A stretch of DNA of 64,000 nucleotides from contig NZ_SLVM01000015.1 in NCBI RefSeq assembly GCF_004339675.1, positions 1 to 64,000 of the forward strand, given 5' to 3'. This DNA comes from Rhodovulum steppense (GTDB taxonomy: Bacteria; Pseudomonadota; Alphaproteobacteria; Rhodobacterales; Rhodobacteraceae). The position numbers were made by a program, and so were the translations under genes. Below the pieces are notes generated by a model. It saw only the letters and a program-made list of their open reading frames with translations, did not search any database and was not told the origin of the DNA. Numbering within the stretch: position 1 is the stretch's first letter; every line of letters begins with the position of its first letter. Shown here piece by piece: positions 1-64,000 of this stretch.

Positions 1-2
1 TG

Positions 3-232
3 CGCGGTGCCCGCGATGCGGGCGAGAGCGTGCGGACCCGGATGATGGTCTCGGCCTACGCGGCGCGGCTGCGCCTGACGCTGGCCAGCGTGCCGACCGA
101 TCGGGGCTCGGAACTGGAGGCCGCGATCGAAGCGCTCGGCCTGATCGCGCTCAAGGGAAAGGTGGTGATCCGCATAGCATTGCTGAACCGCTTCTCGGCC
201 CTCGGAACGTCCGAGATCATTCCTGTGGCCTG
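3..232 (+). pseudogene. ISAs1-family transposase fragment
   Basis: The reading frame is open from the left edge and ends at a TGA near 232. The stretch YAARLRLTLASV followed by RGSELEAAIEALGLIALKGK is the characteristic core of ISAs1-family transposases, just before the catalytic 'TGDALH' motif. Here the motif is absent: after KGKVV the sequence reads IRIALLNRFSALG and stops, so the protein is truncated by a deletion or frameshift. I therefore call it a remnant rather than an active element. It marks the left border of the sulfotransferase island. The 5' part lies outside the window. Confidence 0.6.
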
Positions 233-387
233 AAATCAAAGGGGAAAGGGGAAGTCACGCCTCAGGCGTGAGCTGCGCAACAACGCCGATTCGTGATGTG
301 AATCCTTCACGGCACGAGTTATACAACAACGCCCCCTGTAGCCGAGATAGCCGCGCGAGGCGGCGCGGGTCCCGCGGACTTGCGCCA

Positions 388-1317
388 TCATTCGGCGGGG
401 TAGAGGCGACGGGCCAGCGGTTGCGTGGCCCAAAGCGCAATTCGGTGTTCCCAGCGGTGCCGTGGATCGGTCCATCCCATGCTCGGGCGGATGTTGACCT
501 GCGTCCTGCGTTCGGCCAGAACGCGTTCGTTTGCAGGCGGATACAGATGCTGGCGCTCCCAGGAAAGCCGCGCTCGCACCGGCGTCTCGAACAGCGCTTC
601 GGGCATGGGCTGGCCCATCCAGTCATGCAGCGCCGCCACCTCGGCCTGCGGCCCGGCGGCGAAGTCCTCGTAGCGCAGTACGCGGAACCGCGCGCCCAGA
701 TGCGGCCCCCAGCGGCCCAGCCGGTCTTGCCGCTCCAGCCATTTGCGGCTGTTCGACCAGGTGCCGCGGCGGTTGCCCTTCTTGAGGTTCCAACTGACCG
801 ACACCGCGCGGGGGTCGCGCACGAGATTCAACACCAGCAGATCGTCGTCCATGACCAGCGCGAAAGCCAGCGCCATCTCGGGTGTCTTCGAACTATCGAT
901 CAGGCATTCCGCCCCGGTGGTCGCAGCAATTGCGGCCAGCAGGGCTTTCAGCTGGGTCAGAAAGGCCGTGTGCCGCTCGCGCAACATCTCTCGGGGGCCG
1001 GGCGCATGCCAGTCGCGCAGCCGCTCGGCGTGCCGCTGGAACCGCCGTGCATTCTCGGCAAATGCCACAAGCCGGAGCTCGGGCGCAGCGCCGAAGGCGG
1101 CGGCAATGACAGGGGCGTGGACGGCACAGTCCCGCACCGACCGACCGCAACTGCACGGCGTTGCATCGCGCCAGGCGGTCGGCAGATGGCGCAACTGGCC
1201 CAGATTGAATACCCCAGCCCCTTGCGACAGCAAGAGCGAGAGGAGCGTGCTGCCCGATCGCCCACTGCCCGAAATGGCGAGAATACGTGTCACCCTGACC
1301 TCACAGCCATGTTTCAC
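388..1317 (-). CDS. sulfotransferase family protein (divergent member of the island)
   Basis: A 309-residue predicted PAPS-dependent sulfotransferase. The 5'-phosphosulfate-binding loop is SGSGRSGSTLL at about residues 16-26, and the 3'-phosphate-binding motif is LVRDPRAVSVSW in the second half. A short cysteine-containing segment (TPCSCGRSVRDC) follows the first third, as in many Sulfotransfer_3-type proteins that begin 'ISGSGRSGST'. It would move sulfate from PAPS to a hydroxyl of a sugar or small molecule; the acceptor cannot be read from sequence. It is transcribed away from the six-gene rightward operon starting at 1414, so the 97-bp gap holds both promoters. No signal peptide is visible, so a cytoplasmic location is likely. 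Confidence 0.8.
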   Translation of the reverse strand: MKHGCEVRVTRILAISGSGRSGSTLLSLLLSQGAGVFNLGQLRHLPTAWRDATPCSCGRSVRDCAVHAPVIAAAFGAAPELRLVAFAENARRFQRHAERLRDWHAPGPREMLRERHTAFLTQLKALLAAIAATTGAECLIDSSKTPEMALAFALVMDDDLLVLNLVRDPRAVSVSWNLKKGNRRGTWSNSRKWLERQDRLGRWGPHLGARFRVLRYEDFAAGPQAEVAALHDWMGQPMPEALFETPVRARLSWERQHLYPPANERVLAERRTQVNIRPSMGWTDPRHRWEHRIALWATQPLARRLYPAE

Positions 1318-1413
1318 CCCGGCGCGCCCGTTCGAATGCTGGCGCGGGGGCGGCTCTTCCCTTATGGACGAGACTTAATCGAAACCCATCGCCCGAGAAA
1401 GCGCAAGACGCCG

Positions 1414-2460
1414 ATGATCGCAAGTCCGCCCCATGTCCCCGCGCCGATCTTCCTGATCTGCTCGGAACGCTCGGGCTCGAACCTGACCAGCCTCATCATG
1501 GGGGCGCATGGCAGCGTCTACGCCCATCCACCCTACCATCTGGGCCGCGATCTTCTTCTGAACCTGCGCGACACGCTGGCAGGCGGCATCGACGCGCCTG
1601 CCTGGCCCATCCTGTGCGAACGCGCCGCGGCGCAGGTGGCGCGATATCGCGGCGCGGATGAGGCCGAGCGGCTGCGCCTCCGGCTGGCCGCGCAGGCAAT
1701 CGTCGACCCCGCTGCCATTGCCCGCTTCATCTGGCAAGAGATGCCGCCAGAAGCCCGAGGCAAGCGCGCCTTCGTCAAGGAAAACAACATCCACCGACTG
1801 TTACCTTTCCTTGTCGCGTGCTTTCCGGATGCGCAATATGTCTTTCAGGTTCGCGATCCGCGCGATTTTCTGGCCTCGGCCAAGGCGCGCGGCAAGGGTA
1901 TGATGGGCAACAAGTTTGGCTCGCTGCGCGAGGCGCTGCGGGTCTGGCGCGAGGATCAGGAAAACGGGCTGTGGGCGCTATCGCTACTTGGGTCCGAACG
2001 GGTCACACTGTTGCGCTACGAGGATCTTCTGGCCGCGCCCGAGCCCAGCTTGCGCCGTGTCTGCCGCTTTCTGGGCCTGCCCTTTGAGCCGGGAATGCTG
2101 GAATTTCACAACAGCGAGGCAGCGGCCCGTCTGGCGGTGCCTGGCGGCCCGCGCGAGAATGTGGCACGGCCACTGATGCAGGGTAATTTCGCGAAATACC
2201 GCAAGATCCTTTCCCGGGGTGAAATCCAAGTGACCGAGGCCTATCTGGGCGATCTGATGGACCGGCTGGGTTATGACAGCGACTTTCCCCGCAAAAGTCG
2301 CCGCCGCCCGTGGCGCGCCCTGCGTCCGATGCTGAGTGAACCGATCGAACGGCTTTTCAACAAGCAGTTGCGCGCTCGCTACAAGAACGACAACACGCGG
2401 CTGACCGATCGCCTCGACCGCGAGGCCCGACCGGTGATGCCGGGGCAAGGACAGGGCTAG
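1414..2460 (+). CDS. sulfotransferase family protein
   Basis: Predicted PAPS-dependent sulfotransferase of 348 residues. The 5'-PSB loop is ICSERSGSNLTSLIM (about residues 15-29) and the 3'-PB motif is VFQVRDPRDFLASAKARGK in the middle. The frame stays open far upstream, but that part is antisense to the divergent sulfotransferase and has no protein-like composition, so I chose the ATG at 1414 just before the family start (IASPPHVPAPIFLICSERSG). An in-frame ATG at 1309 would add about 35 poorly conserved residues. It is the first gene of a rightward operon; the adenylation-domain gene follows 6 bp after its stop. A basic C-terminal tail (KSRRRPWRALRP) might contact a membrane or an anionic acceptor; that is inference. 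Confidence 0.8.
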   Translation: MIASPPHVPAPIFLICSERSGSNLTSLIMGAHGSVYAHPPYHLGRDLLLNLRDTLAGGIDAPAWPILCERAAAQVARYRGADEAERLRLRLAAQAIVDPAAIARFIWQEMPPEARGKRAFVKENNIHRLLPFLVACFPDAQYVFQVRDPRDFLASAKARGKGMMGNKFGSLREALRVWREDQENGLWALSLLGSERVTLLRYEDLLAAPEPSLRRVCRFLGLPFEPGMLEFHNSEAAARLAVPGGPRENVARPLMQGNFAKYRKILSRGEIQVTEAYLGDLMDRLGYDSDFPRKSRRRPWRALRPMLSEPIERLFNKQLRARYKNDNTRLTDRLDREARPVMPGQGQG

Positions 2461-2466
2461 GGCGCG

Positions 2467-5199
2467 ATGGACCCCGCCCCGATCAGCCACATTGCCACGC
2501 GTTTGCGCGGGCACCTGTGCCAGAGTTCAACTGTCCCAGCGCTAGAAGTGGCTGGCCATGTCTGGAGCTATGGCCAACTCGGTGCGGCGGTAGCGCAACT
2601 GGCCGCCCGGCTGCCGCAATCCGCGCCGGGGGAGTCCCAACCTGTGACCGCGGTGATGGTGCAGCGCGAGGCATCCGCCTTTATCGGCATCCTGGCTGCC
2701 CATCTTTGCGGCCACGCCTTCGTGCCGCTGAACGTCGCCCACCCGGCGGCACGCAGCGCGCGGGTGCTGGAGTTGTCGGGCGCGGGCCGGGTGATCTGCG
2801 GCGATCTGGCTGCGGACCGGCTCGACTCGATCCTGGCTCACCTGTCCAAAAGCCCGGCCCGGCCCGAGATCATCGCCTGCGGCGAGCGCCCGGTCGATTA
2901 CGCGGACGCCACATCCGACGTCCTGCCCCGCCTGCCAGAGGTGGAACCAGAGGCGCTGGCCTATATCCTTTTCACCTCGGGCAGCACCGGCACACCCAAG
3001 GGGGTGGCGGTCTCGTGGGCCAATCTGGCAGCCTATCTGGACGCCACGGAAACGGTGTTTCCGGCCCGCCCCGGCGACCGCCATTCCCAGACATTCGACC
3101 TGAATTTCGATCTCGCAATTCATGATGTCCTTGTCGCCTTCAGCCGTGGCGCCACGCTGGTCGTGCCGTCCGATCGGGATTTCAACCGGATCGGCGACTG
3201 GTTGCGCGAGGCGGCGATAACCTGCTGGTTCTCGGTTCCCACATTGGGCTTTCAGATGCGGATGCAGGGCGCGCTGGAACCCGGCGCCTTTACGTCGTTG
3301 CGCTCGGTGCTGTTCTGCGGCGAGCCTCTGCCTGCGCATCTGGCCGCGGAATGGCGCGCCGCCGCCCCGAATGCCTCGGTCGAGAACTGGTATGGCCCGA
3401 CCGAGGCCACCATTGCCTGCGCGCGCTTCGTTCTGGGCGAGGCGCCGGTCGGGGGAGAGACGGTGCCGATCGGCCGGGCCTTCCCGGGATCAGGTCTACG
3501 GGTGCTGGACACCACCCGCCGCCCGCTCCCGTCTGGTCATGCGGGAGACCTATACATTACCGGACGGCAACTTGCGCAGGGCTATCTGAACGATCCGGGC
3601 CGCACACGGGCGGCCTTTGTCACGCTTGACGATGGCACGCGCGCCTATCGCACCGGCGACCGGGCGCTGATGCGGGCGGACGGGCATGTGGTGTTCCTGG
3701 GGCGCGAGGATTCGCAGATCAAGCTGCGCGGCCACCGGATCGAACTGGGCGAGGTCGAGGCCGCGCTACGTCGCGCCACCGATGGGGCGCATGTGGCGGT
3801 GCTGCCTTGGCCGGGTGGCGGGGCAGGGACCCGCGCACTGATCGGTGCGGTCGAGGGGCCATACGACACTGACCGCGTGATGGAGCGGCTGGTCGCGGAC
3901 TTGCCCGACTACATGCGCCCCGCCGAGGTGGTCGCGCGCCCGGCCTTTCCACGCAACGCCAGCGGCAAGCTCGACCGCAAGGCGTTGGCCGCCGAAATCG
4001 CGGCAGATCAGGCGCTGCCCGAGGGGGAAGTGCCGGAAGATCCGGTCGCGGCGGCCCTGCTGGATGCGGTGCGCACCGCTGCGCCCGCGATCTCGCCCGC
4101 GCGAGCGATGTCGGCCGACAGCCTGCTGGAAGGGGGCATGGATTCGCTGGCCTTCATCGCCTTCACCATCCTGCTGGAGGATCGTTTCGGGCTGAAGCTG
4201 GATCAGGATGGTGTGGTGCGTCTGGCCGAGATGTCCTTTGCCGACATCGTGCAGCTTTTGCGCCGACACGCCCGCGGGACCGGGCCGGGCGCGTGCCTCG
4301 GCGCCTGGATGCGCACGCTGGTGGCGCGCTTTTCGCTGCTCGTGCGCAAACCCAGGGTCAGGCTGATCCGCACCAATCAGTTCGCCGAGCGGTTCCCGCG
4401 TCTTCTGGACCGTGCCGATGCCCATCTGGTGGTCGCTGTCGGCTCGTCGGGCGTGTTCCGATCCTTTGATCCGCAGGCGTTCGAACGCGCCTGGCCTCGG
4501 CCCGACGGACCGATATTGGCCGTCAATGCCGGGCTACCCGCGGTCTCGCCCAAGGGTCTGGCGCTGGTCGCGCGCTTCATCCGCGATGAATGCCGGGTAC
4601 GGGGCATGCGATTGCGCCTGTGTCTGTGGGAACTTGACCCGCTGCACATCTCGACAGATCCGCCTGCGGGTGACGTGAACCTGGCGCCGAGCGACCTGCG
4701 CCCCGGTACGCGGCGGACCCTGCCGCAGGTGGCGTCGGAATTCGACTGGTCGCTGGAGGCGCGTGGGGCTTGGCTTGCCGATCCCGATCAGCCGGTGGAA
4801 CGCCGCCGCCCGAACTGGGCGCGCGCGAGAGATAGGGGGGTGGCGGACGCCTTCAACGGTGCGCTGACCATCGACCGGGCGCGGCTTGACGACTGGATTC
4901 ATGGCGCGCGGATGCTGGCCGACATCAGTGACAGACTGCTCGTCTATATCCACCCGCCCGATCCCGCGATGATTGCCGAGGCTGCTCCGCCCGAGGGTCC
5001 GGACCGTCTGGCCGAACTGCTCGACGAGATCACGGATGGGCTGGGCATCGAGGTGCTGGACTGGCGCGATTTCGATCTGGGTCCTGCCGATTTCATGGAT
5101 ATCAACCATGTCAATGCGGTGCGCGGGCGAGCCCGGCTGTCGGCCCAACTGGCGATCCGCGCCGCGGCGCGGATCGCCGCCAAAGGGGAAGGGGCATGA
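2467..5199 (+). CDS. DltA-like adenylation - carrier - SGNH-like fusion protein
   Basis: A 910-residue three-part protein. Residues 1-510 are an ANL-superfamily adenylation domain: P-loop LFTSGSTGTPKG (168-179), FDLAIHD substrate-binding segment, LFCGEPLP, NWYGPTEATIACA, YRTGD, and the catalytic-lysine motif NASGKLDRK (Lys501). Residues ~525-600 are a carrier domain with the phosphopantetheine serine in GGMDSL (Ser560). Residues ~640-910 contain VVAVGSSGVFRS (GSS at 659-661) and DINH (878-881), the spacing and motifs of an SGNH/DltD-like acyl-handling fold. LFCGE, the FDL-x-x-x-D motif and YGPTEAT resemble DltA (D-alanine:carrier ligase) more than typical NRPS A domains. No condensation or thioesterase domain and no MBOAT (DltB) partner is present. 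Substrate unknown; amino-acid activation is inferred from the conserved Asp. The next gene overlaps its stop. Confidence 0.8.
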   Translation: MDPAPISHIATRLRGHLCQSSTVPALEVAGHVWSYGQLGAAVAQLAARLPQSAPGESQPVTAVMVQREASAFIGILAAHLCGHAFVPLNVAHPAARSARVLELSGAGRVICGDLAADRLDSILAHLSKSPARPEIIACGERPVDYADATSDVLPRLPEVEPEALAYILFTSGSTGTPKGVAVSWANLAAYLDATETVFPARPGDRHSQTFDLNFDLAIHDVLVAFSRGATLVVPSDRDFNRIGDWLREAAITCWFSVPTLGFQMRMQGALEPGAFTSLRSVLFCGEPLPAHLAAEWRAAAPNASVENWYGPTEATIACARFVLGEAPVGGETVPIGRAFPGSGLRVLDTTRRPLPSGHAGDLYITGRQLAQGYLNDPGRTRAAFVTLDDGTRAYRTGDRALMRADGHVVFLGREDSQIKLRGHRIELGEVEAALRRATDGAHVAVLPWPGGGAGTRALIGAVEGPYDTDRVMERLVADLPDYMRPAEVVARPAFPRNASGKLDRKALAAEIAADQALPEGEVPEDPVAAALLDAVRTAAPAISPARAMSADSLLEGGMDSLAFIAFTILLEDRFGLKLDQDGVVRLAEMSFADIVQLLRRHARGTGPGACLGAWMRTLVARFSLLVRKPRVRLIRTNQFAERFPRLLDRADAHLVVAVGSSGVFRSFDPQAFERAWPRPDGPILAVNAGLPAVSPKGLALVARFIRDECRVRGMRLRLCLWELDPLHISTDPPAGDVNLAPSDLRPGTRRTLPQVASEFDWSLEARGAWLADPDQPVERRRPNWARARDRGVADAFNGALTIDRARLDDWIHGARMLADISDRLLVYIHPPDPAMIAEAAPPEGPDRLAELLDEITDGLGIEVLDWRDFDLGPADFMDINHVNAVRGRARLSAQLAIRAAARIAAKGEGA

Positions 5200-5981
5200 C
5201 CTTGGAACTCTATCGCACCGATCCGTCGCAAGAACTGTCCGATCGGCTGGCCCGGCCGCTGTACCGTGCGCTTTATCCGTTCTACCGCCGCTATCCCTAT
5301 CGCGGGCGGGTCAGTCTGTTCCATATCGAACACCGTGGCGCCTTCTCGCCCGAGGACGGGTTTTTCTTCAACCGTATCCCCAAGGCCGCGAACTCGACCG
5401 TAGCGCGGATGCTGGCCAGCCATTCCGACTACTGTCGGCCCAGTCGCGGGAAGGGCGACATGGGTCGGATGCTGCGCCCGCAGTTGATGAGCCGCGCCCA
5501 TGTCGAGGCACTGGCCTCGGAGGCGGTGTTCAAGTTCACCATCCTGCGCAATCCCTATGCCCGCGTTCTGTCAGCCTATCGTTCCAAGATCGAACTGGCG
5601 AACAATCCGGTAAGGTTGCGCCGCTTCGCCGCGATGCTGGGGGCTACACCCGATACGCGCCCAGATTTCACCACCTTCTGTCGATTTCTCGACCGCGGTG
5701 GGATTTGGCGCGATGCCCATTGGGCGCCGCAGACCGAGCTACTGCTGCTGCCGCTGGAGATGTTCGACCATATCGGCCGGGTCGAGACACTGGAGGACGA
5801 TCTTGCGCTGATCGCACGCCGCATCTGGGGGTTGGATGCGCCGCCGCTGGTCGAGCGGGTGGGCAAGCGCACCGATGCGGGCGCGACCCTTGACACGCAC
5901 TATTCCGACGAGGCGCGCGCGATCGTCGCGCGCCTTTACGCCGAGGATTTCACGCGCCTGGGCTATTCCCCGGACCTGTAA
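5196..5981 (+). CDS. sulfotransferase family 2 (carbohydrate-type) protein
   Basis: A 261-residue protein of the Sulfotransfer_2 type, the family of HNK-1, chondroitin and dermatan sulfotransferases. The 5'-PSB motif is NRIPKAANSTVARML (about residues 59-73), of the IPKxxxST type, and the 3'-PB motif is ILRNPYARVLSAYRSK (about 116-131). This family acts on carbohydrate hydroxyls, so it hints that the island modifies a glycan; that is inference. The ATG overlaps the stop of the adenylation gene (ATGA), which indicates translational coupling. An 84-bp gap with a good Shine-Dalgarno separates it from the next sulfotransferase. Confidence 0.8.
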   Translation: MTLELYRTDPSQELSDRLARPLYRALYPFYRRYPYRGRVSLFHIEHRGAFSPEDGFFFNRIPKAANSTVARMLASHSDYCRPSRGKGDMGRMLRPQLMSRAHVEALASEAVFKFTILRNPYARVLSAYRSKIELANNPVRLRRFAAMLGATPDTRPDFTTFCRFLDRGGIWRDAHWAPQTELLLLPLEMFDHIGRVETLEDDLALIARRIWGLDAPPLVERVGKRTDAGATLDTHYSDEARAIVARLYAEDFTRLGYSPDL

Positions 5982-6065
5982 GGGTAGCGGCAGGTCGGGC
6001 GGCTATGGCCAAGCGGCCCGGCATTCGCTAAAGCAATGCCCGGCAAACCCAGAGGGAGGCGGCCG

Positions 6066-6659
6066 ATGCGGCGCCGCAGGGACAAGGTTTTCGGCATCGG
6101 GTTTCACAAGACCGCAACCTCTTCGCTCAAGCGGGCGCTGAGGCAGTTGGGCTATCGCGTGACCGGCCCGAACCATAACCACGACCAGGACATCGCGTGG
6201 ACCTTTCTGGATCACGCGCGCGCCCTGTCGACCCGTTATGACGCCTTTCAGGACAATCCCTGGCCGCTGGTCTTTCGCGAGATGGACGACATGTGGCCTG
6301 AGGCGAAATTTATCCTGACTGTGCGCGATCCCGAAGGGTGGATCGCCTCGCAGCTGCGCTATTTCGGCGAGGAATCCACGCCCATGCGCGAGTTGATTTA
6401 CGGGCCAGGTCGAGGCAGCCCGTTGGGAAACGAGGCGCATTACATCGCCACGATGCAACGCCATGAGGCTGCGGTGCGCGCCCATTTCGCGGATCGCCCC
6501 GGCAAGCTTCTGGTGCTGGATATCGTGGGCGGCGCAGGCTGGGACCCGCTTTGCGCCTTCCTCGGCGTCCCCGTGCCCCGGCACACCTTTCCGCATGCCA
6601 ACAAGGCTGCCTCGCGTGGGGATGGCTGGCTGGTACGGCTGAAGCGCAAGGTCCGCTGA
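6066..6659 (+). CDS. sulfotransferase-like P-loop protein (Sulfotransfer_4 type)
   Basis: A 197-residue protein with the N-terminal P-loop FGIGFHKTATSSLKRAL (about residues 9-25) and a downstream LTVRDPEGWIASQL segment (about 84-97), typical of the short 'GFHKTGTTS' sulfotransferase-like family. The start at 6066 is preferred over the in-frame ATG at 6036 because AGAGGGAGG lies 7 bp upstream of it. The stop overlaps the ATG of the glycosyltransferase. Whether members of this family really transfer sulfate is less established than for the classical families; the PAPS-binding motifs are nevertheless readable. It ends in a basic tail. Confidence 0.7.
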   Translation: MRRRRDKVFGIGFHKTATSSLKRALRQLGYRVTGPNHNHDQDIAWTFLDHARALSTRYDAFQDNPWPLVFREMDDMWPEAKFILTVRDPEGWIASQLRYFGEESTPMRELIYGPGRGSPLGNEAHYIATMQRHEAAVRAHFADRPGKLLVLDIVGGAGWDPLCAFLGVPVPRHTFPHANKAASRGDGWLVRLKRKVR

Positions 6660-7717
6660 TGCGGATCGTGTTGGTGATGACGGGCGGCGGCGGCGGCGGG
6701 TTGCAGCAGAGCGTTGTGCCCTATGCCGCGGCGCTGACCCGCGCTGGCCATGCCGTTCTGGCAATCGTGCTGGGCAGTTCGCCCTTCGTCGCCGAGTTGG
6801 GCAGCCTGGGTGTGTCGGTCGTCACCACTCGCTGGCCAAGGAAGCCGCGCCCTTTCACCTGGATTCAGGCTCTGGTAATCCGGCGCGCGGCGCAGGCATT
6901 CGGCGCCGAGATCGCGTTGGCCTTCGCCAGCAAGGGCCTTGCCCCCGCGCTGCACGCTCTGGGCGGGCAGATGCCGGTGCTCAGCCGCTGCGGCGCCACG
7001 CGCGAGCGCACGGTTTCGAGGCTTCTGGGGGCGGACGGGCTGATCGCGACCAGCGACGAGATGCGCGCGTTGATCCTGAGGCTGGGCATGCCGACCGAGC
7101 GGGTCCATCTGCTGCCGAACTTTCTGACCGGCGCGGCACGACTCCATTCACGCGCGCCCGGCGACCCGCCCGTAGTGGGCAGTCTCGGCCGGATGGTCCC
7201 GCGCAAGGGTTTCGACGTGTTGCTGCGCGCCTGTGGTGTGCTGGCCCGTCGCGGGCGGCCGGTGCGTCTGCTGCTGGGGGGCAGCGGGCGCGAACGCGAC
7301 GCCTTGGAGAAGCTGGCCAAGGCCGAAGGCGTCGCAGCCGAGTTCCGCGGTTGGATAAGCAATGCCGAAAAAACCGCCTTCTTCGACGAGATCGACATCT
7401 TCGCCTGCCCCTCGCGCCTCGAACCCTTCGGTTTCATCTATCTCGAGGCGATGCAGGCCGGTGTGCCGGTGGTCACGACCGACACGGTCGGCGCCCGGTT
7501 CATCTTTTCCCCCGGAACCGATGGAATGGTGGTGCCGCAGGGCGATGCTGAGGCCATGGCCGACGCAATCGCAGCGCTTCTGGACGATCCCAAAGCGCGT
7601 GCCGAGATGACCGCAGCGGCGCGCGGAACCTTTCTGGGCAGGTTCCACATCGACGCGGCGACTGGTATCCTTGACGATATCCTCCGCGAGGCGCTGGCCC
7701 AGGGGGCACGCGGGTGA
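6659..7717 (+). CDS. glycosyltransferase family 4 (GT-B) protein
   Basis: A 352-residue GT-B glycosyltransferase. The N-terminal Rossmann half begins MRIVLVMTGGGGGG, the glycine-rich loop seen where GT4 enzymes approach the acceptor. The C-terminal half contains VGSLGRMVPRKGFDVLL, LLLGGSGRERDAL, and the EX7E nucleotide-sugar motif in EPFGFIYLEAMQAGVPVV. It would add a sugar from a nucleotide donor to a lipid-linked or soluble acceptor. I chose the ATG at 6659 because it overlaps the preceding TGA (TGATG) and matches the family start; the upstream open frame is the other strand of coding sense of the previous gene. It is the only glycosyltransferase in the island and sits between two sulfotransferases, which suggests its product is later sulfated. 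Confidence 0.85.
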   Translation: MRIVLVMTGGGGGGLQQSVVPYAAALTRAGHAVLAIVLGSSPFVAELGSLGVSVVTTRWPRKPRPFTWIQALVIRRAAQAFGAEIALAFASKGLAPALHALGGQMPVLSRCGATRERTVSRLLGADGLIATSDEMRALILRLGMPTERVHLLPNFLTGAARLHSRAPGDPPVVGSLGRMVPRKGFDVLLRACGVLARRGRPVRLLLGGSGRERDALEKLAKAEGVAAEFRGWISNAEKTAFFDEIDIFACPSRLEPFGFIYLEAMQAGVPVVTTDTVGARFIFSPGTDGMVVPQGDAEAMADAIAALLDDPKARAEMTAAARGTFLGRFHIDAATGILDDILREALAQGARG

Positions 7718-8454
7718 CCATCGTTTCGCATAGCCACGGCTACATCTTTCTCAAGACGCGCAAGACCGCGGGCACCTCGGTCGAGAAATGGCTTTCCGGC
7801 GCGCTGCGCCCCGGTGACTGGATCACCACCGCGCCCGAGAACCTGCCGCTGCCGGTCGGAATCTGGGATACCGCGAACACGGTGACGCGGTTCGGGCGGC
7901 TGGAAAGGGGGCTTAAACGGGTCTGCCGCTACGGCCTCGGCTGGCCGCCGGGCCCCCGGTTTCGCGAGCATATGGAGGCAGGCGCGGTGCGCGCGGCGGT
8001 CGGCGAAGCGATCTGGACCGGTTACTTCAGTTTTGCCATCGAGCGCGACCCCTGGGACCGGATCATCTCGCTCTGGCGCTGGCGCCAGCACGCCAGAGGC
8101 GCTGCGCCGGATTTCGACGGCTTTCTCGACGCGATCGAGGCCGACGGGACTGATCTGGCCACCCGCGGATATTCCAACATGGCGCTCTACACCATAGATG
8201 GGCGTATCGCGGTGGATCGGATCATCCGATACAACGATTTGTGTGGTGGTCTGGCGCGGCTGTGTTCCGACTTGGCGCTTCCGCTGTCGCCCGGGGAACT
8301 ACCGTTTCGAAAGGCCGGGCACCGCGACAGCGCGGACAGCCCGCATGCCCTGACCATTGCGCAGGTCGCGCGCATTGCCCGGATTTGCGCCGAAGAAATC
8401 GACCTTCTGGGATGGGATTACAGGAAGCTTTACGGCGCTCCGCAGCGACCCTGA
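7714..8454 (+). CDS. sulfotransferase family protein
   Basis: A 246-residue predicted sulfotransferase. The N-terminal loop is IFLKTRKTAGTSVEKWL (about residues 11-27), a variant of the 5'-PSB loop in which K-T-A-G-T-S replaces the usual K-S-G-T-T. The 3'-PB segment is SFAIERDPWDRIISLW. The start codon is GTG and overlaps the glycosyltransferase stop (GTGA), so it is translationally coupled. It is the last gene of the six-gene operon. The acceptor is unknown. Confidence 0.75.
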   Translation: MTIVSHSHGYIFLKTRKTAGTSVEKWLSGALRPGDWITTAPENLPLPVGIWDTANTVTRFGRLERGLKRVCRYGLGWPPGPRFREHMEAGAVRAAVGEAIWTGYFSFAIERDPWDRIISLWRWRQHARGAAPDFDGFLDAIEADGTDLATRGYSNMALYTIDGRIAVDRIIRYNDLCGGLARLCSDLALPLSPGELPFRKAGHRDSADSPHALTIAQVARIARICAEEIDLLGWDYRKLYGAPQRP

Positions 8455-8729
8455 CAGAACGGTCGCCGCCTGACCCGAAAAGGCGTTTCCACCCCCTGGC
8501 GGGCAAGCCAGAGGGCGATGGCCAGCAGGATCGGTCTGGTGATTGAGATCGCGCTCATCGCCATGCCGGTCTGAGCCGTGTCCGGCTCGAACAGGGCGAA
8601 GACGAAGGTACCCACGGTGCGCGCCACGACCACCGCCACGGTTGAGGCGATGGCTGCGGTGGCGAAGGTGGGCTGATAGTTCTGCGTGCCGAAATTGTCT
8701 AAATTCGGCTCCCCGGCGATGGTGCCCAT
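8430..8729 (-). CDS. small membrane protein or remnant, unknown function
   Basis: A 99-residue ORF on the opposite strand to the island operon, overlapping the last sulfotransferase by 25 bp at the 3' ends. It has two hydrophobic stretches, FATAAIASTVAVVVARTVG and ISITRPILLAIALWLARQG, and ends in an Arg-rich tail. The same frame remains open and hydrophobic for about 35 codons upstream of the ATG (AFVLVACIGEVVPLSTIVAT) without a better start, so it could be the 3' part of a longer decayed membrane protein. I do not recognise a family. Its composition looks like real membrane-protein coding sequence. Confidence 0.35.
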   Translation of the reverse strand: MGTIAGEPNLDNFGTQNYQPTFATAAIASTVAVVVARTVGTFVFALFEPDTAQTGMAMSAISITRPILLAIALWLARQGVETPFRVRRRPFCQGRCGAP

Positions 8730-9153
8730 GAACGAGGTTGCGACGATGGTCGACAGCGGGACAACCTCGCCGATGCAGGCTACAAGGACAAAAGCGCCAG
8801 AGCCTGGCCGCTGTCGTCGGTGTTGCGCCTACGAGACGGCGTGGCATCTTCGCGGCTTCATCGATATTGCGACAGGCTTGCGGCTCACCTTTTCGAGATT
8901 TGGACCATACTGGTGCGCGGATGCGGCACCTTCGGAAAGACCCGGCATCTTGATGCATGATAACGTCAAAGCGTTCAGCGGCTCTCCCGTGGACCCGGGC
9001 GGGGCCGGGAGTTCCTGGTCGGGCAACCGCACCGATCGAATCCCGGTGCGACCTGCCGAATGCCCTCACCATCATGAAACGCGTTACTTGATAACAATTG
9101 TCGAGGGCAGAATCAGATCGACAGGCCGCATCTAAATTTCTACGCTTCCCTGG
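8730..9153. other. gap without recognisable gene
   Basis: About 420 bp between the small membrane ORF and the WYL regulator. Short open frames exist on both strands but none has protein-like composition or a ribosome site. The part nearest the membrane ORF may be its decayed 5' end. The right part, from about 9060, is more AT-rich (TTGATAACAATTGTC) and probably holds the regulator's promoter. Confidence 0.4.
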
Positions 9154-9168
9154 TGTCAGTTTCTGTCA
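9154..9168 (+). promoter_or_regulatory. TGTCA-N5-TGTCA repeat before the WYL regulator
   Basis: Two direct copies of TGTCA separated by five bases lie 12 bp before the ATG at 9181. The half-site and spacing match the inverted site TGACA-N5-TGTCA found just after the gene at 10187-10201. Position and recurrence suggest operator sites for the WYL regulator itself; this is inference. Confidence 0.35.
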
Positions 9169-9180
9169 TGGGATGTCTCC

Positions 9181-10182
9181 ATGTCTTCCTTTGCCAAGGC
9201 CTCTGACCTCCTTCGCCTCGCCGAGATGGCAGCCGCCCGCCATCTCGGCGTGGGCCTTCAGGACATCGAGGAGGCGTTCGACATCGACCGACGCACCGCG
9301 CAGCGGATGACCAGGGCGCTGGAAACGCTGTTTCCCGGCGTCGAGACCCGCCAGGACGAGGCGCGGCGGAAGTTCTGGAAAATCCGGGGCTCTGACGCCC
9401 GCCTGATGCTGTCGCAGGGGATCCGTGACAGCGAACTGGCGGCGGTCGAACTGGCGATCCGCCGGGCGGAGCGCGACGGCGCGAGCAACGAGGTTAAGGC
9501 TCTGGAATCGCTGCGCGACCGGCTTCTGGCCTGCATGCCCGGCACCCATGCCCGCCGCGCCGAGACCGATGCCGAGGCGGTGCTGGAGGCGCATGGCTTC
9601 GCCTCACGCCCGGGGCCGCGGGTGCGCACCGATCCGCGCATCCTGGCCACCATTGCCGAGGCCCTGAAAGCGCCGAACAGGCTGACAATCACCTATGCCG
9701 GCGAGCGCGACAACGGCCCGCGCGACCGCCTGGTCGAGCCCTATGGCCTGCTGCTCGGCATCCGGCGCTATCTTGTCGCACGGGAACAGGGCGGCGACGC
9801 ACGGTTACGGCATTTCCGGCTGGACCGCATCGGCGCCGCGCGGCTGGAGCCGCAATCCTTCCAGCGTGATCCCGGGTTCGACCTCGATACCCATGCCGCC
9901 TGCGCCTTCGGCTCGTTCCACGCCGAGGCCGAATTCGGCGAGGTCGCCTGGCGCTTCGCCCCCTCGGCCGCCCCTGTCGCCCGCGAATTCGTCTTCCACC
10001 CCTTGCAGGAGATGACCGAGGAATTGGACGGCGCGCTCACCGTTCGCTTCCACGCCTCGGGATGGCTGGAAATGGCCTGGCATCTCTACCAATGGGGCGA
10101 CCGCGTTGAGGTGCTGGCGCCCGAAGGCCTGCGAGCGCTCGTCGCCAGCTACCAGAGGTCGGATTTTCCGGCCTTGCCCTGA
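9181..10182 (+). CDS. WYL-domain transcriptional regulator
   Basis: A 333-residue regulator of the YafY/WYL type. The N-terminal ~75 residues form a winged helix-turn-helix (DIEEAFDIDRRTAQRMTRAL). The middle contains the WYL-like segment RLVEPYGLLLGIRRYLVAREQ with RYL in place of WYL, and the C-terminal part (FHASGWLEMAWHLYQWGD) is the WCX extension, ending in a strand and helix (EVLAPEGLRALVASYQRS). WYL domains sense nucleic-acid ligands and often control defence or DNA-repair genes. Here the next gene is only a remnant of an SbcD/YhaO-like metallophosphoesterase, consistent with an originally linked regulator-nuclease locus. The start follows GGATG. Confidence 0.85.
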   Translation: MSSFAKASDLLRLAEMAAARHLGVGLQDIEEAFDIDRRTAQRMTRALETLFPGVETRQDEARRKFWKIRGSDARLMLSQGIRDSELAAVELAIRRAERDGASNEVKALESLRDRLLACMPGTHARRAETDAEAVLEAHGFASRPGPRVRTDPRILATIAEALKAPNRLTITYAGERDNGPRDRLVEPYGLLLGIRRYLVAREQGGDARLRHFRLDRIGAARLEPQSFQRDPGFDLDTHAACAFGSFHAEAEFGEVAWRFAPSAAPVAREFVFHPLQEMTEELDGALTVRFHASGWLEMAWHLYQWGDRVEVLAPEGLRALVASYQRSDFPALP

Positions 10183-10186
10183 CCGC

Positions 10187-10201
10187 TGACAGGAATTGTC
10201 A
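10187..10201 (+). promoter_or_regulatory. TGACA-N5-TGTCA palindrome after the WYL gene
   Basis: A perfect 5-bp inverted repeat, TGACA GGAAT TGTCA, lies between the WYL regulator and the metallophosphoesterase remnant, where the promoter of the latter should be. The half-site matches the repeat before the regulator at 9154-9168. I infer an operator bound by the WYL protein. Confidence 0.4.
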
Positions 10202-10274
10202 TGCTCGACCGGTGGGGCGTAAAAGACCCCCCGGGAATGCGCGAGCTGTCTTGTGTCAAGGAGAGAAGTGCCAG

Positions 10275-10374
10275 ATGTTCCGTTTTTGCTCACAGTTCCG
10301 ACCTGCATCTCGTCAAGCCCTTCGGGCGGTTTGACAACGATTTGCCGACCCTGCTGCGCGAGGCGAAGCTGTAA
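10275..10374 (+). pseudogene. 5' fragment of SbcD/YhaO-like metallophosphoesterase
   Basis: An ATG at 10275 preceded by GGAGAG begins MFRF, then after a one-base shift the sequence reads FAHSSDLHLVKPFGRFDNDL followed by PTLLREAKL and a stop. This is the start of a calcineurin-like DNA-repair exonuclease (typical family start: FxHxSDLHLGKPFGRFD). The catalytic SDLH motif is present but only about 33 codons survive and the frame is shifted. A neighbouring AAA/SMC-like partner is also missing. The insertion or decay of the IS481-type element just downstream probably caused the loss. Confidence 0.55.
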
Positions 10375-10714
10375 GATATGGGCCGCGCCATCCGTGTCAG
10401 AGCAGATGCACTTCCTTCGCGGTCGATACAGCGTCGGCCGCGATCGGGCGCAAGTCGAATATCGGTGGTCTGGGGCGGGAGACGCTCGACGTCCCGCTTG
10501 ACGCGCGTGGCTTGCCGCCGGTAGCGCGCTTCTGCACGAAGCGGCGGATGAAGGCCATGTCGTCGGGCCTGACGCGTCCGTTTTCAGCTTCTGCCGACGT
10601 ACGCCGCTTGCCAGCATGTTTTGCGGCCCGCAGGTCGCGCGCGGGTCGCTGCTGACGCCGCGGGGGTCATCCACGCGGTCCTGACCGGTCGAGCCATTGG
10701 GGCATCATGGGTCC
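10375..10714. other. gap without recognisable gene
   Basis: About 340 bp between the metallophosphoesterase remnant and the recognisable part of the IS481-type transposase. Short frames are present on both strands, none convincing. It probably contains decayed mobile-element sequence. Confidence 0.35.
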
Positions 10715-11100
10715 GAGAGACAATGGCGAGGGGCATCCAGTTCGCAGAGCAGCCCCGCCACGGAACACCGCCCGGTCTCGGCAGATGCGGTTCGATATGA
10801 TCCGCGAGGCCAACGGCATCTAGCACCGGCTGACCAAGCCTGACCACCCCTGGACAAACGGCCGGGTCTAGCGGATGAACCGCACGATCAAAGAAGCCAC
10901 GGTCAAACGCTTCCGATACGACAGCCACGATCAACTGCGGGCGCACCTCCATGACTGTCTCGCAGCCTAAAACTTCACACGCAGGTTCAAGGCCCTCAGC
11001 GGCCTAATGCCCTACGAATACCTCTGCAAGGTATGACTGCAGAATCCGACAGGACAGTCTCATCGTCAGTCCGATCCACTAGATGACGGGACTGAACACC
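10715..11100 (+). pseudogene. degenerate IS481-family transposase (C-terminal part)
   Basis: Read across frames, the stretch gives GIQFAEQPR, then FDMIREANGI-stop-HRLTKPDHPW, TNGRV-stop-RMNRTIKEATVK, RFRYDSHDQLRAHLHD, and ends MTGLNT. This is the C-terminal half of the rve-type DDE domain of IS481-family transposases (family sequence: EANGIEHRLTKPNHPWTNGQ and VERMNRTIKEATVKRF). At least three in-frame stops and one frameshift are present and the N-terminal half is missing, so it is dead. It separates the WYL locus from the secreted proteins to the right. Confidence 0.7.
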
Positions 11101-11127
11101 CAAGGCTGGATGCACGAGATGAATCCC

Positions 11128-11580
11128 TCAATGGTTTTGTTCAACAGGCCGTGCGTCGAGCGCCCTCCCCCCATGGTGCGGCGCAAGACCCGCCAGCGCC
11201 CCGAGTTGGTCGTCGGTCAGCGCACCATATATGCCGAGGATCGCCTCTGTCATGCCGGTCTCCTCGTGAAGGATGACAACTCCCCCGGGCTGCAATTCCA
11301 ACAGAACGAAGCGCGCGGTGCTGCGCCCGCTGCGCCAGATCACTGCCAGATCGACATGGCCGTTGCCGGTGACGTCGCGCAGCCCGTGCAGGGAGAAGAC
11401 CGGGTCTAGCGGATCCTGCCGGATCTCGAAAACGCTCTCGCCATTCAGTGTGACAGAGACCTCGCCTGCCGTGATCCCGATCCGGTAGCCCGGATCCAGC
11501 GGCTGGCCGAAAGCCGCGCCGTCGCTCAGGCACAGGGCAAGACCGGGGGCGCAAAGGCCGGAAAGAAGCGTGCGGTGCAT
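11128..11580 (-). CDS. secreted protein of unknown function
   Basis: A 150-residue protein with a Sec signal peptide (MHRTLLSGLCAPGLALCL, cleavage probably after AAFG). The mature part contains LHGLRDVTGNGHVDLAVIW, which looks like an FG-GAP/VCBS-type 'D-x-N-G-x-x-D' loop and might bind calcium. The start at 11580 is chosen for the CGGAGGAGG ribosome site 8 bp upstream; it lies 17 bp after the stop of the next secreted protein, so the two form an operon. The C-terminus (PVEQNH) abuts the dead IS481 element and may be element-derived. No family recognised. Confidence 0.55.
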   Translation of the reverse strand: MHRTLLSGLCAPGLALCLSDGAAFGQPLDPGYRIGITAGEVSVTLNGESVFEIRQDPLDPVFSLHGLRDVTGNGHVDLAVIWRSGRSTARFVLLELQPGGVVILHEETGMTEAILGIYGALTDDQLGALAGLAPHHGGRALDARPVEQNH

Positions 11581-11597
11581 GTCTGGGCCTCCTCCGT

Positions 11598-13103
11598 TCA
11601 TCGCGCGCGCAGGGCCGCATCCAGTACCAGCGCGCGTTTCTCGTCATTCGCATGGATGCGCTCGAACAGCGCGCGGCGTGCGGCCACGATCTCGTCCATC
11701 CGGGTCTCCAGAGCGGCTTCCAGCGCCTCGAACTGGCGGATCGCCGCGATCTGGCTGGCAAGGATCGACCCGTCCCGGGCCGCATTCTCGCGCCAAGCCA
11801 TCAGGGTCTGCGGCAGCAGCAGCCCACCCGACAGGTCTGAATAGCCCGACAGCCCGGAAAGCGGATCCGTGGGCACGATATTCATCCAGTCGATGGCCGA
11901 GCGCAACATCGCCTTCACCACATTTCCGGAGAAGGTGGTGCGCAGAATCTCGAGTTGCTGGCGCACATCGTTCACGCGGGCCTGGGTGTCGAGATGGGCA
12001 AGCCGGTAAAGCTCCGTGGCCTCGACGAGTGCGCGATAGCGCTCGACCCCGGCTGCGGTCGGCCGCCGTGCCCAGTGCCAGGCGATCCCCGCGGCATCGA
12101 GGTCGGCCAGCAGGGCGTTGAGGCTGACGATCTGACCTTCGGCTAGGACGAAGCGATGGGTCTCGATGCTGCGTTCGATCTCGGCGGCGAAGCGGTTCAC
12201 ACGGGCGACAATCTCGCGCCCACGGAAATCCGCATCGCCCCGCGCAACAAGATGGCCGTCCCCGGGGATCGTCTCGGCGACGGCCGGAGAGAACCCGATG
12301 AGATAGCCCTGCCACTGTTGTTCATCGTGATCGGACGCGCGGCGCGGCGTCAGCCCCTTTTCGCCCGACATCCGGGCCAGCAGGCGATGGGCCTGCACCC
12401 CGTCGGGCAGTTCCGAGGTCTCGACGATCGACAGGCAGACGGTCAGGTTTGCAAAGGGCTGGTTGTCGCGGTGGTGTGCTACCGGCTGCGTCATGCCCTC
12501 GCGATAGATCAGGCGGGTCGTTTCGGTGCGCAGGCGGAAGCATCCTTCCTGCGGCCCGGAGCCGATCTCGCCCGTGACCTCCTCGAGCGCATGGCCGGGG
12601 AAGCGCATGCCGCCATGCTCGATCATCGCCTTTCTGGACAGAAACCTGCGCCCCTCGACCGTGATCCTGTCGCCGGTCCGGCGATAGGCTAGATGCGTGA
12701 CCTCCGGATCTTCCTGCGTGCCGCCCTGCATGGCGCTTTCGGGAAATAGGTCAGGTGCAAGGCCCGAATCCCGGTCGGAGACAACGGCGACGGGCCAACC
12801 ATCACGAAGCACCAGAAAGGGCCACCAGCCAAAGTTCAGCGTGCTGCGGTTCGCGCGTGCGCCAGCGGTCAGCCCCAGCGCCGCGACTTCGGTCGGCACG
12901 GAGTCGCGGCCGGTATCCTGATAGCCCGGCAGGCTGCTTACGAAGGCGAGCGCCCCGTCACCTGGCCCGTGATAGGCGCGCGGGCCCACGATCAGCCGTT
13001 CGGGAAGGCCCTCGGCCCGAAGCGTCCCGCCTGCAAGCAGGGCGGCAGCAAGCGAGATTCCGGCCAGAAACGGTCTCGATGGCGTCCCTGTCGATGAAGG
13101 CAT
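11598..13103 (-). CDS. large secreted protein of unknown function
   Basis: A 501-residue protein with a signal peptide (ISLAAALLAGGTLRAEG, cleavage after about residue 30). The mature chain has a beta-rich first half (LNFGWWPFLVLRDGWPVAVV, RRTGDRITVEGRRF) and a helical second half with long amphipathic stretches near the C-terminus (FEALEAALETRMDEIVAARR). I do not recognise a domain. The start is M at 13103 after AGGACAGG; the 49 codons upstream have no protein-like composition. It is followed by the smaller secreted protein at 11580, and the two are probably co-expressed in the envelope. Confidence 0.6.
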   Translation of the reverse strand: MPSSTGTPSRPFLAGISLAAALLAGGTLRAEGLPERLIVGPRAYHGPGDGALAFVSSLPGYQDTGRDSVPTEVAALGLTAGARANRSTLNFGWWPFLVLRDGWPVAVVSDRDSGLAPDLFPESAMQGGTQEDPEVTHLAYRRTGDRITVEGRRFLSRKAMIEHGGMRFPGHALEEVTGEIGSGPQEGCFRLRTETTRLIYREGMTQPVAHHRDNQPFANLTVCLSIVETSELPDGVQAHRLLARMSGEKGLTPRRASDHDEQQWQGYLIGFSPAVAETIPGDGHLVARGDADFRGREIVARVNRFAAEIERSIETHRFVLAEGQIVSLNALLADLDAAGIAWHWARRPTAAGVERYRALVEATELYRLAHLDTQARVNDVRQQLEILRTTFSGNVVKAMLRSAIDWMNIVPTDPLSGLSGYSDLSGGLLLPQTLMAWRENAARDGSILASQIAAIRQFEALEAALETRMDEIVAARRALFERIHANDEKRALVLDAALRAR

Positions 13104-13622
13104 GGCGGGTTCCTGTCCTTGCGGGGGCGTGGTGCCACGCTGAGGTTGCGGAAAGGTTAATCCCGGTCCAGCGCGCGATTGTGTCGCAGCATGGCCCGTT
13201 CGGATGTCGATACGAGACCGGATGCAGGGAATTGCGCGCCACAGTTCCATCAGGCGGAACGCGCGGAGCGATCATGGCAACTCGTATTTATCGCCGGTCT
13301 GCGTCTTCTCGGGACCGTGCCAAACGCCTCGGATCGCCGACACCGGAGTCCGGGGCGGGTTTCAGACCCTCGCAACGCGCCGGGGCCGCGTATCAGCGTC
13401 GCAGGGAGACGACTCTGGATGTCATTACCGTTCGGGCGCGCTATTGTTCCGCGTGGTCGGCAGCGCCTACGCCTTCCCGGGGGCTTTGTCCTTTCGGGGG
13501 GGAGGGATGCTTCATGGCCTGGCGCGGGAGGTATCTGGGGCTCCCGCCGGAACCCTCAGGAGGATGTCCTGCCACGGGGCATATGCGTCATGCCGGGGCA
13601 GCGGACAGAAAAAGGATGGAAG
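13104..13622. other. 519-bp divergent intergenic region
   Basis: Separates the leftward secreted-protein operon from the rightward cytochrome gene. Open frames cross it on the + strand, joined to the cytochrome frame, but they have no conserved character and the cytochrome has its own strong start. The left part probably holds the promoter for the leftward genes. The right part is the cytochrome leader, with AAGGATGGAAG directly before its ATG. No gene seen. Confidence 0.45.
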
Positions 13623-15134
13623 ATGGCCAATAATTCTCAAAACCTGATCCGGCTTATCGTTGCCGCTCCGGCGATCGGTCTGGCGGTCTATGCCGTGAAC
13701 TACAGCTCCGCGCCGAAACCGGAACCGGCCCCCGCCGCCGAGGCCGTGGCCGAAGTCGCGGCCGAGGAAACGGTCGCCGAAGAGGCCGTGGCCGAGGAAG
13801 ACGCCGCCGAGGAAGTAGCCACCGAAGAGGCCGCTGCCGAAGAAGTTGCTGAAGAGGACGCCGTCGAAGAGGCTGTCGAAGACGTCGCCGAAGACACCGC
13901 CGCCGAAGAGGTCACCGAGGACGCCGCCGAAGAGGCCGCGGCCGAGGAAGAGGTTGCCGAAGAGGCCGCCGAAGACGCCGTGGAAGAGGCTGCCGAGGAA
14001 GAGGCTGCCGAGGAAGCGGTCGCCGAGGATACCGCCGTCGAGGCCCCCGCGGTCGACACGCCGCAAGCCGTCGCCACCGCGCAGACGCTCGCCGAACAGG
14101 CCTCGGCGCTTGCCGCCGAATATGCCGACCTCGCCGCCCGCGCCGCCGCCCTGGCCGGCCAGTCCGCCGCGATCGTCGCGGCCCAGGCCGATGAGGCCGT
14201 GGAAGAGGCCGCCGAGGAAGCGGTGACCGAGGACGTCACCGAAGAGGCCGCCGAGGAAGCGCCCACCGAAGAAGCCGCCGAGGAAGCAGCGGAAGAGGCC
14301 CCCGCGGAAGAAGCGGCGGCGGAAGAGGTGACTGAAGAAGCCGCCGAAGAGGCGCCGGCCGAAGAGGCCGCCGAGGAAGCCCCCGCGGAAGAAGCGACCG
14401 AAGAGGCCGCGGAAGAAGCCCCGGCCGAAGAAGCCGCCGAGGAAGCGACCGAGGAGGCTGCCGCCGAGGAAGCGCCCGCCGAAGAGGTGACCGAGGAAGC
14501 CGCGGAAGAAGCCCCGGCCGAGGAAGCCGCCGAGGAAGCGACCGAGGAAGCCGCCGCGGAAGAAGCGCCCGCCGAAGAGGCGACCGAGGAAGCCACTGAA
14601 GAAGCGCCCGCCGAGGAAGTGACCGAGGAAGTCGCGGAAGAAGCCCCGGCCGAGGACGCCGCGGAAGAAACCACCGAAGAAGCCGCGGAAGAGGCACCCG
14701 CCGAGGAAGCCGCCGAGGAAGCCACGGAAGAAGCCGCCGAGGAAACCCCCGCGGCGATGACCGTAGCCTTCAGCGGCGATCCGGCCGCGGGCGAGGCGGC
14801 GTTCCGTCAGTGCACCACCTGCCACACGGTCACCAATCCCGCGGGCGAGGTGCTGGCGGGCCGTGGCCTTGCGGTCGGCCCCAACCTCTACGGCGTCGCG
14901 GGCCGTCAGGCCGGACAGGTCGAGGACTTCCGCTACTCGCCCTCGATGACCGCGGCCGGTGCTGCGGGCCTCGTCTGGACCGAGGACCAGTTCGTGACCT
15001 ATGCGGCCAACCCGACCGCGTTCCTGCGCGAATATCTCAACGACCCCCGCGCGCGCGGTTCGATGACCCACCAGGTCCGGCGCGAGCAGGAATCCTACGA
15101 CGTCTACGCCTATCTCGCCACGCTGGCGCAATAA
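13623..15134 (+). CDS. membrane-anchored cytochrome c with giant Ala/Glu spacer
   Basis: A 503-residue protein. Residues ~8-27 (LIRLIVAAPAIGLAVYAVNY) form an uncleaved N-terminal anchor. Residues ~30-378 are a low-complexity spacer made almost only of A, E, V, T, D and P in units such as AEEA, TEEA and AEEAPAEE, interrupted by an Ala-rich helix (ALAAEYADLAARAAALAGQS). Residues ~379-503 are a class I cytochrome c of the c550/c552 type: heme motif C397-TTC-H401, GPNLYGVAGRQAG, TEDQFVTYAANPTAFLREYL, and axial Met481 in GSMTHQV. It would shuttle electrons in the periplasm between respiratory complexes, as Paracoccus CycM and Rhodobacter cytochrome c-y do. Those have anchor-spacer-heme layout but far shorter spacers. 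Start chosen at the ATG after AAGGATGGAAG. It converges on cbbO. Confidence 0.8.
   Translation: MANNSQNLIRLIVAAPAIGLAVYAVNYSSAPKPEPAPAAEAVAEVAAEETVAEEAVAEEDAAEEVATEEAAAEEVAEEDAVEEAVEDVAEDTAAEEVTEDAAEEAAAEEEVAEEAAEDAVEEAAEEEAAEEAVAEDTAVEAPAVDTPQAVATAQTLAEQASALAAEYADLAARAAALAGQSAAIVAAQADEAVEEAAEEAVTEDVTEEAAEEAPTEEAAEEAAEEAPAEEAAAEEVTEEAAEEAPAEEAAEEAPAEEATEEAAEEAPAEEAAEEATEEAAAEEAPAEEVTEEAAEEAPAEEAAEEATEEAAAEEAPAEEATEEATEEAPAEEVTEEVAEEAPAEDAAEETTEEAAEEAPAEEAAEEATEEAAEETPAAMTVAFSGDPAAGEAAFRQCTTCHTVTNPAGEVLAGRGLAVGPNLYGVAGRQAGQVEDFRYSPSMTAAGAAGLVWTEDQFVTYAANPTAFLREYLNDPRARGSMTHQVRREQESYDVYAYLATLAQ
13730..14750. repeat. low-complexity (A/E)-coding repeat tract
   Basis: About 1 kb of imperfect short repeats built on GCCGAGGAA/GCGGAAGAA-type codons. 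Two acidic blocks (about 13736-14037 and 14195-14750) flank a 150-bp Ala-rich segment. In the second block a longer unit reading roughly AEEAPAEEAAEEATEE recurs several times, so the tract has probably grown by slippage or unequal exchange. It creates long spurious frames on both strands. Confidence 0.85.
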
Positions 15135-15152
15135 GGCCCATCCGGCCCACGC

Positions 15153-15189
15153 GGCCGGGACGTCCTGAACAAGACGCCCCGTCCCGGCC
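15153..15189. terminator. bidirectional hairpin between the cytochrome gene and cbbO
   Basis: GGCCGGGACG at 15153-15162 pairs perfectly with CGTCCCGGCC at 15180-15189 across a 17-base loop. It lies in the 72-bp space between two convergent genes. No long T run follows, so strength is uncertain. Confidence 0.5.
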
Positions 15190-15206
15190 ATGCGCCGGGG
15201 CGGGGT

Positions 15207-17498
15207 CTATCTTGTCAGACCGGCGTAAAGCATCGGCAGACGCTCGGGCAGGCGCTCGACATTCTCAAGCACCAGATAGTTCCGCTGCCCGAAGATCTGC
15301 GCCACATACTGATCGGCGCGCGGATCGAGCGTCAGGCAGAACGGGATAACGCCCATCCGCGCCACCTCCTGCACCGCGGCGCGGGCGTCCTGGCGCAGAT
15401 ATTGCGGATCGCGCGCGTCGATATCGGCCGGCGCCCCGTCGGTGATGACCAGCATCAGCTTCTTGTTGGCCGCCACCCGGTTCAGATGCGCGCCCGCATG
15501 GCGGATCGCGGCACCCATGCGGGTGGACAACTGCCCCCGCATCCCCGCCAGCCGCGCCTTGGGCATCTCGCCCCAAGGCTGATCGAAATCCTTGTAGCGC
15601 TGGTAGAAGACATTGTGCCGCCCGTCCGAACAGAACCCGTGCAGCGCAAAGGCATCGCCCACCTTGTGAATGGCTTCGGCCAGCAGCACGGTCGCGGACC
15701 GGGTCAGGTCCAGCACGGTCTGATCCTGCCCCGCCACCGGATCATTGGTCGATTCCGACAGGTCCAGCAGCGTCATCACCGCAATGTCGCGGACCTTGCG
15801 CACCGAACGCATCATCACCCGCGGATCGGGCTGCTGGCCCATGCGGATATCGACCATCGCCTGCAAGGCGGCATTGATGTCGATCTCGTCGCCATCCTCC
15901 AGCTTGCGGATGCGCTGCACGCCCTGCGGCTGCATCGCGTCCAGCAGGTGGCGCATCCGCTGGGTCAGCTTGCGGTTCTCGGCCAGGATCGCGTCGATCT
16001 CGGACGGATCGCCCAGCCGCGGGCGCTTTTCCAGAACGGTCGCCCAGGCCGGGCGGTTCATCTGGATCTGATAGTCGAACTCGTCATAGAAGACCGGCGC
16101 CGCGACGGGCTCCTTGCCCTCCTTCTCGTTGAAGGAAATGCCGTCATCGTCGAACAACTCGTTCTCGGCGACCCAGATTTCCTGTGCATCCTCGCCCGCG
16201 GTCTCGACCTCGACCTCGTTCACCATCTCCATCAGCGAGACATATTTGCGAACCTGTTCCGGGGCCTGCGCAAATCCCTTGTCCCAGTCGATTTCTTCGA
16301 ATTCCCAGACATAGCGGTTGTCGTCGCGATAGGGCGCACCCTGAACGTCGCGATACGCGGAATAGGGCCGGTCGCGCAGCCGATGGGCAAGCTCCAGCCC
16401 CAGATCGCGGGACATGCTAGAATCCGACAGTTCGGCCCCGGGGATCCGCTCCCGCACCCAGAGTGCCAGCGGATCCTCGGTCGGCCAATCGGGGTCCAGC
16501 AGGGCCAGCGCGATCCGGTCGAACTGCGCGCCCATCGACCCGTCATCCGTGGGCGCGTGGAACTGCCGCCACAGATCGCGCAGGCGGGGAAAGCGCGCGA
16601 TGGCCAGCATTTCCACCCGCGCATCCTCGATCAGCCCGATACAGGCCTGTTGCAGCGCGTTCAGCCCGTCGCCCTGGATCGCGGCCGTCGTCGCAACCAC
16701 ATGAGCCGCGGCATGGGCGGCCGCGGCGCGGTACAGATCCAGCCCCGCAACCCCGTTCCAGTCGTCATAGGCATCCGGCAGGTGCAGGAACCAGTCCGCG
16801 ATGAAGGGGCGCGCCCCCTCGCGGCTTTCGAAATCGCCCGCGGTGGGGCGCATCAGGAAATCCCGTCCCCAGAGTGCGCGCAGATACATCCCGATCCGGC
16901 GGTGGATATCGACGAACAGCGTGCCCTTGCGTTCCTTTTGCAGCACGGCCTGCGATTCCGCGCTTTCAAGGCCGAAATAGCGCGTGAGTTCCTCGAAATT
17001 CGTGCGATGCGCCTGCGCGCCCCAATTCGCCCAGCGGCGCAACCCGCCAAGGGTCAGCACATCCAGCAAATCCTCCAGATGCTCCAGCATCGGGCGCAAC
17101 CCGCGCGGCGCCTGGGCAAGCAACTGGTTCAGCAATTGCAGATAGGCGCGGAACAGGTCCGGGTCCGACAACCGGCGCGAGGCGACGGGCGCGGTCGCGA
17201 TCACCCGCTCGATCACCGCGCCGGAGGTGCGCGAGGCAAAGCCCAGCAGGGTCTGGGCGAAATCGGGGATGATGTCCTCGCCCAGGTCGCGGGCGAGCGT
17301 CGGGACCACCTCGATCCAGGTGCGCACGATATGATCGCCGCGCCCCATATGGCCCAGCGCCACCGCCCCCTTCAGCCAGTTGTCCAGCCCCCGCGGCGAC
17401 AGCACCCGGATCGCGTCGGGCCAGCACTGGTCGAGGATCGCGCGCTGGGCCTCGTCCAGCTCGGCGGTCAGGTCGGCGAAATCGGCGAGCGTGGCCAT
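15207..17498 (-). CDS. cbbO: CbbO, RuBisCO activase adaptor with VWA domain
   Basis: A 763-residue CbbO. The C-terminal von Willebrand A domain (about 560-760) carries a MIDAS: TLLDLSESTNDP (DxSxS), the threonine region near QLSTRMGAAIRHAG, and VITDGAPADID. CbbO binds the CbbQ hexamer and contacts RuBisCO through this domain so that CbbQ can eject inhibitory sugar phosphates. The long N-terminal part is helical, as in the CbbO/NorD family. It starts 3 bp after the cbbQ stop and is the last gene of cbbLSQO. NorD is the close paralogue, but the RuBisCO context settles the assignment. Confidence 0.93.
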   Translation of the reverse strand: MATLADFADLTAELDEAQRAILDQCWPDAIRVLSPRGLDNWLKGAVALGHMGRGDHIVRTWIEVVPTLARDLGEDIIPDFAQTLLGFASRTSGAVIERVIATAPVASRRLSDPDLFRAYLQLLNQLLAQAPRGLRPMLEHLEDLLDVLTLGGLRRWANWGAQAHRTNFEELTRYFGLESAESQAVLQKERKGTLFVDIHRRIGMYLRALWGRDFLMRPTAGDFESREGARPFIADWFLHLPDAYDDWNGVAGLDLYRAAAAHAAAHVVATTAAIQGDGLNALQQACIGLIEDARVEMLAIARFPRLRDLWRQFHAPTDDGSMGAQFDRIALALLDPDWPTEDPLALWVRERIPGAELSDSSMSRDLGLELAHRLRDRPYSAYRDVQGAPYRDDNRYVWEFEEIDWDKGFAQAPEQVRKYVSLMEMVNEVEVETAGEDAQEIWVAENELFDDDGISFNEKEGKEPVAAPVFYDEFDYQIQMNRPAWATVLEKRPRLGDPSEIDAILAENRKLTQRMRHLLDAMQPQGVQRIRKLEDGDEIDINAALQAMVDIRMGQQPDPRVMMRSVRKVRDIAVMTLLDLSESTNDPVAGQDQTVLDLTRSATVLLAEAIHKVGDAFALHGFCSDGRHNVFYQRYKDFDQPWGEMPKARLAGMRGQLSTRMGAAIRHAGAHLNRVAANKKLMLVITDGAPADIDARDPQYLRQDARAAVQEVARMGVIPFCLTLDPRADQYVAQIFGQRNYLVLENVERLPERLPMLYAGLTR

Positions 17499-17501
17499 GG
17501 C

Positions 17502-18305
17502 CTAGAAATAGGTCGAGACGGCCGCATCCAGCGCGTCGCGCATGTCCGGGTCGTCGGTGATGGGACGGACAAGCGCCATCTGGCAGGCGGCCACCGCCGG
17601 GATGCCCTGCGCCATCAGCGACCCGGCATGGATCAGCATGCGCGTGGAAATCCCCTCGTCCAGCCCGTGCCCCTTGAGGTTGCGCGCGCGTTCCGCGATC
17701 GACACCAGCTTGTCGGCGTCCTTCGCCTCGATACCCGATTCATGGGCGACGATCTCGACCTCGACCCCGTGGGCGGGATAGTTGAAATCCAGCGCGCCGA
17801 AGCGTTGCTTGGTGGACTGTTTCAGGTCCTTCATCAGGCTCTGGTAGCCCGGGTTGTAGCTGATGACGAGGTGGAAATCCGGATGCGCGCGCAGCAATTC
17901 CCCTTTCTTCTCAAGGGGAAGGACGCGGCGGTTGTCGGTCAGCGGGTGGATCACCACGGTCGTGTCCTGGCGGGCCTCGACGATTTCGTCCAGGTAACAG
18001 ATCGCCCCGTGCCGCGCGGCAAAGGTCAGCGGTCCGTCCTGCCAGCGCGTGCCATCGGCATCCAGCAGGAACCGGCCCACGATGTCCGAGGCGGTCATGT
18101 CCTCGTTGCAGGCCACCGTGACCAGCGGCTTGCCCAGCTTCCAGGCCATGTGCTCGACAAAGCGGGTCTTGCCGCAGCCCGTGGGGCCTTTCAGCATCAC
18201 CGGCATCTTGGCGGCATAGGCCGCCTCGAACATCTCGACCTCGTTTGCGACGGGCCGGTAATAGGGTTCGGCCGTCACGCGGTACTGTTCGATCATGTCC
18301 TTCAT
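17502..18305 (-). CDS. cbbQ: CbbQ, MoxR-type AAA+ RuBisCO activase
   Basis: A 267-residue AAA+ ATPase of the MoxR/NirQ/CbbQ family. Walker A is [18 protein letters not shown] (about residues 38-55), Walker B is [15 protein letters not shown], and sensor 1 is [16 protein letters not shown]. With CbbO it remodels RuBisCO active sites blocked by tight-binding sugar phosphates. It lies 55 bp after cbbS and 3 bp before cbbO. The start follows a clear GGGAGG site; a second in-frame ATG three codons later is possible. NirQ/NorQ homologues exist, but the gene order points to CbbQ. Confidence 0.93.
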
Positions 18306-18360
18306 ACTCGCCTCCCAGGGGGATGCCCGCCGCGCAGGTCACGCGGCGGGCAAGGGTGCA

Positions 18361-18717
18361 TCAGACCGGCGTGCCGCGATAGACCACCATGTTGGCGCCC
18401 TGGCTCTGGCTGAAATTGTTGTAGCCGATCAGGCGGACATGGTTGTCCGGGTTCGCCTCGTGGCAGGCCTTCAGTTCGGCCAGGATCACGTCGACATCGG
18501 TTTCCCCGAACATCGGCAGCTTCCACATGTACCAGAAATTCGACATCGCGTATTCCGGCTCGGTGTGCTCGATGGCCGGGTTCCAGCCATGCTTCACGAT
18601 CCATTCCACCTGCTTGCGGATCTGTGCGTCATCCATCGGCGGCAGGTAGGAAAAGGTGCCCATCTTGCGGCTTGCGGGATCCGACAGCCGCGAATTGTAG
18701 TCCTGAACCTTGCTCAT
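18361..18717 (-). CDS. cbbS: RuBisCO small subunit, form I
   Basis: A 118-residue form I small subunit. Diagnostic stretches are [20 protein letters not shown] near the N-terminus, [18 protein letters not shown] in the middle and [20 protein letters not shown] near the end. Length and lack of the long C-terminal hairpin extension fit form IA rather than the form IC/ID type. It packs on the L8 core to give L8S8 RuBisCO in the cytoplasm (or a carboxysome, though no shell genes are here). It is 22 bp after cbbL, and the ribosome site GGGAGAGAGA precedes the ATG. Confidence 0.97.
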
Positions 18718-18739
18718 TTCTCTCTCTCCCTTCGGGCGA

Positions 18740-20161
18740 TCAGCGGTGCTGGGTGTCCAGCTTGTCCACGGTGTCGAACTCGAACTTGATCTCTTTCCAA
18801 GTCTCCATGGCGATCTTCAGTTCGGGGCTGTGCTGGGCGGCGGCGATCAGGATGTCCTTGCCTTCCTTCTCGATCTCGCGGCCCTCGTTGCGGGCCTGCA
18901 CGCAGGCTTCCAGCGCCACGCGGTTGGCCGCGGCCCCGGCCGCGTTGCCCCAGGGATGGCCCAGCGTGCCGCCGCCGAATTGCAGCACCGAGTCGTTGCC
19001 GAAGATCGAGACCAGCGCCGGCATGTGCCAGACATGGATCCCGCCCGAGGCCACCGGGAACAGCCCCGGCATCCCGCCCCAGTCCTGATCGAAGAAGATG
19101 CCGCGCGAACGGTCTTCCTTGATGTAGCGGTCGCGCATCAGGTCGATCCAGCCCAGCGTCGCCTCGCGGTCGCCTTCCAGCTTGCCGACGACGGTGCCCG
19201 AATGCAGGTGGTCGCCACCCAGCAGGCGCAGCAGCTTGGTCAGCACGCGAAAGTTGATCCCGTGGTTCGGGTTGCGGTCCATCACCGCATGCATGGCGCG
19301 GTGGACATGCAGCAGCAGCCCGTTGTCCCGGCACCATTTCGACAGCGAGTTATGCGCGGCCCAGCCCAGCGTCAGGTAGTCCGACATGATGATCGGCGTG
19401 CCGATCTCCTTGGCGTATTCGGCGCGCTTGTAGACCTCTTCCATGGTCGGCGCGGTCACGTTCATGTAGTGACCCTTGCGCTCGCCGGTCTCGATCTCGG
19501 CCTTCTCGATGGCTTCCTGGCAGAAATCGAAGCGGTCGCGCCAGCGCATGAAGGGCTGGCTGTTGACGTTCTCGTCATCCTTGGTGAAGTCCAGACCGCC
19601 GCGCAGGCATTCATAGACGGCCCGGCCGTAATTCTTGGCCGACAGGCCCAGTTTCGGCTTGATCGTGCAGCCCAGCATCGGGCGGCCATACTTGTCCAGC
19701 TTGTCGCGCTCGACCTGGATGCCGTGGGGCGGGCCGAAGCAGGTCATCACGAACCACAGCGGGAAGCGCACGTCCTCCAGGCGCAGCGAGCGCACCGCCT
19801 TGAAGCCGAACACGTTGCCCACGATCGAGGTGAAGACGTTGACGACCGAGCCTTCCTCGAACAGGTCCATCGGATAGGCGATGAAGGCATAGAAGGCGTC
19901 ATCGCTGCCGGGCACGTCCTCGATCGCGTAGGCGCGGCCCTTGTAATAGTCCAGATCGGTCAGAAGGTCGGTCCAGACAGTGGTCCATGTGCCGGTCGAG
20001 CTTTCGGCCGCGACCGCCGCGGCGGCTTCCTCGCGGTCCACGCCGGGCTGCGGGATCACCTTGAACACGGCCAGAACGTCGCTGTCCTTCACTTTGTAAT
20101 CGGGTTCCCAATAGGTGGACCGGTATTCCTTCACACCGGCATCGTATTTCTTGGCAGACAT
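18740..20161 (-). CDS. cbbL: RuBisCO large subunit, form IA
   Basis: A 473-residue form I large subunit. It fixes CO2 onto ribulose-1,5-bisphosphate. Catalytic signatures are intact: [20 protein letters not shown] (Lys175 region), [17 protein letters not shown] with the carbamylated lysine and metal-binding Asp/Glu, [12 protein letters not shown], loop 6 [12 protein letters not shown], and [17 protein letters not shown]. Length and the neighbouring cbbS-cbbQ-cbbO order mark the green-type form IA. It is the first gene of the operon, transcribed divergently from cbbR with a 125-bp space holding the operator. No other Calvin-cycle genes are in the window. Confidence 0.98.
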
Positions 20162-20243
20162 GGTGCCTCCTCCGCGAATGATCCGTCTCCCCCGATCCGA
20201 GTCGGGTCCGGGGCACTATGGCGGCTTGTGTGACTATGTAAAA

Positions 20244-20262
20244 ATGAATAGTTGTTATTCAT
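20244..20262. promoter_or_regulatory. CbbR operator candidate
   Basis: ATGAATA at 20244-20250 and TATTCAT at 20256-20262 form a perfect 7-bp inverted repeat around GTTGT, in an AT-rich patch of an otherwise GC-rich region between cbbL and cbbR. LysR-type regulators bind such T-N11-A palindromes in the shared intergenic space. It sits 25 bp before the cbbR ATG and about 80 bp before cbbL. It probably controls both genes. Confidence 0.6.
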
Positions 20263-20286
20263 GGAATAGACGAAAGCTTATGATCT

Positions 20287-21231
20287 ATGCCCGTCACCAT
20301 CCGCCAGTTCCGCGTCTTCCAGGCCGTCGCCCGGCATGAAAGCTATACCCGCGCCGCGGAGGAGCTGAACCTGACCCAGCCCGCCGTCTTCGCCCAGGTC
20401 CGCCAGCTCGAGGACCGGCTGGGCATGGTATTGCTCGACCGGGTGGGCAAGCGGATGTTCCTGACCGATGCGGGCCGCGTCGTGCTGGAAGGCGCGCGCG
20501 AGACGCTCGAAGGGATGGAGCGGATGAAGATGCGGCTGGCCGACATGCGCGGGCTGCGCGAGGGGCGGCTGCGCCTCGCCATCGTGTCCACCGCGCAATA
20601 TTTCATGCCCCGGCTGCTGGGCGATTTCTGCACCCGCAATCCCGGCATCGAGGTCGCGCTGACCGTCACCAACCGCCAGGCCATGCTGGAACGGCTCGCC
20701 GCCAGCGAGGACGATCTCTGCGTTCTGGGCTCCGTGCCCGACGGGCTGGACGTGATCGCCACCGCGATTGCCGACAACCCCATCGTCGCGGTCGCCCGCT
20801 ACGATCACCCGCTGGTCGCCGAGCGCAACATCGCCCCCGAACGGGTGGCGCTGGAAACCTTCATCCTGCGCGAACCGGGCTCGGGCACAAGGCTTGCCGC
20901 CGAACGCTTCTTCCGCGCGCGCGGGCTGATGCTGCCGATGCGGATGGAACTGGGCAGCAACGAGGCGATCAAGCAGGCGGTGATCGGCGGGCTGGGGCTT
21001 GCCATGCTGTCGCGCGACACCCTCGCGCTGGAGGGGCAGACCGGCGTGCTCAAGGTGCTGGACCTTGCCGGTTTCCCGCTGATGCGGCAATGGCAGGTCG
21101 CCTATCCGCGCGGCAAGCATCTCTCGGTCGCGGCCGAGGCGTTCATGGATCACCTCGTCGCCAATGCCCGCGCCGCGGTCGAGGCCGGCCCCGAACTGCC
21201 CCCCGCGCTGCCGGCGGTGGCGACCGCCTGA
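20287..21231 (+). CDS. cbbR: CbbR, LysR-type regulator of the RuBisCO operon
   Basis: A 314-residue LysR-family activator. The N-terminal helix-turn-helix is QFRVFQAVARHESYTRAAEE and LNLTQPAVFAQVRQLEDRLG, and the C-terminal substrate-binding domain begins LRLAIVSTAQYFMPRLLGDF, the stretch typical of CbbR. It responds to Calvin-cycle metabolites and activates cbb transcription. It is divergent from cbbL, and the AT-rich palindrome at 20244-20262 is the likely operator. The C-terminal ~15 residues are Ala/Pro-rich. The ATG at 20287 matches the family start MPVTIRQFRVFQAV. Confidence 0.92.
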   Translation: MPVTIRQFRVFQAVARHESYTRAAEELNLTQPAVFAQVRQLEDRLGMVLLDRVGKRMFLTDAGRVVLEGARETLEGMERMKMRLADMRGLREGRLRLAIVSTAQYFMPRLLGDFCTRNPGIEVALTVTNRQAMLERLAASEDDLCVLGSVPDGLDVIATAIADNPIVAVARYDHPLVAERNIAPERVALETFILREPGSGTRLAAERFFRARGLMLPMRMELGSNEAIKQAVIGGLGLAMLSRDTLALEGQTGVLKVLDLAGFPLMRQWQVAYPRGKHLSVAAEAFMDHLVANARAAVEAGPELPPALPAVATA

Positions 21232-21316
21232 CCCCCGCGCGCCCAGCCCCTTTCCCCGCCCCGGCCTTTGGGCTAGAGACAGGCCCAACCGGCGACCCTG
21301 GACAGGCCCCAAAGCG

Positions 21317-23716
21317 ATGAAATTCACCCTCTCCTGGCTCAAGGACCACCTCGAGACCGAGGCGACCCTCGACGACATCCTCCACGCGCTGACCGATCTC
21401 GGCCTCGAGGTCGAAGGGGTCGAGAACCCGGCCGTGAAGCTCGAGGAATTCACCATCGGCAAGGTGCTCCGGGCCGAAAAGCACCCCGATGCCGACCGCC
21501 TGCGCGTCTGCCAGGTCGCGACCGGGCAGGGCGAGACCCAGATCGTCTGCGGCGCCCCCAATGCCCGCGAGGGCATCACCGTCGTCGTGGCCCATCCCGG
21601 CACCTACATTCCCGGCATCGACACGATCATCCAGGTCGGCAGGATCCGCGGCGTCGAAAGCCACGGCATGATGTGTTCCGAACGCGAGATGGAACTTTCC
21701 GAGGAACATGACGGCATCATCGAACTGCCCTCGGGCGAGGTCGGCCAGAAATTCACCGACTGGCTGGCGGCAAACGACCCCGCCCGCGTCGATCCGGTGA
21801 TCGAGATCGCCATCACCCCCAACCGCCCCGACGCGCTGGGCGTCCACGGCATCGCCCGCGACCTTGCCGCCCGCGGCATCGGGCGGCTGAAACCGCTCGC
21901 CGTCGACCCCGTCCCGGGCACCCTCCCCTGCCCGATCCCCGTCACCATCGACCCCGCGCTTCGCGACAAGGGCTGCCCGCATTTCACCGGCCGCCTGATC
22001 CGCGGCGTGACGAACGGCCCCAGCCCGCAATGGCTTCAGGACCGGCTCAAGGCGATCGGCCTGCGCCCGATCTCGGCGCTGGTCGATATCACGAACTTCT
22101 TCACCTATGACCAGAACCGCCCGCTGCATGTCTTCGACGCCGATATCGTCAGGGGCGGGTTGCGCATCCACCCGGCCGCGGGCGGCGAGACGCTGACCGC
22201 GCTGGACGACAAGGACTACACCTTCGCCCCCGGCATGATGGTCATTTCCGACGAGGCCGGCCCCGAAAGCATCGCCGGCGTGATGGGCGGCACGCATAGT
22301 GGCGTGACCGAGGCCACGGTGAACGTCTTCCTCGAAAGCGCCTGGTGGGATCCGATCACCATCGCCGCGACCGGCCGCGCGCTGCGCATCAATTCGGACG
22401 CCCGCTACCGTTTCGAACGCGGCGTGGACCCGGCCCATACCCTGCCCGGGCTCGAGGCCGCCACCCGGATGATCCTTGAGCTTTGCGGCGGCGAGCCGTC
22501 CGAGGTGATGGCCGATGGCGCCGCCCCCGACACCGCCCGCGCCTACCGGCTGGACACCGACCGCGTGGCCCGCCTCGTCGGCATGGACATCCCGGCCGAG
22601 GACCAGCGCGCCACGCTGACCGCGCTGGGCTTCCGGCTTGCGGGCGACATGGCCCATGTTCCCTCCTGGCGGCCCGACGTGCTGGGCGAGGCCGATCTGG
22701 TCGAGGAAGTCGCCCGCGTCGCCTCGCTGACGAAACTGGTGGGCAAGCCGCTGCCGCGCAGCCATCTCGGCGTGCCCAGCGGCATCCTGACGCCGCTGCA
22801 GAAACGCGAAGCCGCCGCCCGGCGCAGCTGTGCCGCGCTCGGCTACAACGAATGCGTCACCTATTCCTTCATCGACAAGGCCTCGGCCGCGCTGTTCGGC
22901 GGCGGCGATGACGCCACCGCGCTGGAGAACCCGATCTCCAGCGAGATGAGCCACATGCGCCCCGCGCTGCTGCCCGGCCTGTTGCAGGCCGCCGCCCGCA
23001 ACCAGGCCCGCGGCTTCGCCGATCTGGCGCTGTTCGAGATCGGCCCCGCATTTCACGGCGCCGAACCGGGCGAGCAGCACCTGCTGGCGACCGGCCTGCT
23101 GGTCGGCCAGGCCGGACCGCGCGACCCCCATGGCTCGCGCCGCCCGGTCGACATCTACGACGCCAAGGCCGATTGCGAGGCCGTGCTGGCCGCCATCGGC
23201 GCGCCCGCCCGCGCGCAGATCCTGCGCGGCGCCCCGGGCTGGTGGCACCCGGGACGGCATGGCATGATCTGCCTCGGCCCGAAGAAGGTGCTGGCCGTCT
23301 ATGGCGAGCTGCACCCCAAGGTCCTGCGCGCGATGGACGTCAAGGGCCCGGCCATGGCCTTCGCGATCTGGCTTGAGGAACCGCCCTTCCCGCGCAAGAC
23401 GGGCGCCACGCGCGACGCGCTGGGCGTGTCCGACTTCCAGGCGGTGGAACGCGATTTCGCCTTCGTGCTGGATGCCCGGGTCGAGGCGCTGAACGTGGTC
23501 AACGCCGCCGCGGGCGCCGACAAGGCCCTGATCGAGGAGGTCCGCGTCTTCGACGAATTCATCGGCGGCAGCCTCGGCGCGGGCAGGAAATCGCTCGCCA
23601 TCACCGTGCGGCTGCAACCGGTGGACCGCACGCTGACCGAGGACGAGATCGAGGCGGTCAGCCGCAGGATCGTCGAGAAGGTCGAAAAGGCGACCGGCGG
23701 CACGCTGCGGGGCTAG
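21317..23716 (+). CDS. pheT: phenylalanine-tRNA ligase beta subunit
   Basis: A 799-residue PheT. The order is: N-terminal B1 (MKFTLSWLKDHLETEATLDD), EMAP/OB-fold tRNA-binding domain (KVLRAEKHPDADRLRVCQVA), B3/B4 editing domain (ALVDITNFFTYDQNRPLHVF), B5 domain, catalytic-like core, and a C-terminal FDX-ACB anticodon-binding domain (VFDEFIGGSLGAGRKSLA). With PheS it makes Phe-tRNA. The upstream frame runs back into the end of cbbR, but the family start is the ATG at 21317. The usual partner pheS is not upstream; cbbR is. A GST and mscL follow further along. Confidence 0.95.
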   Translation: MKFTLSWLKDHLETEATLDDILHALTDLGLEVEGVENPAVKLEEFTIGKVLRAEKHPDADRLRVCQVATGQGETQIVCGAPNAREGITVVVAHPGTYIPGIDTIIQVGRIRGVESHGMMCSEREMELSEEHDGIIELPSGEVGQKFTDWLAANDPARVDPVIEIAITPNRPDALGVHGIARDLAARGIGRLKPLAVDPVPGTLPCPIPVTIDPALRDKGCPHFTGRLIRGVTNGPSPQWLQDRLKAIGLRPISALVDITNFFTYDQNRPLHVFDADIVRGGLRIHPAAGGETLTALDDKDYTFAPGMMVISDEAGPESIAGVMGGTHSGVTEATVNVFLESAWWDPITIAATGRALRINSDARYRFERGVDPAHTLPGLEAATRMILELCGGEPSEVMADGAAPDTARAYRLDTDRVARLVGMDIPAEDQRATLTALGFRLAGDMAHVPSWRPDVLGEADLVEEVARVASLTKLVGKPLPRSHLGVPSGILTPLQKREAAARRSCAALGYNECVTYSFIDKASAALFGGGDDATALENPISSEMSHMRPALLPGLLQAAARNQARGFADLALFEIGPAFHGAEPGEQHLLATGLLVGQAGPRDPHGSRRPVDIYDAKADCEAVLAAIGAPARAQILRGAPGWWHPGRHGMICLGPKKVLAVYGELHPKVLRAMDVKGPAMAFAIWLEEPPFPRKTGATRDALGVSDFQAVERDFAFVLDARVEALNVVNAAAGADKALIEEVRVFDEFIGGSLGAGRKSLAITVRLQPVDRTLTEDEIEAVSRRIVEKVEKATGGTLRG

Positions 23717-23742
23717 ACCGACAGGGCAGGGGGACACGCGCG

Positions 23743-24396
23743 ATGTTCGAGAACCGCACCGAGGCCGGGCACCGCCTGGCCGAGAAACTCGCCGAGGCGG
23801 CGCCCGAAAACCCGCTGGTGCTGGCCCTGCCGCGCGGTGGGGTGCCGGTGGCGCTGCCGATCGCCCGGGCGCTGGGCGCGCCGCTGGACCTGGCCTTCGT
23901 GCGCAAGATCGGCATGCCGGGCAATCCCGAACTGGCCGCGGGCGCGGTCGTGGACGGCAATGCCCGCGAGGTGGTGTTCAACAGCGACGTTCTGGCCATG
24001 ACCGGCCTCACCCCCGCCGATTTCGCCCCCGAGGTCGAGCGCAAGCTGGCCGAGATCGCCGCCCGCCGCGCGCTCTATCTGGGCGACCGCCCGCCGCAGA
24101 AGATCGCGGGCCGCACGGCGATCGTGGTCGATGACGGCATCGCCACCGGCGCGACCATGCGCGCCGTGCTGCAGGCGCTGCGCAAGCGCGGCCCGATCGA
24201 GACCTGGCTTGCCGTGCCCGTCGGCCCGCAGGAAACGATCTGGCAGATGCGCGGCATGACCGACCGGCTGTTCTTCCTCGAGGCGCCGCGCGACTTCCGC
24301 GCCGTCGGTTTCCATTACAGGCAGTTCGACCAGGTCGAGGATGACGAGGTCGTGCAGATGCTGCGCGCCGCCTGGGCGGCTGAGGACCAGCGATAG
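23743..24396 (+). CDS. phosphoribosyltransferase family protein
   Basis: A 217-residue type I phosphoribosyltransferase-fold protein. The PRPP-binding loop is TAIVVDDGIATGATM (about 124-138), and VLALPRGGVPVALPIARALG near the N-terminus is the first loop. LAFVRKIGMPGNPELAAGAV is typical of the 'predicted phosphoribosyltransferase' family found beside erythromycin-esterase or hydrolase domains, here stand-alone. Substrate unknown. It starts 26 bp after pheT and its stop is 10 bp before the YtoQ gene, so the three may be co-transcribed. Confidence 0.8.
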   Translation: MFENRTEAGHRLAEKLAEAAPENPLVLALPRGGVPVALPIARALGAPLDLAFVRKIGMPGNPELAAGAVVDGNAREVVFNSDVLAMTGLTPADFAPEVERKLAEIAARRALYLGDRPPQKIAGRTAIVVDDGIATGATMRAVLQALRKRGPIETWLAVPVGPQETIWQMRGMTDRLFFLEAPRDFRAVGFHYRQFDQVEDDEVVQMLRAAWAAEDQR

Positions 24397-24406
24397 GAGG
24401 GCAGGG

Positions 24407-24856
24407 ATGACGTTGAGGGTGTATCTTTCGGGCGAAATCCACACCGACTGGCGCGAGCGGATCGTCGCGGGCGCAACGGGTCTGGACGTGGTCTTCGACG
24501 CCCCGGTGACCGATCACGCCGCCAGCGACGATTGCGGCGTGGCGATCCTGGGGCCGGAGGACAAGAAGGTCTGGCACGACCACAAGGGCGCCAGGCTCAA
24601 CGCGATCCGCACCCGCAAGGGGATCGCGGATGCCGATATCGTGGTGGTCCGCTTCGGCGAGCAATACAGGCAGTGGAACGCGGCCTTCGATGCGGGCTTT
24701 GCCGCGGCGCTCGGCAAGTCGCTGATCGTGCTGCACGGCCCCGAACACGCCCACGCGCTCAAGGAGGTGGACGCCGCCGCCCTGGCAGTGGCCGAGCATC
24801 CCGAACAGGTCGTGCAGATCCTGCGCTACGTCCTGACCGGCATCTTGCCGGGCTGA
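24407..24856 (+). CDS. YtoQ family protein
   Basis: A 149-residue protein of the YtoQ family, beginning [19 protein letters not shown] and carrying [20 protein letters not shown] and [20 protein letters not shown]. The fold is related to nucleoside 2-deoxyribosyltransferases, whose active-site region the FGEQYRQWN segment resembles, but no activity is established to my knowledge. The start is the ATG at 24407 after AGGAGGGCAGGG; the longer open frame lies inside the previous gene. Cytoplasmic. Confidence 0.8.
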
Positions 24857-24900
24857 GGTCGGGGCAGGGGCGCGCTGCCCCCCGTCCTTGCGGACTCCCC

Positions 24901-24967
24901 CCGGGATATTTCCGGCCAGAAGAAGGAGAACAGGTCCTTCGGTCTTCTTCTTGGCGAAAATACCCGG
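24901..24967. terminator. imperfect palindrome between convergent genes
   Basis: CCGGGATATTTCCGGCCAGA and AGAAG (24901-24925) pair imperfectly with CTTCTTCTTGGCGAAAATAC plus CCGG (24944-24967). It lies between the convergent YtoQ and GST genes and is flanked on both sides by a GGTCGGGGCAGG direct repeat. I think such palindromes recur between Rhodobacterales genes as bidirectional terminators, but I could not check this. Confidence 0.45.
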
Positions 24968-25013
24968 ATCCTGCGGGTGCCGCAGCGCCGCCGGTCGGGG
25001 CAGGGGGGATGCG

Positions 25014-25715
25014 TCACGCCCGCGGCGGCTGGACCAGCCCGCGCTGCACCGCCGGGCGGGCGAGGAAGCGGTCGAGCCAGGCGTGCAGGTTGGCGAAGTC
25101 GGTCCAACCGACCAGGTCGCCCGCCTCATAGCCGACCAGCAGGTTGCGCAGCCAGGGCAGGAGGGCGATATCGGCGATGGAATAGTCGCCGCAGATCCAG
25201 GCGCGCCCCTCCATCCGCCTGTCCAGCACCGTCAGCAGGCGCCGGCTTTCCGCGACATAGCGCTCGCGCGGGCGCGGATCCTCGATCTCGGTGCCCTTGA
25301 ACTTGACGAAGAACCCCATCTGCCCGAACATCGGCCCGACGCCGCCCATCTGGAACATCAGCCATTGCAGCACCTCGTGGCGGGCGCGCGGGGCGGTGGG
25401 CAGGAACTGTCCGGTCTTCTCGGCCAGGTAGATCAGGATCGCCCCGCTTTCGAACAGCGCCATGGGCGCGCCGTCCGGCCCCTCGGGGTCGATGATCGCG
25501 GGGATCTTGTTGTTGGGGTTGAGCGACAGGAAGGCCCCGGTCATCTGGTCGCCCGCAGTGATGTCGACCCGGTGCGCGTCATAGGGCAGGCCGGTTTCCT
25601 CGAGCATGATAGACACCTTGACCCCGTTCGGCGTGGGGTAGGAATAAAGCTGGATCGCCCGCGGATCGCGGGGCGGCCAGCGTTTCGTCACGGGAAAATC
25701 GGCAAGCGTCGTCAT
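25014..25715 (-). CDS. glutathione S-transferase family protein
   Basis: A 233-residue GST of the Ure2p/YghU/YfcG-like group. The N-terminal thioredoxin fold includes [20 protein letters not shown], with the catalytic-region TPNG, and [11 protein letters not shown] with the cis-proline; [19 protein letters not shown] completes the glutathione site. The helical C-terminal domain includes [16 protein letters not shown] and [15 protein letters not shown]. Members act as disulfide-bond reductases or peroxidases with glutathione. The start is the ATG at 25715 after CGGAGGA; an ATG seven codons upstream is less well placed. It is divergent from mscL. Confidence 0.88.
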
Positions 25716-25862
25716 CGGGTCCTCCGGCGCGGTCATTCCCCGGTCTTGTCGGGGTCCGGGGAAAAAATTGCAACAGGGCCGGGCGGGGCGCGTGTTACGC
25801 TTTTCCATCTGTCGCGCGAAGGACGGCAGAGGGACGGATGTACCATTTCCGGTGGAGCACAC

Positions 25863-26258
25863 ATGCTGAAGGAATTTCGTGATTTCATCGCCCGGGGCAA
25901 TGTCATGGACATGGCCGTGGGCATCATCATCGGGGCGGCATTCACCGCCATTGTCACCTCGCTGGTCGAGGACATGATCAACCCGATCATCGGGCTGTTC
26001 ATCGGCGGCGTCGATTTCTCGGGGCTCGCCCTCAGGGTCGGCGAGGGCGACAATGCGGGCGTCTTCGCCTATGGCAAGTTCATCACCGCGCTGATCAATT
26101 TCCTGATCATCGCCTGGGTCGTCTTCCTGTTGGTCAAGGGCGTGAACCGGGTCAAGGAGATGGCGATCAAGGCCGAGAAAGCCGCCGCGCCGCCGCCCGG
26201 CCCCAGCCAGGAAGAGTTGCTGATCGAGATCCGCGACGCGCTGAAGGCGCGCGGCTGA
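25863..26258 (+). CDS. mscL: large-conductance mechanosensitive channel
   Basis: A 131-residue MscL. The N-terminal helix [20 protein letters not shown] leads into TM1 ([19 protein letters not shown]), the periplasmic loop, TM2 ([20 protein letters not shown]) and a cytoplasmic helix ([16 protein letters not shown]). It forms a pentameric pore in the inner membrane that opens on osmotic downshock. Length is standard. A ribosome site (GGTGGA) precedes the ATG. Confidence 0.96.
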
Positions 26259-26295
26259 GCCCGGCCGGGGCGCCCGGCACCGTCCGGGGGGCGAC

Positions 26296-27414
26296 TCAGA
26301 CCCGCAGCGCCAGATGCGGCGACAGCACGTCGATGCCCTGCGCCTTGCCCGCGCCATAGCAGGTCAGATGCCCCGAATGGGCGTTCAGCCCGGCCAGCAG
26401 GTGCGGATCCTCCTCGCAGGCCCGCCGCCAGCCCTTGTCCGCCAGCGCCAGCAGGAAGGGCATCGTCGCATTGCCCAGCGCCAGGGTCGAGCTGCGCGGC
26501 ACCGCGCCGGGCATGTTGGCCACGCAGTAATGCACGACCCCGTCCACCTCGTAGATCGGCGCCTGATGCGTCGTGGCGTGCGAGGTTTCGAAACAGCCGC
26601 CCTGGTCGATCGCCACATCGACCAGCACCGCGCCGGGTTTCATGCGGGCCAGGTCGGCGCAGGACACCAGCTTCGGCGCCGCGGCGCCGGGGATCAGCAC
26701 CGCGCCCACCACCATGTCGGCCCGTTCCAGCAATTCCCCCAGCGCCCCGCCCGAAGAATAGCGCGTGCGCATCAGCGGCCCGAAGGCGTCGTCGAGATAG
26801 CGCAGCCGCGCCAGCGACCGGTCCAGCACCGTCACCTCGGCCCCCATCCCGGCCGCGATCCTTGCTGCATGGGTTCCGACCACGCCGCCGCCGATCACCA
26901 CCACCTCGGCCGGACCCACCCCCGGCACGCCGCCCATCAGCACGCCGCGCCCGCCATTGGCCTTTTGCAGCGCCCAGGCGCCGACCTGCGGCGCGAGCCG
27001 CCCCGCCACCTCGGACATCGGCGCCAGAAGCGGCAGCCCGCCGCCCGCATCGGTCACCGTTTCATAGGCGATGGCGGTCACGCCGCTGTCCAGCAGGTCG
27101 CGGGTCTGGTCGGGATCGGGGGCAAGATGCAGATAGGTGAACAGAACCTGCCCCGCGCGCAGCAGCCTGCGTTCGCCCGCCTGCGGCTCCTTGACCTTCA
27201 CGACCAGATCTGCGCGGGCAAAGACCTCTTCGGCCGTCTCCGCCAGCATCGCCCCCGCCGCCCGGTAATCGGCATCCGCAAAGCCCGCGCCCAGCCCCGC
27301 GCCCTGTTCCACCAGCACCTCATGGCCATGGGCCACCGCTTCGCGCGCGGCGTCCGGCGTCAGCCCGACGCGGTATTCCTGCGGCTTGATCTCCCTCGGG
27401 CATCCGATACGCAT
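26296..27414 (-). CDS. ald: alanine dehydrogenase
   Basis: A 372-residue NAD-dependent alanine dehydrogenase, converting L-alanine to pyruvate and ammonia. It starts MRIGCPREIKPQEYRVGLTP, carries VKVKEPQAGE, a YLHLAPDPDQTRDLL segment, the Rossmann motif VVVIGGGVVGTHAARIAAGM, and the C-terminal HYCVANMPGAVPRSSTLAL, all typical. The usual family length is about 371. The upstream frame is ignored because the family starts at this ATG (27414). An Lrp-type regulator is transcribed divergently and probably controls it. Confidence 0.95.
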   Translation of the reverse strand: MRIGCPREIKPQEYRVGLTPDAAREAVAHGHEVLVEQGAGLGAGFADADYRAAGAMLAETAEEVFARADLVVKVKEPQAGERRLLRAGQVLFTYLHLAPDPDQTRDLLDSGVTAIAYETVTDAGGGLPLLAPMSEVAGRLAPQVGAWALQKANGGRGVLMGGVPGVGPAEVVVIGGGVVGTHAARIAAGMGAEVTVLDRSLARLRYLDDAFGPLMRTRYSSGGALGELLERADMVVGAVLIPGAAAPKLVSCADLARMKPGAVLVDVAIDQGGCFETSHATTHQAPIYEVDGVVHYCVANMPGAVPRSSTLALGNATMPFLLALADKGWRRACEEDPHLLAGLNAHSGHLTCYGAGKAQGIDVLSPHLALRV

Positions 27415-27551
27415 GGTCTGTCCTCCCTCTTGCCGCGCCCAGAATGCCGCAGCCAGCGGGGGAATGCATCGAAATCCACCCCCTTTCCCGCGTGATTTCG
27501 CGGCAGAACCGTGCAAGATTGCCCGCAAAACGCGAAGGATCTTTCACGCGC

Positions 27552-28010
27552 ATGCAGCTTGACGACACCGACCGGCGCCTCTTGCGGGTGCTTCAGAAAG
27601 AGGGCCGCATCTCGAATGCCGATCTGAGCGAGCGGGTGAACCTCTCGCCCTCGGCCTGTCACCGCCGCGTCGCCCGGCTGGAACGCGAGGGCTTCATCCG
27701 CGATTACGTTGCCCTTCTGGACCCGCGCAAGGTCGACCTCCCCACCACGGTCTTTGTCGAGATCACGCTTTCGGGTCAGGCCGACGAGGTGCTGGAGGCG
27801 TTCGAGAAGGCCGTCGCCCGGGTGCCCGACGTGCTGGAATGCCACCTGATGGCGGGCAGCGCCGATTACCTGCTCAAGATCGTGGCCGAGGACAGCGAGG
27901 ATTTCGCCCGCATCCACCGCCAGCACCTGACCCGCCTGCCCGGCGTGGCGCGGATGCAGTCATCTTTCGCACTCAGGACAGTGTTCAAGACCACCGCCCT
28001 GCCGCTATAG
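27552..28010 (+). CDS. Lrp/AsnC-family regulator, probable regulator of ald
   Basis: A 152-residue Lrp/AsnC protein. The N-terminal helix-turn-helix is LDDTDRRLLRVLQKEGRISN and DLSERVNLSPSACHRRVARL; the C-terminal RAM domain is PTTVFVEITLSGQADEVLEA and MAGSADYLLKIVAEDSEDFA. It is divergent from alanine dehydrogenase, the arrangement of AldR/ald pairs, so it likely activates ald in response to alanine. The 137-bp space contains the near-palindrome CGCGTGATTTCGCG. The start at 27552 matches the family; the longer frame is discarded. Confidence 0.9.
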   Translation: MQLDDTDRRLLRVLQKEGRISNADLSERVNLSPSACHRRVARLEREGFIRDYVALLDPRKVDLPTTVFVEITLSGQADEVLEAFEKAVARVPDVLECHLMAGSADYLLKIVAEDSEDFARIHRQHLTRLPGVARMQSSFALRTVFKTTALPL

Positions 28011-28036
28011 GGGGGGCAAACCGGATGGAGGCTGCG

Positions 28037-28687
28037 ATGGGCAAGGACAAGGACAAGCGCAAGGCGATCATCGCCGCGTGCCTCAGGATGAACGCGGTCG
28101 GGCTGAACCAGGGCAGTTCCGGCAATATCAGCCTGCGCCACCATGACGGGCTGCTCATCACGCCCAGTTCCATCCCCTACGAGGACATGACGCCCGAGGA
28201 TATCGTCTTTCTCGACATGGACGGCACGGCGCATGGGGACCGCAAGCCCTCGTCCGAATGGCGCTTTCACCGCGACATCCTGGCCCGCCGCCCCGATCTG
28301 GGCGCCGTGGTCCATGCGCATGCGCCCTACTGCACGACGCTGGCGATCCTGCACAGGGAGATCCCCGCGGTGCATTACATGATCGCCGCGGCAGGGGGCG
28401 GCACCATCCGCTGCGCGCGCTATGAAACCTTCGGCACGCAGGCGCTGTCGGATGCCGTGATCGAGGCGATGGAGGGGCGCAAGGCCTGCCTGATGGCCCA
28501 TCACGGCATGATCGCGGCCGAGGCGACGCTGGACCGCGCCATGTGGCTCGCCGTCGAGGTCGAGGCGCTGGCCCGCCAGTATCACGGCGCGCTGCAACTG
28601 GGCGACCCGCCGCTTCTGAGCGACGCGCAACTGGCCGAGGCGGTCGCGCAGTTCAGCGCGGGCTACGGGCAGGGTGGACAGGACTGA
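28037..28687 (+). CDS. class II aldolase/adducin family protein (FucA-like)
   Basis: A 216-residue zinc-dependent class II aldolase. Signature stretches are NQGSSGNISLRHHDGLLITP, PSSEWRFHRDI with the catalytic Glu, VVHAHAPYCTTLAI with two zinc-ligand histidines, and CLMAHHGMI with the third. The family includes L-fuculose-1-phosphate and L-ribulose-5-phosphate enzymes; the exact substrate is not readable here. The start at 28037 is chosen over 28025 because GGAGG lies 5 bp before it. It follows the Lrp-type regulator by 26 bp, so they may share a transcript. Confidence 0.85.
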   Translation: MGKDKDKRKAIIAACLRMNAVGLNQGSSGNISLRHHDGLLITPSSIPYEDMTPEDIVFLDMDGTAHGDRKPSSEWRFHRDILARRPDLGAVVHAHAPYCTTLAILHREIPAVHYMIAAAGGGTIRCARYETFGTQALSDAVIEAMEGRKACLMAHHGMIAAEATLDRAMWLAVEVEALARQYHGALQLGDPPLLSDAQLAEAVAQFSAGYGQGGQD

Positions 28688-28998
28688 ACCCGGGGCCGCA
28701 TCGGCCGCGATCTTGCCGGTTTCAGGGCGCCCGCCGCTCCGGAAATGCGCCGCCGCGCCCGCGCCGGGCAGTCGTCCTTTCCGTGCGTCCGGCATCCGGA
28801 CCGGGTCCGGCCCGATTTCCGGACGGACGGTATCCTGCGCCACCTGGTCGTCGGGCCGTCGCGCCGGGGCCGGGGGCTTGCCTCGCCCGTCCCGACCCCG
28901 CCGCGTGACCGGCGACGAGTCGGGCAAAAGGTCCGATGAAAGTCCGATGGAATTCCGATGGAATTCCGATTTCCGCCGCAGCCCGGAGTCCCGGAAAC
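28688..28998. other. 311-bp gap between convergent genes
   Basis: No gene seen. The right half holds four tandem 11-bp units (28932-28975), and the rpsU terminator follows at 29000-29028. Frames crossing the region are GC-rich noise. Confidence 0.45.
28932..28975. repeat. four tandem 11-bp units (TCCGATGGAAT)
   Basis: Units at 28932, 28943, 28954 and 28965: the middle two are identical (TCCGATGGAAT), the first is TCCGATGAAAG and the last TCCGATTTCCG. The array lies downstream of the rpsU terminator, between convergent genes. Confidence 0.8.
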
Positions 28999-28999
28999 G

Positions 29000-29028
29000 A
29001 AAAACCCCCGGGCCGGAGCCTCGGGGGT
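29000..29028 (-). terminator. rho-independent terminator of rpsU
   Basis: On the minus strand ACCCCCGAGGCTCCGGCCCG then GGGGTTTTTCG forms a GC stem followed by five T residues, 43 bp after the rpsU stop. This is a textbook intrinsic terminator. Confidence 0.8.
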
Positions 29029-29071
29029 CGTCGTACCGGGGCCGAAGCCCCCGTTCGCATGTCGTCGGGAC

Positions 29072-29278
29072 TTACAGAAGCCCTTCGCGCTGGGCTTTCT
29101 TGCGCGCCAGCTTCCGGGCACGGCGGATGGCCTCGGCCTTCTCGCGCGCCTTCTTCTCGGACGGTTTCTCGAAATGCTGCTTGAGCTTCATTTCCCGGAA
29201 CACGCCCTCGCGCTGAAGCTTTTTCTTCAGCGCACGAAGTGCCTGATCGACATTGTTGTCGCGAACGCTTACCTGCAT
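29072..29278 (-). CDS. rpsU: 30S ribosomal protein S21
   Basis: A 68-residue S21, starting [20 protein letters not shown] and ending in the basic helix [17 protein letters not shown]. It joins the 30S subunit near the anti-Shine-Dalgarno end of 16S rRNA. AAGGTGGTG precedes the ATG, and an intrinsic terminator follows. It is divergent from coq9, and the 112-bp space is AT-rich on the right side. Confidence 0.97.
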
Positions 29279-29390
29279 GTGGTTGTCACCACCTTCCTTG
29301 TTAGAGTTGCCTTCGTCAGCAGGAGGTGGTCCTATAGCAAAGCACCGCTAACTTGTCTATAGACCGCCCCGGCAACATGGAGGCCAAGCG

Positions 29391-30098
29391 ATGACCGACA
29401 CGCCGACCGGCATGGAACAGATCAGGGATCAGCTTCTCGACGCGGCGCTGATGCATGTGCCCTTCGACGGCTGGAGCGAGGCCGCCTTTCGCGCCGCCAT
29501 CTCGGATGCCGGAATCGAGCCGCAGATGGCCCGCGCCGCCTGTCCGCGGGGGGCCGTCGATCTGGCCGCGGCGTTCCACCGGCGCGGCGACGACCTGATG
29601 GTGCAGCATCTTCACCGCACCGACCTGACCGAGATGCGTATCCGCGACAAGGTGGGCCTGGCGATCCGCTACCGGATCGAGGCGGCCGAGGACAAGGAAC
29701 TGGTGCGCCGCGGTGCCACGCTGTTTGCCCTGCCGCAACATGCCGCCGAAGGCTCGCGGCTGGTCTGGGGCACCGCCGACCGGATCTGGACGGCGCTGGG
29801 CGATGTCTCGGAAGATGTCAACTGGTACACGAAACGCGCCTCGCTCGCCGCGGTCTACGGCTCGACCGTGCTTTACTGGCTGGGGGACGAGACGCCCGGA
29901 GAACAGGCGACCTGGGAATTTCTCGACCGCCGCATCGGCAATGTGATGCAGGTCGAGAAGGCAAAGGCGCAGGCGCGCAAGAACCCGCTGCTCAAGCCCT
30001 TCCTGATCGGTCCCGATTTCATCGCCCGCCAGATCAGGCCCCCCCATGCCCGACCGCGCCATCGCATGCCGGGTTGGCTGTCGCCGCGCACGGAGTAA
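29391..30098 (+). CDS. COQ9 family ubiquinone biosynthesis protein
   Basis: A 235-residue COQ9-family protein. The N-terminal TetR-like helical part (IRDQLLDAALMHVPFDGWSE) and the C-terminal lipid-binding part (VNWYTKRASLAAVYGSTVLY, WLGDETPGEQATWEFLDRRI) are typical. COQ9 binds isoprenoid quinone intermediates and presents them to COQ7-type hydroxylases. It is followed 2 bp later by a quinone-oxidoreductase gene, and the ATG follows GGAGGCCAAGCG. The C-terminal ~20 residues are proline-rich and less conserved. Confidence 0.9.
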   Translation: MTDTPTGMEQIRDQLLDAALMHVPFDGWSEAAFRAAISDAGIEPQMARAACPRGAVDLAAAFHRRGDDLMVQHLHRTDLTEMRIRDKVGLAIRYRIEAAEDKELVRRGATLFALPQHAAEGSRLVWGTADRIWTALGDVSEDVNWYTKRASLAAVYGSTVLYWLGDETPGEQATWEFLDRRIGNVMQVEKAKAQARKNPLLKPFLIGPDFIARQIRPPHARPRHRMPGWLSPRTE

Positions 30099-30100
30099 AC

Positions 30101-31090
30101 ATGACCCTTCCCGCCACGATGCGCGCTGTCGAGATTTCCGAACCCGGCGGCCCCGAGGTCCTGCGCCTGACCGACCGCCCGGTGCCGGTGCCCGGCGCGG
30201 GCGAGATCCTGATCCGGCTGGCCTATGCGGGCGTCAACCGGCCCGATGCGCTGCAACGCGCGGGGCTTTACGCGCCGCCGCCCTGGGCATCCGACCTGCC
30301 CGGTCTGGAAGGGGCGGGCGAGGTGGTGGCCATCGGCCCGGATGTCGCGGGTATCGCGGTGGGCGATCAGGTCTGCGCGCTGCTGCCGGGTGGGGGATAC
30401 GCGGAATACGTCGTCACCCCCGCCGCCCATGCCCTGCCCGTGCCCGAGGGGCTGGACCTGGAACAGGCCGCCTGCCTGCCCGAAACCTTCTTCACCGTCT
30501 GGTCCAACGTCTTCATGCGCGGCGGGCTCAAGGCGGGCGAGAGGTTCCTGGTCCATGGCGGGTCGTCGGGCATCGGGACCACCGCGATCCAGTTGGCGCA
30601 TGTCTTCGGCGCGCGGGTCTTCACGACCGCCGGAAGCGCCGAGAAATGCGCGGCCTGTGTGGCGTTGGGCGCCGAGCGCGCGATCAACTACCGCGAGGAG
30701 GATTTCGCCGAGGTCCTGCGCGCCGAGGGCGGCGCCGACCTGATCCTCGACATGGTGGGGGGCGACTACCTGCCCAGGAACGTGCGCGCGCTGGCCGATG
30801 AGGGACGGCTGGTGCAGATCGCGTTCCTCAAGGGGTCGAAGGTCGAGTTGAACTTCGCCCAGGTGATGATGCGGCGGCTGACGATCACGGGTTCCACCCT
30901 GCGTCCGCAATCCGATCTGGCCAAGGCGCGGATCGCCGACGAGTTGCGCGACAAGGTCTGGCCGCTGATCGCAGCGGGCCGTGTCCGGCCCGTGATGGAC
31001 AGCGAGTTCCCGCTGGATGACGCCGCCGCCGCCCATGCCCGCATGGAATCCAGCGCCCATGTCGGAAAGATCGTGCTGAGGGTGGCCTGA
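30101..31090 (+). CDS. NAD(P)H-quinone oxidoreductase, zinc-free MDR family
   Basis: A 329-residue medium-chain dehydrogenase/reductase of the quinone oxidoreductase/PIG3 type. N-terminal GroES-like part: EISEPGGPEVLRLTDRPVPV and VNRPDALQRAGLYAPPP; cofactor part: FLVHGGSSGIGTTAIQLAHV, the NADPH-binding motif. No structural-zinc cysteine cluster is present. It would reduce quinones or enals with NADPH. The ATG at 30101 comes 2 bp after the coq9 stop, so the two are an operon, although a ubiquinone role is only inferred. Confidence 0.88.
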   Translation: MTLPATMRAVEISEPGGPEVLRLTDRPVPVPGAGEILIRLAYAGVNRPDALQRAGLYAPPPWASDLPGLEGAGEVVAIGPDVAGIAVGDQVCALLPGGGYAEYVVTPAAHALPVPEGLDLEQAACLPETFFTVWSNVFMRGGLKAGERFLVHGGSSGIGTTAIQLAHVFGARVFTTAGSAEKCAACVALGAERAINYREEDFAEVLRAEGGADLILDMVGGDYLPRNVRALADEGRLVQIAFLKGSKVELNFAQVMMRRLTITGSTLRPQSDLAKARIADELRDKVWPLIAAGRVRPVMDSEFPLDDAAAAHARMESSAHVGKIVLRVA

Positions 31091-31320
31091 CCGGACCGAG
31101 GTTGAGAAATGGTCTGATTCCCAGCCCGACTGGCCGTATTGCGACCGCGCTATCTCCCTGCTCACAGCCGACGCGGTGCATGGACCAATGTGCCAAAATA
31201 CGGTTGTCGTTTCCGCAGCCGGATCTCGGCTATATGCATTCGGGGAAGGCATTGAGGGTCAGCGGGGGCTGGCGGCGGGCTCCGCCTATTCGCGGGTAGG
31301 CCGACAACACCCCATCCGGG

Positions 31321-31950
31321 CTACCGGATCGGATCCATCTGCGCATCGCGCAACTCGCAATCCTCGACCACGTCATCGCCGCAAAGCCGGGGTTTCATGT
31401 CGCGTGTCAAGCATAGCCGCGCCTCCTGGATGCGGCCCGCCTTGCAGGTGATCGTCAGCATGTCGGGCCGCCAGGTGGGGTTTGCTTGCAGGAAGGTTTC
31501 CTCAACCACGGCTGCTGGTAAGCGTACATTGTCGGACAGCTTTCGGAACGCATCTGGCCGGTTCACCGCCATATAGGCGCGCCGGGAAAGGGCGTAATAT
31601 TCGCTTGTCGACAGGCCCGAGCAGCGTCCGTGCTTGTTCCACTGGTGCCAGGCCAGGCCGGCACTGCCCATGATGTCGGCCATCGCCCGTGTCTCGGCGC
31701 GGGTGGGGCCTGGTTCCGCGGTCGGACAGTAGCTCGGCCAGCCGCGTTCGTATTGTGGCCAGAGCCCGTGCAACACCCAGCCATGCCCCGTCCCCGGCTC
31801 GCATTGCGGGCTGCCACGCGCGTCGCCCTCCAGGGCACACCATGTGGGCGACCAACTCAGCGACAACACATAATAGTCGAAATTTCCGGATTCCTCGCCT
31901 GCGGCGCGGGTGATCGTGGCGGTCAGGATCAGCAGGACAAGCCAGCGCAT
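31321..31950 (-). CDS. secreted ribonuclease T2
   Basis: A 209-residue RNase T2 with a signal peptide (MRWLVLLILTATITRAAGEE). The two conserved active-site segments are intact: CAS I GWVLHGLWPQYERGWPSYC and CAS II GLAWHQWNKHGRCSG, with their catalytic histidines. Cysteines are placed for the usual disulfides. It would cleave RNA unspecifically in the periplasm or outside the cell, supplying phosphate and nucleosides. The 230 bp to the left hold no gene. Confidence 0.92.
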   Translation of the reverse strand: MRWLVLLILTATITRAAGEESGNFDYYVLSLSWSPTWCALEGDARGSPQCEPGTGHGWVLHGLWPQYERGWPSYCPTAEPGPTRAETRAMADIMGSAGLAWHQWNKHGRCSGLSTSEYYALSRRAYMAVNRPDAFRKLSDNVRLPAAVVEETFLQANPTWRPDMLTITCKAGRIQEARLCLTRDMKPRLCGDDVVEDCELRDAQMDPIR

Positions 31951-32078
31951 TTTCTCTTTTCTCCCGGCCCGTAGCCGACTATACAGGCGTCCAATCTCCC
32001 CGAAAACGAGGATCGGCGCCAGAGCGGCGCAGCCGTTTTCCCGGCTGGGGAGACCGTTGTTCGAGAGGAGTTGAACCC

Positions 32079-32843
32079 ATGAACAAGCCGATCATGGCAA
32101 AGGCCACCGCTGTCTGGCTGGTAGACAACACGACGCTGACATTCAAGCAGATCGCTGATTTTTGCGGCATGCACGAGCTCGAGGTTCAGGGGATCGCTGA
32201 TGGCGACGTGGCCGCGGGCGTCAAGGGATTTGACCCGGTCGCCAACAACCAGCTCGACCCCATCGAGATCGAGAAGGGCGAGAAGGATCCGCTCTACAAG
32301 CTGCGGCTCAAGTTCAACCCCGCCGCGGTCGGCGAGGAAAAGCGCCGCGGTCCGCGCTATACGCCGCTGTCCAAGCGGCAGGACCGCCCGGCAGCGATCC
32401 TGTGGCTGGTCAAGTTCCATCCCGAACTGGCCGACAGCCAGATCGCCAAGCTGGTCGGCACCACCAAGCCGACGATCCAGACGATTCGCGAGCGCACGCA
32501 CTGGAACATCTCGAACATCCAGCCGATCGACCCGGTGGCGCTGGGGCTGTGTCGGCAGAGCGAACTGGACGCCGCCGTGCACAAGGCGGCGAGGAAAAAG
32601 GCCGCCGAAGGCGGGCTGATGTCGGATGACGAGCGGCGCAAGCTGGTCTCGACCGAGCAGTCGCTCGACATGGCGCCCGAGCCGCGCCTGCCCACGGCGA
32701 TCTCGGGTCTGGAAACCTTCTCGCTGACGCGCCATGACGAAGAGGACGAGGACAAGGACCTGCCCGACGCGGACAGCTTCTTCAACCTGCCCGACAGTGA
32801 CGACGAGGATGACGACGAGACCGGCCAGGGGCACGGGCGCTGA
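32079..32843 (+). CDS. trcR: TrcR / DUF1013 family cell-cycle regulator
   Basis: A 254-residue protein of the alphaproteobacterial DUF1013/TrcR family. The N-terminal part (MAKATAVWLVDNTTLTFKQI, ADFCGMHELEVQGIADGD) and the middle (RQDRPAAILWLVKFHPELAD, QIAKLVGTTKPTIQTIRERT) look like helix-turn-helix DNA-binding segments. The last ~35 residues are strongly acidic. It is annotated as a cell-cycle transcriptional regulator on the strength of family naming. The ATG follows GAGAGGAGTTG. Confidence 0.88.
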   Translation: MNKPIMAKATAVWLVDNTTLTFKQIADFCGMHELEVQGIADGDVAAGVKGFDPVANNQLDPIEIEKGEKDPLYKLRLKFNPAAVGEEKRRGPRYTPLSKRQDRPAAILWLVKFHPELADSQIAKLVGTTKPTIQTIRERTHWNISNIQPIDPVALGLCRQSELDAAVHKAARKKAAEGGLMSDDERRKLVSTEQSLDMAPEPRLPTAISGLETFSLTRHDEEDEDKDLPDADSFFNLPDSDDEDDDETGQGHGR

Positions 32844-32867
32844 GCGCCCGCCGCCTTCCGCGGCGGT

Positions 32868-33371
32868 CTACATGCCGAGGCTTTGCAGATAGGCGATGAC
32901 ATCCGCCCGGTCGCTGGCCCGGCGCATCCCGGCATAGGTCATCGCGGTGCCGCGGGCAAAGCCCTGGGGATTGGTGATCAGGGCGTCGATCCGCTCCGGC
33001 GTCCAGACGCCCTCGATCGCCGAGAACGCGGCGGAATAGCGGAAATCGTCGAAACTGGCCACATCGCGGCCCACGACCCCGTAAAGCGAGGGGCCGACGC
33101 CGTGAACGCCTTCCTCGACCCGGTGGCAGGCCTGGCATTCGCGGAACAGGCGCTCGCCACTGGCGGCACTGGCATTGGCCAGCAGCTCTTCGAAGCTGGG
33201 CGCTTCGGCAGCGGCCTCGGCGGGGGCGTCGTCGGCAAGGATGACATAGGCGGGCTGTTCGAGGCCCCGTTGGGTGTAAAGCGCGCCCGCAGCCAAGTTC
33301 ATCACATAGAAGATAGCCAGCGCAAGGCACAGTGCGGCCACGGATTTCAGCACGCCAATCAAGGCCGACAT
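32868..33371 (-). CDS. membrane-anchored cytochrome c
   Basis: A 167-residue class I cytochrome c. An N-terminal anchor (GVLKSVAALCLALAIFYVMN) is followed by a short Ala/Glu linker and a heme domain with CQACH, GPSLYGVVGRDVASFDDFRY, TPERIDALITNPQGFARGTA and an axial methionine in TAMTYAGM. The layout matches CycM/c552-type proteins, and the spacer is of normal length, in contrast to the 13623 gene. It is divergent from pheA, a pairing I recall as common in Rhodobacterales. It would carry electrons in the respiratory chain. Confidence 0.88.
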   Translation of the reverse strand: MSALIGVLKSVAALCLALAIFYVMNLAAGALYTQRGLEQPAYVILADDAPAEAAAEAPSFEELLANASAASGERLFRECQACHRVEEGVHGVGPSLYGVVGRDVASFDDFRYSAAFSAIEGVWTPERIDALITNPQGFARGTAMTYAGMRRASDRADVIAYLQSLGM

Positions 33372-33481
33372 CGCGATTTTCCCCTTTTTCCCGATCCCTT
33401 CCTAAGCGCTTCAACTTGCGTATTGCAAGGTTTATCAACCCTCGGAACATCCCCCGGAACCGAACGAGGAGCGGCCGCCGC

Positions 33482-34315
33482 ATGACCCGACGCATCGCCT
33501 TTCAGGGAGAGCCCGGCGCCTATTCGCACCAGGCCTGCCATGACGCCCGCCCCGAGATGGAGGCCGTGCCCTGCCGCACCTTCGAGGACGTGATCGACGC
33601 GGCCCGCAGCGGTGCTGCGGATCTGGCGATGCTGCCGGTCGAGAACTCGACCTATGGGCGGGTGGCCGACATTCACCAGCTCCTGCCCGATTCCGGGCTG
33701 CATATCGTTGACGAGGCCTTCGTGCGGGTGCATATCAACCTTCTGGGCGTGCCCGGCGCGCGGCTGGACGGGATCACCCACGCGATGAGCCACACGGTCC
33801 TTCTGGGCCAGTGCCGCGACTTCCTGCGCGCCCATGGCATCCATCGGGTGACCGCGGCGGATACGGCCGGGTCCGCGCGCCATGTCGCCCAGACCGGGGA
33901 CCGCACGCTGGCGGCCCTTGCCGGCGATCTGGCGGCCGAGATCTACGGGCTGGACATCCTCGCCCGCCATATCGAGGATCACGACAAGAACACCACCCGC
34001 TTCCTGCTGATGGCGCGCGAGCCCGACCGGTCCCGCCGCGGCGATCTGGGGATGATGACGACCTTCGTCTTCCAGGTCCGCAACATCCCGGCCGCGCTTT
34101 ACAAGGCGATGGGGGGCTTTGCCACCAACGGGGTGAACATGACCAAGCTGGAAAGCTACATGGTCGACGGCTCGTTCACCGCGACCCAGTTCTACGCCGA
34201 TATCGAGGGCCATCCCGAGGATCCGAATGTCAGGCTGGCGCTTGAGGAACTGGACTATTTCACCACCAAGCTGGAAATCCTCGGCGTCTACCCGGCGGAC
34301 CGCAAGCGCCACTAG
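33482..34315 (+). CDS. pheA: prephenate dehydratase
   Basis: A 277-residue monofunctional prephenate dehydratase, converting prephenate to phenylpyruvate in phenylalanine synthesis. Catalytic-domain motifs are AFQGEPGAYSHQACHD, MLPVENSTYGRVADIHQLL and KNTTRFLLMAR (TRF motif). The C-terminal ACT domain contains FATNGVNMTKLESYMVDGSF, where the ESRP-type phenylalanine motif reads ESYM. No chorismate mutase domain is fused. The ATG at 33482 follows AGGAGCGG; the upstream frame is not conserved. Confidence 0.95.
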   Translation: MTRRIAFQGEPGAYSHQACHDARPEMEAVPCRTFEDVIDAARSGAADLAMLPVENSTYGRVADIHQLLPDSGLHIVDEAFVRVHINLLGVPGARLDGITHAMSHTVLLGQCRDFLRAHGIHRVTAADTAGSARHVAQTGDRTLAALAGDLAAEIYGLDILARHIEDHDKNTTRFLLMAREPDRSRRGDLGMMTTFVFQVRNIPAALYKAMGGFATNGVNMTKLESYMVDGSFTATQFYADIEGHPEDPNVRLALEELDYFTTKLEILGVYPADRKRH

Positions 34316-34331
34316 GGCGCTGTCGGGCGGG

Positions 34332-34799
34332 TCAGACGCGGTGGAACCGGCCCGCCTCAATGTCGCGGGCAAGGCGCGCGACACCGGTCCTGAACCGCTC
34401 CGTCATGCGCCCCTTGGCCAGGCGGATCGTCTGAAGCAGAAGCCGCGCCTGTATGGTCTGGGGATGCAGGTCGATGGCGACCGCCAGCCGGGTCCGTGCC
34501 GGGGCCAGTCGAACCAGATCGACGGTGCCGATGCTGGACAGGCCGCTGACGGTGGTCTGGACGACCAGGGTCTCGGGCGGCAGGAACCTGGTCAGTTCCG
34601 AGCGCGCCGACCGGGGCGCGCCGCGAAAGGTGAACTGCCCCGCCCATGTCATGCCCGGCCCCGGCGCCGCCAGCGTGTCCAGCCGCGTGATCTCGGCGCC
34701 GCGGCGCAGCGCGGCCCGTTCCAGCCGCTCGAAATCCGTGATGACGGCAAAGACTTCCTCGATGGGAAGACCGATATCCTCACGCGTCGAGAACTTCAT
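34332..34799 (-). CDS. SRPBCC (polyketide cyclase-like) family protein
   Basis: A 155-residue SRPBCC/START-like protein: MKFSTREDIGLPIEEVFAVI at the N-terminus, a beta-rich middle (GMTWAGQFTFRGAPRSARSE), and a long C-terminal helix (FRTGVARLARDIEAGRF). Such proteins bind hydrophobic ligands; no ligand is evident. The start at 34799 is chosen for GGAGG eight bases before it, not the longer frame. It follows nudC by 31 bp. Confidence 0.75.
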   Translation of the reverse strand: MKFSTREDIGLPIEEVFAVITDFERLERAALRRGAEITRLDTLAAPGPGMTWAGQFTFRGAPRSARSELTRFLPPETLVVQTTVSGLSSIGTVDLVRLAPARTRLAVAIDLHPQTIQARLLLQTIRLAKGRMTERFRTGVARLARDIEAGRFHRV

Positions 34800-34830
34800 G
34801 GCACCTCCGGAGCCCCGTTTCGTTGTCGCG

Positions 34831-35787
34831 TCAATCCAGCCGGTCTGCAAGCCACAATCGCAGGATGTGATGCGCGATGGCGCCCTTGCGCGCGGGCAGG
34901 ATGTCCTCGCGCTCGCCCGCCAGGGATGCCAGCAATTCCTCGCGGCTGACCCAGCGCGCCGCCTCCAGTTCCACGGGGTCGAGCGTGATCTCGCGGGTGG
35001 TGGCGCGGCCATGGCAGCCGATCATCAGCGAGGACGGGAAGGGCCAGGGCTGGCTGGCCAGGTAACCGACCTCGGCCACCGCGATCCCGGCCTCCTCGGC
35101 CACCTCGCGGCGCACCGCGGCCTCGACGGTCTCGCCCGGCTCGACGAACCCGGCCAGCAGCGAGAACATGCCCTCGGGCCAGCCCGGCCCGCGCCCCAGC
35201 AGCACGGAATTGCCATGGGTTATCAGCATGATGACCACGGGATCGGTGCGCGGGAAATGGGTGGCGCCGCAGGCCGGGCAGGCGCGCTGCCAGCCGACCT
35301 GGACGGCCCGGCTCTCGGCGCCGCAGCGGGCGCAGAACCGGTGCGTGGCATGCCAGCCCAGCACCGCCCGCGCCGTGGCGGCCAGTTCCGCGTCGAGCGG
35401 CGTCAGCCGGGTCATCACGCGCCGCAGATCGGTAAAGGCATGGGTCTCGGGCAGGCCGGGATGGCGCTGTTCCGAAGGGTCGAGAAACGCGCCCAGCGTG
35501 TCGGGCAACTCCGGCGGCACCCAGTCCGACAGGTCCACCGCAAGGCGCGCCGCGCCCCCGGCCAGGCCCAGGAAGACGGTCTCTCCGCCCGTCGCGCCAA
35601 GGACCGGATGATCCGGCGCGATCCAGCCCAGACCGTCCGGGCCGACCAGCGGCTTGCCCTGCCACAGCGGCAATGCGCGCGCCTGCGGGGCGGCGCGCAG
35701 CCCGGCCAGCGCGACGGCGTCCATGCGCAGCGCCGCGGCGCGGTCCAGACCGCCGCCCCCGAATGTCACCTGCTCTGCCAGACGCAT
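34831..35787 (-). CDS. nudC: NAD(+)/NADH pyrophosphatase NudC
   Basis: A 318-residue NudC. The zinc ribbon is FCARCGAESRAVQVGWQRAC then PACGATHFPR, and the Nudix box is GFVEPGETVEAAVRREVAEE followed by AGI. SQPWPFPSSLMIGCHGRA is the NADH-specific motif downstream. It hydrolyses NADH to NMNH and AMP, and family members can remove NAD caps from RNA. The start is the second in-frame ATG (35787) after CGGGAGGCGGG. Confidence 0.94.
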   Translation of the reverse strand: MRLAEQVTFGGGGLDRAAALRMDAVALAGLRAAPQARALPLWQGKPLVGPDGLGWIAPDHPVLGATGGETVFLGLAGGAARLAVDLSDWVPPELPDTLGAFLDPSEQRHPGLPETHAFTDLRRVMTRLTPLDAELAATARAVLGWHATHRFCARCGAESRAVQVGWQRACPACGATHFPRTDPVVIMLITHGNSVLLGRGPGWPEGMFSLLAGFVEPGETVEAAVRREVAEEAGIAVAEVGYLASQPWPFPSSLMIGCHGRATTREITLDPVELEAARWVSREELLASLAGEREDILPARKGAIAHHILRLWLADRLD

Positions 35788-36032
35788 GTCCCGCCTCCCG
35801 GTTCCGGCCTTCGCCCGGCGTGCCATGCCCGGTCGGGCAAGGAAAGTCCGTTCGCCTTATGCGGTAGTTGATCTTTGCATTGAACTCCTTCAGGATGTAG
35901 CTTCAGACACATGACAAGGTGATGTGCCAGTTCTGGTTCGGCGGATCGTGTCGGGGTTGTCCTGTGTTAGACAATTGGGAAACAACCTCAACCGCCAGGT
36001 CATTCCGACCGGCGTCGCTGCGGAAAGAGACG

Positions 36033-37943
36033 TTGAGCACGCTGCATTCCTTCTCCAGGCGGGCTGCCGCGCATCAGGCGCATCTGCGTCTGATGGGGAC
36101 TACGGATCTTCACGTCCATATCTATCCCTACGACTATTTCACGGATCAACCGGTCGACACTGTGGGTTTGGCGCGCACCGCCGCCCATATTTCCCGTATT
36201 CGCGCCGAGGCGACAAACGCGATGCTGTTTGACAATGGCGATTTTCTGCAGGGCAATCCTATGGGCGATTACATCGCCTATGAACGGGGCATGCAGGACG
36301 GCGACATGCATCCGATCATCCAGGCGATGAACGCGGTTGGCTTCGACGCCTCGACGCTGGGCAATCACGAATTCAACTACGGGCTCGATTTCGCCATGCG
36401 CTCGATCGCGGGGGCCGAGTTTCCGGTGATCTCGGCCAATATCGTGCGCGAGTTGGGGACCTGTCCGACCGAGGATGTGCCGCTGGTTCCGCCCTATGTC
36501 ATCCTCGGCCGGATGCTGACCGACGGGGAGGGGGACGTGCATCCGATCCGGGTGGGCGTGATCGGGTTTGCGCCGCCCCAGGTGATGACCTGGGACCGTC
36601 GCCATCTGGAGGGCAAGATTCTCGCACGCGACATCGTCGAGACGGCGCGCGCCTGGGTGCCGGAGATCAAGGCGCAGGGCGCGGATATCGTGATCGCGCT
36701 GAACCATTCGGGCATCGGCGAGCCGGGCCATGTCGCGGGGCAGGAGAATGCGGCCGTGCCGCTTGCCACGGTCGAGGGGCTGGACGTGGTCATGGCCGGC
36801 CATCAGCATCTGCTGTTTCCCGGCCCCGGATTCGAGGGAATCGCGGGCGTCGATCCTACGAAGGGCACGATCCATGGCAAGCCCGCGGTGATGGGCGGGT
36901 TCTGGGGGTCGCATCTGGGCGTGATCGACCTGCTTCTCGATCGTGCGGACGGCGAGTGGCGGATCGTCGGGCATGAAAGCGCGTTGCGCTCGATCTCGCG
37001 CCGGAATGAGGATCGAACGATCACGCCGCTGGTCGAGAGCGAGCGCAACGTGCTCGATGCCGTTGCCAAGGAACACCGCGCAACGCTGCGCTACATCCGC
37101 CGTGCGGTGGGGCGCACCTCGGTGCCGCTGTTCAGCTATTTCGCGCTGGTGGCTGATGATCCCTCAGTGCAACTCGTTACGAATGCCCAGATGTGGTGTG
37201 CCGCTGCGATGCTCAAGGACACGCCGCATGAGGGGTTGCCGCTGCTTTCGGCGGCTGCGCCGCTCAAGGCGGGCGGTCGTGCGGGCCCGGACCACTATAC
37301 GGACGTGCCGGCGGGTGACATCGCGATCAAGCATGTGGCCGATCTGTACCTGTTTCCCAACACGTTGCGCGCGGTGCGGGTCAGGGGGGCAGAGTTGCGC
37401 GGCTGGCTGGAGCGATCGGCGGGCCTGTTCAACCGCATCGTGCCGGGCGGGCGTGATCAGCCGCTGTTGAACTCAGACTTTGCAAGTTACCATTTCGATG
37501 TGATCGACGGTGTGGACTACCGGATCGACCTCAGCCAGCCCTCCCGTTTCGATCCGAAGGGCCACCTGACCGATCCGGGGGCGAGGAGGATCGTGGACCT
37601 GACCTGGCAGGGGCGGCCGGTGACCGATGACATGGAGTTCGTAATTGCGACCAACAGCTATCGCGCGGGTGGGGGGGGAGAGTTCCCGGGCGCGATGGGC
37701 GACACGGTCATTCTTGAGGCCCCGGACACTATCCGCGACGTGATCGTGCGCTACATTGCTGAGCAGGGCACCATCGACCCGAGGGCCGACAACAACTGGG
37801 GCTTTGCGCCGATGCCGGGGACGACCGTTCTGTTCGACACCGGTCCACGGGCGGTTCGCTATCTGGACCAGATGACCGCGGTGGAACTGGAGTTCGCAGG
37901 CGACGGGCCGGGCGGGTTCATCCGTTTTCGACTCGCGCTATAG
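36033..37943 (+). CDS. 2',3'-cyclic-nucleotide 2'-phosphodiesterase/3'-nucleotidase-like (CpdB family)
   Basis: About 636 residues. An N-terminal metallophosphoesterase domain shows TTDLHVHIYPYDYFTD, NGDFLQGNPMGDYIA, TLGNHEFNYGLDFAMRS, LNHSGIGEPGH and MAGHQHLLFPG; the C-terminal 5'-nucleotidase domain shows TNAQMWCAAAMLKDT, PAGDIAIKHVADLYLFPNTL and NSYRAGGGGEFPG. It would release phosphate from 2',3'-cyclic or 3'-nucleotides. The start is uncertain: I chose the TTG at 36033 with GGAAAGAGA 3 bp upstream; a GTG/ATG at 35919/35922 gives a poor N-terminus. No signal peptide is visible with either, unlike E. coli CpdB, so it may act in the cytoplasm. Confidence 0.82.
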   Translation: MSTLHSFSRRAAAHQAHLRLMGTTDLHVHIYPYDYFTDQPVDTVGLARTAAHISRIRAEATNAMLFDNGDFLQGNPMGDYIAYERGMQDGDMHPIIQAMNAVGFDASTLGNHEFNYGLDFAMRSIAGAEFPVISANIVRELGTCPTEDVPLVPPYVILGRMLTDGEGDVHPIRVGVIGFAPPQVMTWDRRHLEGKILARDIVETARAWVPEIKAQGADIVIALNHSGIGEPGHVAGQENAAVPLATVEGLDVVMAGHQHLLFPGPGFEGIAGVDPTKGTIHGKPAVMGGFWGSHLGVIDLLLDRADGEWRIVGHESALRSISRRNEDRTITPLVESERNVLDAVAKEHRATLRYIRRAVGRTSVPLFSYFALVADDPSVQLVTNAQMWCAAAMLKDTPHEGLPLLSAAAPLKAGGRAGPDHYTDVPAGDIAIKHVADLYLFPNTLRAVRVRGAELRGWLERSAGLFNRIVPGGRDQPLLNSDFASYHFDVIDGVDYRIDLSQPSRFDPKGHLTDPGARRIVDLTWQGRPVTDDMEFVIATNSYRAGGGGEFPGAMGDTVILEAPDTIRDVIVRYIAEQGTIDPRADNNWGFAPMPGTTVLFDTGPRAVRYLDQMTAVELEFAGDGPGGFIRFRLAL

Positions 37944-38040
37944 GAGAATGCCTTTGCGTCCACATGTTATTTCCATATTAGAAATATAACTGCCTCGGAT
38001 CGGAAACGATTGCGCCTCAATGCGAATTGCCACAGTTCTG

Positions 38041-38060
38041 CCCCTGTGTTACCGCAGGGG
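38041..38060. promoter_or_regulatory. hairpin in the leader of the VPLPA-CTERM gene
   Basis: CCCCTG at 38041-38046 pairs with CAGGGG at 38055-38060 about 40 bp before the GTG start. The surrounding leader (37950-38099) is AT-rich for this genome and contains TTATTTCCATATTAGAAATA, another partial palindrome. Function unknown. Confidence 0.3.
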
Positions 38061-38099
38061 CTACAATTTTATGGCGACAATATGGCAGTGGAGGCTCCC

Positions 38100-38861
38100 G
38101 TGAAGAATTCCCTTTCTATCCCAGTCGTTCTGGCGGCGCTGAGCTGCGCTACGCTGGCTGAGGCGTCCACACTTTCTTTCGATGCGCTCAAGGTGACGAT
38201 TACTGCCGTCGGAACTGCGGCCTGGGGCGAGGTCGACATGACTCGCAGCACCGACCTGCCCTCGGGCGCGGCCTGGCAGGCCGGAACCGCGATCACGGAA
38301 CTTCCGACCGCGGAGTTCGGCATCGACAATGGCCCCGACCGCGATCTTGATCCCTGCCGCTTCGCCTGCTCGCCCTTCTATGGCGGTGTCTACGAGGTCG
38401 AGGCCACCTATTCCGGCGAGGACGTCGGCGCGCTGGGCCCGCTCGGCTGGGAGACGACGCCGTTCTGGACGGTTTTCGCGCCCACCGACGTTCCTGAGGG
38501 CTCGCGGAACGAGGCCGTGCTGAAATTCGGCTCGACGCGCTCCGTCCTGTCGCTGCTCTGGGGCTCGCCCGACAACGATAACCTGGTCGAGTTCCTGCTG
38601 GGCGACGCGGTCGTGGGCACGTTCTGGGGCGCCGATTTCCTCTCGTTCAGCGATTTCGAGATCGTCAAGCACCCGGGGCAGGGCGCCGTTCATGTCTCCT
38701 TCTCCGGCATCGACTTCGACGCGGTCCGGTTCTCGGCCTATATGGGCGGCGGGTCTTTCGAGTTCAGCAACGTCGTTGCGCCGGTTCCGCTTCCGGCGGG
38801 TGCGCTCTTGCTGCTGACCGGGCTCGGTGCCCTGGCAGCGGCACGCCGGGCGCGCGACTGA
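38100..38861 (+). CDS. VPLPA-CTERM sorting domain protein
   Basis: A 253-residue secreted protein. The signal peptide is SIPVVLAALSCATLAEAS. The C-terminal sorting signal is VPLPAGALLLLTGLGALAAA then RRARD: motif, hydrophobic helix, and basic cluster, as in the VPLPA subgroup of PEP-CTERM proteins processed by exosortase D. The middle is acidic, beta-rich and carries a cysteine pair (CRFACS). Such proteins are usually exported to an extracellular matrix. The start is a GTG with GGAGG 7 bp upstream; an in-frame ATG at 38082 is less well placed. No exosortase gene is in the window. Confidence 0.8.
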   Translation: MKNSLSIPVVLAALSCATLAEASTLSFDALKVTITAVGTAAWGEVDMTRSTDLPSGAAWQAGTAITELPTAEFGIDNGPDRDLDPCRFACSPFYGGVYEVEATYSGEDVGALGPLGWETTPFWTVFAPTDVPEGSRNEAVLKFGSTRSVLSLLWGSPDNDNLVEFLLGDAVVGTFWGADFLSFSDFEIVKHPGQGAVHVSFSGIDFDAVRFSAYMGGGSFEFSNVVAPVPLPAGALLLLTGLGALAAARRARD

Positions 38862-39008
38862 AGCCACCGAACGGCCCGGGCCGGGGGCTGAACCCGGCCC
38901 CGTCTGCCCTTTTCGCCGATGCTGGAATTTTCCCGCGATCCGTGGTCAAATGCCGCAGGGAAAGGCCCCCGTGCCTGCGCGCCGGGGCCGCGATTGGGGG
39001 GACGCGAC

Positions 39009-39542
39009 ATGATCGGAAAAGGGCTTACGGGCTGCGTGCTGGGCGCAGCCCTTTTCTGTTCTGCGGGACAGGGTCTGGCGCAGAGCAATCTGACCGAAAT
39101 CGGTTGGTGCCGCGATGACGGTATCGCCGGCGGCACGGTCGAACGCACGCGCGGCGCAACGCATTGCAACATCAACACCGCGCTCGCCGCGGCGCGCAAT
39201 TCCGCCATCGCGGCGGCAGAGGCCGCCGCCGCCAATGCCTGTCCCACGCCGATCAGCACCGCGAATGCGCAAAACCGTTGCAGCGCGGCCGGAAGCTTCT
39301 TTGCGCCGACCGCGATCCCGAACGTCCAGGTGCAGCAAAGCCAGGGGGCCACCGCCGCGGAACGCGCCGCAACCCATCTGAAACGGGTCGGCAATAGCGG
39401 CATCTGCACCTATACGCGCGTGATCGCCGAGCGTGAACAGAGCGACCTGAACGACAGATCCTGCGGTATCTGGCCGTTCAGGTACAACCGGCGCACCGTT
39501 CTGGCCGAGGCCCGCGCCGCCTGCGGGGTGATCTGCCGGTAG
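39009..39542 (+). CDS. small secreted cysteine-containing protein, unknown function
   Basis: A 177-residue protein with signal peptide GCVLGAALFCSAGQGLAQS. The mature part has six or more cysteines in scattered single positions (WCRDDG, HCNINTALAAARN, NACPTPI, RCSAAG, ICTYTR, SCGIWPF, ACGVICR), suggesting disulfides in the periplasm or outside. No family recognised. It follows the VPLPA-CTERM gene by about 150 bp. The start at 39009 is chosen because it gives the signal peptide; the upstream 30 codons are not conserved in character. Confidence 0.6.
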   Translation: MIGKGLTGCVLGAALFCSAGQGLAQSNLTEIGWCRDDGIAGGTVERTRGATHCNINTALAAARNSAIAAAEAAAANACPTPISTANAQNRCSAAGSFFAPTAIPNVQVQQSQGATAAERAATHLKRVGNSGICTYTRVIAEREQSDLNDRSCGIWPFRYNRRTVLAEARAACGVICR

Positions 39543-39585
39543 GGGCGGCTGCGCCTTGCGAATCCGTCGCGTGACGCCTATGTAA

Positions 39586-39691
39586 CGGGGCGAGAGGTTG
39601 GCGCGGGCGAGCGCCTCGCCAACCCGGTCAGGTCCGGAAGGAAGCAGCCGTAACGAGCCCCGTTCGGGTCGCTGTCCAGCCTCTCACCTCT
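39586..39691 (+). ncRNA. ffs: small signal recognition particle RNA
   Basis: The conserved SRP domain IV loop GGTCAGGTCCGGAAGGAAGC followed by AGCC is present near 39626-39653, and the ends pair: GGCGAGAGGTTGG near 39588 with CCAGCCTCTCACC near 39677. Length (about 105 nt) is typical of the short bacterial form. It lies directly before dnaX, as in many alphaproteobacteria. Exact ends are estimated. Confidence 0.93.
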
Positions 39692-39760
39692 CCCCCGATC
39701 CGCTGGACGCCGCAGCATGCAGCCCCTAGGCTGGCACGCGCCCCGAATCCACGAGGACCC

Positions 39761-41506
39761 ATGGCCGAGACCCAAGGCACCGCCTACCAGGTGCTCGCCC
39801 GAAAGTATCGCCCCGCGACCTTTGCCGACCTGATCGGGCAGGACGCGATGGTGCGCACCCTTCGCAACGCCTTTGCCGCCGACCGGATCGCGCAGGCTTT
39901 CGTGATGACGGGCATCCGCGGCACCGGCAAGACCACGACCGCGCGGATCATCGCCAAGGGGATGAACTGCATCGGGCCGGACGGGCAGGGCGGGCCGACG
40001 ACCGACCCTTGCGGCGTCTGCGAGCATTGCGTGGCCATCGCCGAGGGCCGCCATGTCGACGTGATGGAGATGGACGCCGCCAGCCGGACCGGGGTGGGCG
40101 ACATCCGCGAGATCATCGACAGCGTGGCTTATCGCGCGGCCTCTGCACGCTACAAGATCTATATCATCGACGAGGTTCACATGCTGTCCAACAACGCGTT
40201 CAACGCGTTGCTGAAGACGCTGGAGGAACCCCCCGCCCATGTGAAGTTCATCTTTGCCACGACCGAGATCCGCAAGGTGCCGGTCACGGTGCTGAGCCGC
40301 TGCCAGCGGTTCGACCTGCGCCGGATCGAGCCCGAGGTGATGATCGCCCATCTGCGCCGCATCGCGGAACTGGAAGGCGCGCAGATCAGCGCCGAGGCGC
40401 TGGGGCTGATCACGCGGGCGGCCGAGGGATCGGTGCGCGACGCGATGAGCCTTCTGGATCAGGCGATCTCGCATGGCGCGGGTGAAACGACGGCCGAACA
40501 GGTGCGCGCCATGCTGGGGCTGGCCGATCGTGGCCGGGTGCTGGACCTGTTCGATCTGATCGTGTCGGGAGACGCGGCGGGTGCGCTGGGCGAGTTGTCG
40601 GCGCAATATGCCGACGGGGCCGATCCGATGGCGGTTCTGCGCGATCTGGCCGAGATCACGCATTGGCTGAGCGTCATCAAGATCACCCCCGAAGGCGCCG
40701 ACGATCCCACCGTGGGCCCCGACGAGCGCGCCCGCGGCAGCGCCATGGCCGAGCGGCTGGCGATGCGGGTGCTGGCGCGGATGTGGCAGATGCTGCTCAA
40801 GGCGCTCGATGAGGTCGCGCAGGCGCCCAACGCGATGATGGCGGCCGAGATGGCGGTGATCCGGCTGACCCATGTCTCGACCCTGCCCACGCCCGAGGAT
40901 CTGGTCCGCCAGTTGCGCGAGACGCCGCCCACGGGGCCCGCGCCCACGGGTGGACCCATGCCCGGCGGGGCGGGGCAGGGGGCGCGCGCACAGGCGGTCG
41001 CGATGCCACGTCCTGCGCCCGGCGGCGGCGGGGCCGCCACGGCGCTGGCCCATTCGCCCGAACCGACGCTGGCTGCCTATGGCGCCTTTGCGCAGGTGGT
41101 CGAGCTGATCCGCGCCAGCCGCGACGTCAAGCTGCTGGTCGAGGTGGAAACCCATCTGCGCCTTGTCAGCTATGCCCCCGGCCGGATCGAGTTCGAGCCG
41201 ACCGCCGACGCGCCGCGCGATCTGGCCGCGCGGCTTGGCCAGCGCTTGCAGGCGCTGACCGGGGCGCGCTGGGGCGTCTCGGTCGTGGCCTCGGGCGGGG
41301 CGCCGACCATCGCCGAGACCCGTGCGGCCGAAGAAGACCGGCTGACCGCGGCCGCCCGCGAACACCCGCTGGTGCAGGCCGTTTTTGCCGCCTTCCCAGA
41401 GGCCGAGATCATCGACATAAGACCCCCCGAAGCCCCGGTTCCGGATGCCGCCCTCGAGGCGCTGCCCGAGGTCGAGGACGAATGGGATCCCTTCGAGGAC
41501 GACTGA
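39761..41506 (+). CDS. dnaX: DNA polymerase III subunit gamma/tau
   Basis: A 581-residue DnaX. N-terminal: YQVLARKYRPATFADLIGQD, Walker A GIRGTGKTTTARIIAKGMN, a zinc module with CGVCEHC, Walker B YIIDEVHMLSNNAFNALLKT, and sensor 1 FIFATTEIRKVPVTVLSRCQ with the arginine finger region SRCQRF. The C-terminal part is the tau-specific extension, Pro/Gly-rich around residues 385-425. It loads the sliding clamp and links polymerases. It stands in the classical ffs-dnaX-ybaB-recR cluster. Confidence 0.97.
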   Translation: MAETQGTAYQVLARKYRPATFADLIGQDAMVRTLRNAFAADRIAQAFVMTGIRGTGKTTTARIIAKGMNCIGPDGQGGPTTDPCGVCEHCVAIAEGRHVDVMEMDAASRTGVGDIREIIDSVAYRAASARYKIYIIDEVHMLSNNAFNALLKTLEEPPAHVKFIFATTEIRKVPVTVLSRCQRFDLRRIEPEVMIAHLRRIAELEGAQISAEALGLITRAAEGSVRDAMSLLDQAISHGAGETTAEQVRAMLGLADRGRVLDLFDLIVSGDAAGALGELSAQYADGADPMAVLRDLAEITHWLSVIKITPEGADDPTVGPDERARGSAMAERLAMRVLARMWQMLLKALDEVAQAPNAMMAAEMAVIRLTHVSTLPTPEDLVRQLRETPPTGPAPTGGPMPGGAGQGARAQAVAMPRPAPGGGGAATALAHSPEPTLAAYGAFAQVVELIRASRDVKLLVEVETHLRLVSYAPGRIEFEPTADAPRDLAARLGQRLQALTGARWGVSVVASGGAPTIAETRAAEEDRLTAAAREHPLVQAVFAAFPEAEIIDIRPPEAPVPDAALEALPEVEDEWDPFEDD

Positions 41507-41522
41507 GCAAAGGAGACACGCG

Positions 41523-41867
41523 ATGCTGAAAGGATTGGGCGGCCTTGGCGACATGGCCAAGATGATGAAGGCCGCGCAGGAAATGCAGACCAAGATGGTG
41601 GCGCTTCAGGAAACGCTGTCCACGACCATCGTGGTGGGCGAGAGCGGGGCGGGGCTGGTCAAGGCCACCGCGACCGCCAAGGGCACGCTGACCGCGCTGG
41701 ACATCGACCCCTCGATCTTCAACGCCGAGGAAAAGGAAGTCGTCGAAGACCTGATCCTCGCCGCGATCAAGGATGCGCAGGAAAAGGCGACGGCGAAGAC
41801 CCAGGAAGAGACCCGCAAGCTGTCCGAGGAACTGGGTCTGCCCGCGGGGATGGGCCTGCCGATCTGA
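41523..41867 (+). CDS. ybaB: YbaB/EbfC family nucleoid-associated protein
   Basis: A 114-residue YbaB/EbfC protein: MLKGLGGLGDMAKMMKAAQE, VTATAKGTLTALDIDPSIF-like middle and EDLILAAIKDAQEKATAKTQ helix. It binds DNA as a homodimer. It is 16 bp after dnaX and 3 bp before recR, the usual order. Confidence 0.93.
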   Translation: MLKGLGGLGDMAKMMKAAQEMQTKMVALQETLSTTIVVGESGAGLVKATATAKGTLTALDIDPSIFNAEEKEVVEDLILAAIKDAQEKATAKTQEETRKLSEELGLPAGMGLPI

Positions 41868-41870
41868 TCC

Positions 41871-42470
41871 ATGGGCGAGCGGCCGCGCGAGATCGAGACG
41901 CTGATCGACATGATGGCGCGGCTGCCGGGACTTGGCCCCCGGTCGGCCCGGCGCGCCGTGCTGCACCTGATCCGCAAGCGCGCGGTCCTGCTGGCGCCAC
42001 TGGCCGAGGCGCTGCGCCGGGTGGCCGAGACGGTGCGCGAATGTCCCCGCTGCGGCAATGTCACCACCGCCGATCTGTGCGAGATCTGTGCAGATGACCG
42101 CCGCGCCAATGGCGAGATCTGCGTGGTCGAGGACGTGGCCGACCTCTGGGCGATGGAGCGGGGCGGCGCGTTCAAGGGCCGCTATCACGTTCTGGGCGGC
42201 ACGCTTTCGGCGCTGGATGCGGTCGGTCCCGCCGATCTGCGCATCCCCGATCTGGTGCAGCGGGTGCGGGACGAGGGGATTTCCGAGGTCATCCTTGCGC
42301 TGAACGCCACGGTCGATGGCCAGACCACCGCCCATTACATCGCCGAGGAACTGACCGGGACGGGGGTTGCCATCACCTCGCTCGCCCAGGGCGTGCCGAT
42401 CGGGGGCGAGCTTGATTATCTCGATGACGGCACGATCAGTGCCGCGCTGAAGGCACGCAAGGGGTTCTGA
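41871..42470 (+). CDS. recR: recombination protein RecR
   Basis: A 199-residue RecR. It has the helix-hairpin-helix [17 protein letters not shown], the zinc finger [16 protein letters not shown], and a Toprim domain starting [17 protein letters not shown] with [15 protein letters not shown] following. It acts with RecO/RecF in gap repair. Third gene of dnaX-ybaB-recR. Confidence 0.96.
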
Positions 42471-42596
42471 GCCCGGCTCGCGCCCCCATCACGCAATCTC
42501 AACTTGAACAGCCGGCAAGCCGCCCCTTAGCCTTGCACGACGCGCGCCCTAAATCGTGTCTGCGACACGAGGGGATCACCGAGGAGGAGTTCGCCG

Positions 42597-44501
42597 ATGC
42601 CCACGCCCCGCCCCGCCCGTGCCACGGCCCTTGCCCGCGCGGTTCCGCTTCGGCTCTGGCTGACCGCATGGGGGCTTGCTCTGGTGCTGGCGCTTGGGGC
42701 GCAGCAGGCGCTGGCCGAGCAGAAGGTGATCGTTGCGCATGCCATCTCGACCTTCGGCGAACCGAAATACCCCGCCGATTTCCCGCATCTCGACTACGTC
42801 AACCCCGACGCGCCCAAGGGCGGCGAGATCTCGGTCTGGGCTTTCGGCTCGTTCGACTCGATGCATCCCTACACCACCAAGGGCCGGTCCGGGGGCCTGT
42901 CGAGCGTGTTCTTCGAATCGCTGATGACCGGCACCGCCGACGAGATCGGCACGGTCTATGGCCTGCTGGCCGAATCCATCGAATATCCCGAGGACCGGTC
43001 CTGGGCGATCTTCAAGCTGCGCCCCGAGGCGCGGTTTTCCGATGGCTCGCCGCTCACGGCCGAGGATGTCGTCCATTCCTTCGAGCTGTTCCGCGACAAG
43101 GGCCTGCCCAGCTTCCGCGTCCAGCTTTCGCGCCAGGTCGATCGCGCCGAGGTGCTGGAGGATGGACGGGTCAAGTTCACCTTCGCCGAGGGCGTGCCCA
43201 CCCGCGACCTGCCGCAACTGGTGGGCGGGCTGCCGGTCTTTTCCAAGGCGCATTACATCGCCAGCAACCGCGATTTCGAGGAATCGAGCCTTGAGCCGCT
43301 GCTGGGCTCCGGTCCCTATGTGCTGGGCCGGATGGATGTGGGCCAGACCATAGTCTACCAGCGCAACCCCGATTACTGGGGCACCGATCTGCCGATCAAC
43401 CGCGGCCGACAGAATTTCGACCGTATCCGCATCGAATATTACGCCGATTACAACGCCGCCTTCGAAGGGTTCAAGGGCGGCAGCTATACCTTCCGCAACG
43501 AGGCCTCGTCCAAGATCTGGGCCACCGGCTACGATTTCCCGGCGGTGCGCAATGGCGGGGTGCTCAAGGCCGAACTGCCCGACGGCACCATTGCGACCGG
43601 GCAGAGCTTCGTCTTCAACCTGCGCCGCCCGCAATTCCAGGACCCCCGTGTGCGCGAGGCGATCGGGCTGATGTTCAACTTCGAATGGTCGAACGAAACG
43701 CTGTTCTACGGGCTTTATGCGCGGGTCAATTCCTTCTGGGAAAACAGTTATCTGGCTGCCGAAGGGGGGCCGGGCGAGGGCGAACTGGCGCTGCTTGAAC
43801 CGCTTGTGGCCGAGGGCCTTCTGCCCGAAACGATCCTGACCGACGCGGCGGTGATGGCCCCCACATCCGGCGCACGCCAGTTGGACCGGGGCAACCTGCG
43901 CCGTGCTTCGGAATTGCTGGACGAAGCGGGCTGGGAGGTCGGCGCCGACGGGTTGCGGCGCAAGGACGGCCGCACGCTGCGGGTGGAGTTCCTGAACGAC
44001 AGCCAGACCTTCGACCGGGTCATCAACCCCTTTGTCGAGAACCTGCGCCGTGTGGGGATCGACGCGGTACATACGCGGGTGGACAATGCGCAGGCGACCA
44101 ACCGCGAGCGCAGCTTCGATTTCGACGTCGTGACCGAGCAGTTCCCGATGGACTACATCCCCGGCTCGGGCCTGCTTCAGTATTTCGGCTCGGAAACCGC
44201 GGATACCTCGGTCTTCAACAAGATGGGGCTGAAAAGTCCGGCCGTGGACCGGCTGATCGAGATCGTGCTGGCCGCCCAGGACGATGCCCAGGTCGAGACC
44301 GCGGTCAAGGCGCTTGACCGGGTGCTGCGCGCCGAACGGTTCTGGGTACCGCAATGGTTCAAGAACACCCATACCGTCGCCTATTACGACATGTACGAGT
44401 ATCCCGACCCGCTGCCGCCCTACAGCTTGGGCAATCTCGATTTCTGGTGGTATAACGCCGAAAAGGCCGCGGCGCTGCGTGCCGCCGGTGTGCTGAGATA
44501 A
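42597..44501 (+). CDS. yejA: peptide ABC transporter substrate-binding protein (YejA-like)
   Basis: A 634-residue periplasmic solute-binding protein of family 5. Signal peptide: [20 protein letters not shown] with cleavage near ALAEQ. The mature part has [39 protein letters not shown] and [19 protein letters not shown], typical of YejA. YejABEF imports peptides and microcin C-like compounds. It is 16 bp before yejB. The ATG at 42597 follows GAGGAGG. Confidence 0.92.
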
Positions 44502-44517
44502 CGAGGCAGAGCAGCCC

Positions 44518-45603
44518 ATGGGCGCCTATATCCTTCGGCGATTGTTCCTGATCGTCCCGACGCTGTTGGGCATCATGATCATCAACTTCACCCTGACCCA
44601 GTTCGTGCCCGGCGGCCCGATCGAACAGATCATCGCCCAGATGGAAGGACAGGGCGATGTGTTTCAGGGCATTGCGGGCGGGGGCGATGTGGGCGAACGG
44701 GCGCAGGGTTTTGGCGACGACCGCTATGTGGGCGCACGCGGGTTGCCGCCCGAGTTCATCGCGGAACTGGAACGCGAATTCGGCTTCGACAAGCCGCCGC
44801 TGGAACGGTTCCTGACGATGATTTGGAACTATATCCGCTTCGATTTCGGCCAGAGCTATTTCCGCTCGGTCGCGGTGATCGATCTGGTGCTGGAAAAGAT
44901 GCCGGTTTCGGTCACGCTGGGGCTGTGGTCCACGCTGATCGCCTATCTGGTCTCGATCCCGTTGGGCATCCGCAAGGCGGTCAAGGACGGCACGCCCTTT
45001 GACACCTGGACCAGCGGCGCGATCATCGTGGGCTATGCGATCCCAGGCTTCCTGTTCGCGGTGCTCCTGTTGGTGCTGTTCGCGGGCGGGTCCTATTTCC
45101 AGTGGTTCCCGCTCCGGGGGCTGACCTCGGACAATTTCGACGAACTCAGCCTGATCGGCAAGATCGGCGACTATTTCTGGCACATCACCCTGCCGGTGCT
45201 GGCCACGACGATTTCCAGCTTCGCGACGCTGACGCTGCTGACCAAGAACTCGTTCCTCGACGAGATCAAGAAGCAATATGTCATCACCGCCAAGGCCAAG
45301 GGTCTGACCGAATCCCGCATCCTTTACGGCCATGTCTTCCGCAACGCGATGCTGATCGTGATCGCGGGCTTCCCGGCGATGTTCATCGGTGTGTTCTTCG
45401 GCGCCTCGATCATCATCGAGACGATCTTCTCGCTCGACGGCCTTGGCCGGCTGGGCTTCGAGGCGGCGGTGGCGCGCGATTATCCGGTGATCTTCGCCAC
45501 GCTCTATGTCTTCGGGCTGATCGGGCTTCTGGTCGGGCTGATCTCCGACCTGACCTATGTGCTGGTCGATCCGCGGATCGACTTCGAAAGCCGGGAGACC
45601 TGA
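44518..45603 (+). CDS. yejB: peptide ABC transporter permease YejB
   Basis: A 361-residue DppB-type permease with six predicted helices ([20 protein letters not shown] at the N-terminus, [36 protein letters not shown]). The coupling EAA-like loop is [20 protein letters not shown]. An unusually long periplasmic loop follows TM1 and names the member YejB. It pairs with YejE in the inner membrane; yejE begins 1 bp after its stop. Confidence 0.93.
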
Positions 45604-45604
45604 G

Positions 45605-46714
45605 ATGTTCGCGCTCTCCCCCCTGAACCGGCGCCGCTGGCGGAATTTCAAGCGCAACCGCCGGGCCTATTGGTCGCTGATCCTGTTCGCCATCCTGTTC
45701 GGCCTGTCGCTCTTCGCCGAGGTGATCGCCAATGACAAGCCGATCTATGTCCGCTTCCAGGGCGAGAGCTTCTTCCCGATCTACCGCTTCTACCCCGAAA
45801 CCGCCTTTGGCGGCGACCTGCGCACCGAGGCCGTCTATCGCGACATCGAGGTGCAATGCCTGATCCTGACCGGCGGGCTGGAGGAGTGCTGGGACGCGCC
45901 CGAGGACCTGATCGCCGAGGCAAGGACCGGCGTGATCGACGGGCAGGACATCGCGCAGGGCCGCATCATCTGGCCGCTGATCCCCTACAGCTACAACACC
46001 ATCTCGGACATTTCGGGCACCGCACCGGCACCGCCCAGCGCGGATCACTGGCTGGGCACCGACGACACGGCGCGCGATGTGGTGGCGCGGGTGATCTACG
46101 GCTTCCGGCTGTCGATCTTCTTCACGCTGATCGTGACCAGCATCGCCTCGGTGATCGGCATCGTGGCGGGCGCGGTGCAGGGGTTCTTTGGCGGGATCAC
46201 CGACCTGATCTTTCAGCGGGTGATCGAGATCTGGACCTCGACGCCCCAGCTTTACATCATCATCATCCTGTTCGCGGTGCTGGGGCGCAGTTTCTGGCTG
46301 CTGGTGTTCCTGACCGCGCTGTTCGGCTGGCCCGCGCTGGTCGGCGTGGTGCGGGCCGAATTCCTGCGGGCGCGCAATTTCGAGTATGTCCGCGCGGCCC
46401 GCGCGCTGGGCGTGTCGAACGCCACGATCATGTTCCGCCACATGCTGCCGAATGCCATGGTGGCGACCCTGACGCTTCTGCCCTTCCTGATTACCGCGAC
46501 CATCGGCACGCTGGCCTCGCTCGATTTCCTGGGCTTCGGGCTGCCCTCCTCGGCGCCCTCGCTCGGGGAACTGACGCTTCAGGCGAAACAGAACCTCCAG
46601 GCGCCCTGGCTGGGCTTTACCGCGTTCTTTACCTTCGCGATCATGCTGTCGCTTCTGGTGTTCATCTTCGAAGGCGTGCGCGATGCCTTCGACCCCAGAA
46701 AGACCTTTCGATGA
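45605..46714 (+). CDS. yejE: peptide ABC transporter permease YejE
   Basis: A 369-residue DppC-type permease. N-terminal RRRWRNFKRNRRAYWSLILF precedes TM1; a long periplasmic insert (EEC-WDAP region, about residues 45-165) is typical of YejE. The EAA loop is ARALGVSNATIMFRHMLPNA. It partners YejB. The start follows the YejB stop by one base, and its TGA overlaps the ATG of yejF. Confidence 0.93.
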   Translation: MFALSPLNRRRWRNFKRNRRAYWSLILFAILFGLSLFAEVIANDKPIYVRFQGESFFPIYRFYPETAFGGDLRTEAVYRDIEVQCLILTGGLEECWDAPEDLIAEARTGVIDGQDIAQGRIIWPLIPYSYNTISDISGTAPAPPSADHWLGTDDTARDVVARVIYGFRLSIFFTLIVTSIASVIGIVAGAVQGFFGGITDLIFQRVIEIWTSTPQLYIIIILFAVLGRSFWLLVFLTALFGWPALVGVVRAEFLRARNFEYVRAARALGVSNATIMFRHMLPNAMVATLTLLPFLITATIGTLASLDFLGFGLPSSAPSLGELTLQAKQNLQAPWLGFTAFFTFAIMLSLLVFIFEGVRDAFDPRKTFR

Positions 46715-48315
46715 GCGCGGTCCTCAAGGTGCGGAACCTGTCGGTCAGCTTCCGGCAGGACGGGCGCGACATCGCCGCCGTGCGCGGCGTCAGCTTCGAG
46801 GTGGGCCGGGGCGAGACCGTGGCCATCGTGGGCGAATCCGGGTCGGGCAAGTCGGTGACGGCGCTTTCGACCGTGGCGCTGCTGCCCGGCAGCGCGACGG
46901 CCACGGGCTCGATCACCTATGGCGGCGAGGAACTGATCGGCGCGTCCGAGGCGCGGCTGCGCGCGGTGCGGGGCAACGATATCAGCTTCATCTTCCAGGA
47001 GCCGATGACCTCGCTCAACCCGCTGCACACGCTGGAAAAGCAGCTGACCGAAAGCCTTGCGCTGCATCAGGGCCTGACCGGGGCGCCCGCGCGGGCCCGG
47101 GTGCTGGAACTGTTGCACAAGGTCGGCATCCGCGACCCTGAATCCCGCCTCAAGGACTATCCGCACCAGTTGTCGGGCGGACAGCGCCAGCGGGTGATGA
47201 TCGCCATGGCACTGGCCAACGGGCCGGACCTGCTGATCGCGGATGAACCCACCACCGCGCTGGATGTGACCATCGAGGCGCAGATCCTCGAACTGCTGGC
47301 CGAGTTGAAGCGCGCCGAGGGGCTGAGCCTTCTGTTCATCACCCATGATCTGGGCGTGGTCCGCCGCATCGCCGACCGGGTCTGCGTGATGAAGGATGGC
47401 GAGATCGTCGAGACCGGCCCGACCGAAAGCATCTTCACCGCGCCGCAGCACCCCTATACCCGCAAGCTGCTGGCCGCCGAGGCGGTGGGCGGCCCCGATC
47501 CGGTCAAGCCCGACGCGCCGGAAGTGATCCGCACCGAGGCGTTGAAGGTCTGGTTCCCCGTCCAGCGCGGGTTCCTGCGCCGCACCGTCGGCCATATAAA
47601 GGCGGTGAACGCGGCCGACATTTCCGTGCGCGCGGGCGAGACGCTGGGCATCGTGGGCGAATCCGGCTCGGGCAAGACGACGCTGGCGCTGGCGATCATG
47701 CGGCTGATCTCGTCCGAGGGGCGGATCGTCTTTCAGGGCAGCGGCATCGACGGGCTGAAATCGCGCCAGATGCGCCCGCTTCGCCGCGACATGCAGATCG
47801 TCTTCCAGGACCCGTTCGGCAGCCTAAGCCCGCGCATGACCGTCGAGCAGATCGTGGCCGAGGGGCTTGGCGTGCATGGCGCCCGCTCGGGCCGGTCCGC
47901 GCGCGAGGAAGTGGCGCAGATCCTGACCGAGGTGGGGCTGGACCCCGCGATGATGCACCGTTACCCGCACGAGTTCTCCGGCGGGCAGCGCCAGCGCATC
48001 GCGATTGCGCGCGCCATGATCCTGCGCCCGCGCCTGCTGGTGCTGGACGAACCGACCTCGGCGCTGGACATGACGGTGCAGGTTCAGATCGTGGACCTGC
48101 TGCGCGAGCTGCAACGCCGCAACGACCTGGCCTATCTGTTCATCAGCCACGATCTGCGCGTGGTCCGCGCGCTCAGCCACAAGGTCATCGTGATGAAGCA
48201 GGGCGACATCGTCGAGGCGGGCGAGGCCCGCGCGATCTTCGAGGCGCCGCAAAGCGGCTATACCCGCACGCTGATGCAGGCCGCCTTTGGCGTGCCGGTG
48301 GCCGCCGCCCAATAG
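46711..48315 (+). CDS. yejF: peptide ABC transporter dual ATPase YejF
   Basis: A 534-residue protein with two ABC domains. Domain 1: Walker [15 protein letters not shown], signature [13 protein letters not shown] and Walker [13 protein letters not shown]. Domain 2: Walker [15 protein letters not shown], signature [13 protein letters not shown] and [12 protein letters not shown]. Each domain ends in an oligopeptide-transporter C-terminal segment ([12 protein letters not shown]). It energises YejABE import. The ATGA overlap with yejE indicates coupling, and a hairpin terminator follows. Confidence 0.95.
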
Positions 48316-48331
48316 AGCGTGCAAAAGGAAA

Positions 48332-48360
48332 ACGCCCGCGGCGGGGGATGCTGCGGGCGT
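48332..48360. terminator. hairpin after yejF
   Basis: ACGCCCGC (48332-48339) pairs with GCGGGCGT (48353-48360) 17 bp after the yejF stop and before the convergent hemN stop. A-rich bases precede it on the left, giving T residues on the minus strand. Confidence 0.55.
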
Positions 48361-48424
48361 CAGGCGGGGCGTAATTTCCCCGCCGCAGGTCCGGGCCACG
48401 CAGAGCGCGGACCGGCCGTCTCGA

Positions 48425-49780
48425 TCAGATCGCCGAACTGTGACCCGCCTTCGACAGATCATAGGCGTCGAAGGCGCGGGCGATCATCCGGGTCAGCGGC
48501 TTGCCATGCTCGGGGATCACCAGCCCGTCATTGGTCAGGTCCACGAATCCCGCGAACTGGTCGACGACCTCGCCGAACATGCGGTTCAGTTCCGATTTCG
48601 AGATGCCGAAGGTCTCGGTGATCTCGGCGGTCGAGATGCGGAACTCGCACATCAACTGTTCGATCATGCGGCTCCGCATGTTGTCCTCGGGCGTGAAGAC
48701 ATGGCCCCGCCCGGTGGCAAAGCGCCCGTCGCGGATCCGCGCGGTATAGTCCGACGTGCCCGACAGGTTCTGCGCGAAGCCCTGCGGAAACTTCGAGATC
48801 GAGGACGCCCCCAGCCCGATGAGCGCGGGCGCGGTGTCGTCGGTATAGCCCTGGAAATTGCGCCGCAGCCGACCGGCATCCAGCGCGCGGGCCAGCCCGT
48901 CCTCGGGCCGCGAGAAGTGGTCGATGCCGATCTCGCGATAGCCGTCCCACAGGAACAGTTCCTTCGCGGTCTCGTAAAGCTTCAGCCGCGCCTCGGGCGT
49001 GGGCAGCGCCTCGGCCGGGATCATCGACTGACGCCGGGCCATCCACGGCACATGGGCATAGCCGTAAAGCGCCACCCGGTCGGGCGAGAGCGACATCAGC
49101 TTCTGCACCGATTCGGCGATCCGCTCGTTCGACTGGTGCGGCAGGCCATACAGGATGTCGGCGTTCAGGCTGGGGATGCCGCGGGCGCGGATCATGTCCA
49201 CCGCGTCGCGGGTCACGTCATAGCTTTGAATCCGGCCGATCACCGACTGGATCTGCGGGTCGAAATCCTGGATCCCGATCGAGGCGCGGTTCATCCCCGC
49301 CGCGGCCAGCACGTCCAGACGCGCCTCGTCGATCTCGTTGGGGTCGATCTCGACTGAGAACTCGCCGCTCTCGTGCAGCGGCGCGGCCTTGAAGATGACC
49401 TCGGTCAACTCCTTCATCATGTCAGCCGACAACAGCGTCGGTGTCCCCCCGCCCCAGTGCAGCCGCGACAGCGACACGCCCGAAGGCAGCCGCCGACCCA
49501 GCATCTCGACCTCTTCCTTGAGCGTCTCGAGATAGGCGCGTACCGGCGAATCGGAGCGCGTGCCCTGCGTCCGGCAGGCGCAGAACCAGCACAACCGCCG
49601 ACAGAACGGCACATGGATATACAGGGAAATCTGCGAACCGGGCTCGATCTGGTCGATCCAGCCGGCGAAGTCTCCGTCGTCTACCGATGCGTTGAAGTGC
49701 GGCGCCGTCGGGTAACTGGTGTAGCGGGGCACTTTCGCATCGAATAGACCGAGACGCGTGAGTTGCGATTCGGTGCTCAT
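48425..49780 (-). CDS. hemN: oxygen-independent coproporphyrinogen III oxidase
   Basis: A 451-residue radical-SAM enzyme. It starts MSTESQLTRLGLFDAKVPRY; the 4Fe-4S ligands are C60, C64 and C67 in HVPFCRRLCWFCAC. Other conserved stretches are LHWGGGTPTLLSADMMKEL, SIGIQDFDPQIQSVIGRIQ and YGLPHQSNERIAESV. It decarboxylates coproporphyrinogen III to protoporphyrinogen IX without oxygen. It is divergent from fnrL, and a good FNR box lies in the 62-bp space, so anaerobic induction is expected. Length matches HemN. Confidence 0.95.
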   Translation of the reverse strand: MSTESQLTRLGLFDAKVPRYTSYPTAPHFNASVDDGDFAGWIDQIEPGSQISLYIHVPFCRRLCWFCACRTQGTRSDSPVRAYLETLKEEVEMLGRRLPSGVSLSRLHWGGGTPTLLSADMMKELTEVIFKAAPLHESGEFSVEIDPNEIDEARLDVLAAAGMNRASIGIQDFDPQIQSVIGRIQSYDVTRDAVDMIRARGIPSLNADILYGLPHQSNERIAESVQKLMSLSPDRVALYGYAHVPWMARRQSMIPAEALPTPEARLKLYETAKELFLWDGYREIGIDHFSRPEDGLARALDAGRLRRNFQGYTDDTAPALIGLGASSISKFPQGFAQNLSGTSDYTARIRDGRFATGRGHVFTPEDNMRSRMIEQLMCEFRISTAEITETFGISKSELNRMFGEVVDQFAGFVDLTNDGLVIPEHGKPLTRMIARAFDAYDLSKAGHSSAI

Positions 49781-49815
49781 TGCACTAGCGTTATTTTCAC
49801 CCGAGGGTTCGCTCC

Positions 49816-49829
49816 TTGATCGAAGTCAA
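49816..49829. promoter_or_regulatory. FNR-type box between hemN and fnrL
   Basis: TTGATCGAAGTCAA matches the FNR/FnrL consensus TTGAT-N4-ATCAA in nine of ten positions. It sits between the divergent hemN and fnrL, 13 bp before the fnrL ATG, and suggests FnrL control of both genes. Confidence 0.7.
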
Positions 49830-49842
49830 AATTGGAAACGGA

Positions 49843-50589
49843 ATGGCCGTGACCGACCCCCATGTGGCGCAGACTGAATGCGCGGATTGCCCGATCCGGC
49901 ACCGGGCCGTCTGTGCCCGCTGCGAGACCGACGAACTGGATCAGCTCGAGGCGATCAAGTACTATCGGACCTATGATGCCGGGCAGACCGTGATCTGGTC
50001 GGGCGACCGGATGGATTTCGTCGCCTCGGTGATCGAGGGCATCGCGACGCTCAGCCAGACGATGGAGGACGGGCGCACCCAGATGGTGGGCCTGCTGCTG
50101 CCCTCGGATTTCGTGGGCCGCCCGGGCCGCGAGACGGCCGCCTATGACGTGGTGGCGACGACGGCGCTGACCATGTGCTGCTTCCGCAAGAAACCCTTCG
50201 AAGAGTTGATGATCCGCACGCCCCATATCGGCCAGCGCCTGCTGGAGATGACGCTGGACGAATTGGACGCGGCGCGGGAATGGATGCTGCTGCTGGGCCG
50301 CAAGACCGCGCGCGAGAAGATCGCGAGCCTTCTGGCGATCATCGCCCGGCGCGACGCGACGCTGAAACTGTCCAGCCCACGCGGTCGGATAGTGTTCGAC
50401 CTGCCGCTGACCCGTGAGGCGATGGCCGATTACCTCGGGCTGACGTTGGAAACCGTCAGCCGCCAGATTTCGGCGCTGAAGCGCGACGGGGTTATCGTCC
50501 TGGAAGGCAAGCGTCATGTGACAGTGCCCGATTTCGATCGCCTGCTCGGCGAGACAGGTGACGACAATGACGGCGGCATGCTGGTCTGA
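49843..50589 (+). CDS. fnrL: FnrL, oxygen-responsive Crp/Fnr-family regulator
   Basis: A 248-residue FNR. The 4Fe-4S ligand cysteines are C13, C16 and C24 (TECADCPIRHRAVCARC) with the fourth at C112 or C113 (LTMCCF), spaced as in Rhodobacter FnrL. The cNMP-like sensor has AGQTVIWSGDRMDFVASVIE, and the DNA-recognition helix is YLGLTLETVSRQISALKRDG, with the ExxSR residues for TTGAT. Oxygen destroys the cluster and stops DNA binding. I chose ATG 49843 because it matches the known N-terminus; the ORF can extend to a TTG at 49816, inside the FNR box. Confidence 0.94.
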   Translation: MAVTDPHVAQTECADCPIRHRAVCARCETDELDQLEAIKYYRTYDAGQTVIWSGDRMDFVASVIEGIATLSQTMEDGRTQMVGLLLPSDFVGRPGRETAAYDVVATTALTMCCFRKKPFEELMIRTPHIGQRLLEMTLDELDAAREWMLLLGRKTAREKIASLLAIIARRDATLKLSSPRGRIVFDLPLTREAMADYLGLTLETVSRQISALKRDGVIVLEGKRHVTVPDFDRLLGETGDDNDGGMLV

Positions 50590-50776
50590 GCCGCCAACTT
50601 GTCGGTCAGCGCCTTGCCGTGGATCCTGAATCGTTGGGACTCGGTATGGATGGTGTGGGTGAAATTTCCGGTCTCGCGCGGAGCCGAAAGGGGGGGCGCG
50701 CGGGCGCAGTTGCTTTTGGTTGGGATGAGGGCGGGGTGGGCTTTCCCCCGGACCCGGCTCTGGCTAGGCTGGGGGC

Positions 50777-53700
50777 ATGGTAGCGCCGCGATTCATACAT
50801 CTTCGTCTGCATACCGAGCATTCGCTGCTTGAGGGGGCGGTGCGGCTCAAGAAGCTGCCCGATCTGTGCAAGGCGGCGGGGATGCCCGCTGTGGCCGTGA
50901 CCGACACCAACAACATGTTCGCCGCGCTGGAATTCTCGGTTCTGGCGGCGGGCGCGGGCATTCAGCCGATCCTGGGCTGCCAGATCGATCTTGCCCATGA
51001 TCCGGTTGCCCCCGGCGAACGGCCGCGCCCGCCCGCGCCGGTCGTTCTGCTGGCGCAGAACGAGGCGGGCTATGGTAACCTGATGAAGCTGAATTCCTGC
51101 CTGTACCTGGGCAAGGCGGGGCAGCTGCCGCAGGTCACGCAAGAGGAACTGGAGGCGCATGCGGCCGGGCTGATCTGTCTGACCGGCGGGCCGGACGGGC
51201 CGTTGGGGCGGTTCCTGCGGGCCGGTCAGAGGGGCAAGGCCGAGGCGCTGGCGGCGCGTCTTGCGGCGGCCTTTCCGGGGCGGCTTTATGTCGAGTTGCA
51301 GCGCCATCCGGGCGCGGGCGGACGGCTGACCGAGGCGGAGGCGGCGACCGAGCGCGGCCATGTCGAGATCGCCTATGCGATGGACCTGCCGCTGGTCGCG
51401 ACCAATGACGTGCATTTCCCGAAGTCCGAGATGTTCGAGGCGCATGACGCGCTCCTTTGCATCGCGGATGGGGCCTATGTCGATCAGGCCGAGCCGCGCC
51501 GTCGGCTGACGCCGCAGCATCATTTCAAGTCGCCCGAGGAAATGGCGGCGCTGTTCGCCGACCTGCCCGAGGCGATCGCGAACACGGTCGAGATCGCGCG
51601 CCGCTGTGCCGTCAAGGCGGCCAAGCGCGCGCCGATCCTGCCCCGCTTTGCCGAGGACGAGGTCGAGGAACTGCGCCGCCAGGCGAAGGCGGGTCTTGCC
51701 GCGCGGCTGGCCGTGATCCCGCATGCCGCGCCGGTCGAGGAGTACGAGAAGCGGCTGGAGTTCGAGCTGGGCATCATCGAGGGGATGGGCTTTCCCGGCT
51801 ATTTCCTGATCGTGGCCGATTTCATCAAATGGGCCAAGGATCACGGCATCCCGGTAGGGCCGGGGCGGGGGTCGGGCGCGGGCAGCCTTGTGGCCTATGC
51901 TCTGACGATCACCGATCTGGATCCGTTGCGCTACAGCCTGCTGTTCGAGCGGTTCCTGAACCCTGAGCGGGTCTCGATGCCCGATTTCGACATCGACTTC
52001 TGCATGGACCGGCGCGAGGAAGTGATCGCCTATGTCCAGCAGCGCTATGGCCGCGAGAAGGTGGCGCAGATCATCACCTTCGGCGCGCTGTTGTCCAAGG
52101 CTGCCGTGCGCGACGTGGGCCGCGTGTTGCAGATGCCCTATGGCCAGGTCGACAAGCTGTCGAAGCTGATCCCGGTCGAGGGAGTCAAGCCCGTCTCGAT
52201 CGAGAAGGCACTGGCCGACGAGCCCCGCCTGCGCGAGGCCGCCCGCGCCGAGGAGGTGGTGGACCGCCTGCTGACCTATGGCCAGCAGGTCGAGGGGTTG
52301 CTCCGCAATGCCTCGACCCATGCCGCGGGGGTGGTGATCGGGGACCGGCCGCTGGACGAGCTGGTGCCGCTCTACCAGGATCCGCGATCCGACATGCCCG
52401 CGACCCAGTTCAACATGAAATGGGTCGAGGCGGCGGGGCTGGTGAAGTTCGACTTCCTCGGGCTCAAGACCCTGACGGTGATCCAGAATGCCATCGACCT
52501 GATCCGCGCGGGCGGGCGGGCCCTGCACGAGGGCGCGGACGGCACGCCGCTGTACCAGCCCAAGCCCGGCGCCGAGAACGATATCGGGCATATCCCGCTG
52601 GACGATCCGAAGACCTACGAGCTTTACGCCAGCGCCCGCACGGTCGCGGTGTTCCAGGTGGAAAGCTCGGGCATGATGGACGCGCTGCGCCGGATGAAGC
52701 CCACCTGCATCGAGGATATCGTCGCGCTGGTGGCGCTGTATCGCCCCGGCCCGATGGAGAACATCCCCGCCTATTGCGAGGTCAAGCACGGGCTCAGGCC
52801 GCTGGAATCGATCCATCCCTCGATCGACCACATCCTGGCGGAAACCCAGGGCATCATCGTCTACCAGGAACAGGTGATGCAGATCGCGCAGGTCATGGCG
52901 GGCTATTCCCTTGGCGGCGCCGACCTCTTGCGCCGCGCCATGGGCAAGAAGATCGCCGAGGAAATGGCCAAGGAGCGGCCGAAATTCGTCGAGGGCGCGG
53001 TGGCGAACGGCGTGCCCAAGGCCAAGGCGGGCGAGGTCTTTGACCTGCTGGAGAAATTCGCCAATTACGGCTTCAACAAGTCGCACGCGGCGGCCTATGC
53101 GGTGGTCAGCTACCAGACCGCCTGGCTCAAGGCCAACCACCCGGTCGAGTTCATGGCAGGGGTGATGAATTGCGATATCCACCTGACCGACAAGCTGGGC
53201 ATCTATGCCGAAGAAGTCCGCCGCGGGCTGGGCATCGGCATCGTGCCGCCCTGCGTGAACCGCTCGCAGGCGGGTTTTTCGGTCAGCGGGGGGCGGCTGG
53301 TCTATGCGCTGGGTGCGCTCAAGAATGTTGGCGTCGAGGCAATGCGCCTGATCGTCGAGGCGCGCAGCGACCGGCCCTTTGCCACGATCTTCGATTTTGC
53401 CCGGCGGGTGGATCTGAAACGCATCGGCAAGCGGCCGCTGGAGATGCTGGCCCGCGCGGGCGCCTTCGACCAGCTTGACCCGAACCGGCGGCGTGTCTTC
53501 GACAGCCTGGACGCACTGTCGGCCTGGTCGGCCGCGATCCATGACCAGCGCGGCTCGGCGCAGGTGTCGCTGTTCGGCGAGGCGGGCGACGACCTGCCCG
53601 AGCCGCGGCTGGCCCCGGTTGCCGACTGGCTGCCCGCCGAGCGGCTGGCCGAGGAACACAAGGCGGTCGGCTTCTACCTGTCGGGCCATCCGCTGGACGA

Positions 53701-54313
53701 TTACATGGCGGCGCTCAAGCGAAAGTCCGTGCTCAGCCTTGCCGCCGCGCGCGAGACGGCCGAGCGCAGCGGGGGGGCGGTCGTCAAGGTCGGCGTGCTG
53801 GTCTCGGGCCTGCGCGAGATGAAAAGCGCCAAGGGCACGCGCTATTTCCGAATGGACCTGTCCGACCCCACCGGCCAGCTTGCGGGCGTCGCCATGTTCC
53901 CGCGCGAAGAGGCCGATCTTGCCGCCGCGCGCAAGGTGTTCGAGACTACCGACAAGGTGGTGGCAACGCTGGAAGGCCGGTTCAGCGAGGGCCAGTTCGA
54001 CCCGACGATCCGCGGCGTTCAGCCGATGGATGCCGCGATTGCCGATGCGGGCGCGGCGGGGCTGGAAATCACCATCGAGACCGCCGAGGCCGCGCAATGC
54101 GTGCGCAGCCTGCTGGACCAGTTGGGCGCAGCGCCGCGGGGCAGGGCGGGCGGGCCGATCCGGCTGCGGGTGCTGAACCTGCAACTGACGGTCGAGGGCG
54201 AGACGCAGCTGCGCGATTGCTGCCTGCGGCTGCGTGGCACCTATCCCGTGACGCCCGCAGTCAAGGGCGCGCTGAAATCGCTGCCGGGCGTGGCGCTGGT
54301 CGAGGAAGTCTGA
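50777..54313 (+). CDS. dnaE: DNA polymerase III subunit alpha
   Basis: A 1178-residue DnaE, the replicative polymerase. It has an N-terminal PHP domain (FIHLRLHTEHSLLEGAVRLK), the polymerase core with GPGRGSGAGSLVAYALTIT and PDFDIDFCMDRREEVIAYVQ carrying catalytic aspartates, YGFNKSHAAAYAVVSYQTAW in the fingers, helix-hairpin-helix segments (RIGKRPLEMLARAGAFD), an OB fold and a C-terminal domain. Length matches family norms. Its TGA overlaps the ATG of a sulfotransferase-like gene. The 187 bp upstream have no gene. Confidence 0.97.
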   Translation: MVAPRFIHLRLHTEHSLLEGAVRLKKLPDLCKAAGMPAVAVTDTNNMFAALEFSVLAAGAGIQPILGCQIDLAHDPVAPGERPRPPAPVVLLAQNEAGYGNLMKLNSCLYLGKAGQLPQVTQEELEAHAAGLICLTGGPDGPLGRFLRAGQRGKAEALAARLAAAFPGRLYVELQRHPGAGGRLTEAEAATERGHVEIAYAMDLPLVATNDVHFPKSEMFEAHDALLCIADGAYVDQAEPRRRLTPQHHFKSPEEMAALFADLPEAIANTVEIARRCAVKAAKRAPILPRFAEDEVEELRRQAKAGLAARLAVIPHAAPVEEYEKRLEFELGIIEGMGFPGYFLIVADFIKWAKDHGIPVGPGRGSGAGSLVAYALTITDLDPLRYSLLFERFLNPERVSMPDFDIDFCMDRREEVIAYVQQRYGREKVAQIITFGALLSKAAVRDVGRVLQMPYGQVDKLSKLIPVEGVKPVSIEKALADEPRLREAARAEEVVDRLLTYGQQVEGLLRNASTHAAGVVIGDRPLDELVPLYQDPRSDMPATQFNMKWVEAAGLVKFDFLGLKTLTVIQNAIDLIRAGGRALHEGADGTPLYQPKPGAENDIGHIPLDDPKTYELYASARTVAVFQVESSGMMDALRRMKPTCIEDIVALVALYRPGPMENIPAYCEVKHGLRPLESIHPSIDHILAETQGIIVYQEQVMQIAQVMAGYSLGGADLLRRAMGKKIAEEMAKERPKFVEGAVANGVPKAKAGEVFDLLEKFANYGFNKSHAAAYAVVSYQTAWLKANHPVEFMAGVMNCDIHLTDKLGIYAEEVRRGLGIGIVPPCVNRSQAGFSVSGGRLVYALGALKNVGVEAMRLIVEARSDRPFATIFDFARRVDLKRIGKRPLEMLARAGAFDQLDPNRRRVFDSLDALSAWSAAIHDQRGSAQVSLFGEAGDDLPEPRLAPVADWLPAERLAEEHKAVGFYLSGHPLDDYMAALKRKSVLSLAAARETAERSGGAVVKVGVLVSGLREMKSAKGTRYFRMDLSDPTGQLAGVAMFPREEADLAAARKVFETTDKVVATLEGRFSEGQFDPTIRGVQPMDAAIADAGAAGLEITIETAEAAQCVRSLLDQLGAAPRGRAGGPIRLRVLNLQLTVEGETQLRDCCLRLRGTYPVTPAVKGALKSLPGVALVEEV

Positions 54314-54984
54314 TGGGCACGCCGCTGCCCCGCGTCGTTCTGGTGGGCTTCAACAAATGCGGTACGCGCAGTCTGGCCCTTCTGTTCCAGCGGGCTGGCC
54401 ATCGTGCGCTGCACCATAAGCACCGCCGCCCTCTCCGCCGCTCGCAAACAGCCGCGCGGATCATCCGCGACAATCTGCGCGCGGGGCGCAAGGCGCTGGC
54501 AGGGATTGAGGACTATACCTTCTACTGCGACCTGATCCACGTCACGCCGACCGAGTATTTCGAGGGCAACACCGCCTTCACCTGGATCCTGCGCGACTAT
54601 CCCGGCACGATCCTTCTGTTGAACCTGCGCGACCGCGAGGCCTGGATCACCTCGCGGCTGCGCCATGGTCATGGCGAGTTCGCGCGGCGGTCGATGGCGG
54701 CGCTGGGGCTGGTCGACGAGGCGGCGCTGGTGGCGCGCTGGCGGGCGGATTGGGACGCGCAGCTGGACGCGGTGCGTGGCCACATGGCCGACAGGCCCGG
54801 TCAACTGGTCGAATTCGATCTCGACCGCGATCCGGTGGAGCGGCTGGTCGCGGCGCTGCCCGACTACGGGCTTGATCCGGCCGACTGGGGCGATACCGGC
54901 CGGTCGCGCGGTCGGCATCTGCCGACACCGCTGGTCTGGGTGAAACGGGCCTGGGCGCATGCCCGCCCGCGCGCCTCGCGCTGA
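54313..54984 (+). CDS. sulfotransferase-like P-loop protein overlapping dnaE
   Basis: A 223-residue protein with the P-loop [20 protein letters not shown] (about residues 8-27) and the 3'-PB-like [20 protein letters not shown]. The pattern 'GFNKCGT' followed by 'L-x-L-R-D-x-x-x-W-x-x-S' is that of short sulfotransferase-like proteins. Its ATG overlaps the dnaE stop (TGATG), so it is translationally coupled to the replicative polymerase. A basic C-terminal tail follows ([13 protein letters not shown]). It converges on the slyX-like gene 5 bp later. Acceptor unknown, and catalytic activity is inferred. Confidence 0.68.
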
Positions 54985-54989
54985 GGCGT

Positions 54990-55193
54990 CTACCAGTGCG
55001 GCGGCTTCTGGTCGGCCAGCGGCACCGTGCCGCCCGCCTCGAACTCGCGCCCGGCCTCGCGGTCCAGCAGCATGTCCACCTGTCGGCGCAAGAGGTCGAT
55101 CTCGCGTCCGCGCCGGGCCAGTTCGTCGGACAGGTCCTCGACCTCGCGGATCAGTTGCGCGATCCGTTCTTCCAGTGCCCATCCCTCGGCCAT
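54990..55193 (-). CDS. slyX: SlyX-like protein
   Basis: A 67-residue protein: a coiled-coil ([40 protein letters not shown]) followed by the C-terminal [11 protein letters not shown], where the PPHW ending is the SlyX mark. Function of SlyX is unknown. The start is the ATG at 55193, giving the canonical length; the frame upstream is discarded. It lies between two rightward genes on the opposite strand. Confidence 0.8.
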
Positions 55194-55276
55194 GCCTGTC
55201 CTCCTGCGCCACCTTGCCCCGCCGCCCCCCATCCGCTAGACCCCGCGCGACAGCGCAAGGGACGGGCGAGACAGCC

Positions 55277-56821
55277 ATGGCCAAGGATACCAAACCCCGG
55301 CGCCCAAGGGCCGAAACGCCCAAGGGCTTTCGCGACTATTTCGGCGCGGACGTGACCGAGCGCAAGGCGATGCTGGACAGGATCGCCGCGGTCTATCACC
55401 GCTACGGCTTCGATCCGCTGGAAACCTCGGCGGTTGAGACGCTGGACGCGCTGGGCAAGTACCTGCCCGATGTCGACCGCCCCAATGCCGGTGTCTTCGG
55501 CTGGCAGGAGGAGGATGGCGACTGGGTCGCGCTGCGCTATGACCTGACAGCACCCTTGGCCCGCGTCGCCGCGCAATACCGCAACGAGTTGCCCACGCCC
55601 TATCGGCGCTACGCGATGGGGCCGGTCTGGCGCAACGAGAAACCCGGCCCGGGCCGGTTCCGCCAGTTCTATCAATGCGATGCCGACACGGTGGGCGCGG
55701 CCTCGGTGGCCGCCGACGGCGAGATCTGCGCGATGCTGGCCGACGCGCTGGAGGCCGTGGGGATCGAGCGCGGCGACTACATCGTGCGGGTGAACAACCG
55801 CAAGGTCTTGGACGGGGTTTTGGATGCGGTAGCTGCAACGGGTTTGAACAAAGGCGAAAGGCTGCTTGAAAAGCCGTCCATGGCAAACGTGCTGCGTTAC
55901 ACGGCTGAAGACAGCGACTTGCGCGACGACGTTCTGCGCACGATCGACAAGTTCGACAAAGTGGGCGAAGTGGGAGTAAGGGAACTATTGGGTCGTGGCC
56001 GACTTGACGCTTCTGGCGCCTTCATCGACGGCCTAGGCTTGGCGTCTGAACAGATCGAGCCCATCGTCGCCTTTCTCACTTCGAAGGGTGCTACTAACAC
56101 TGATACCCTCGCTAACCTTCGCTCCGCCGTAAGAGGCAGCCAAACGGGCGAGGAGGGCGTGGATGAGCTTGGCCTGCTAGCCGCTCAGCTCGCCGCCCAA
56201 GGCTACGGCCCCGACCGCATCGTGATCGACCCCTCCGTGGTCCGCGGCCTCGGCTATTACACCGGCCCGGTCTTCGAGGCCGAGCTGACCTTCGAGATCC
56301 TCGACGAAAAGGGCCGGCCGCGGCAGTTCGGCTCGGTCGCGGGGGGCGGGCGGTACGATGGCCTCGTGGAACGCTTCACCGGCCAGAAGATGCCCGCGAC
56401 GGGGGTTTCGATCGGCGTCGACCGGCTGCTGGCTGCGCTGCGGGCCAAGGGGCGGGCGGGGCAGACCATGCAGGGTCCCGTCATCGTCACCGTGATGGAT
56501 CGCGACCGGATGGCCGACTATCAGGCGATGGTGGGCGAGTTGCGCGCCGCGGGCGTCCGCGCCGAGGTCTACCTGGGCAACCCCAAGAATTTCGGCAACC
56601 AGTTGAAATACGCCGACAGGCGCGGCTCGCCCGTGGCCGTCATCCAGGGCGGCGACGAGGCCGCGCGCGATGTCGTCCAGATCAAGGATCTGGTGCTGGG
56701 CGCGAAGATCGCCGAAAGCGCCAGCCTTGAGGAATGGAAGTCGCAGCCCGCCCAGTTCGAGGCCCCGCGCGCCGAGCTGGTGGCACAGGTGAAACGGCTG
56801 CTGGCCCGGAACGGGGACTGA
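55277..56821 (+). CDS. hisS: histidine-tRNA ligase
   Basis: A 514-residue HisRS of the alphaproteobacterial type. Conserved blocks: [20 protein letters not shown] (motif 1 region), [40 protein letters not shown] with [10 protein letters not shown] (motif 2), [19 protein letters not shown] (histidine A motif) and [15 protein letters not shown] (motif 3), then an anticodon-binding domain. From about 55800 to 56180 the codon use becomes much less GC-rich (207 of 360 bases G/C by hand count of 55801-56160, against about 70% just before), though the protein reads through. hisZ starts 3 bp later. Confidence 0.95.
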
Positions 56822-56824
56822 GCG

Positions 56825-57934
56825 ATGGCGTCCAAGGCCGAGATCCTGGCGCAGGCCGAGCGGCTGCACGCCTTTTTCCGCAATGCGGGCGCGGACCCCG
56901 TGCAGGCCGCGATCCTGCAACCGGCGGACACGCTGCTGGACCTTTATGGCGAGGATATCCGCGCGCGCGCCTATGTCACCGCCGATGCGGCGCGGGGCGA
57001 ACAGATGCTGCGCCCCGATTTCACCGTGCCTGTGGTGCAGATGCACATGCAGGCGGGCGGCGATCCGGCGCGCTACACCTATTGCGGCGAGGTGTTCCGC
57101 CGCCAGGAACGCGACCCGAACCGGCCCAACGAATATATCCAGGTGGGCTATGAACTCTTCGGCGGCGAGAACCCGGCCGAGGCCGATGCCGAGGTGTTCG
57201 CGCTGTTCTCCGAGGTGCTGTCACCGCTTGGCCTGCGCGCGGCGACCGGCGATATCGGGCTCTTGCTGGCCGCCATCGGGGGGCTGTCGACCACGCCCAA
57301 GCGCAAGGCGGCGCTGCGCCGCCATGTCTGGCGCCCGCGCCGGTTCCGCGCGCTGCTGGACCGGTTCGGCGGCCGCGCGCCCGTGCCCGAGGCGCGCAAA
57401 CGGCTTCTGGCCGAGATCGAGGCAAAGGGGGTCGCGGCGATCCTGGACGCGGCCGGACCCGAGATCGGCCTGCGCTCGCGCGCGGATGTGGCCGCGCGCC
57501 TTGAAACGCTGGTGCAGGATGCGGCCGAACCGCCGATTTCGCCCGCCGAGGTCGAGTTGCTGGACGACATGCTGTCGATCCGCGAAACCTGTCCGAACGC
57601 GCTGGCCCATTTGCGCGACATCGCCGTGGACCTGCCCGCCATCGCGCCCGCGCTCGACCTGCTGGAAGCGCGGCTCGAGGCGCTGGAGGGGCAGGGGATC
57701 GACGTCGATCTGCTGGATTTCGAGGCGAGCTATGGCCGCACCACGATGGAATATTACGACGGCTTCGTCTTCGGCTTCTACGCCGAAACCCGGCCCGACC
57801 TGCCGCCCGTGGCCTCGGGCGGGCGCTATGACGCGCTGACCCGCATCCTGGGCCAGGGCCGCGCGGTGCCTGCGGTGGGCGGCGTGATCCGGCCCGAACT
57901 GGTGCTGGCCCTGACACGGGAGGGCGGGCAATGA
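56825..57934 (+). CDS. hisZ: ATP phosphoribosyltransferase regulatory subunit
   Basis: A 369-residue HisZ, a catalytically dead HisRS paralogue that activates the short HisG. It has QPADTLLDLYGEDIRARAYV, DFTVPVVQMHMQAGGDPARY, TYCGEVFRRQERDPNRPNEY with QVGYELFGGE, and ASYGRTTMEYYDGFVFGFYA. It lies between hisS and hisG; its TGA overlaps the hisG ATG. Together hisZ and hisG make the first enzyme of histidine synthesis. Confidence 0.95.
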   Translation: MASKAEILAQAERLHAFFRNAGADPVQAAILQPADTLLDLYGEDIRARAYVTADAARGEQMLRPDFTVPVVQMHMQAGGDPARYTYCGEVFRRQERDPNRPNEYIQVGYELFGGENPAEADAEVFALFSEVLSPLGLRAATGDIGLLLAAIGGLSTTPKRKAALRRHVWRPRRFRALLDRFGGRAPVPEARKRLLAEIEAKGVAAILDAAGPEIGLRSRADVAARLETLVQDAAEPPISPAEVELLDDMLSIRETCPNALAHLRDIAVDLPAIAPALDLLEARLEALEGQGIDVDLLDFEASYGRTTMEYYDGFVFGFYAETRPDLPPVASGGRYDALTRILGQGRAVPAVGGVIRPELVLALTREGGQ

Positions 57935-58629
57935 CGCTGAAGCTGGGCGTGCCGTCCAAGGGGCGGCTGATGGACAAGACCTTCGACTGGTTCGCGGGCC
58001 ATGGGGTGAACATCCGCCGCACCGGGTCCGAACGCGAATATTCCGGCGCGGTCGAGGGCATCGCGGGGGTGGAACTGGTGCTGCTTTCGGCGGGCGAGAT
58101 CCCGCGCGAACTGGCCGCGGGTCGGATCCATCTGGGCGTCACGGGGTCGGATCTGGTGCAGGAGCGGATCGCCGACTGGGAAACGCGCGTCGTGGCGCTG
58201 GAACCGATGGGCTTCGGTTATGCCGATCTGGTGATCGCGGTGCCGCGCTGCTGGGCGGATGTCGACACGCTGGACGATCTGGACGCGGCTGCGGCGGCGT
58301 TCCGGGCGGCGCATGGGCACCGGCTGCGCATCGCGACCAAGTATCACCGGCTGGTGCGCGACTTCCTGCGCGAGGCGGGCGTTGCCGATTACCAGCTTGT
58401 CGACAGCCAGGGCGCGACCGAAGGAACGGTCAAGAACCTGACCGCCGAGGCGATCGCCGACATCACCTCGACCGGCGAGACTCTGCGCGCGAACCACCTG
58501 AAAATCCTGTCCGACGGGCTGATCCACCGCAGCCAGGCGACGCTGTTCAAGGCGCGCGCGGCGAATTGGGACGGGGCGGCGCATGACAGCTTCCGCGCGC
58601 TGGCCGCACGTCTGGGGCTTGACGCCTGA
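57931..58629 (+). CDS. hisG: ATP phosphoribosyltransferase, short form
   Basis: A 232-residue HisG(S). It has LKLGVPSKGRLMDKTFDWFA at the start, a LHLGVTGSDLVQER-like segment (RIHLGVTGSDLVQE), and the PRPP-binding loop LVDSQGATEGTVKNLTAEAI then ADITSTGETLRANHL. No C-terminal regulatory domain is present, consistent with dependence on HisZ. It joins ATP and PRPP in the first step of histidine synthesis. ATGA overlap with hisZ. Confidence 0.96.
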   Translation: MTLKLGVPSKGRLMDKTFDWFAGHGVNIRRTGSEREYSGAVEGIAGVELVLLSAGEIPRELAAGRIHLGVTGSDLVQERIADWETRVVALEPMGFGYADLVIAVPRCWADVDTLDDLDAAAAAFRAAHGHRLRIATKYHRLVRDFLREAGVADYQLVDSQGATEGTVKNLTAEAIADITSTGETLRANHLKILSDGLIHRSQATLFKARAANWDGAAHDSFRALAARLGLDA

Positions 58630-58642
58630 GGCGCGCGCGCCC

Positions 58643-59077
58643 TCAGCGCACCCCGATCTCGGCCAGCGCCGCCATTAGCCCGGGCGGCAGGCTGTCCTCA
58701 TGCGCGCGGGCGCCCGACAGGTCGCGCGGCGCCTCGCGCGGGTCGAGATAGCGCCAGCCCTGGAACGGTCGGCGCGGCGCGGCCTCGGTCCGGATCACCT
58801 GTGCGTCCAGCACGATGGCACACCGCGCGATCCCGTCCGCCCCGGTCACCGGGTCCAGCCGCAGCACCCGCTGCCGCGCCAGGATCACCCCCTTGAACAC
58901 CCAGTAAAGCGAGCCGCCCGCCAGCACCTCGTCGGCGCGCTTCGGCCACATCCGCGTGACATGGCACGGCAGCCCGTCAGGCCCGAGGGCACGTGGGTTT
59001 CGCTGCCAGTCGATCAGATCCTCGACCCGCTCGGCGCCCACGCAGAGCTTCACCAGATTGACATGGGCCGCCGCCAT
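58643..59077 (-). CDS. DUF1489 family protein
   Basis: A 144-residue DUF1489 protein: HVNLVKLCVGAERVEDLIDW, TRMWPKRADEVLAGGSLYWV, FKGVILARQRVLRLDPVTG and RRPFQGWRYLDPREAPRDL. Function unknown; the family is alphaproteobacterial. It converges on hisG with a 13-bp gap and is divergent from the ribonucleotide reductase. Confidence 0.88.
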   Translation of the reverse strand: MAAAHVNLVKLCVGAERVEDLIDWQRNPRALGPDGLPCHVTRMWPKRADEVLAGGSLYWVFKGVILARQRVLRLDPVTGADGIARCAIVLDAQVIRTEAAPRRPFQGWRYLDPREAPRDLSGARAHEDSLPPGLMAALAEIGVR

Positions 59078-59184
59078 CCTGCCCCCAGATTCTGTTGATG
59101 AACGCCAAGCCTAGGCTAATTGTTGCGGAGTTCAAGGCGGACCCGTATTGTGGAAGGCCCGCCGACTTTCCGAGGATTCCCCAG

Positions 59185-61449
59185 ATGACCCGCTTCTCCG
59201 CCCCCATCGCCGAACAGATCTGGGACATGAAATACCGCCTCAAGGCGGCCGACGGCACGCCCGTCGATCTGACGGTCGAGGATACCTGGCGGCGCATCGC
59301 CCGCGCGCTGGCCGCCCCCGAGGCGGATCCCGCCCTCTGGGAGGACCGGTTCTATGCCGCGCTCGAGGATTTCCGCTTCCTGCCCGCGGGCCGGATCACG
59401 GCGGGCGCGGGCACCGGGCGGTCGGTGACGCTGTTCAACTGCTTCGTGATGGGCACCATCCCCGATTCCATGGCGGGCATCTTCGACATGCTCAAGGAGG
59501 CCGCGCTGACGATGCAGCAGGGCGGCGGCATCGGTTACGATTTCTCGACCATCCGGCCGCGCGGCGCCGATGTGCTGGGGGTGGCGGCGGATGCCTCGGG
59601 GCCATTGTCCTTCATGGATGTCTGGGACGCGATGTGCCGCACGATCATGTCCGCGGGCTCGCGCCGCGGCGCGATGATGGCGACGATGCGCTGCGACCAC
59701 CCCGATATCGAGGCCTTCATCACCGCCAAGCAGGATCCCGCACGGCTGCGCAACTTCAACCTCAGCGTGCTGGTGACGGATGCCTTCATGGCGGCGGTCA
59801 AGGACGACAAGCCGTGGGAGCTGCATTTCGGCGGCAAGGTCTATCACACGATCGAGGCCCGCGATCTGTGGAACCGGATCATGCGGGCGACCTATGATTA
59901 CGCCGAGCCGGGCGTGATCTTCATCGACCGCATCAACGCGATGAACAACCTCGCCTATTGCGAGACCATCGCCGCCACCAATCCCTGCGGCGAGCAGCCC
60001 CTGCCGCCCTATGGCGCCTGCCTGCTGGGCTCGGTCAACCTTGCCCGGCTGGTGCGCGAGCCGTTCGAGGGGCTGGCGGAACTCGACGAGGACGCGCTGG
60101 ACGATCTGGTGGCAACCGCCGTGCGGATGATGGACAATGTCGTGGACGTGTCGCGTTTCGCCCTGCCGCAGCAGGAGGCCGAGGCGCGCGCCAAGCGGCG
60201 GATCGGGCTGGGGGTGACGGGTCTGGCGGACGCCCTGCTGATGGTGGGCCTGCGCTATGGATCCGATGAGGCGGCGCGTCAGACCGAGCGCTGGTTGCAC
60301 CGCATCGCCCGCGCCGCCTACCTGGCGTCGGTGCAATTGGCGCGGGAAAAGGGGGCGTTTCCCCTGTTCGACGCCGACAAGTACCTGGCCAGCGGCGCAC
60401 TGGCCCATATGGACGCGGATGTACGCGCCGCCATCGCCGAACATGGCATCCGCAACGCGCTGCTGACCTCGATCGCGCCCACCGGAACGATCAGCCTTTA
60501 CGCGGGCAACGTGTCCTCGGGGATCGAGCCGGTCTTTGCCTATGCCTATACCCGCAAGGTGCTGCAACGCGACGGCTCGCGCACCGAGGAGGAGGTGGTG
60601 GATCACGCCGTCCGCCTCTGGCGCGAGAAGTTCGGCGATGCGCCGCTGCCCGACTATTTCGTGGACGCCCAGACGCTGAGCCCGGCCGAACATGTCCGGA
60701 TGCAGGCCGCCGCGCAGAAATGGGTGGATTCCTCGATCTCGAAGACCATCAACTGCCCCGTCGATATCAGCTTCGAGGCGTTCAAGGACGTCTACATGCA
60801 GGCCTATGAAACGGGCTGCAAGGGCTGCACCACCTATCGGCCGAACGAGGTGACGGGCTCGGTGCTGACGGTCGCGGAAAGCTCCGAGAAACGGCCCGAG
60901 GCCGAGACCGGCGCGGATGTGGTCTATCTGTCGGACCCGCTCGACCGGCCGCAGGCGCTGGAGGGCAGCACCTACAAGCTGAAATGGCCCGACAGCGAAC
61001 ACGCGATCTACATCACCATCAACGACATCGTGATGGCCGGGCGCCGACGCCCCTTCGAGGTGTTCATCAACTCGAAGAACATGGAACATTTCGCCTGGAC
61101 CGTGGCGCTGACCCGCATGATCTCGGCCGTGTTCCGGCGCGGCGGCGATGTCAGTTTCGTGGTCGAGGAACTGAAGGCCGTGTTCGACCCGCGCGGCGGG
61201 GCCTGGATGCAGGGCAAGTACATCCCCTCGATCCTGGCGGCGATCGGGGGCGTGATCGAACGGCACATGGTCTCGATCGGCTTCATCGAGGGCGAGGGCA
61301 TGGGCCTGAAATCCGACCCCCGCTATCAGGCCATGGCCGTCGGAGACACCCCCCGCGGCCCCGCCTGCCCGGCCTGCGGCGCCTACGAGATGCGCATGGT
61401 CGAAGGCTGCATGACCTGCATGAATTGCGGTCACTCGAAGTGCAGCTAG
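59185..61449 (+). CDS. nrdJ: adenosylcobalamin-dependent (class II) ribonucleoside reductase
   Basis: A 754-residue class II reductase. Conserved stretches are LPAGRITAGAGTGRSVTLFN, LKEAALTMQQGGGIGYDFST and SAGSRRGAMMATMRCDHPD, then ETIAATNPCGEQPLPPYGAC (catalytic NPCGE) and APTGTISLYAGNVSSGIEP. The C-terminus holds CPACGAYEMRMVEGCMTCMN then CGHSKCS, a zinc-ribbon-like cysteine cluster typical of NrdJ. It makes deoxynucleotides with vitamin B12 and works with or without oxygen. The ATG at 59185 matches the family; the upstream frame is discarded. I saw no cobalamin riboswitch in the 107-bp leader. Confidence 0.96.
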   Translation: MTRFSAPIAEQIWDMKYRLKAADGTPVDLTVEDTWRRIARALAAPEADPALWEDRFYAALEDFRFLPAGRITAGAGTGRSVTLFNCFVMGTIPDSMAGIFDMLKEAALTMQQGGGIGYDFSTIRPRGADVLGVAADASGPLSFMDVWDAMCRTIMSAGSRRGAMMATMRCDHPDIEAFITAKQDPARLRNFNLSVLVTDAFMAAVKDDKPWELHFGGKVYHTIEARDLWNRIMRATYDYAEPGVIFIDRINAMNNLAYCETIAATNPCGEQPLPPYGACLLGSVNLARLVREPFEGLAELDEDALDDLVATAVRMMDNVVDVSRFALPQQEAEARAKRRIGLGVTGLADALLMVGLRYGSDEAARQTERWLHRIARAAYLASVQLAREKGAFPLFDADKYLASGALAHMDADVRAAIAEHGIRNALLTSIAPTGTISLYAGNVSSGIEPVFAYAYTRKVLQRDGSRTEEEVVDHAVRLWREKFGDAPLPDYFVDAQTLSPAEHVRMQAAAQKWVDSSISKTINCPVDISFEAFKDVYMQAYETGCKGCTTYRPNEVTGSVLTVAESSEKRPEAETGADVVYLSDPLDRPQALEGSTYKLKWPDSEHAIYITINDIVMAGRRRPFEVFINSKNMEHFAWTVALTRMISAVFRRGGDVSFVVEELKAVFDPRGGAWMQGKYIPSILAAIGGVIERHMVSIGFIEGEGMGLKSDPRYQAMAVGDTPRGPACPACGAYEMRMVEGCMTCMNCGHSKCS

Positions 61450-62073
61450 GGTCAGGATCCATAAATTTGACGACTTTGATTACACGCGTAAATCTTCCAT
61501 TTTGGGCAGAAAACTTCCATTAAAACACGGTTAATTCTTCCATCGGGCCGATTTCGGCTGCGAGATCGTATCGACCGGCAGGATGGGAGGCTTCGGCGCG
61601 GGGTGTCGGCCTGACGGGGGGAGGAGAGGTTCGCCCCCTGGAGGAGCGCCGGGGACGGAGCGTTTGGCCGGGCGCGTCCCGCGTGATCGGGCCTTCGGCA
61701 CGGGGAACCGGCTCTTCGCCGGTGCCGATCGCCTTGCCAGCCGGAGGGGCCTGACGGGCATCCCCGTCGTGACCCGGAGGCGCAACGATCCGGACCGTCG
61801 GCCCGGGACGGCCGATATCCTCGTCCGGCGGTCGGCGCGTCCATCGCGGACCGCACCCGATGGCTACTACACGATCACGGTCCCGGCACGGTGCCGGTCA
61901 ACGGTCGCGGGCCGTGCAGGAACTGGACCACGCCTGGGCCGCCCCTTCATGTCCACGATGGCGGATTTCGCGGCGTGACCTGCATGCGCCTCGTCGCGCC
62001 CGGCGCAGGCAGATAGCGACGGCCGGCCCGGACAGGGTTGGTCGACCGGCGTGCGAGATGGCCGCGGCCCGCG
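61450..62073. other. 624-bp gap with an AT-rich segment
   Basis: No gene seen. The first ~100 bp (61455-61550) are AT-rich for this genome and contain three copies of CTTCCAT; the rest is very GC-rich with frames on both strands but without protein-like composition. It lies between nrdJ and the convergent hypothetical gene. Confidence 0.45.
61494..61543. repeat. three CTTCCAT copies
   Basis: CTTCCAT occurs at 61494-61500, 61514-61520 and 61537-61543, spaced 20 and 23 bp (about two helical turns), each with A/T-rich flanks. The regular spacing on one face of the helix suggests a protein-binding array or promoter region. Confidence 0.6.
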
Positions 62074-62877
62074 TCACCGCAGCTCAAGACAGCGCGCCCG
62101 TTTCACAAGGGCCGCCTGCGCGTCGGAGAGCACCTCGCCCGCGAACAGCCCGCGCAGCCAGTCGCAGGGCTCGCCTGTGTCGGTGTACCGGAAGACGGCA
62201 TCGCGGTGCCCGCAGGCACGGCAGGTATATCCGGGCGGCTCCGATGCGGGCGTGGCGGACCAGGGATCGCAGGGAGCCCAGACCTGCTCCGCCGCGCCCC
62301 ACCGCAGCCGTCGTCCATCCACCACCCGAATGACGTCGGTGCCGCGGCAGCGCCGGCACCGCGCGGCCCGTCTCCGCGGATACTGCGCGCCCGCACCGAC
62401 GAGCGACAGGGCGGCCGCGACGCGCGCGAACGCGGCCATGCGGCCATGGGCCGCCGGAAACGGAGGGGCCTGACCCGCGTCGTAGACATCGGCCCGGCGG
62501 GGCGCGATGTGCCAGCCAAGGGCCGAGAGCACCCGCGTGGCCTCCGCGCGCAGGCTGCGTCTCAGGGCCTGCGGTTCGGTCTTGACGACGACATAGGCGA
62601 TTTCCGCGACGAAGGCGGGCTGGCTGTAGTGCATTTGCGCGAGGAGGATGAATTCGGCGCCGGGATGGCGCAGCGCGAGCCAGGTCGCGACATCGGCGAG
62701 ATCCTGTTCGAGAAGGCGGTCCCGAAGCTCCAGGGCCGCCTCGCGCGGCGTGGCCATGACGCCGAGCGGCTGAAACGCCCGCGGCGACAGGACGATATCG
62801 GTCGGCTTGCCGCGGAAACGCACGGTCCGGACATCCGGTTGCCCGGTCTCCTCGATCTCCATGTCATGCGGGGTCAT
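62074..62877 (-). CDS. hypothetical protein with zinc-ribbon-like C-terminus
   Basis: A 267-residue protein of no recognised family. The N-terminal ~150 residues are a mixed alpha/beta domain (VRTVRFRGKPTDIVLSPRAF, LALRHPGAEFILLAQMHYSQ, AFVAEIAYVVVKTEPQALRR). The C-terminal part carries CRRC (ARCRRCRGTDVIRVVDGR) and CRAC (YTCRACGHRDAVFRYTDTGE), two CxxC knuckles that could bind one zinc. It starts 13 bp after the stop of the next upstream ORF, so the two form an operon. Confidence 0.55.
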   Translation of the reverse strand: MTPHDMEIEETGQPDVRTVRFRGKPTDIVLSPRAFQPLGVMATPREAALELRDRLLEQDLADVATWLALRHPGAEFILLAQMHYSQPAFVAEIAYVVVKTEPQALRRSLRAEATRVLSALGWHIAPRRADVYDAGQAPPFPAAHGRMAAFARVAAALSLVGAGAQYPRRRAARCRRCRGTDVIRVVDGRRLRWGAAEQVWAPCDPWSATPASEPPGYTCRACGHRDAVFRYTDTGEPCDWLRGLFAGEVLSDAQAALVKRARCLELR

Positions 62878-62889
62878 GCGGGCACCCGA

Positions 62890-63336
62890 TCACCGCATGC
62901 CCCGTTTGGTCGGGGGCGCGGGCCCGCGGACGGATGCCACCTCGCTCATGCCCTTGCGGATGGTTCCCGCCATGCCCATCAGGGGGCTCCCGGTCGCCTC
63001 GCGGACTTCGAGACCGCGGTGGCCGACCTTCCGGAGCCCCTCGGGGACGGACCGGCCGAAGCCCTTGCAGACCACAAGCAGGCGGCGGCCGGCGGTCGGC
63101 CGATTGGCGTCGCGGGGGCCGGAGGGCGGTGGGCCGTGATCGCGCATCAGGGGCCACTCCTGGGCGGGCGCTTCGCAGGGCGCGCGTTCCCGGCGAGGTC
63201 GAGATGTATCCGGTGCCCGATCCCGCCGCCGGTCATGGGAAGATCGCGCGCCGATCGCGTCGGCGACGGTGGCGCCTTGGGCGACCGCCGACCGTCGGGC
63301 AGTCCTGATCGCGATGTTCGGCACTGGGGCAGACAT
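62890..63336 (-). CDS. hypothetical basic protein
   Basis: A 148-residue ORF with ATG at 63336 preceded by AGGGAGAATGG, a strong ribosome site. The N-terminal part (MSAPVPNIAIRTARRSAVAQ, GATVADAIGARSS) and C-terminal part (LLVVCKGFGRSVPEGLRKVG, EVREATGSPLMGMAGTIRKG) look protein-like; the middle is Arg/Pro-rich and may hide a frameshift. No family recognised. It precedes the zinc-ribbon-like gene. Confidence 0.4.
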   Translation of the reverse strand: MSAPVPNIAIRTARRSAVAQGATVADAIGARSSHDRRRDRAPDTSRPRRERAPCEAPAQEWPLMRDHGPPPSGPRDANRPTAGRRLLVVCKGFGRSVPEGLRKVGHRGLEVREATGSPLMGMAGTIRKGMSEVASVRGPAPPTKRGMR

Positions 63337-64000
63337 GCCATTCTCCCTGGGATCGACAGGAGGTACATTGGCTGGTTTGGGAGAACCCGAAGCGAATTCC
63401 TCGGCGCCGATGGAACAGGACAGCCGCCGAGTTCGGTCACCTGCATCCTGCATCCTGCATCCTGGATCCTGCAGACTTGCCGCGGGCATGAGGGCCATGG
63501 TCTCTGGCGCGTCCTGCGGTTCGCGAGAGGAGATTGCCCGTGAACCGTAGGCTGCGATCGGACAAGGCTCTACCGGACCACCGTCCCCGGTGCGTCGAAG
63601 GACCGGGGTAGCCCGACAGGATGCTCTATCGGTGGTGCTGGGCGGATAGCTGCCGTTCGCTGCAGAGGCGAAGCGGCTCGCCAAGATCTGGAAGAGCTGC
63701 CATTCGCAGCGCTCACGGGCGGCCGTAGCCTCGATCTTTCATCAGAGATTCGCTGTGCTATGCCCGAGCGGCGGGAATGCGCAGGATAGCTCGCTCTGCA
63801 ACGTCAATGTCACCGGACAAGATGCAAGGGGGCAAGCGACCCGGAGTTTCTTCGACCGGTTCGTTCCCCGCCGCAATGCGGCGTGGTTCGCGGCCGTTCG
63901 TGCGGACCGCAGCGAGAACTGCCAGCGGGAATTGCGTTGTCGAACCGTGCTGTCATTCGATCTCTTGCAACCGGCTTTGGCATGGAACTCGCACCATGGC
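63337..64000. other. right-end region without recognisable gene
   Basis: No convincing gene. Present are three tandem CATCCTG copies near 63447-63470 and two similar short motifs, GCTGCCGTTCGCTGC near 63649 and GCTGCCATTCGCAGC near 63695. The last 300 bp show no frame with coding character; they may be decayed. Confidence 0.4.

Follow-up and report, generated by a model that had tools for sequence, protein, structure and literature searches.

A conserved pair of an adenylation-carrier-SGNH fusion protein and a sulfotransferase in Rhodovulum steppense and distantly related bacteria, a candidate module for aminoacyl and sulfate decoration

The window analysed in this work is a stretch of 64,000 nucleotides of Rhodovulum steppense DNA. 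Within its positions 388-8454, gene calling and profile searches revealed seven genes, encoding five sulfotransferases (ST1-ST5), a GT4 glycosyltransferase and a protein with fused adenylation, carrier and SGNH-type domains, hereafter named FUS. This gene content is the same as that given in the initial annotation of the region, all seven genes being present. ST1 is encoded on the minus strand, while the other six genes lie on the plus strand. Four junctions among the latter are tight, i.e., ST2/FUS (6-bp gap), FUS/ST3 (ATGA overlap), ST4/GT4 (overlap of 1 base) and GT4/ST5 (GTGA overlap), but ST3 and ST4 are separated by 54 bp (84 bp from the second ATG), so the earlier description of all six as tightly coupled was slightly overstated. 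A promoter scan of positions 1-9200 found none, and there were 10 terminator-like sites vs 6.1 (sd 2.3) in shuffled sequences. A defence system was also considered and rejected, as PADLOC matched none of the seven genes, and solely a WYL-domain regulator downstream of them. The only glycan gene among the seven is the GT4 gene. An adenylylsulfate kinase (PF01583) is encoded in the genome, on a different contig, and PAPS can thus be made in the host.

The FUS gene (2467-5199, plus strand) encodes a protein of 910 aa, which matches TIGR01733 with 342 bits (cut-off 317). Its carrier domain (4054-4236) contains Ser560 (codon 4144-4146), the predicted phosphopantetheine site, which is kept in all 34 aligned FUS sequences. 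The PF00550 match is weak in FUS of the window (0.0047), and at E ≤ 0.1 this profile is found in 34/34 aligned members, the window included (best 3.9e-8). The third part, an SGNH-type transferase/hydrolase domain (4384-5154), gave no Pfam match and was assigned from its motifs, i.e., GSSG (659-662), NxG (687-689), HP (829-830) and (D/N)xxH881, together with its fold. Residues S660, S661 and H881 are present in 34/34 sequences, N687 and H829 in 33/34, and the acid position of the (D/N)xxH motif is occupied by D in 20 of the 34, by N in 13 and by T in one. The top Foldseek match was DltD (7dxm, E 2.6e-3, TM about 0.3), and nothing reached 0.001. At E ≤ 0.01, Pfam profiles detected no condensation domain in FUS.

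The adenylation domain (2524-4008) has a pocket formed by D215, L216, H219, T259, L282, C284, W308, I316, A317 and K501. Residues D215, L216 and C284 align with D247, L248 and C316 of AlmE (chain numbers minus 20), of which L248 and C316 are responsible for glycine selection, as stated in a passage of a review (PMC11253843). The FDLSVHD sequence of most FUS relatives is also present in AlmE, while W308 stands where AlmE has Leu. Among the 34 sequences, D215 is kept in all, L216 in 28 and C284 in 30. The structure 8xjz had the highest score for a single adenylation domain (495 bits), and it is absent from the matches of the pocket segment at E ≤ 1e-8. The amino acid activated by FUS is probably small and likely glycine; we treat the substrate as a prediction, because W308 differs, L216 and C284 are not universal, and DltA has the same Leu and Cys.

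Both sulfotransferases that precede FUS exceed the cut-off of PF13469. ST1 (388-1317, minus strand; 2.4e-12) is of the Sulfotransfer_3 type, with a GSGRSGST motif, and ST2 (approximately 1414-2460, plus strand; 1.2e-26) is of the ERSGSN type. ST1 is divergent. Its AlphaFold2 model (pLDDT 92) has sulfotransferases as the best Foldseek matches. An alignment of 31 ST1 sequences, the window included, contains 33 invariant columns, among them GxGRxGxT, RDPRA...S and three cysteines (C55, C57 and C64), and the ST2 motifs are invariant or nearly invariant in 22 sequences. These include what we take to be the PAPS-binding motifs. By family profile and motifs, ST1 and ST2 thus qualify as predicted PAPS-dependent sulfotransferases.

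For the comparative analysis, 37 distinct FUS loci (36 others and the window) were used. In 32 of them, ST1 is located not more than 1.4 kb from FUS. Of the five others, L044 has ST1 at a distance of 10.7 kb, the fragment resembling ST1 in L029 is at about 9.8 kb, and in L023 ST1 is cut at the contig edge; L019 and L021 start at a contig end, have no ST1 within 10 kb downstream, and were both left unjudged. ST1 is therefore found near FUS in 35/35 loci that can be judged. In the control loci L045-L048, which match only the adenylation/carrier part of FUS, no match of ST1 or ST2 was obtained. The same association was visible at the genome level. Among 394 genomes of the family, full-length FUS and an ST1 match above 280 bits occur in the same seven and in no others (in G098 the two matches lie on different contigs), and the next ST1 match has 118 bits. 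Of the 385 genomes of the class, two have ST1, and the same two have FUS, other ST1 matches being at 108 and 93 bits. Finally, only two of 72,556 plasmid records contain ST1, and these are the two best FUS records. It should be stressed that FUS-linked copies, several of them from the sampled genomes themselves, served to construct the ST1 profile, so the statement that there is no ST1 without FUS is limited to this ST1 group.

ST2 adjoins FUS in 22/37 loci and was not found in the remaining 15, two of which are cut upstream, while L010 has a remnant. ST2 was accordingly rejected as the invariant partner of FUS, this role belonging to ST1, and it is the usual third member of the core. The three genes are fused in some loci, i.e., ST1 with ST2 in three (L016, L022 and L040) and ST2 with FUS in six (L023, L027, L028, L030, L031 and L035), and each of these two types forms a supported group in the tree. 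Moreover, pairwise distances of FUS correlate with those of ST1 (r=0.93, n=29) and ST2 (r=0.90, n=20), with 0/1000 permutations as high in either case. The conserved core is FUS with ST1, usually accompanied by ST2, and it occurs on Roseobacter plasmids as well as in Alphaproteobacteria and in gamma- and burkholderial MAGs. A co-occurrence search had been proposed with the initial annotation, and by loci, genomes and plasmids the linkage of ST1 to FUS proved to be far above chance. Sulfotransferase homologues devoid of PAPS-contacting residues, or genes scattered in relatives, would speak against that annotation; as the motifs are kept and FUS and ST1 occur together, neither was observed for the core.

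The remaining genes, here regarded as accessory, behave differently, and the idea of one conserved seven-gene island had to be abandoned. ST3 (5196-5981; Sulfotransfer_2 type, PF03567 2.8e-21), ST4 (6036-6659; Sulfotransfer_4 type, PF17784 4.3e-35) and the GT4 glycosyltransferase (6659-7717; PF00534 7.4e-36), all on the plus strand, were not matched by tblastn (E ≤ 1e-3) in any of the 41 relative loci, a search which covered flanks of up to 10 kb and which distant relatives can escape. A single weak match to GT4 (30% over 175 aa) came from plasmid L063; the best NCBIfam match of GT4 is EpsE (98 bits, below the cut-off of 400). Besides ST1, ST2 and FUS, the only recurrent gene is the ST5-like one. 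ST5 (7714-8454, plus strand) is Sulfotransfer_2-like (PF03567 0.0019, below the cut-off); its relatives adjoin FUS in five loci (L018, L027, L028, L030 and L035), that of L027 matching PF03567 above the cut-off (3.1e-9), and a further one lies farther off in L044. Other, varied sulfotransferase-like genes are present near FUS in several loci.

As for the flanks, an ISAs1-family transposase remnant, whose DNA has 82% identity with transposase genes annotated as ISAs1, occupies positions 1-168; it is present on the left as previously described, but the same place is the contig end. On the right, the WYL-domain regulator gene (9181-10182, plus strand; PF13280/PF25583) probably lies outside the module, and the IS481-family remnant (approximately 10732-11129; 77-80% identity at the DNA level with transposases annotated as IS481), although confirmed, is past this gene and not at the cluster edge. 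The region is not set apart by its GC content. The view of an acquired island, with which the IS remnants on both sides are in line, holds only in part. FUS is present in 3/16 genomes of the genus, and in the FUS tree the window clusters with the two genus relatives. Taken together, these two observations suggest that FUS may be old in the genus and then lost many times.

Neighbourhoods of the relatives are heterogeneous. Combinations of UDP-galactopyranose mutase, glycosyltransferase, ABC-2 exporter and rhamnose genes were found in L024, L025, L026, L044 and the plasmids L063 and L064, and in four of these (L024, L044, L063 and L064) it is an ST1-FUS pair without ST2 that adjoins glycan genes. 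Among 129 of the 170 neighbours of 22 loci (mostly with the triad), no glycan family was found among the 25 commonest of 152. Glycan genes do not adjoin every locus in which ST2 was not found, as L009, L010, L012 and L013 fall inside this 22-locus group and L033 is surrounded by ordinary metabolic genes. A sulfated, aminoacylated glycan, as proposed initially, may be the product; glycan genes adjoin some loci but not many others.

The organization of FUS resembles several known systems. In the Dlt system (DltA, DltC, DltB, DltD; D-alanylation of teichoic acids), the DltA pocket has the same Leu and Cys as FUS, and a carrier protein acts along with an SGNH-fold protein, DltD, which is also the best, albeit weak, fold match of the SGNH part of FUS. 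However, FUS is a single polypeptide of a Gram-negative host, associated with dedicated sulfotransferases, and it scores below the Dlt cut-offs (248 vs 560 bits for TIGR01734, the DltA equivalog, and 242 vs 476 for PRK04813). No DltB-like family was found in the seven genes or among the neighbour families listed for the relatives. Furthermore, FUS has its own carrier domain and should therefore be cytoplasmic, whereas DltD acts outside the membrane, as indicated in a passage of PMC3783018, and this difference counts against our best reading. With the AlmE/AlmF/AlmG system (glycylation of Vibrio cholerae lipid A), FUS shares the D, L and C pocket residues of AlmE, but AlmG is an acyltransferase of the LPLAT type (according to part of PMC3783018), while FUS has an SGNH domain, and sulfotransferases belong to the FUS set; Pfam profiles found no AlmG-type acyltransferase among the seven genes.

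Two further systems combine a sulfotransferase with a carrier. In CurM and the olefin synthases, a sulfotransferase works alongside a hydrolase-type domain and a protein that contains a carrier, but these are polyketide modules with a thioesterase, in contrast to the sulfotransferase, adenylation, carrier and SGNH set with amino acid activation analysed here. Pfam profiles detected neither thioesterase nor polyketide domains in the seven genes; the CurM likeness is limited to the sulfotransferase. The sulfazecin pathway (SulI, SulM, SulN) also pairs an amino acid carrier protein with a sulfotransferase in trans (PMC11298585), but has in addition a multimodular NRPS and a Cys thioesterase, neither of which is present in the seven genes. 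Marine bacteria such as Vibrio sp. KMM 8419 have gene clusters for sulfated capsules, in which sulfotransferase genes occur close to glycosyltransferase, rhamnose and ABC-transporter genes, as reported in sections of PMC11641403, in the main text of which the term "AMP-binding" does not occur; the same sections state that little is known of the acceptors that bacterial polysaccharide sulfotransferases use. Within the open-licence literature, no description of a set of sulfotransferase, adenylation domain, carrier protein and SGNH domain was found, and, going by that literature, a joint route of aminoacyl and sulfate decoration is undescribed.

In our best reading, FUS would be a single-chain Dlt/Alm-like aminoacyl transferase working with dedicated sulfotransferases, with perhaps a glycan as the acceptor, and would combine functions that are divided among separate proteins in DltA/DltC/DltD and AlmE/AlmF/AlmG. 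The adenylation domain would activate a small amino acid and load it onto the serine of the carrier, from which the SGNH domain, acting in transfer rather than hydrolysis, would hand it to an acceptor hydroxyl or amine. With PAPS as the donor, ST1, and ST2 where present, would sulfate the same acceptor, and the resulting decoration would bear a sulfate along with an amine. For part of the Roseobacter branch, an exported polysaccharide or its precursor would be the most likely acceptor, and in the window GT4 and ST3-ST5 may point to a glycan with heavier decoration. That the core is a transferable biosynthetic module by which one cytoplasmic acceptor receives sulfate together with a small amino acid, glycine being the likeliest, is a tentative proposal, to which we give somewhat less than an even chance.

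The sulfotransferases may instead act on the FUS carrier itself, ST1 and/or ST2 modifying the bound aminoacyl group (by N-sulfonation of a glycine or O-sulfation of a serine-like residue), after which the SGNH domain would release or cyclise a small sulfonated product, as in the termination of sulfazecin or curacin. The fusion of ST2 to the FUS N-terminus in six loci would be expected for an enzyme acting on that carrier, many triads have no glycan families nearby among the families listed, and precedents exist in SulN, which N-sulfonates a PCP-bound tripeptide (part of PMC11298585), and in the CurM sulfotransferase with its thioesterase (as told in part of PMC6274090). Sulfotransferases of CurM and olefin synthases are also the best solved structures for ST2 (CurM, 2.6e-25) and ST1 (4.3e-11), but this nearness discriminates poorly, as each profile matched 13 PDB sequences only and the top matches were identical. 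Since, in addition, the predicted glycine has no hydroxyl for sulfate and several ST1-FUS pairs without ST2 adjoin glycan genes, we regard carrier sulfonation as unlikely, though worth weighing. Decarboxylative termination of the CurM type was considered as the principal reading but ranked lower because of the glycine pocket and the poorly discriminating PDB search.

Alternatively, FUS and the sulfotransferases could serve different molecules or steps of the same pathway, within variable surface-polysaccharide cassettes and with no direct biochemical coupling. Several loci do form part of glycan clusters or are carried by plasmids, and several have extra, varied sulfotransferase-like genes nearby; yet a specific ST1 group accompanies FUS in every judgeable locus, those of gamma- and burkholderial MAGs included, and the correlated distances and both kinds of fusion likewise render such independence quite improbable. 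More doubtful still is a route in which ST1 and ST2 N-sulfonate carrier-bound glycine and a glycan or lipid then receives the N-sulfoglycyl group from the SGNH domain, by which a single transferable module would make a new sulfamate decoration. An ordinary acquired set of sulfotransferases with no special tie to FUS, which the flanking IS remnants and the unmatched ST3, ST4 and GT4 would fit, is very improbable, being contradicted for ST1 and ST2 by the co-occurrence, fusions and distances, although it may be true of ST3 and ST4.

Amino acid and sulfate decorations alter the charge, and hence the interactions, of bacterial surface molecules. According to the preferred reading, i.e., aminoacyl transfer and sulfation of a common acceptor, two or three proteins would join both activities in a compact and directly testable system, the fused forms of which ease expression. 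If both groups are placed on one acceptor, the core would constitute a new genetically encoded route to zwitterionic decorations.

All seven genes that the initial annotation had assigned to an acquired sulfotransferase island were confirmed by gene calls and family profiles. The sulfotransferase gene ST1 (388–1317) lies on the minus strand and is followed on the plus strand by the sulfotransferase gene ST2 (approximately 1414–2460), the gene of the adenylation-carrier-SGNH fusion protein FUS (2467–5199), two further sulfotransferase genes, ST3 (5196–5981) and ST4 (6036–6659), the glycosyltransferase gene GT4 (6659–7717), and the sulfotransferase-like ST5 (7714–8454). A 54-bp gap separates ST3 from ST4, and the remaining junctions of the plus-strand run are overlaps or one 6-bp gap. 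The window begins at the first base of contig C15 of the 3.66-Mb genome, with an ISAs1 remnant at this left contig end and an IS481 remnant (10732–11129) past a WYL regulator gene. Another sulfotransferase-like protein is encoded at 54313–54984 (plus strand; PF17784, 6e-6), distant from the module. A 503-aa protein (13623–15134, plus strand), which gave no Pfam match at 0.001, contains an extended tract of Ala/Glu/Val repeats and, after it, a cytochrome c-like segment with CxxCH.

A pattern-based FUS scan of 84,980 species genomes, not exhaustive because it was built on six short peptide patterns, yielded 41 loci. The match was confined to the adenylation region and part of the carrier region in L045–L048, without any ST1 or ST2 match, and L039, a repeat of L025 on one contig, was left out of the count of distinct FUS-gene loci, i.e., 36 besides the window (L042 and L020 cut by contig ends, L044 interrupted by N) and, with the window included, 37. 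The L025/L039 duplication, one ST1-FUS-ST2 stretch near both ends of a 110-kb contig (NVUP01000014.1), would fit either an assembly repeat or a circular plasmid whose ends overlap. ST1 was found at most 1.4 kb from FUS in 32 of the 37 loci, either next to it or separated from it by ST2 or by a single other gene. The end of ST1 sits at the contig edge in L023, ST1 is 10.7 kb away in L044, and an ST1-like fragment lies about 9.8 kb away in L029; in L019 and L021, both of which start at a contig end, ST1 was absent from the downstream 10 kb, and their linkage cannot be judged. ST2 adjoins FUS in 22/37 loci. A remnant of ST2 was observed in L010 (9584–9901), where matches to residues 11–49 and 281–350 abut in an apparent internal deletion, and it seems to be an ST2 in the course of loss, with ST1 and FUS retained. 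ST5-like genes adjoin FUS in five loci (L018, L027, L028, L030, and L035) and lie 8.8 kb away in L044. At E ≤ 1e-3, none of the 41 loci gave a match to ST3, ST4, or GT4, and several loci carry additional sulfotransferase-like genes near the core (some Pfam-supported, some recognized by motif only). The initial annotation had seen the right genes, but the seven do not form a unit; the unit is ST1 and FUS, mostly with ST2.

Among 394 genomes of 393 genera sampled within the family, FUS matches at E ≤ 1e-60 occurred in 13, seven of them over its full length (in one case split into two pieces), and exactly these seven genomes held ST1 above 280 bits, the next scores being 118 and 115 bits; for G098, which belongs to the seven, the two matches lie on different contigs. 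ST1 exceeded 400 bits in two of the 385 class-level genomes, which were also the two that gave a match to the C-terminal half of FUS, and two more ST1 matches reached 108 and 93 bits. The phylum sample (398 genomes, searched with ST1 only) gave strong ST1 in G000 and G250, both previously known FUS holders, and three further matches at 122–135 bits. Among 72,556 plasmid records, ST1 at E ≤ 1e-15 was present in two, the top two of the FUS list, in both of which it adjoins FUS without an adjacent ST2. Within the genus, FUS was found in 3/16 genomes, two of which carry it at precisely the positions that it occupies on the contigs of L008 and L011 (Rhodovulum tesquicola). These co-occurrence tests overlap, because the copies from which the ST1 profile was derived are linked to FUS and some of the 37 loci come from genomes that were sampled as well; the direction from FUS to ST1 is unaffected by the bias of the profile. 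Pairwise distances of FUS correlated with those of ST1 (0.93, n = 29) and ST2 (0.90, n = 20), with 0/1000 permutations as high in either case, partly due to shared genome ancestry. Joint action of FUS and ST1 is well supported.

The carrier Ser560 of FUS is kept in 34/34 sequences, as are S660, S661, P830, and H881 of the SGNH part (N687 and H829 in 33/34); at the acid position of the (D/N)xxH881 motif, the residue is D in 20, N in 13, and T in one. The SGNH model (pLDDT 88) had DltD as its top Foldseek match (E 2.6e-3), none being at 0.001 or better, and further matches included PatB and GDSL hydrolases. In the adenylation pocket, D215, H219, and W308 are conserved in 34/34 sequences, C284 in 30/34, and L216 in 28/34; the remaining positions were put on GrsA numbering by eye. 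The solved structures nearest to the pocket segment are 6akd, 8k4r, and 4oxi. A review (PMC11253843) assigns 6AKD to IdnL7 (Gly, L-Ala, L-Ser) and 4OXI to AlmE (Gly), and lists L248 and C316 of AlmE, with which L216 and C284 of FUS align, among the residues underlying glycine choice. The same review links L198 and C268 of DltA to D-alanine binding, so that D-Ala is also a possible substrate of FUS.

In 31 ST1 sequences, GxGRxGxT, RDPRA...S, and three cysteines are invariant, the latter forming CxCG...C (residues 55, 57, and 64 of the window protein, 388–1317) in 31/31 aligned proteins. The ST1 model (pLDDT 92) has sulfotransferases as its best fold matches, and the motifs of ST2 are invariant or nearly so in relatives. 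The solved structures nearest to both profiles are CurM and olefin-synthase sulfotransferases, then tyrosylprotein sulfotransferases, a ranking that says little on the acceptor because each search gave just 13 sequences. Similarly, ST2 weakly matches NoeE, a nodulation sulfotransferase (NCBIfam; 21.5 bits vs. a cut-off of 500), which is not decisive on the acceptor.

The gene neighborhoods were compared in two sets, the first of which had been filtered to exclude genes that encode <120 aa, have a low coding score, or overlap the core. In this set (22 loci, 17 with ST2; 129 of 170 selected neighbors), the 25 commonest of 152 families included no glycan family, and Sulfotransfer_2 occurred in three neighbors. 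In the second (11 loci, 9 without ST2; 68 of 74 neighbors), the 25 families listed out of 49 included GT2 (5), ABC transporter (4), UDP-galactopyranose mutase (2), ABC-2 (2), and RmlD (2), and several other genes were ordinary metabolic ones. On two Roseobacter plasmids (L063 and L064, from Phaeobacter and Leisingera), which share their replicon clusters (rep_cluster_252 and 735), ST1 and FUS are surrounded by EPS or rhamnose genes.

FUS may transfer glycine, or some other small amino acid, as a Dlt/Alm-like enzyme composed of a single chain, and ST1 and ST2 would then sulfate the acceptor that it aminoacylates. According to the main rival explanation, they act on the FUS carrier itself; such carrier sulfonation has precedents in SulN (PMC11298585) and CurM (as recounted in PMC6274090), and gene fusions argue for it, since ST2 and FUS form a single protein in L023, L027, L028, L030, L031, and L035. 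Another fusion, ST1-ST2, is present in L016, L022, and L040, with an ABC exporter gene directly upstream in the last two. In the FUS tree, the members of either fusion type come together as a single supported group. Single-chain aminoacyl transfer with sulfation of one acceptor appears to be the most economical reading, in which we infer the amino acid, the acceptor, and the product. The combination of ST1 and FUS, usually with ST2, is real, conserved, and made of known enzyme families, and it would represent a variant of carrier-based aminoacyl transfer that is undescribed as far as the literature searched reaches.
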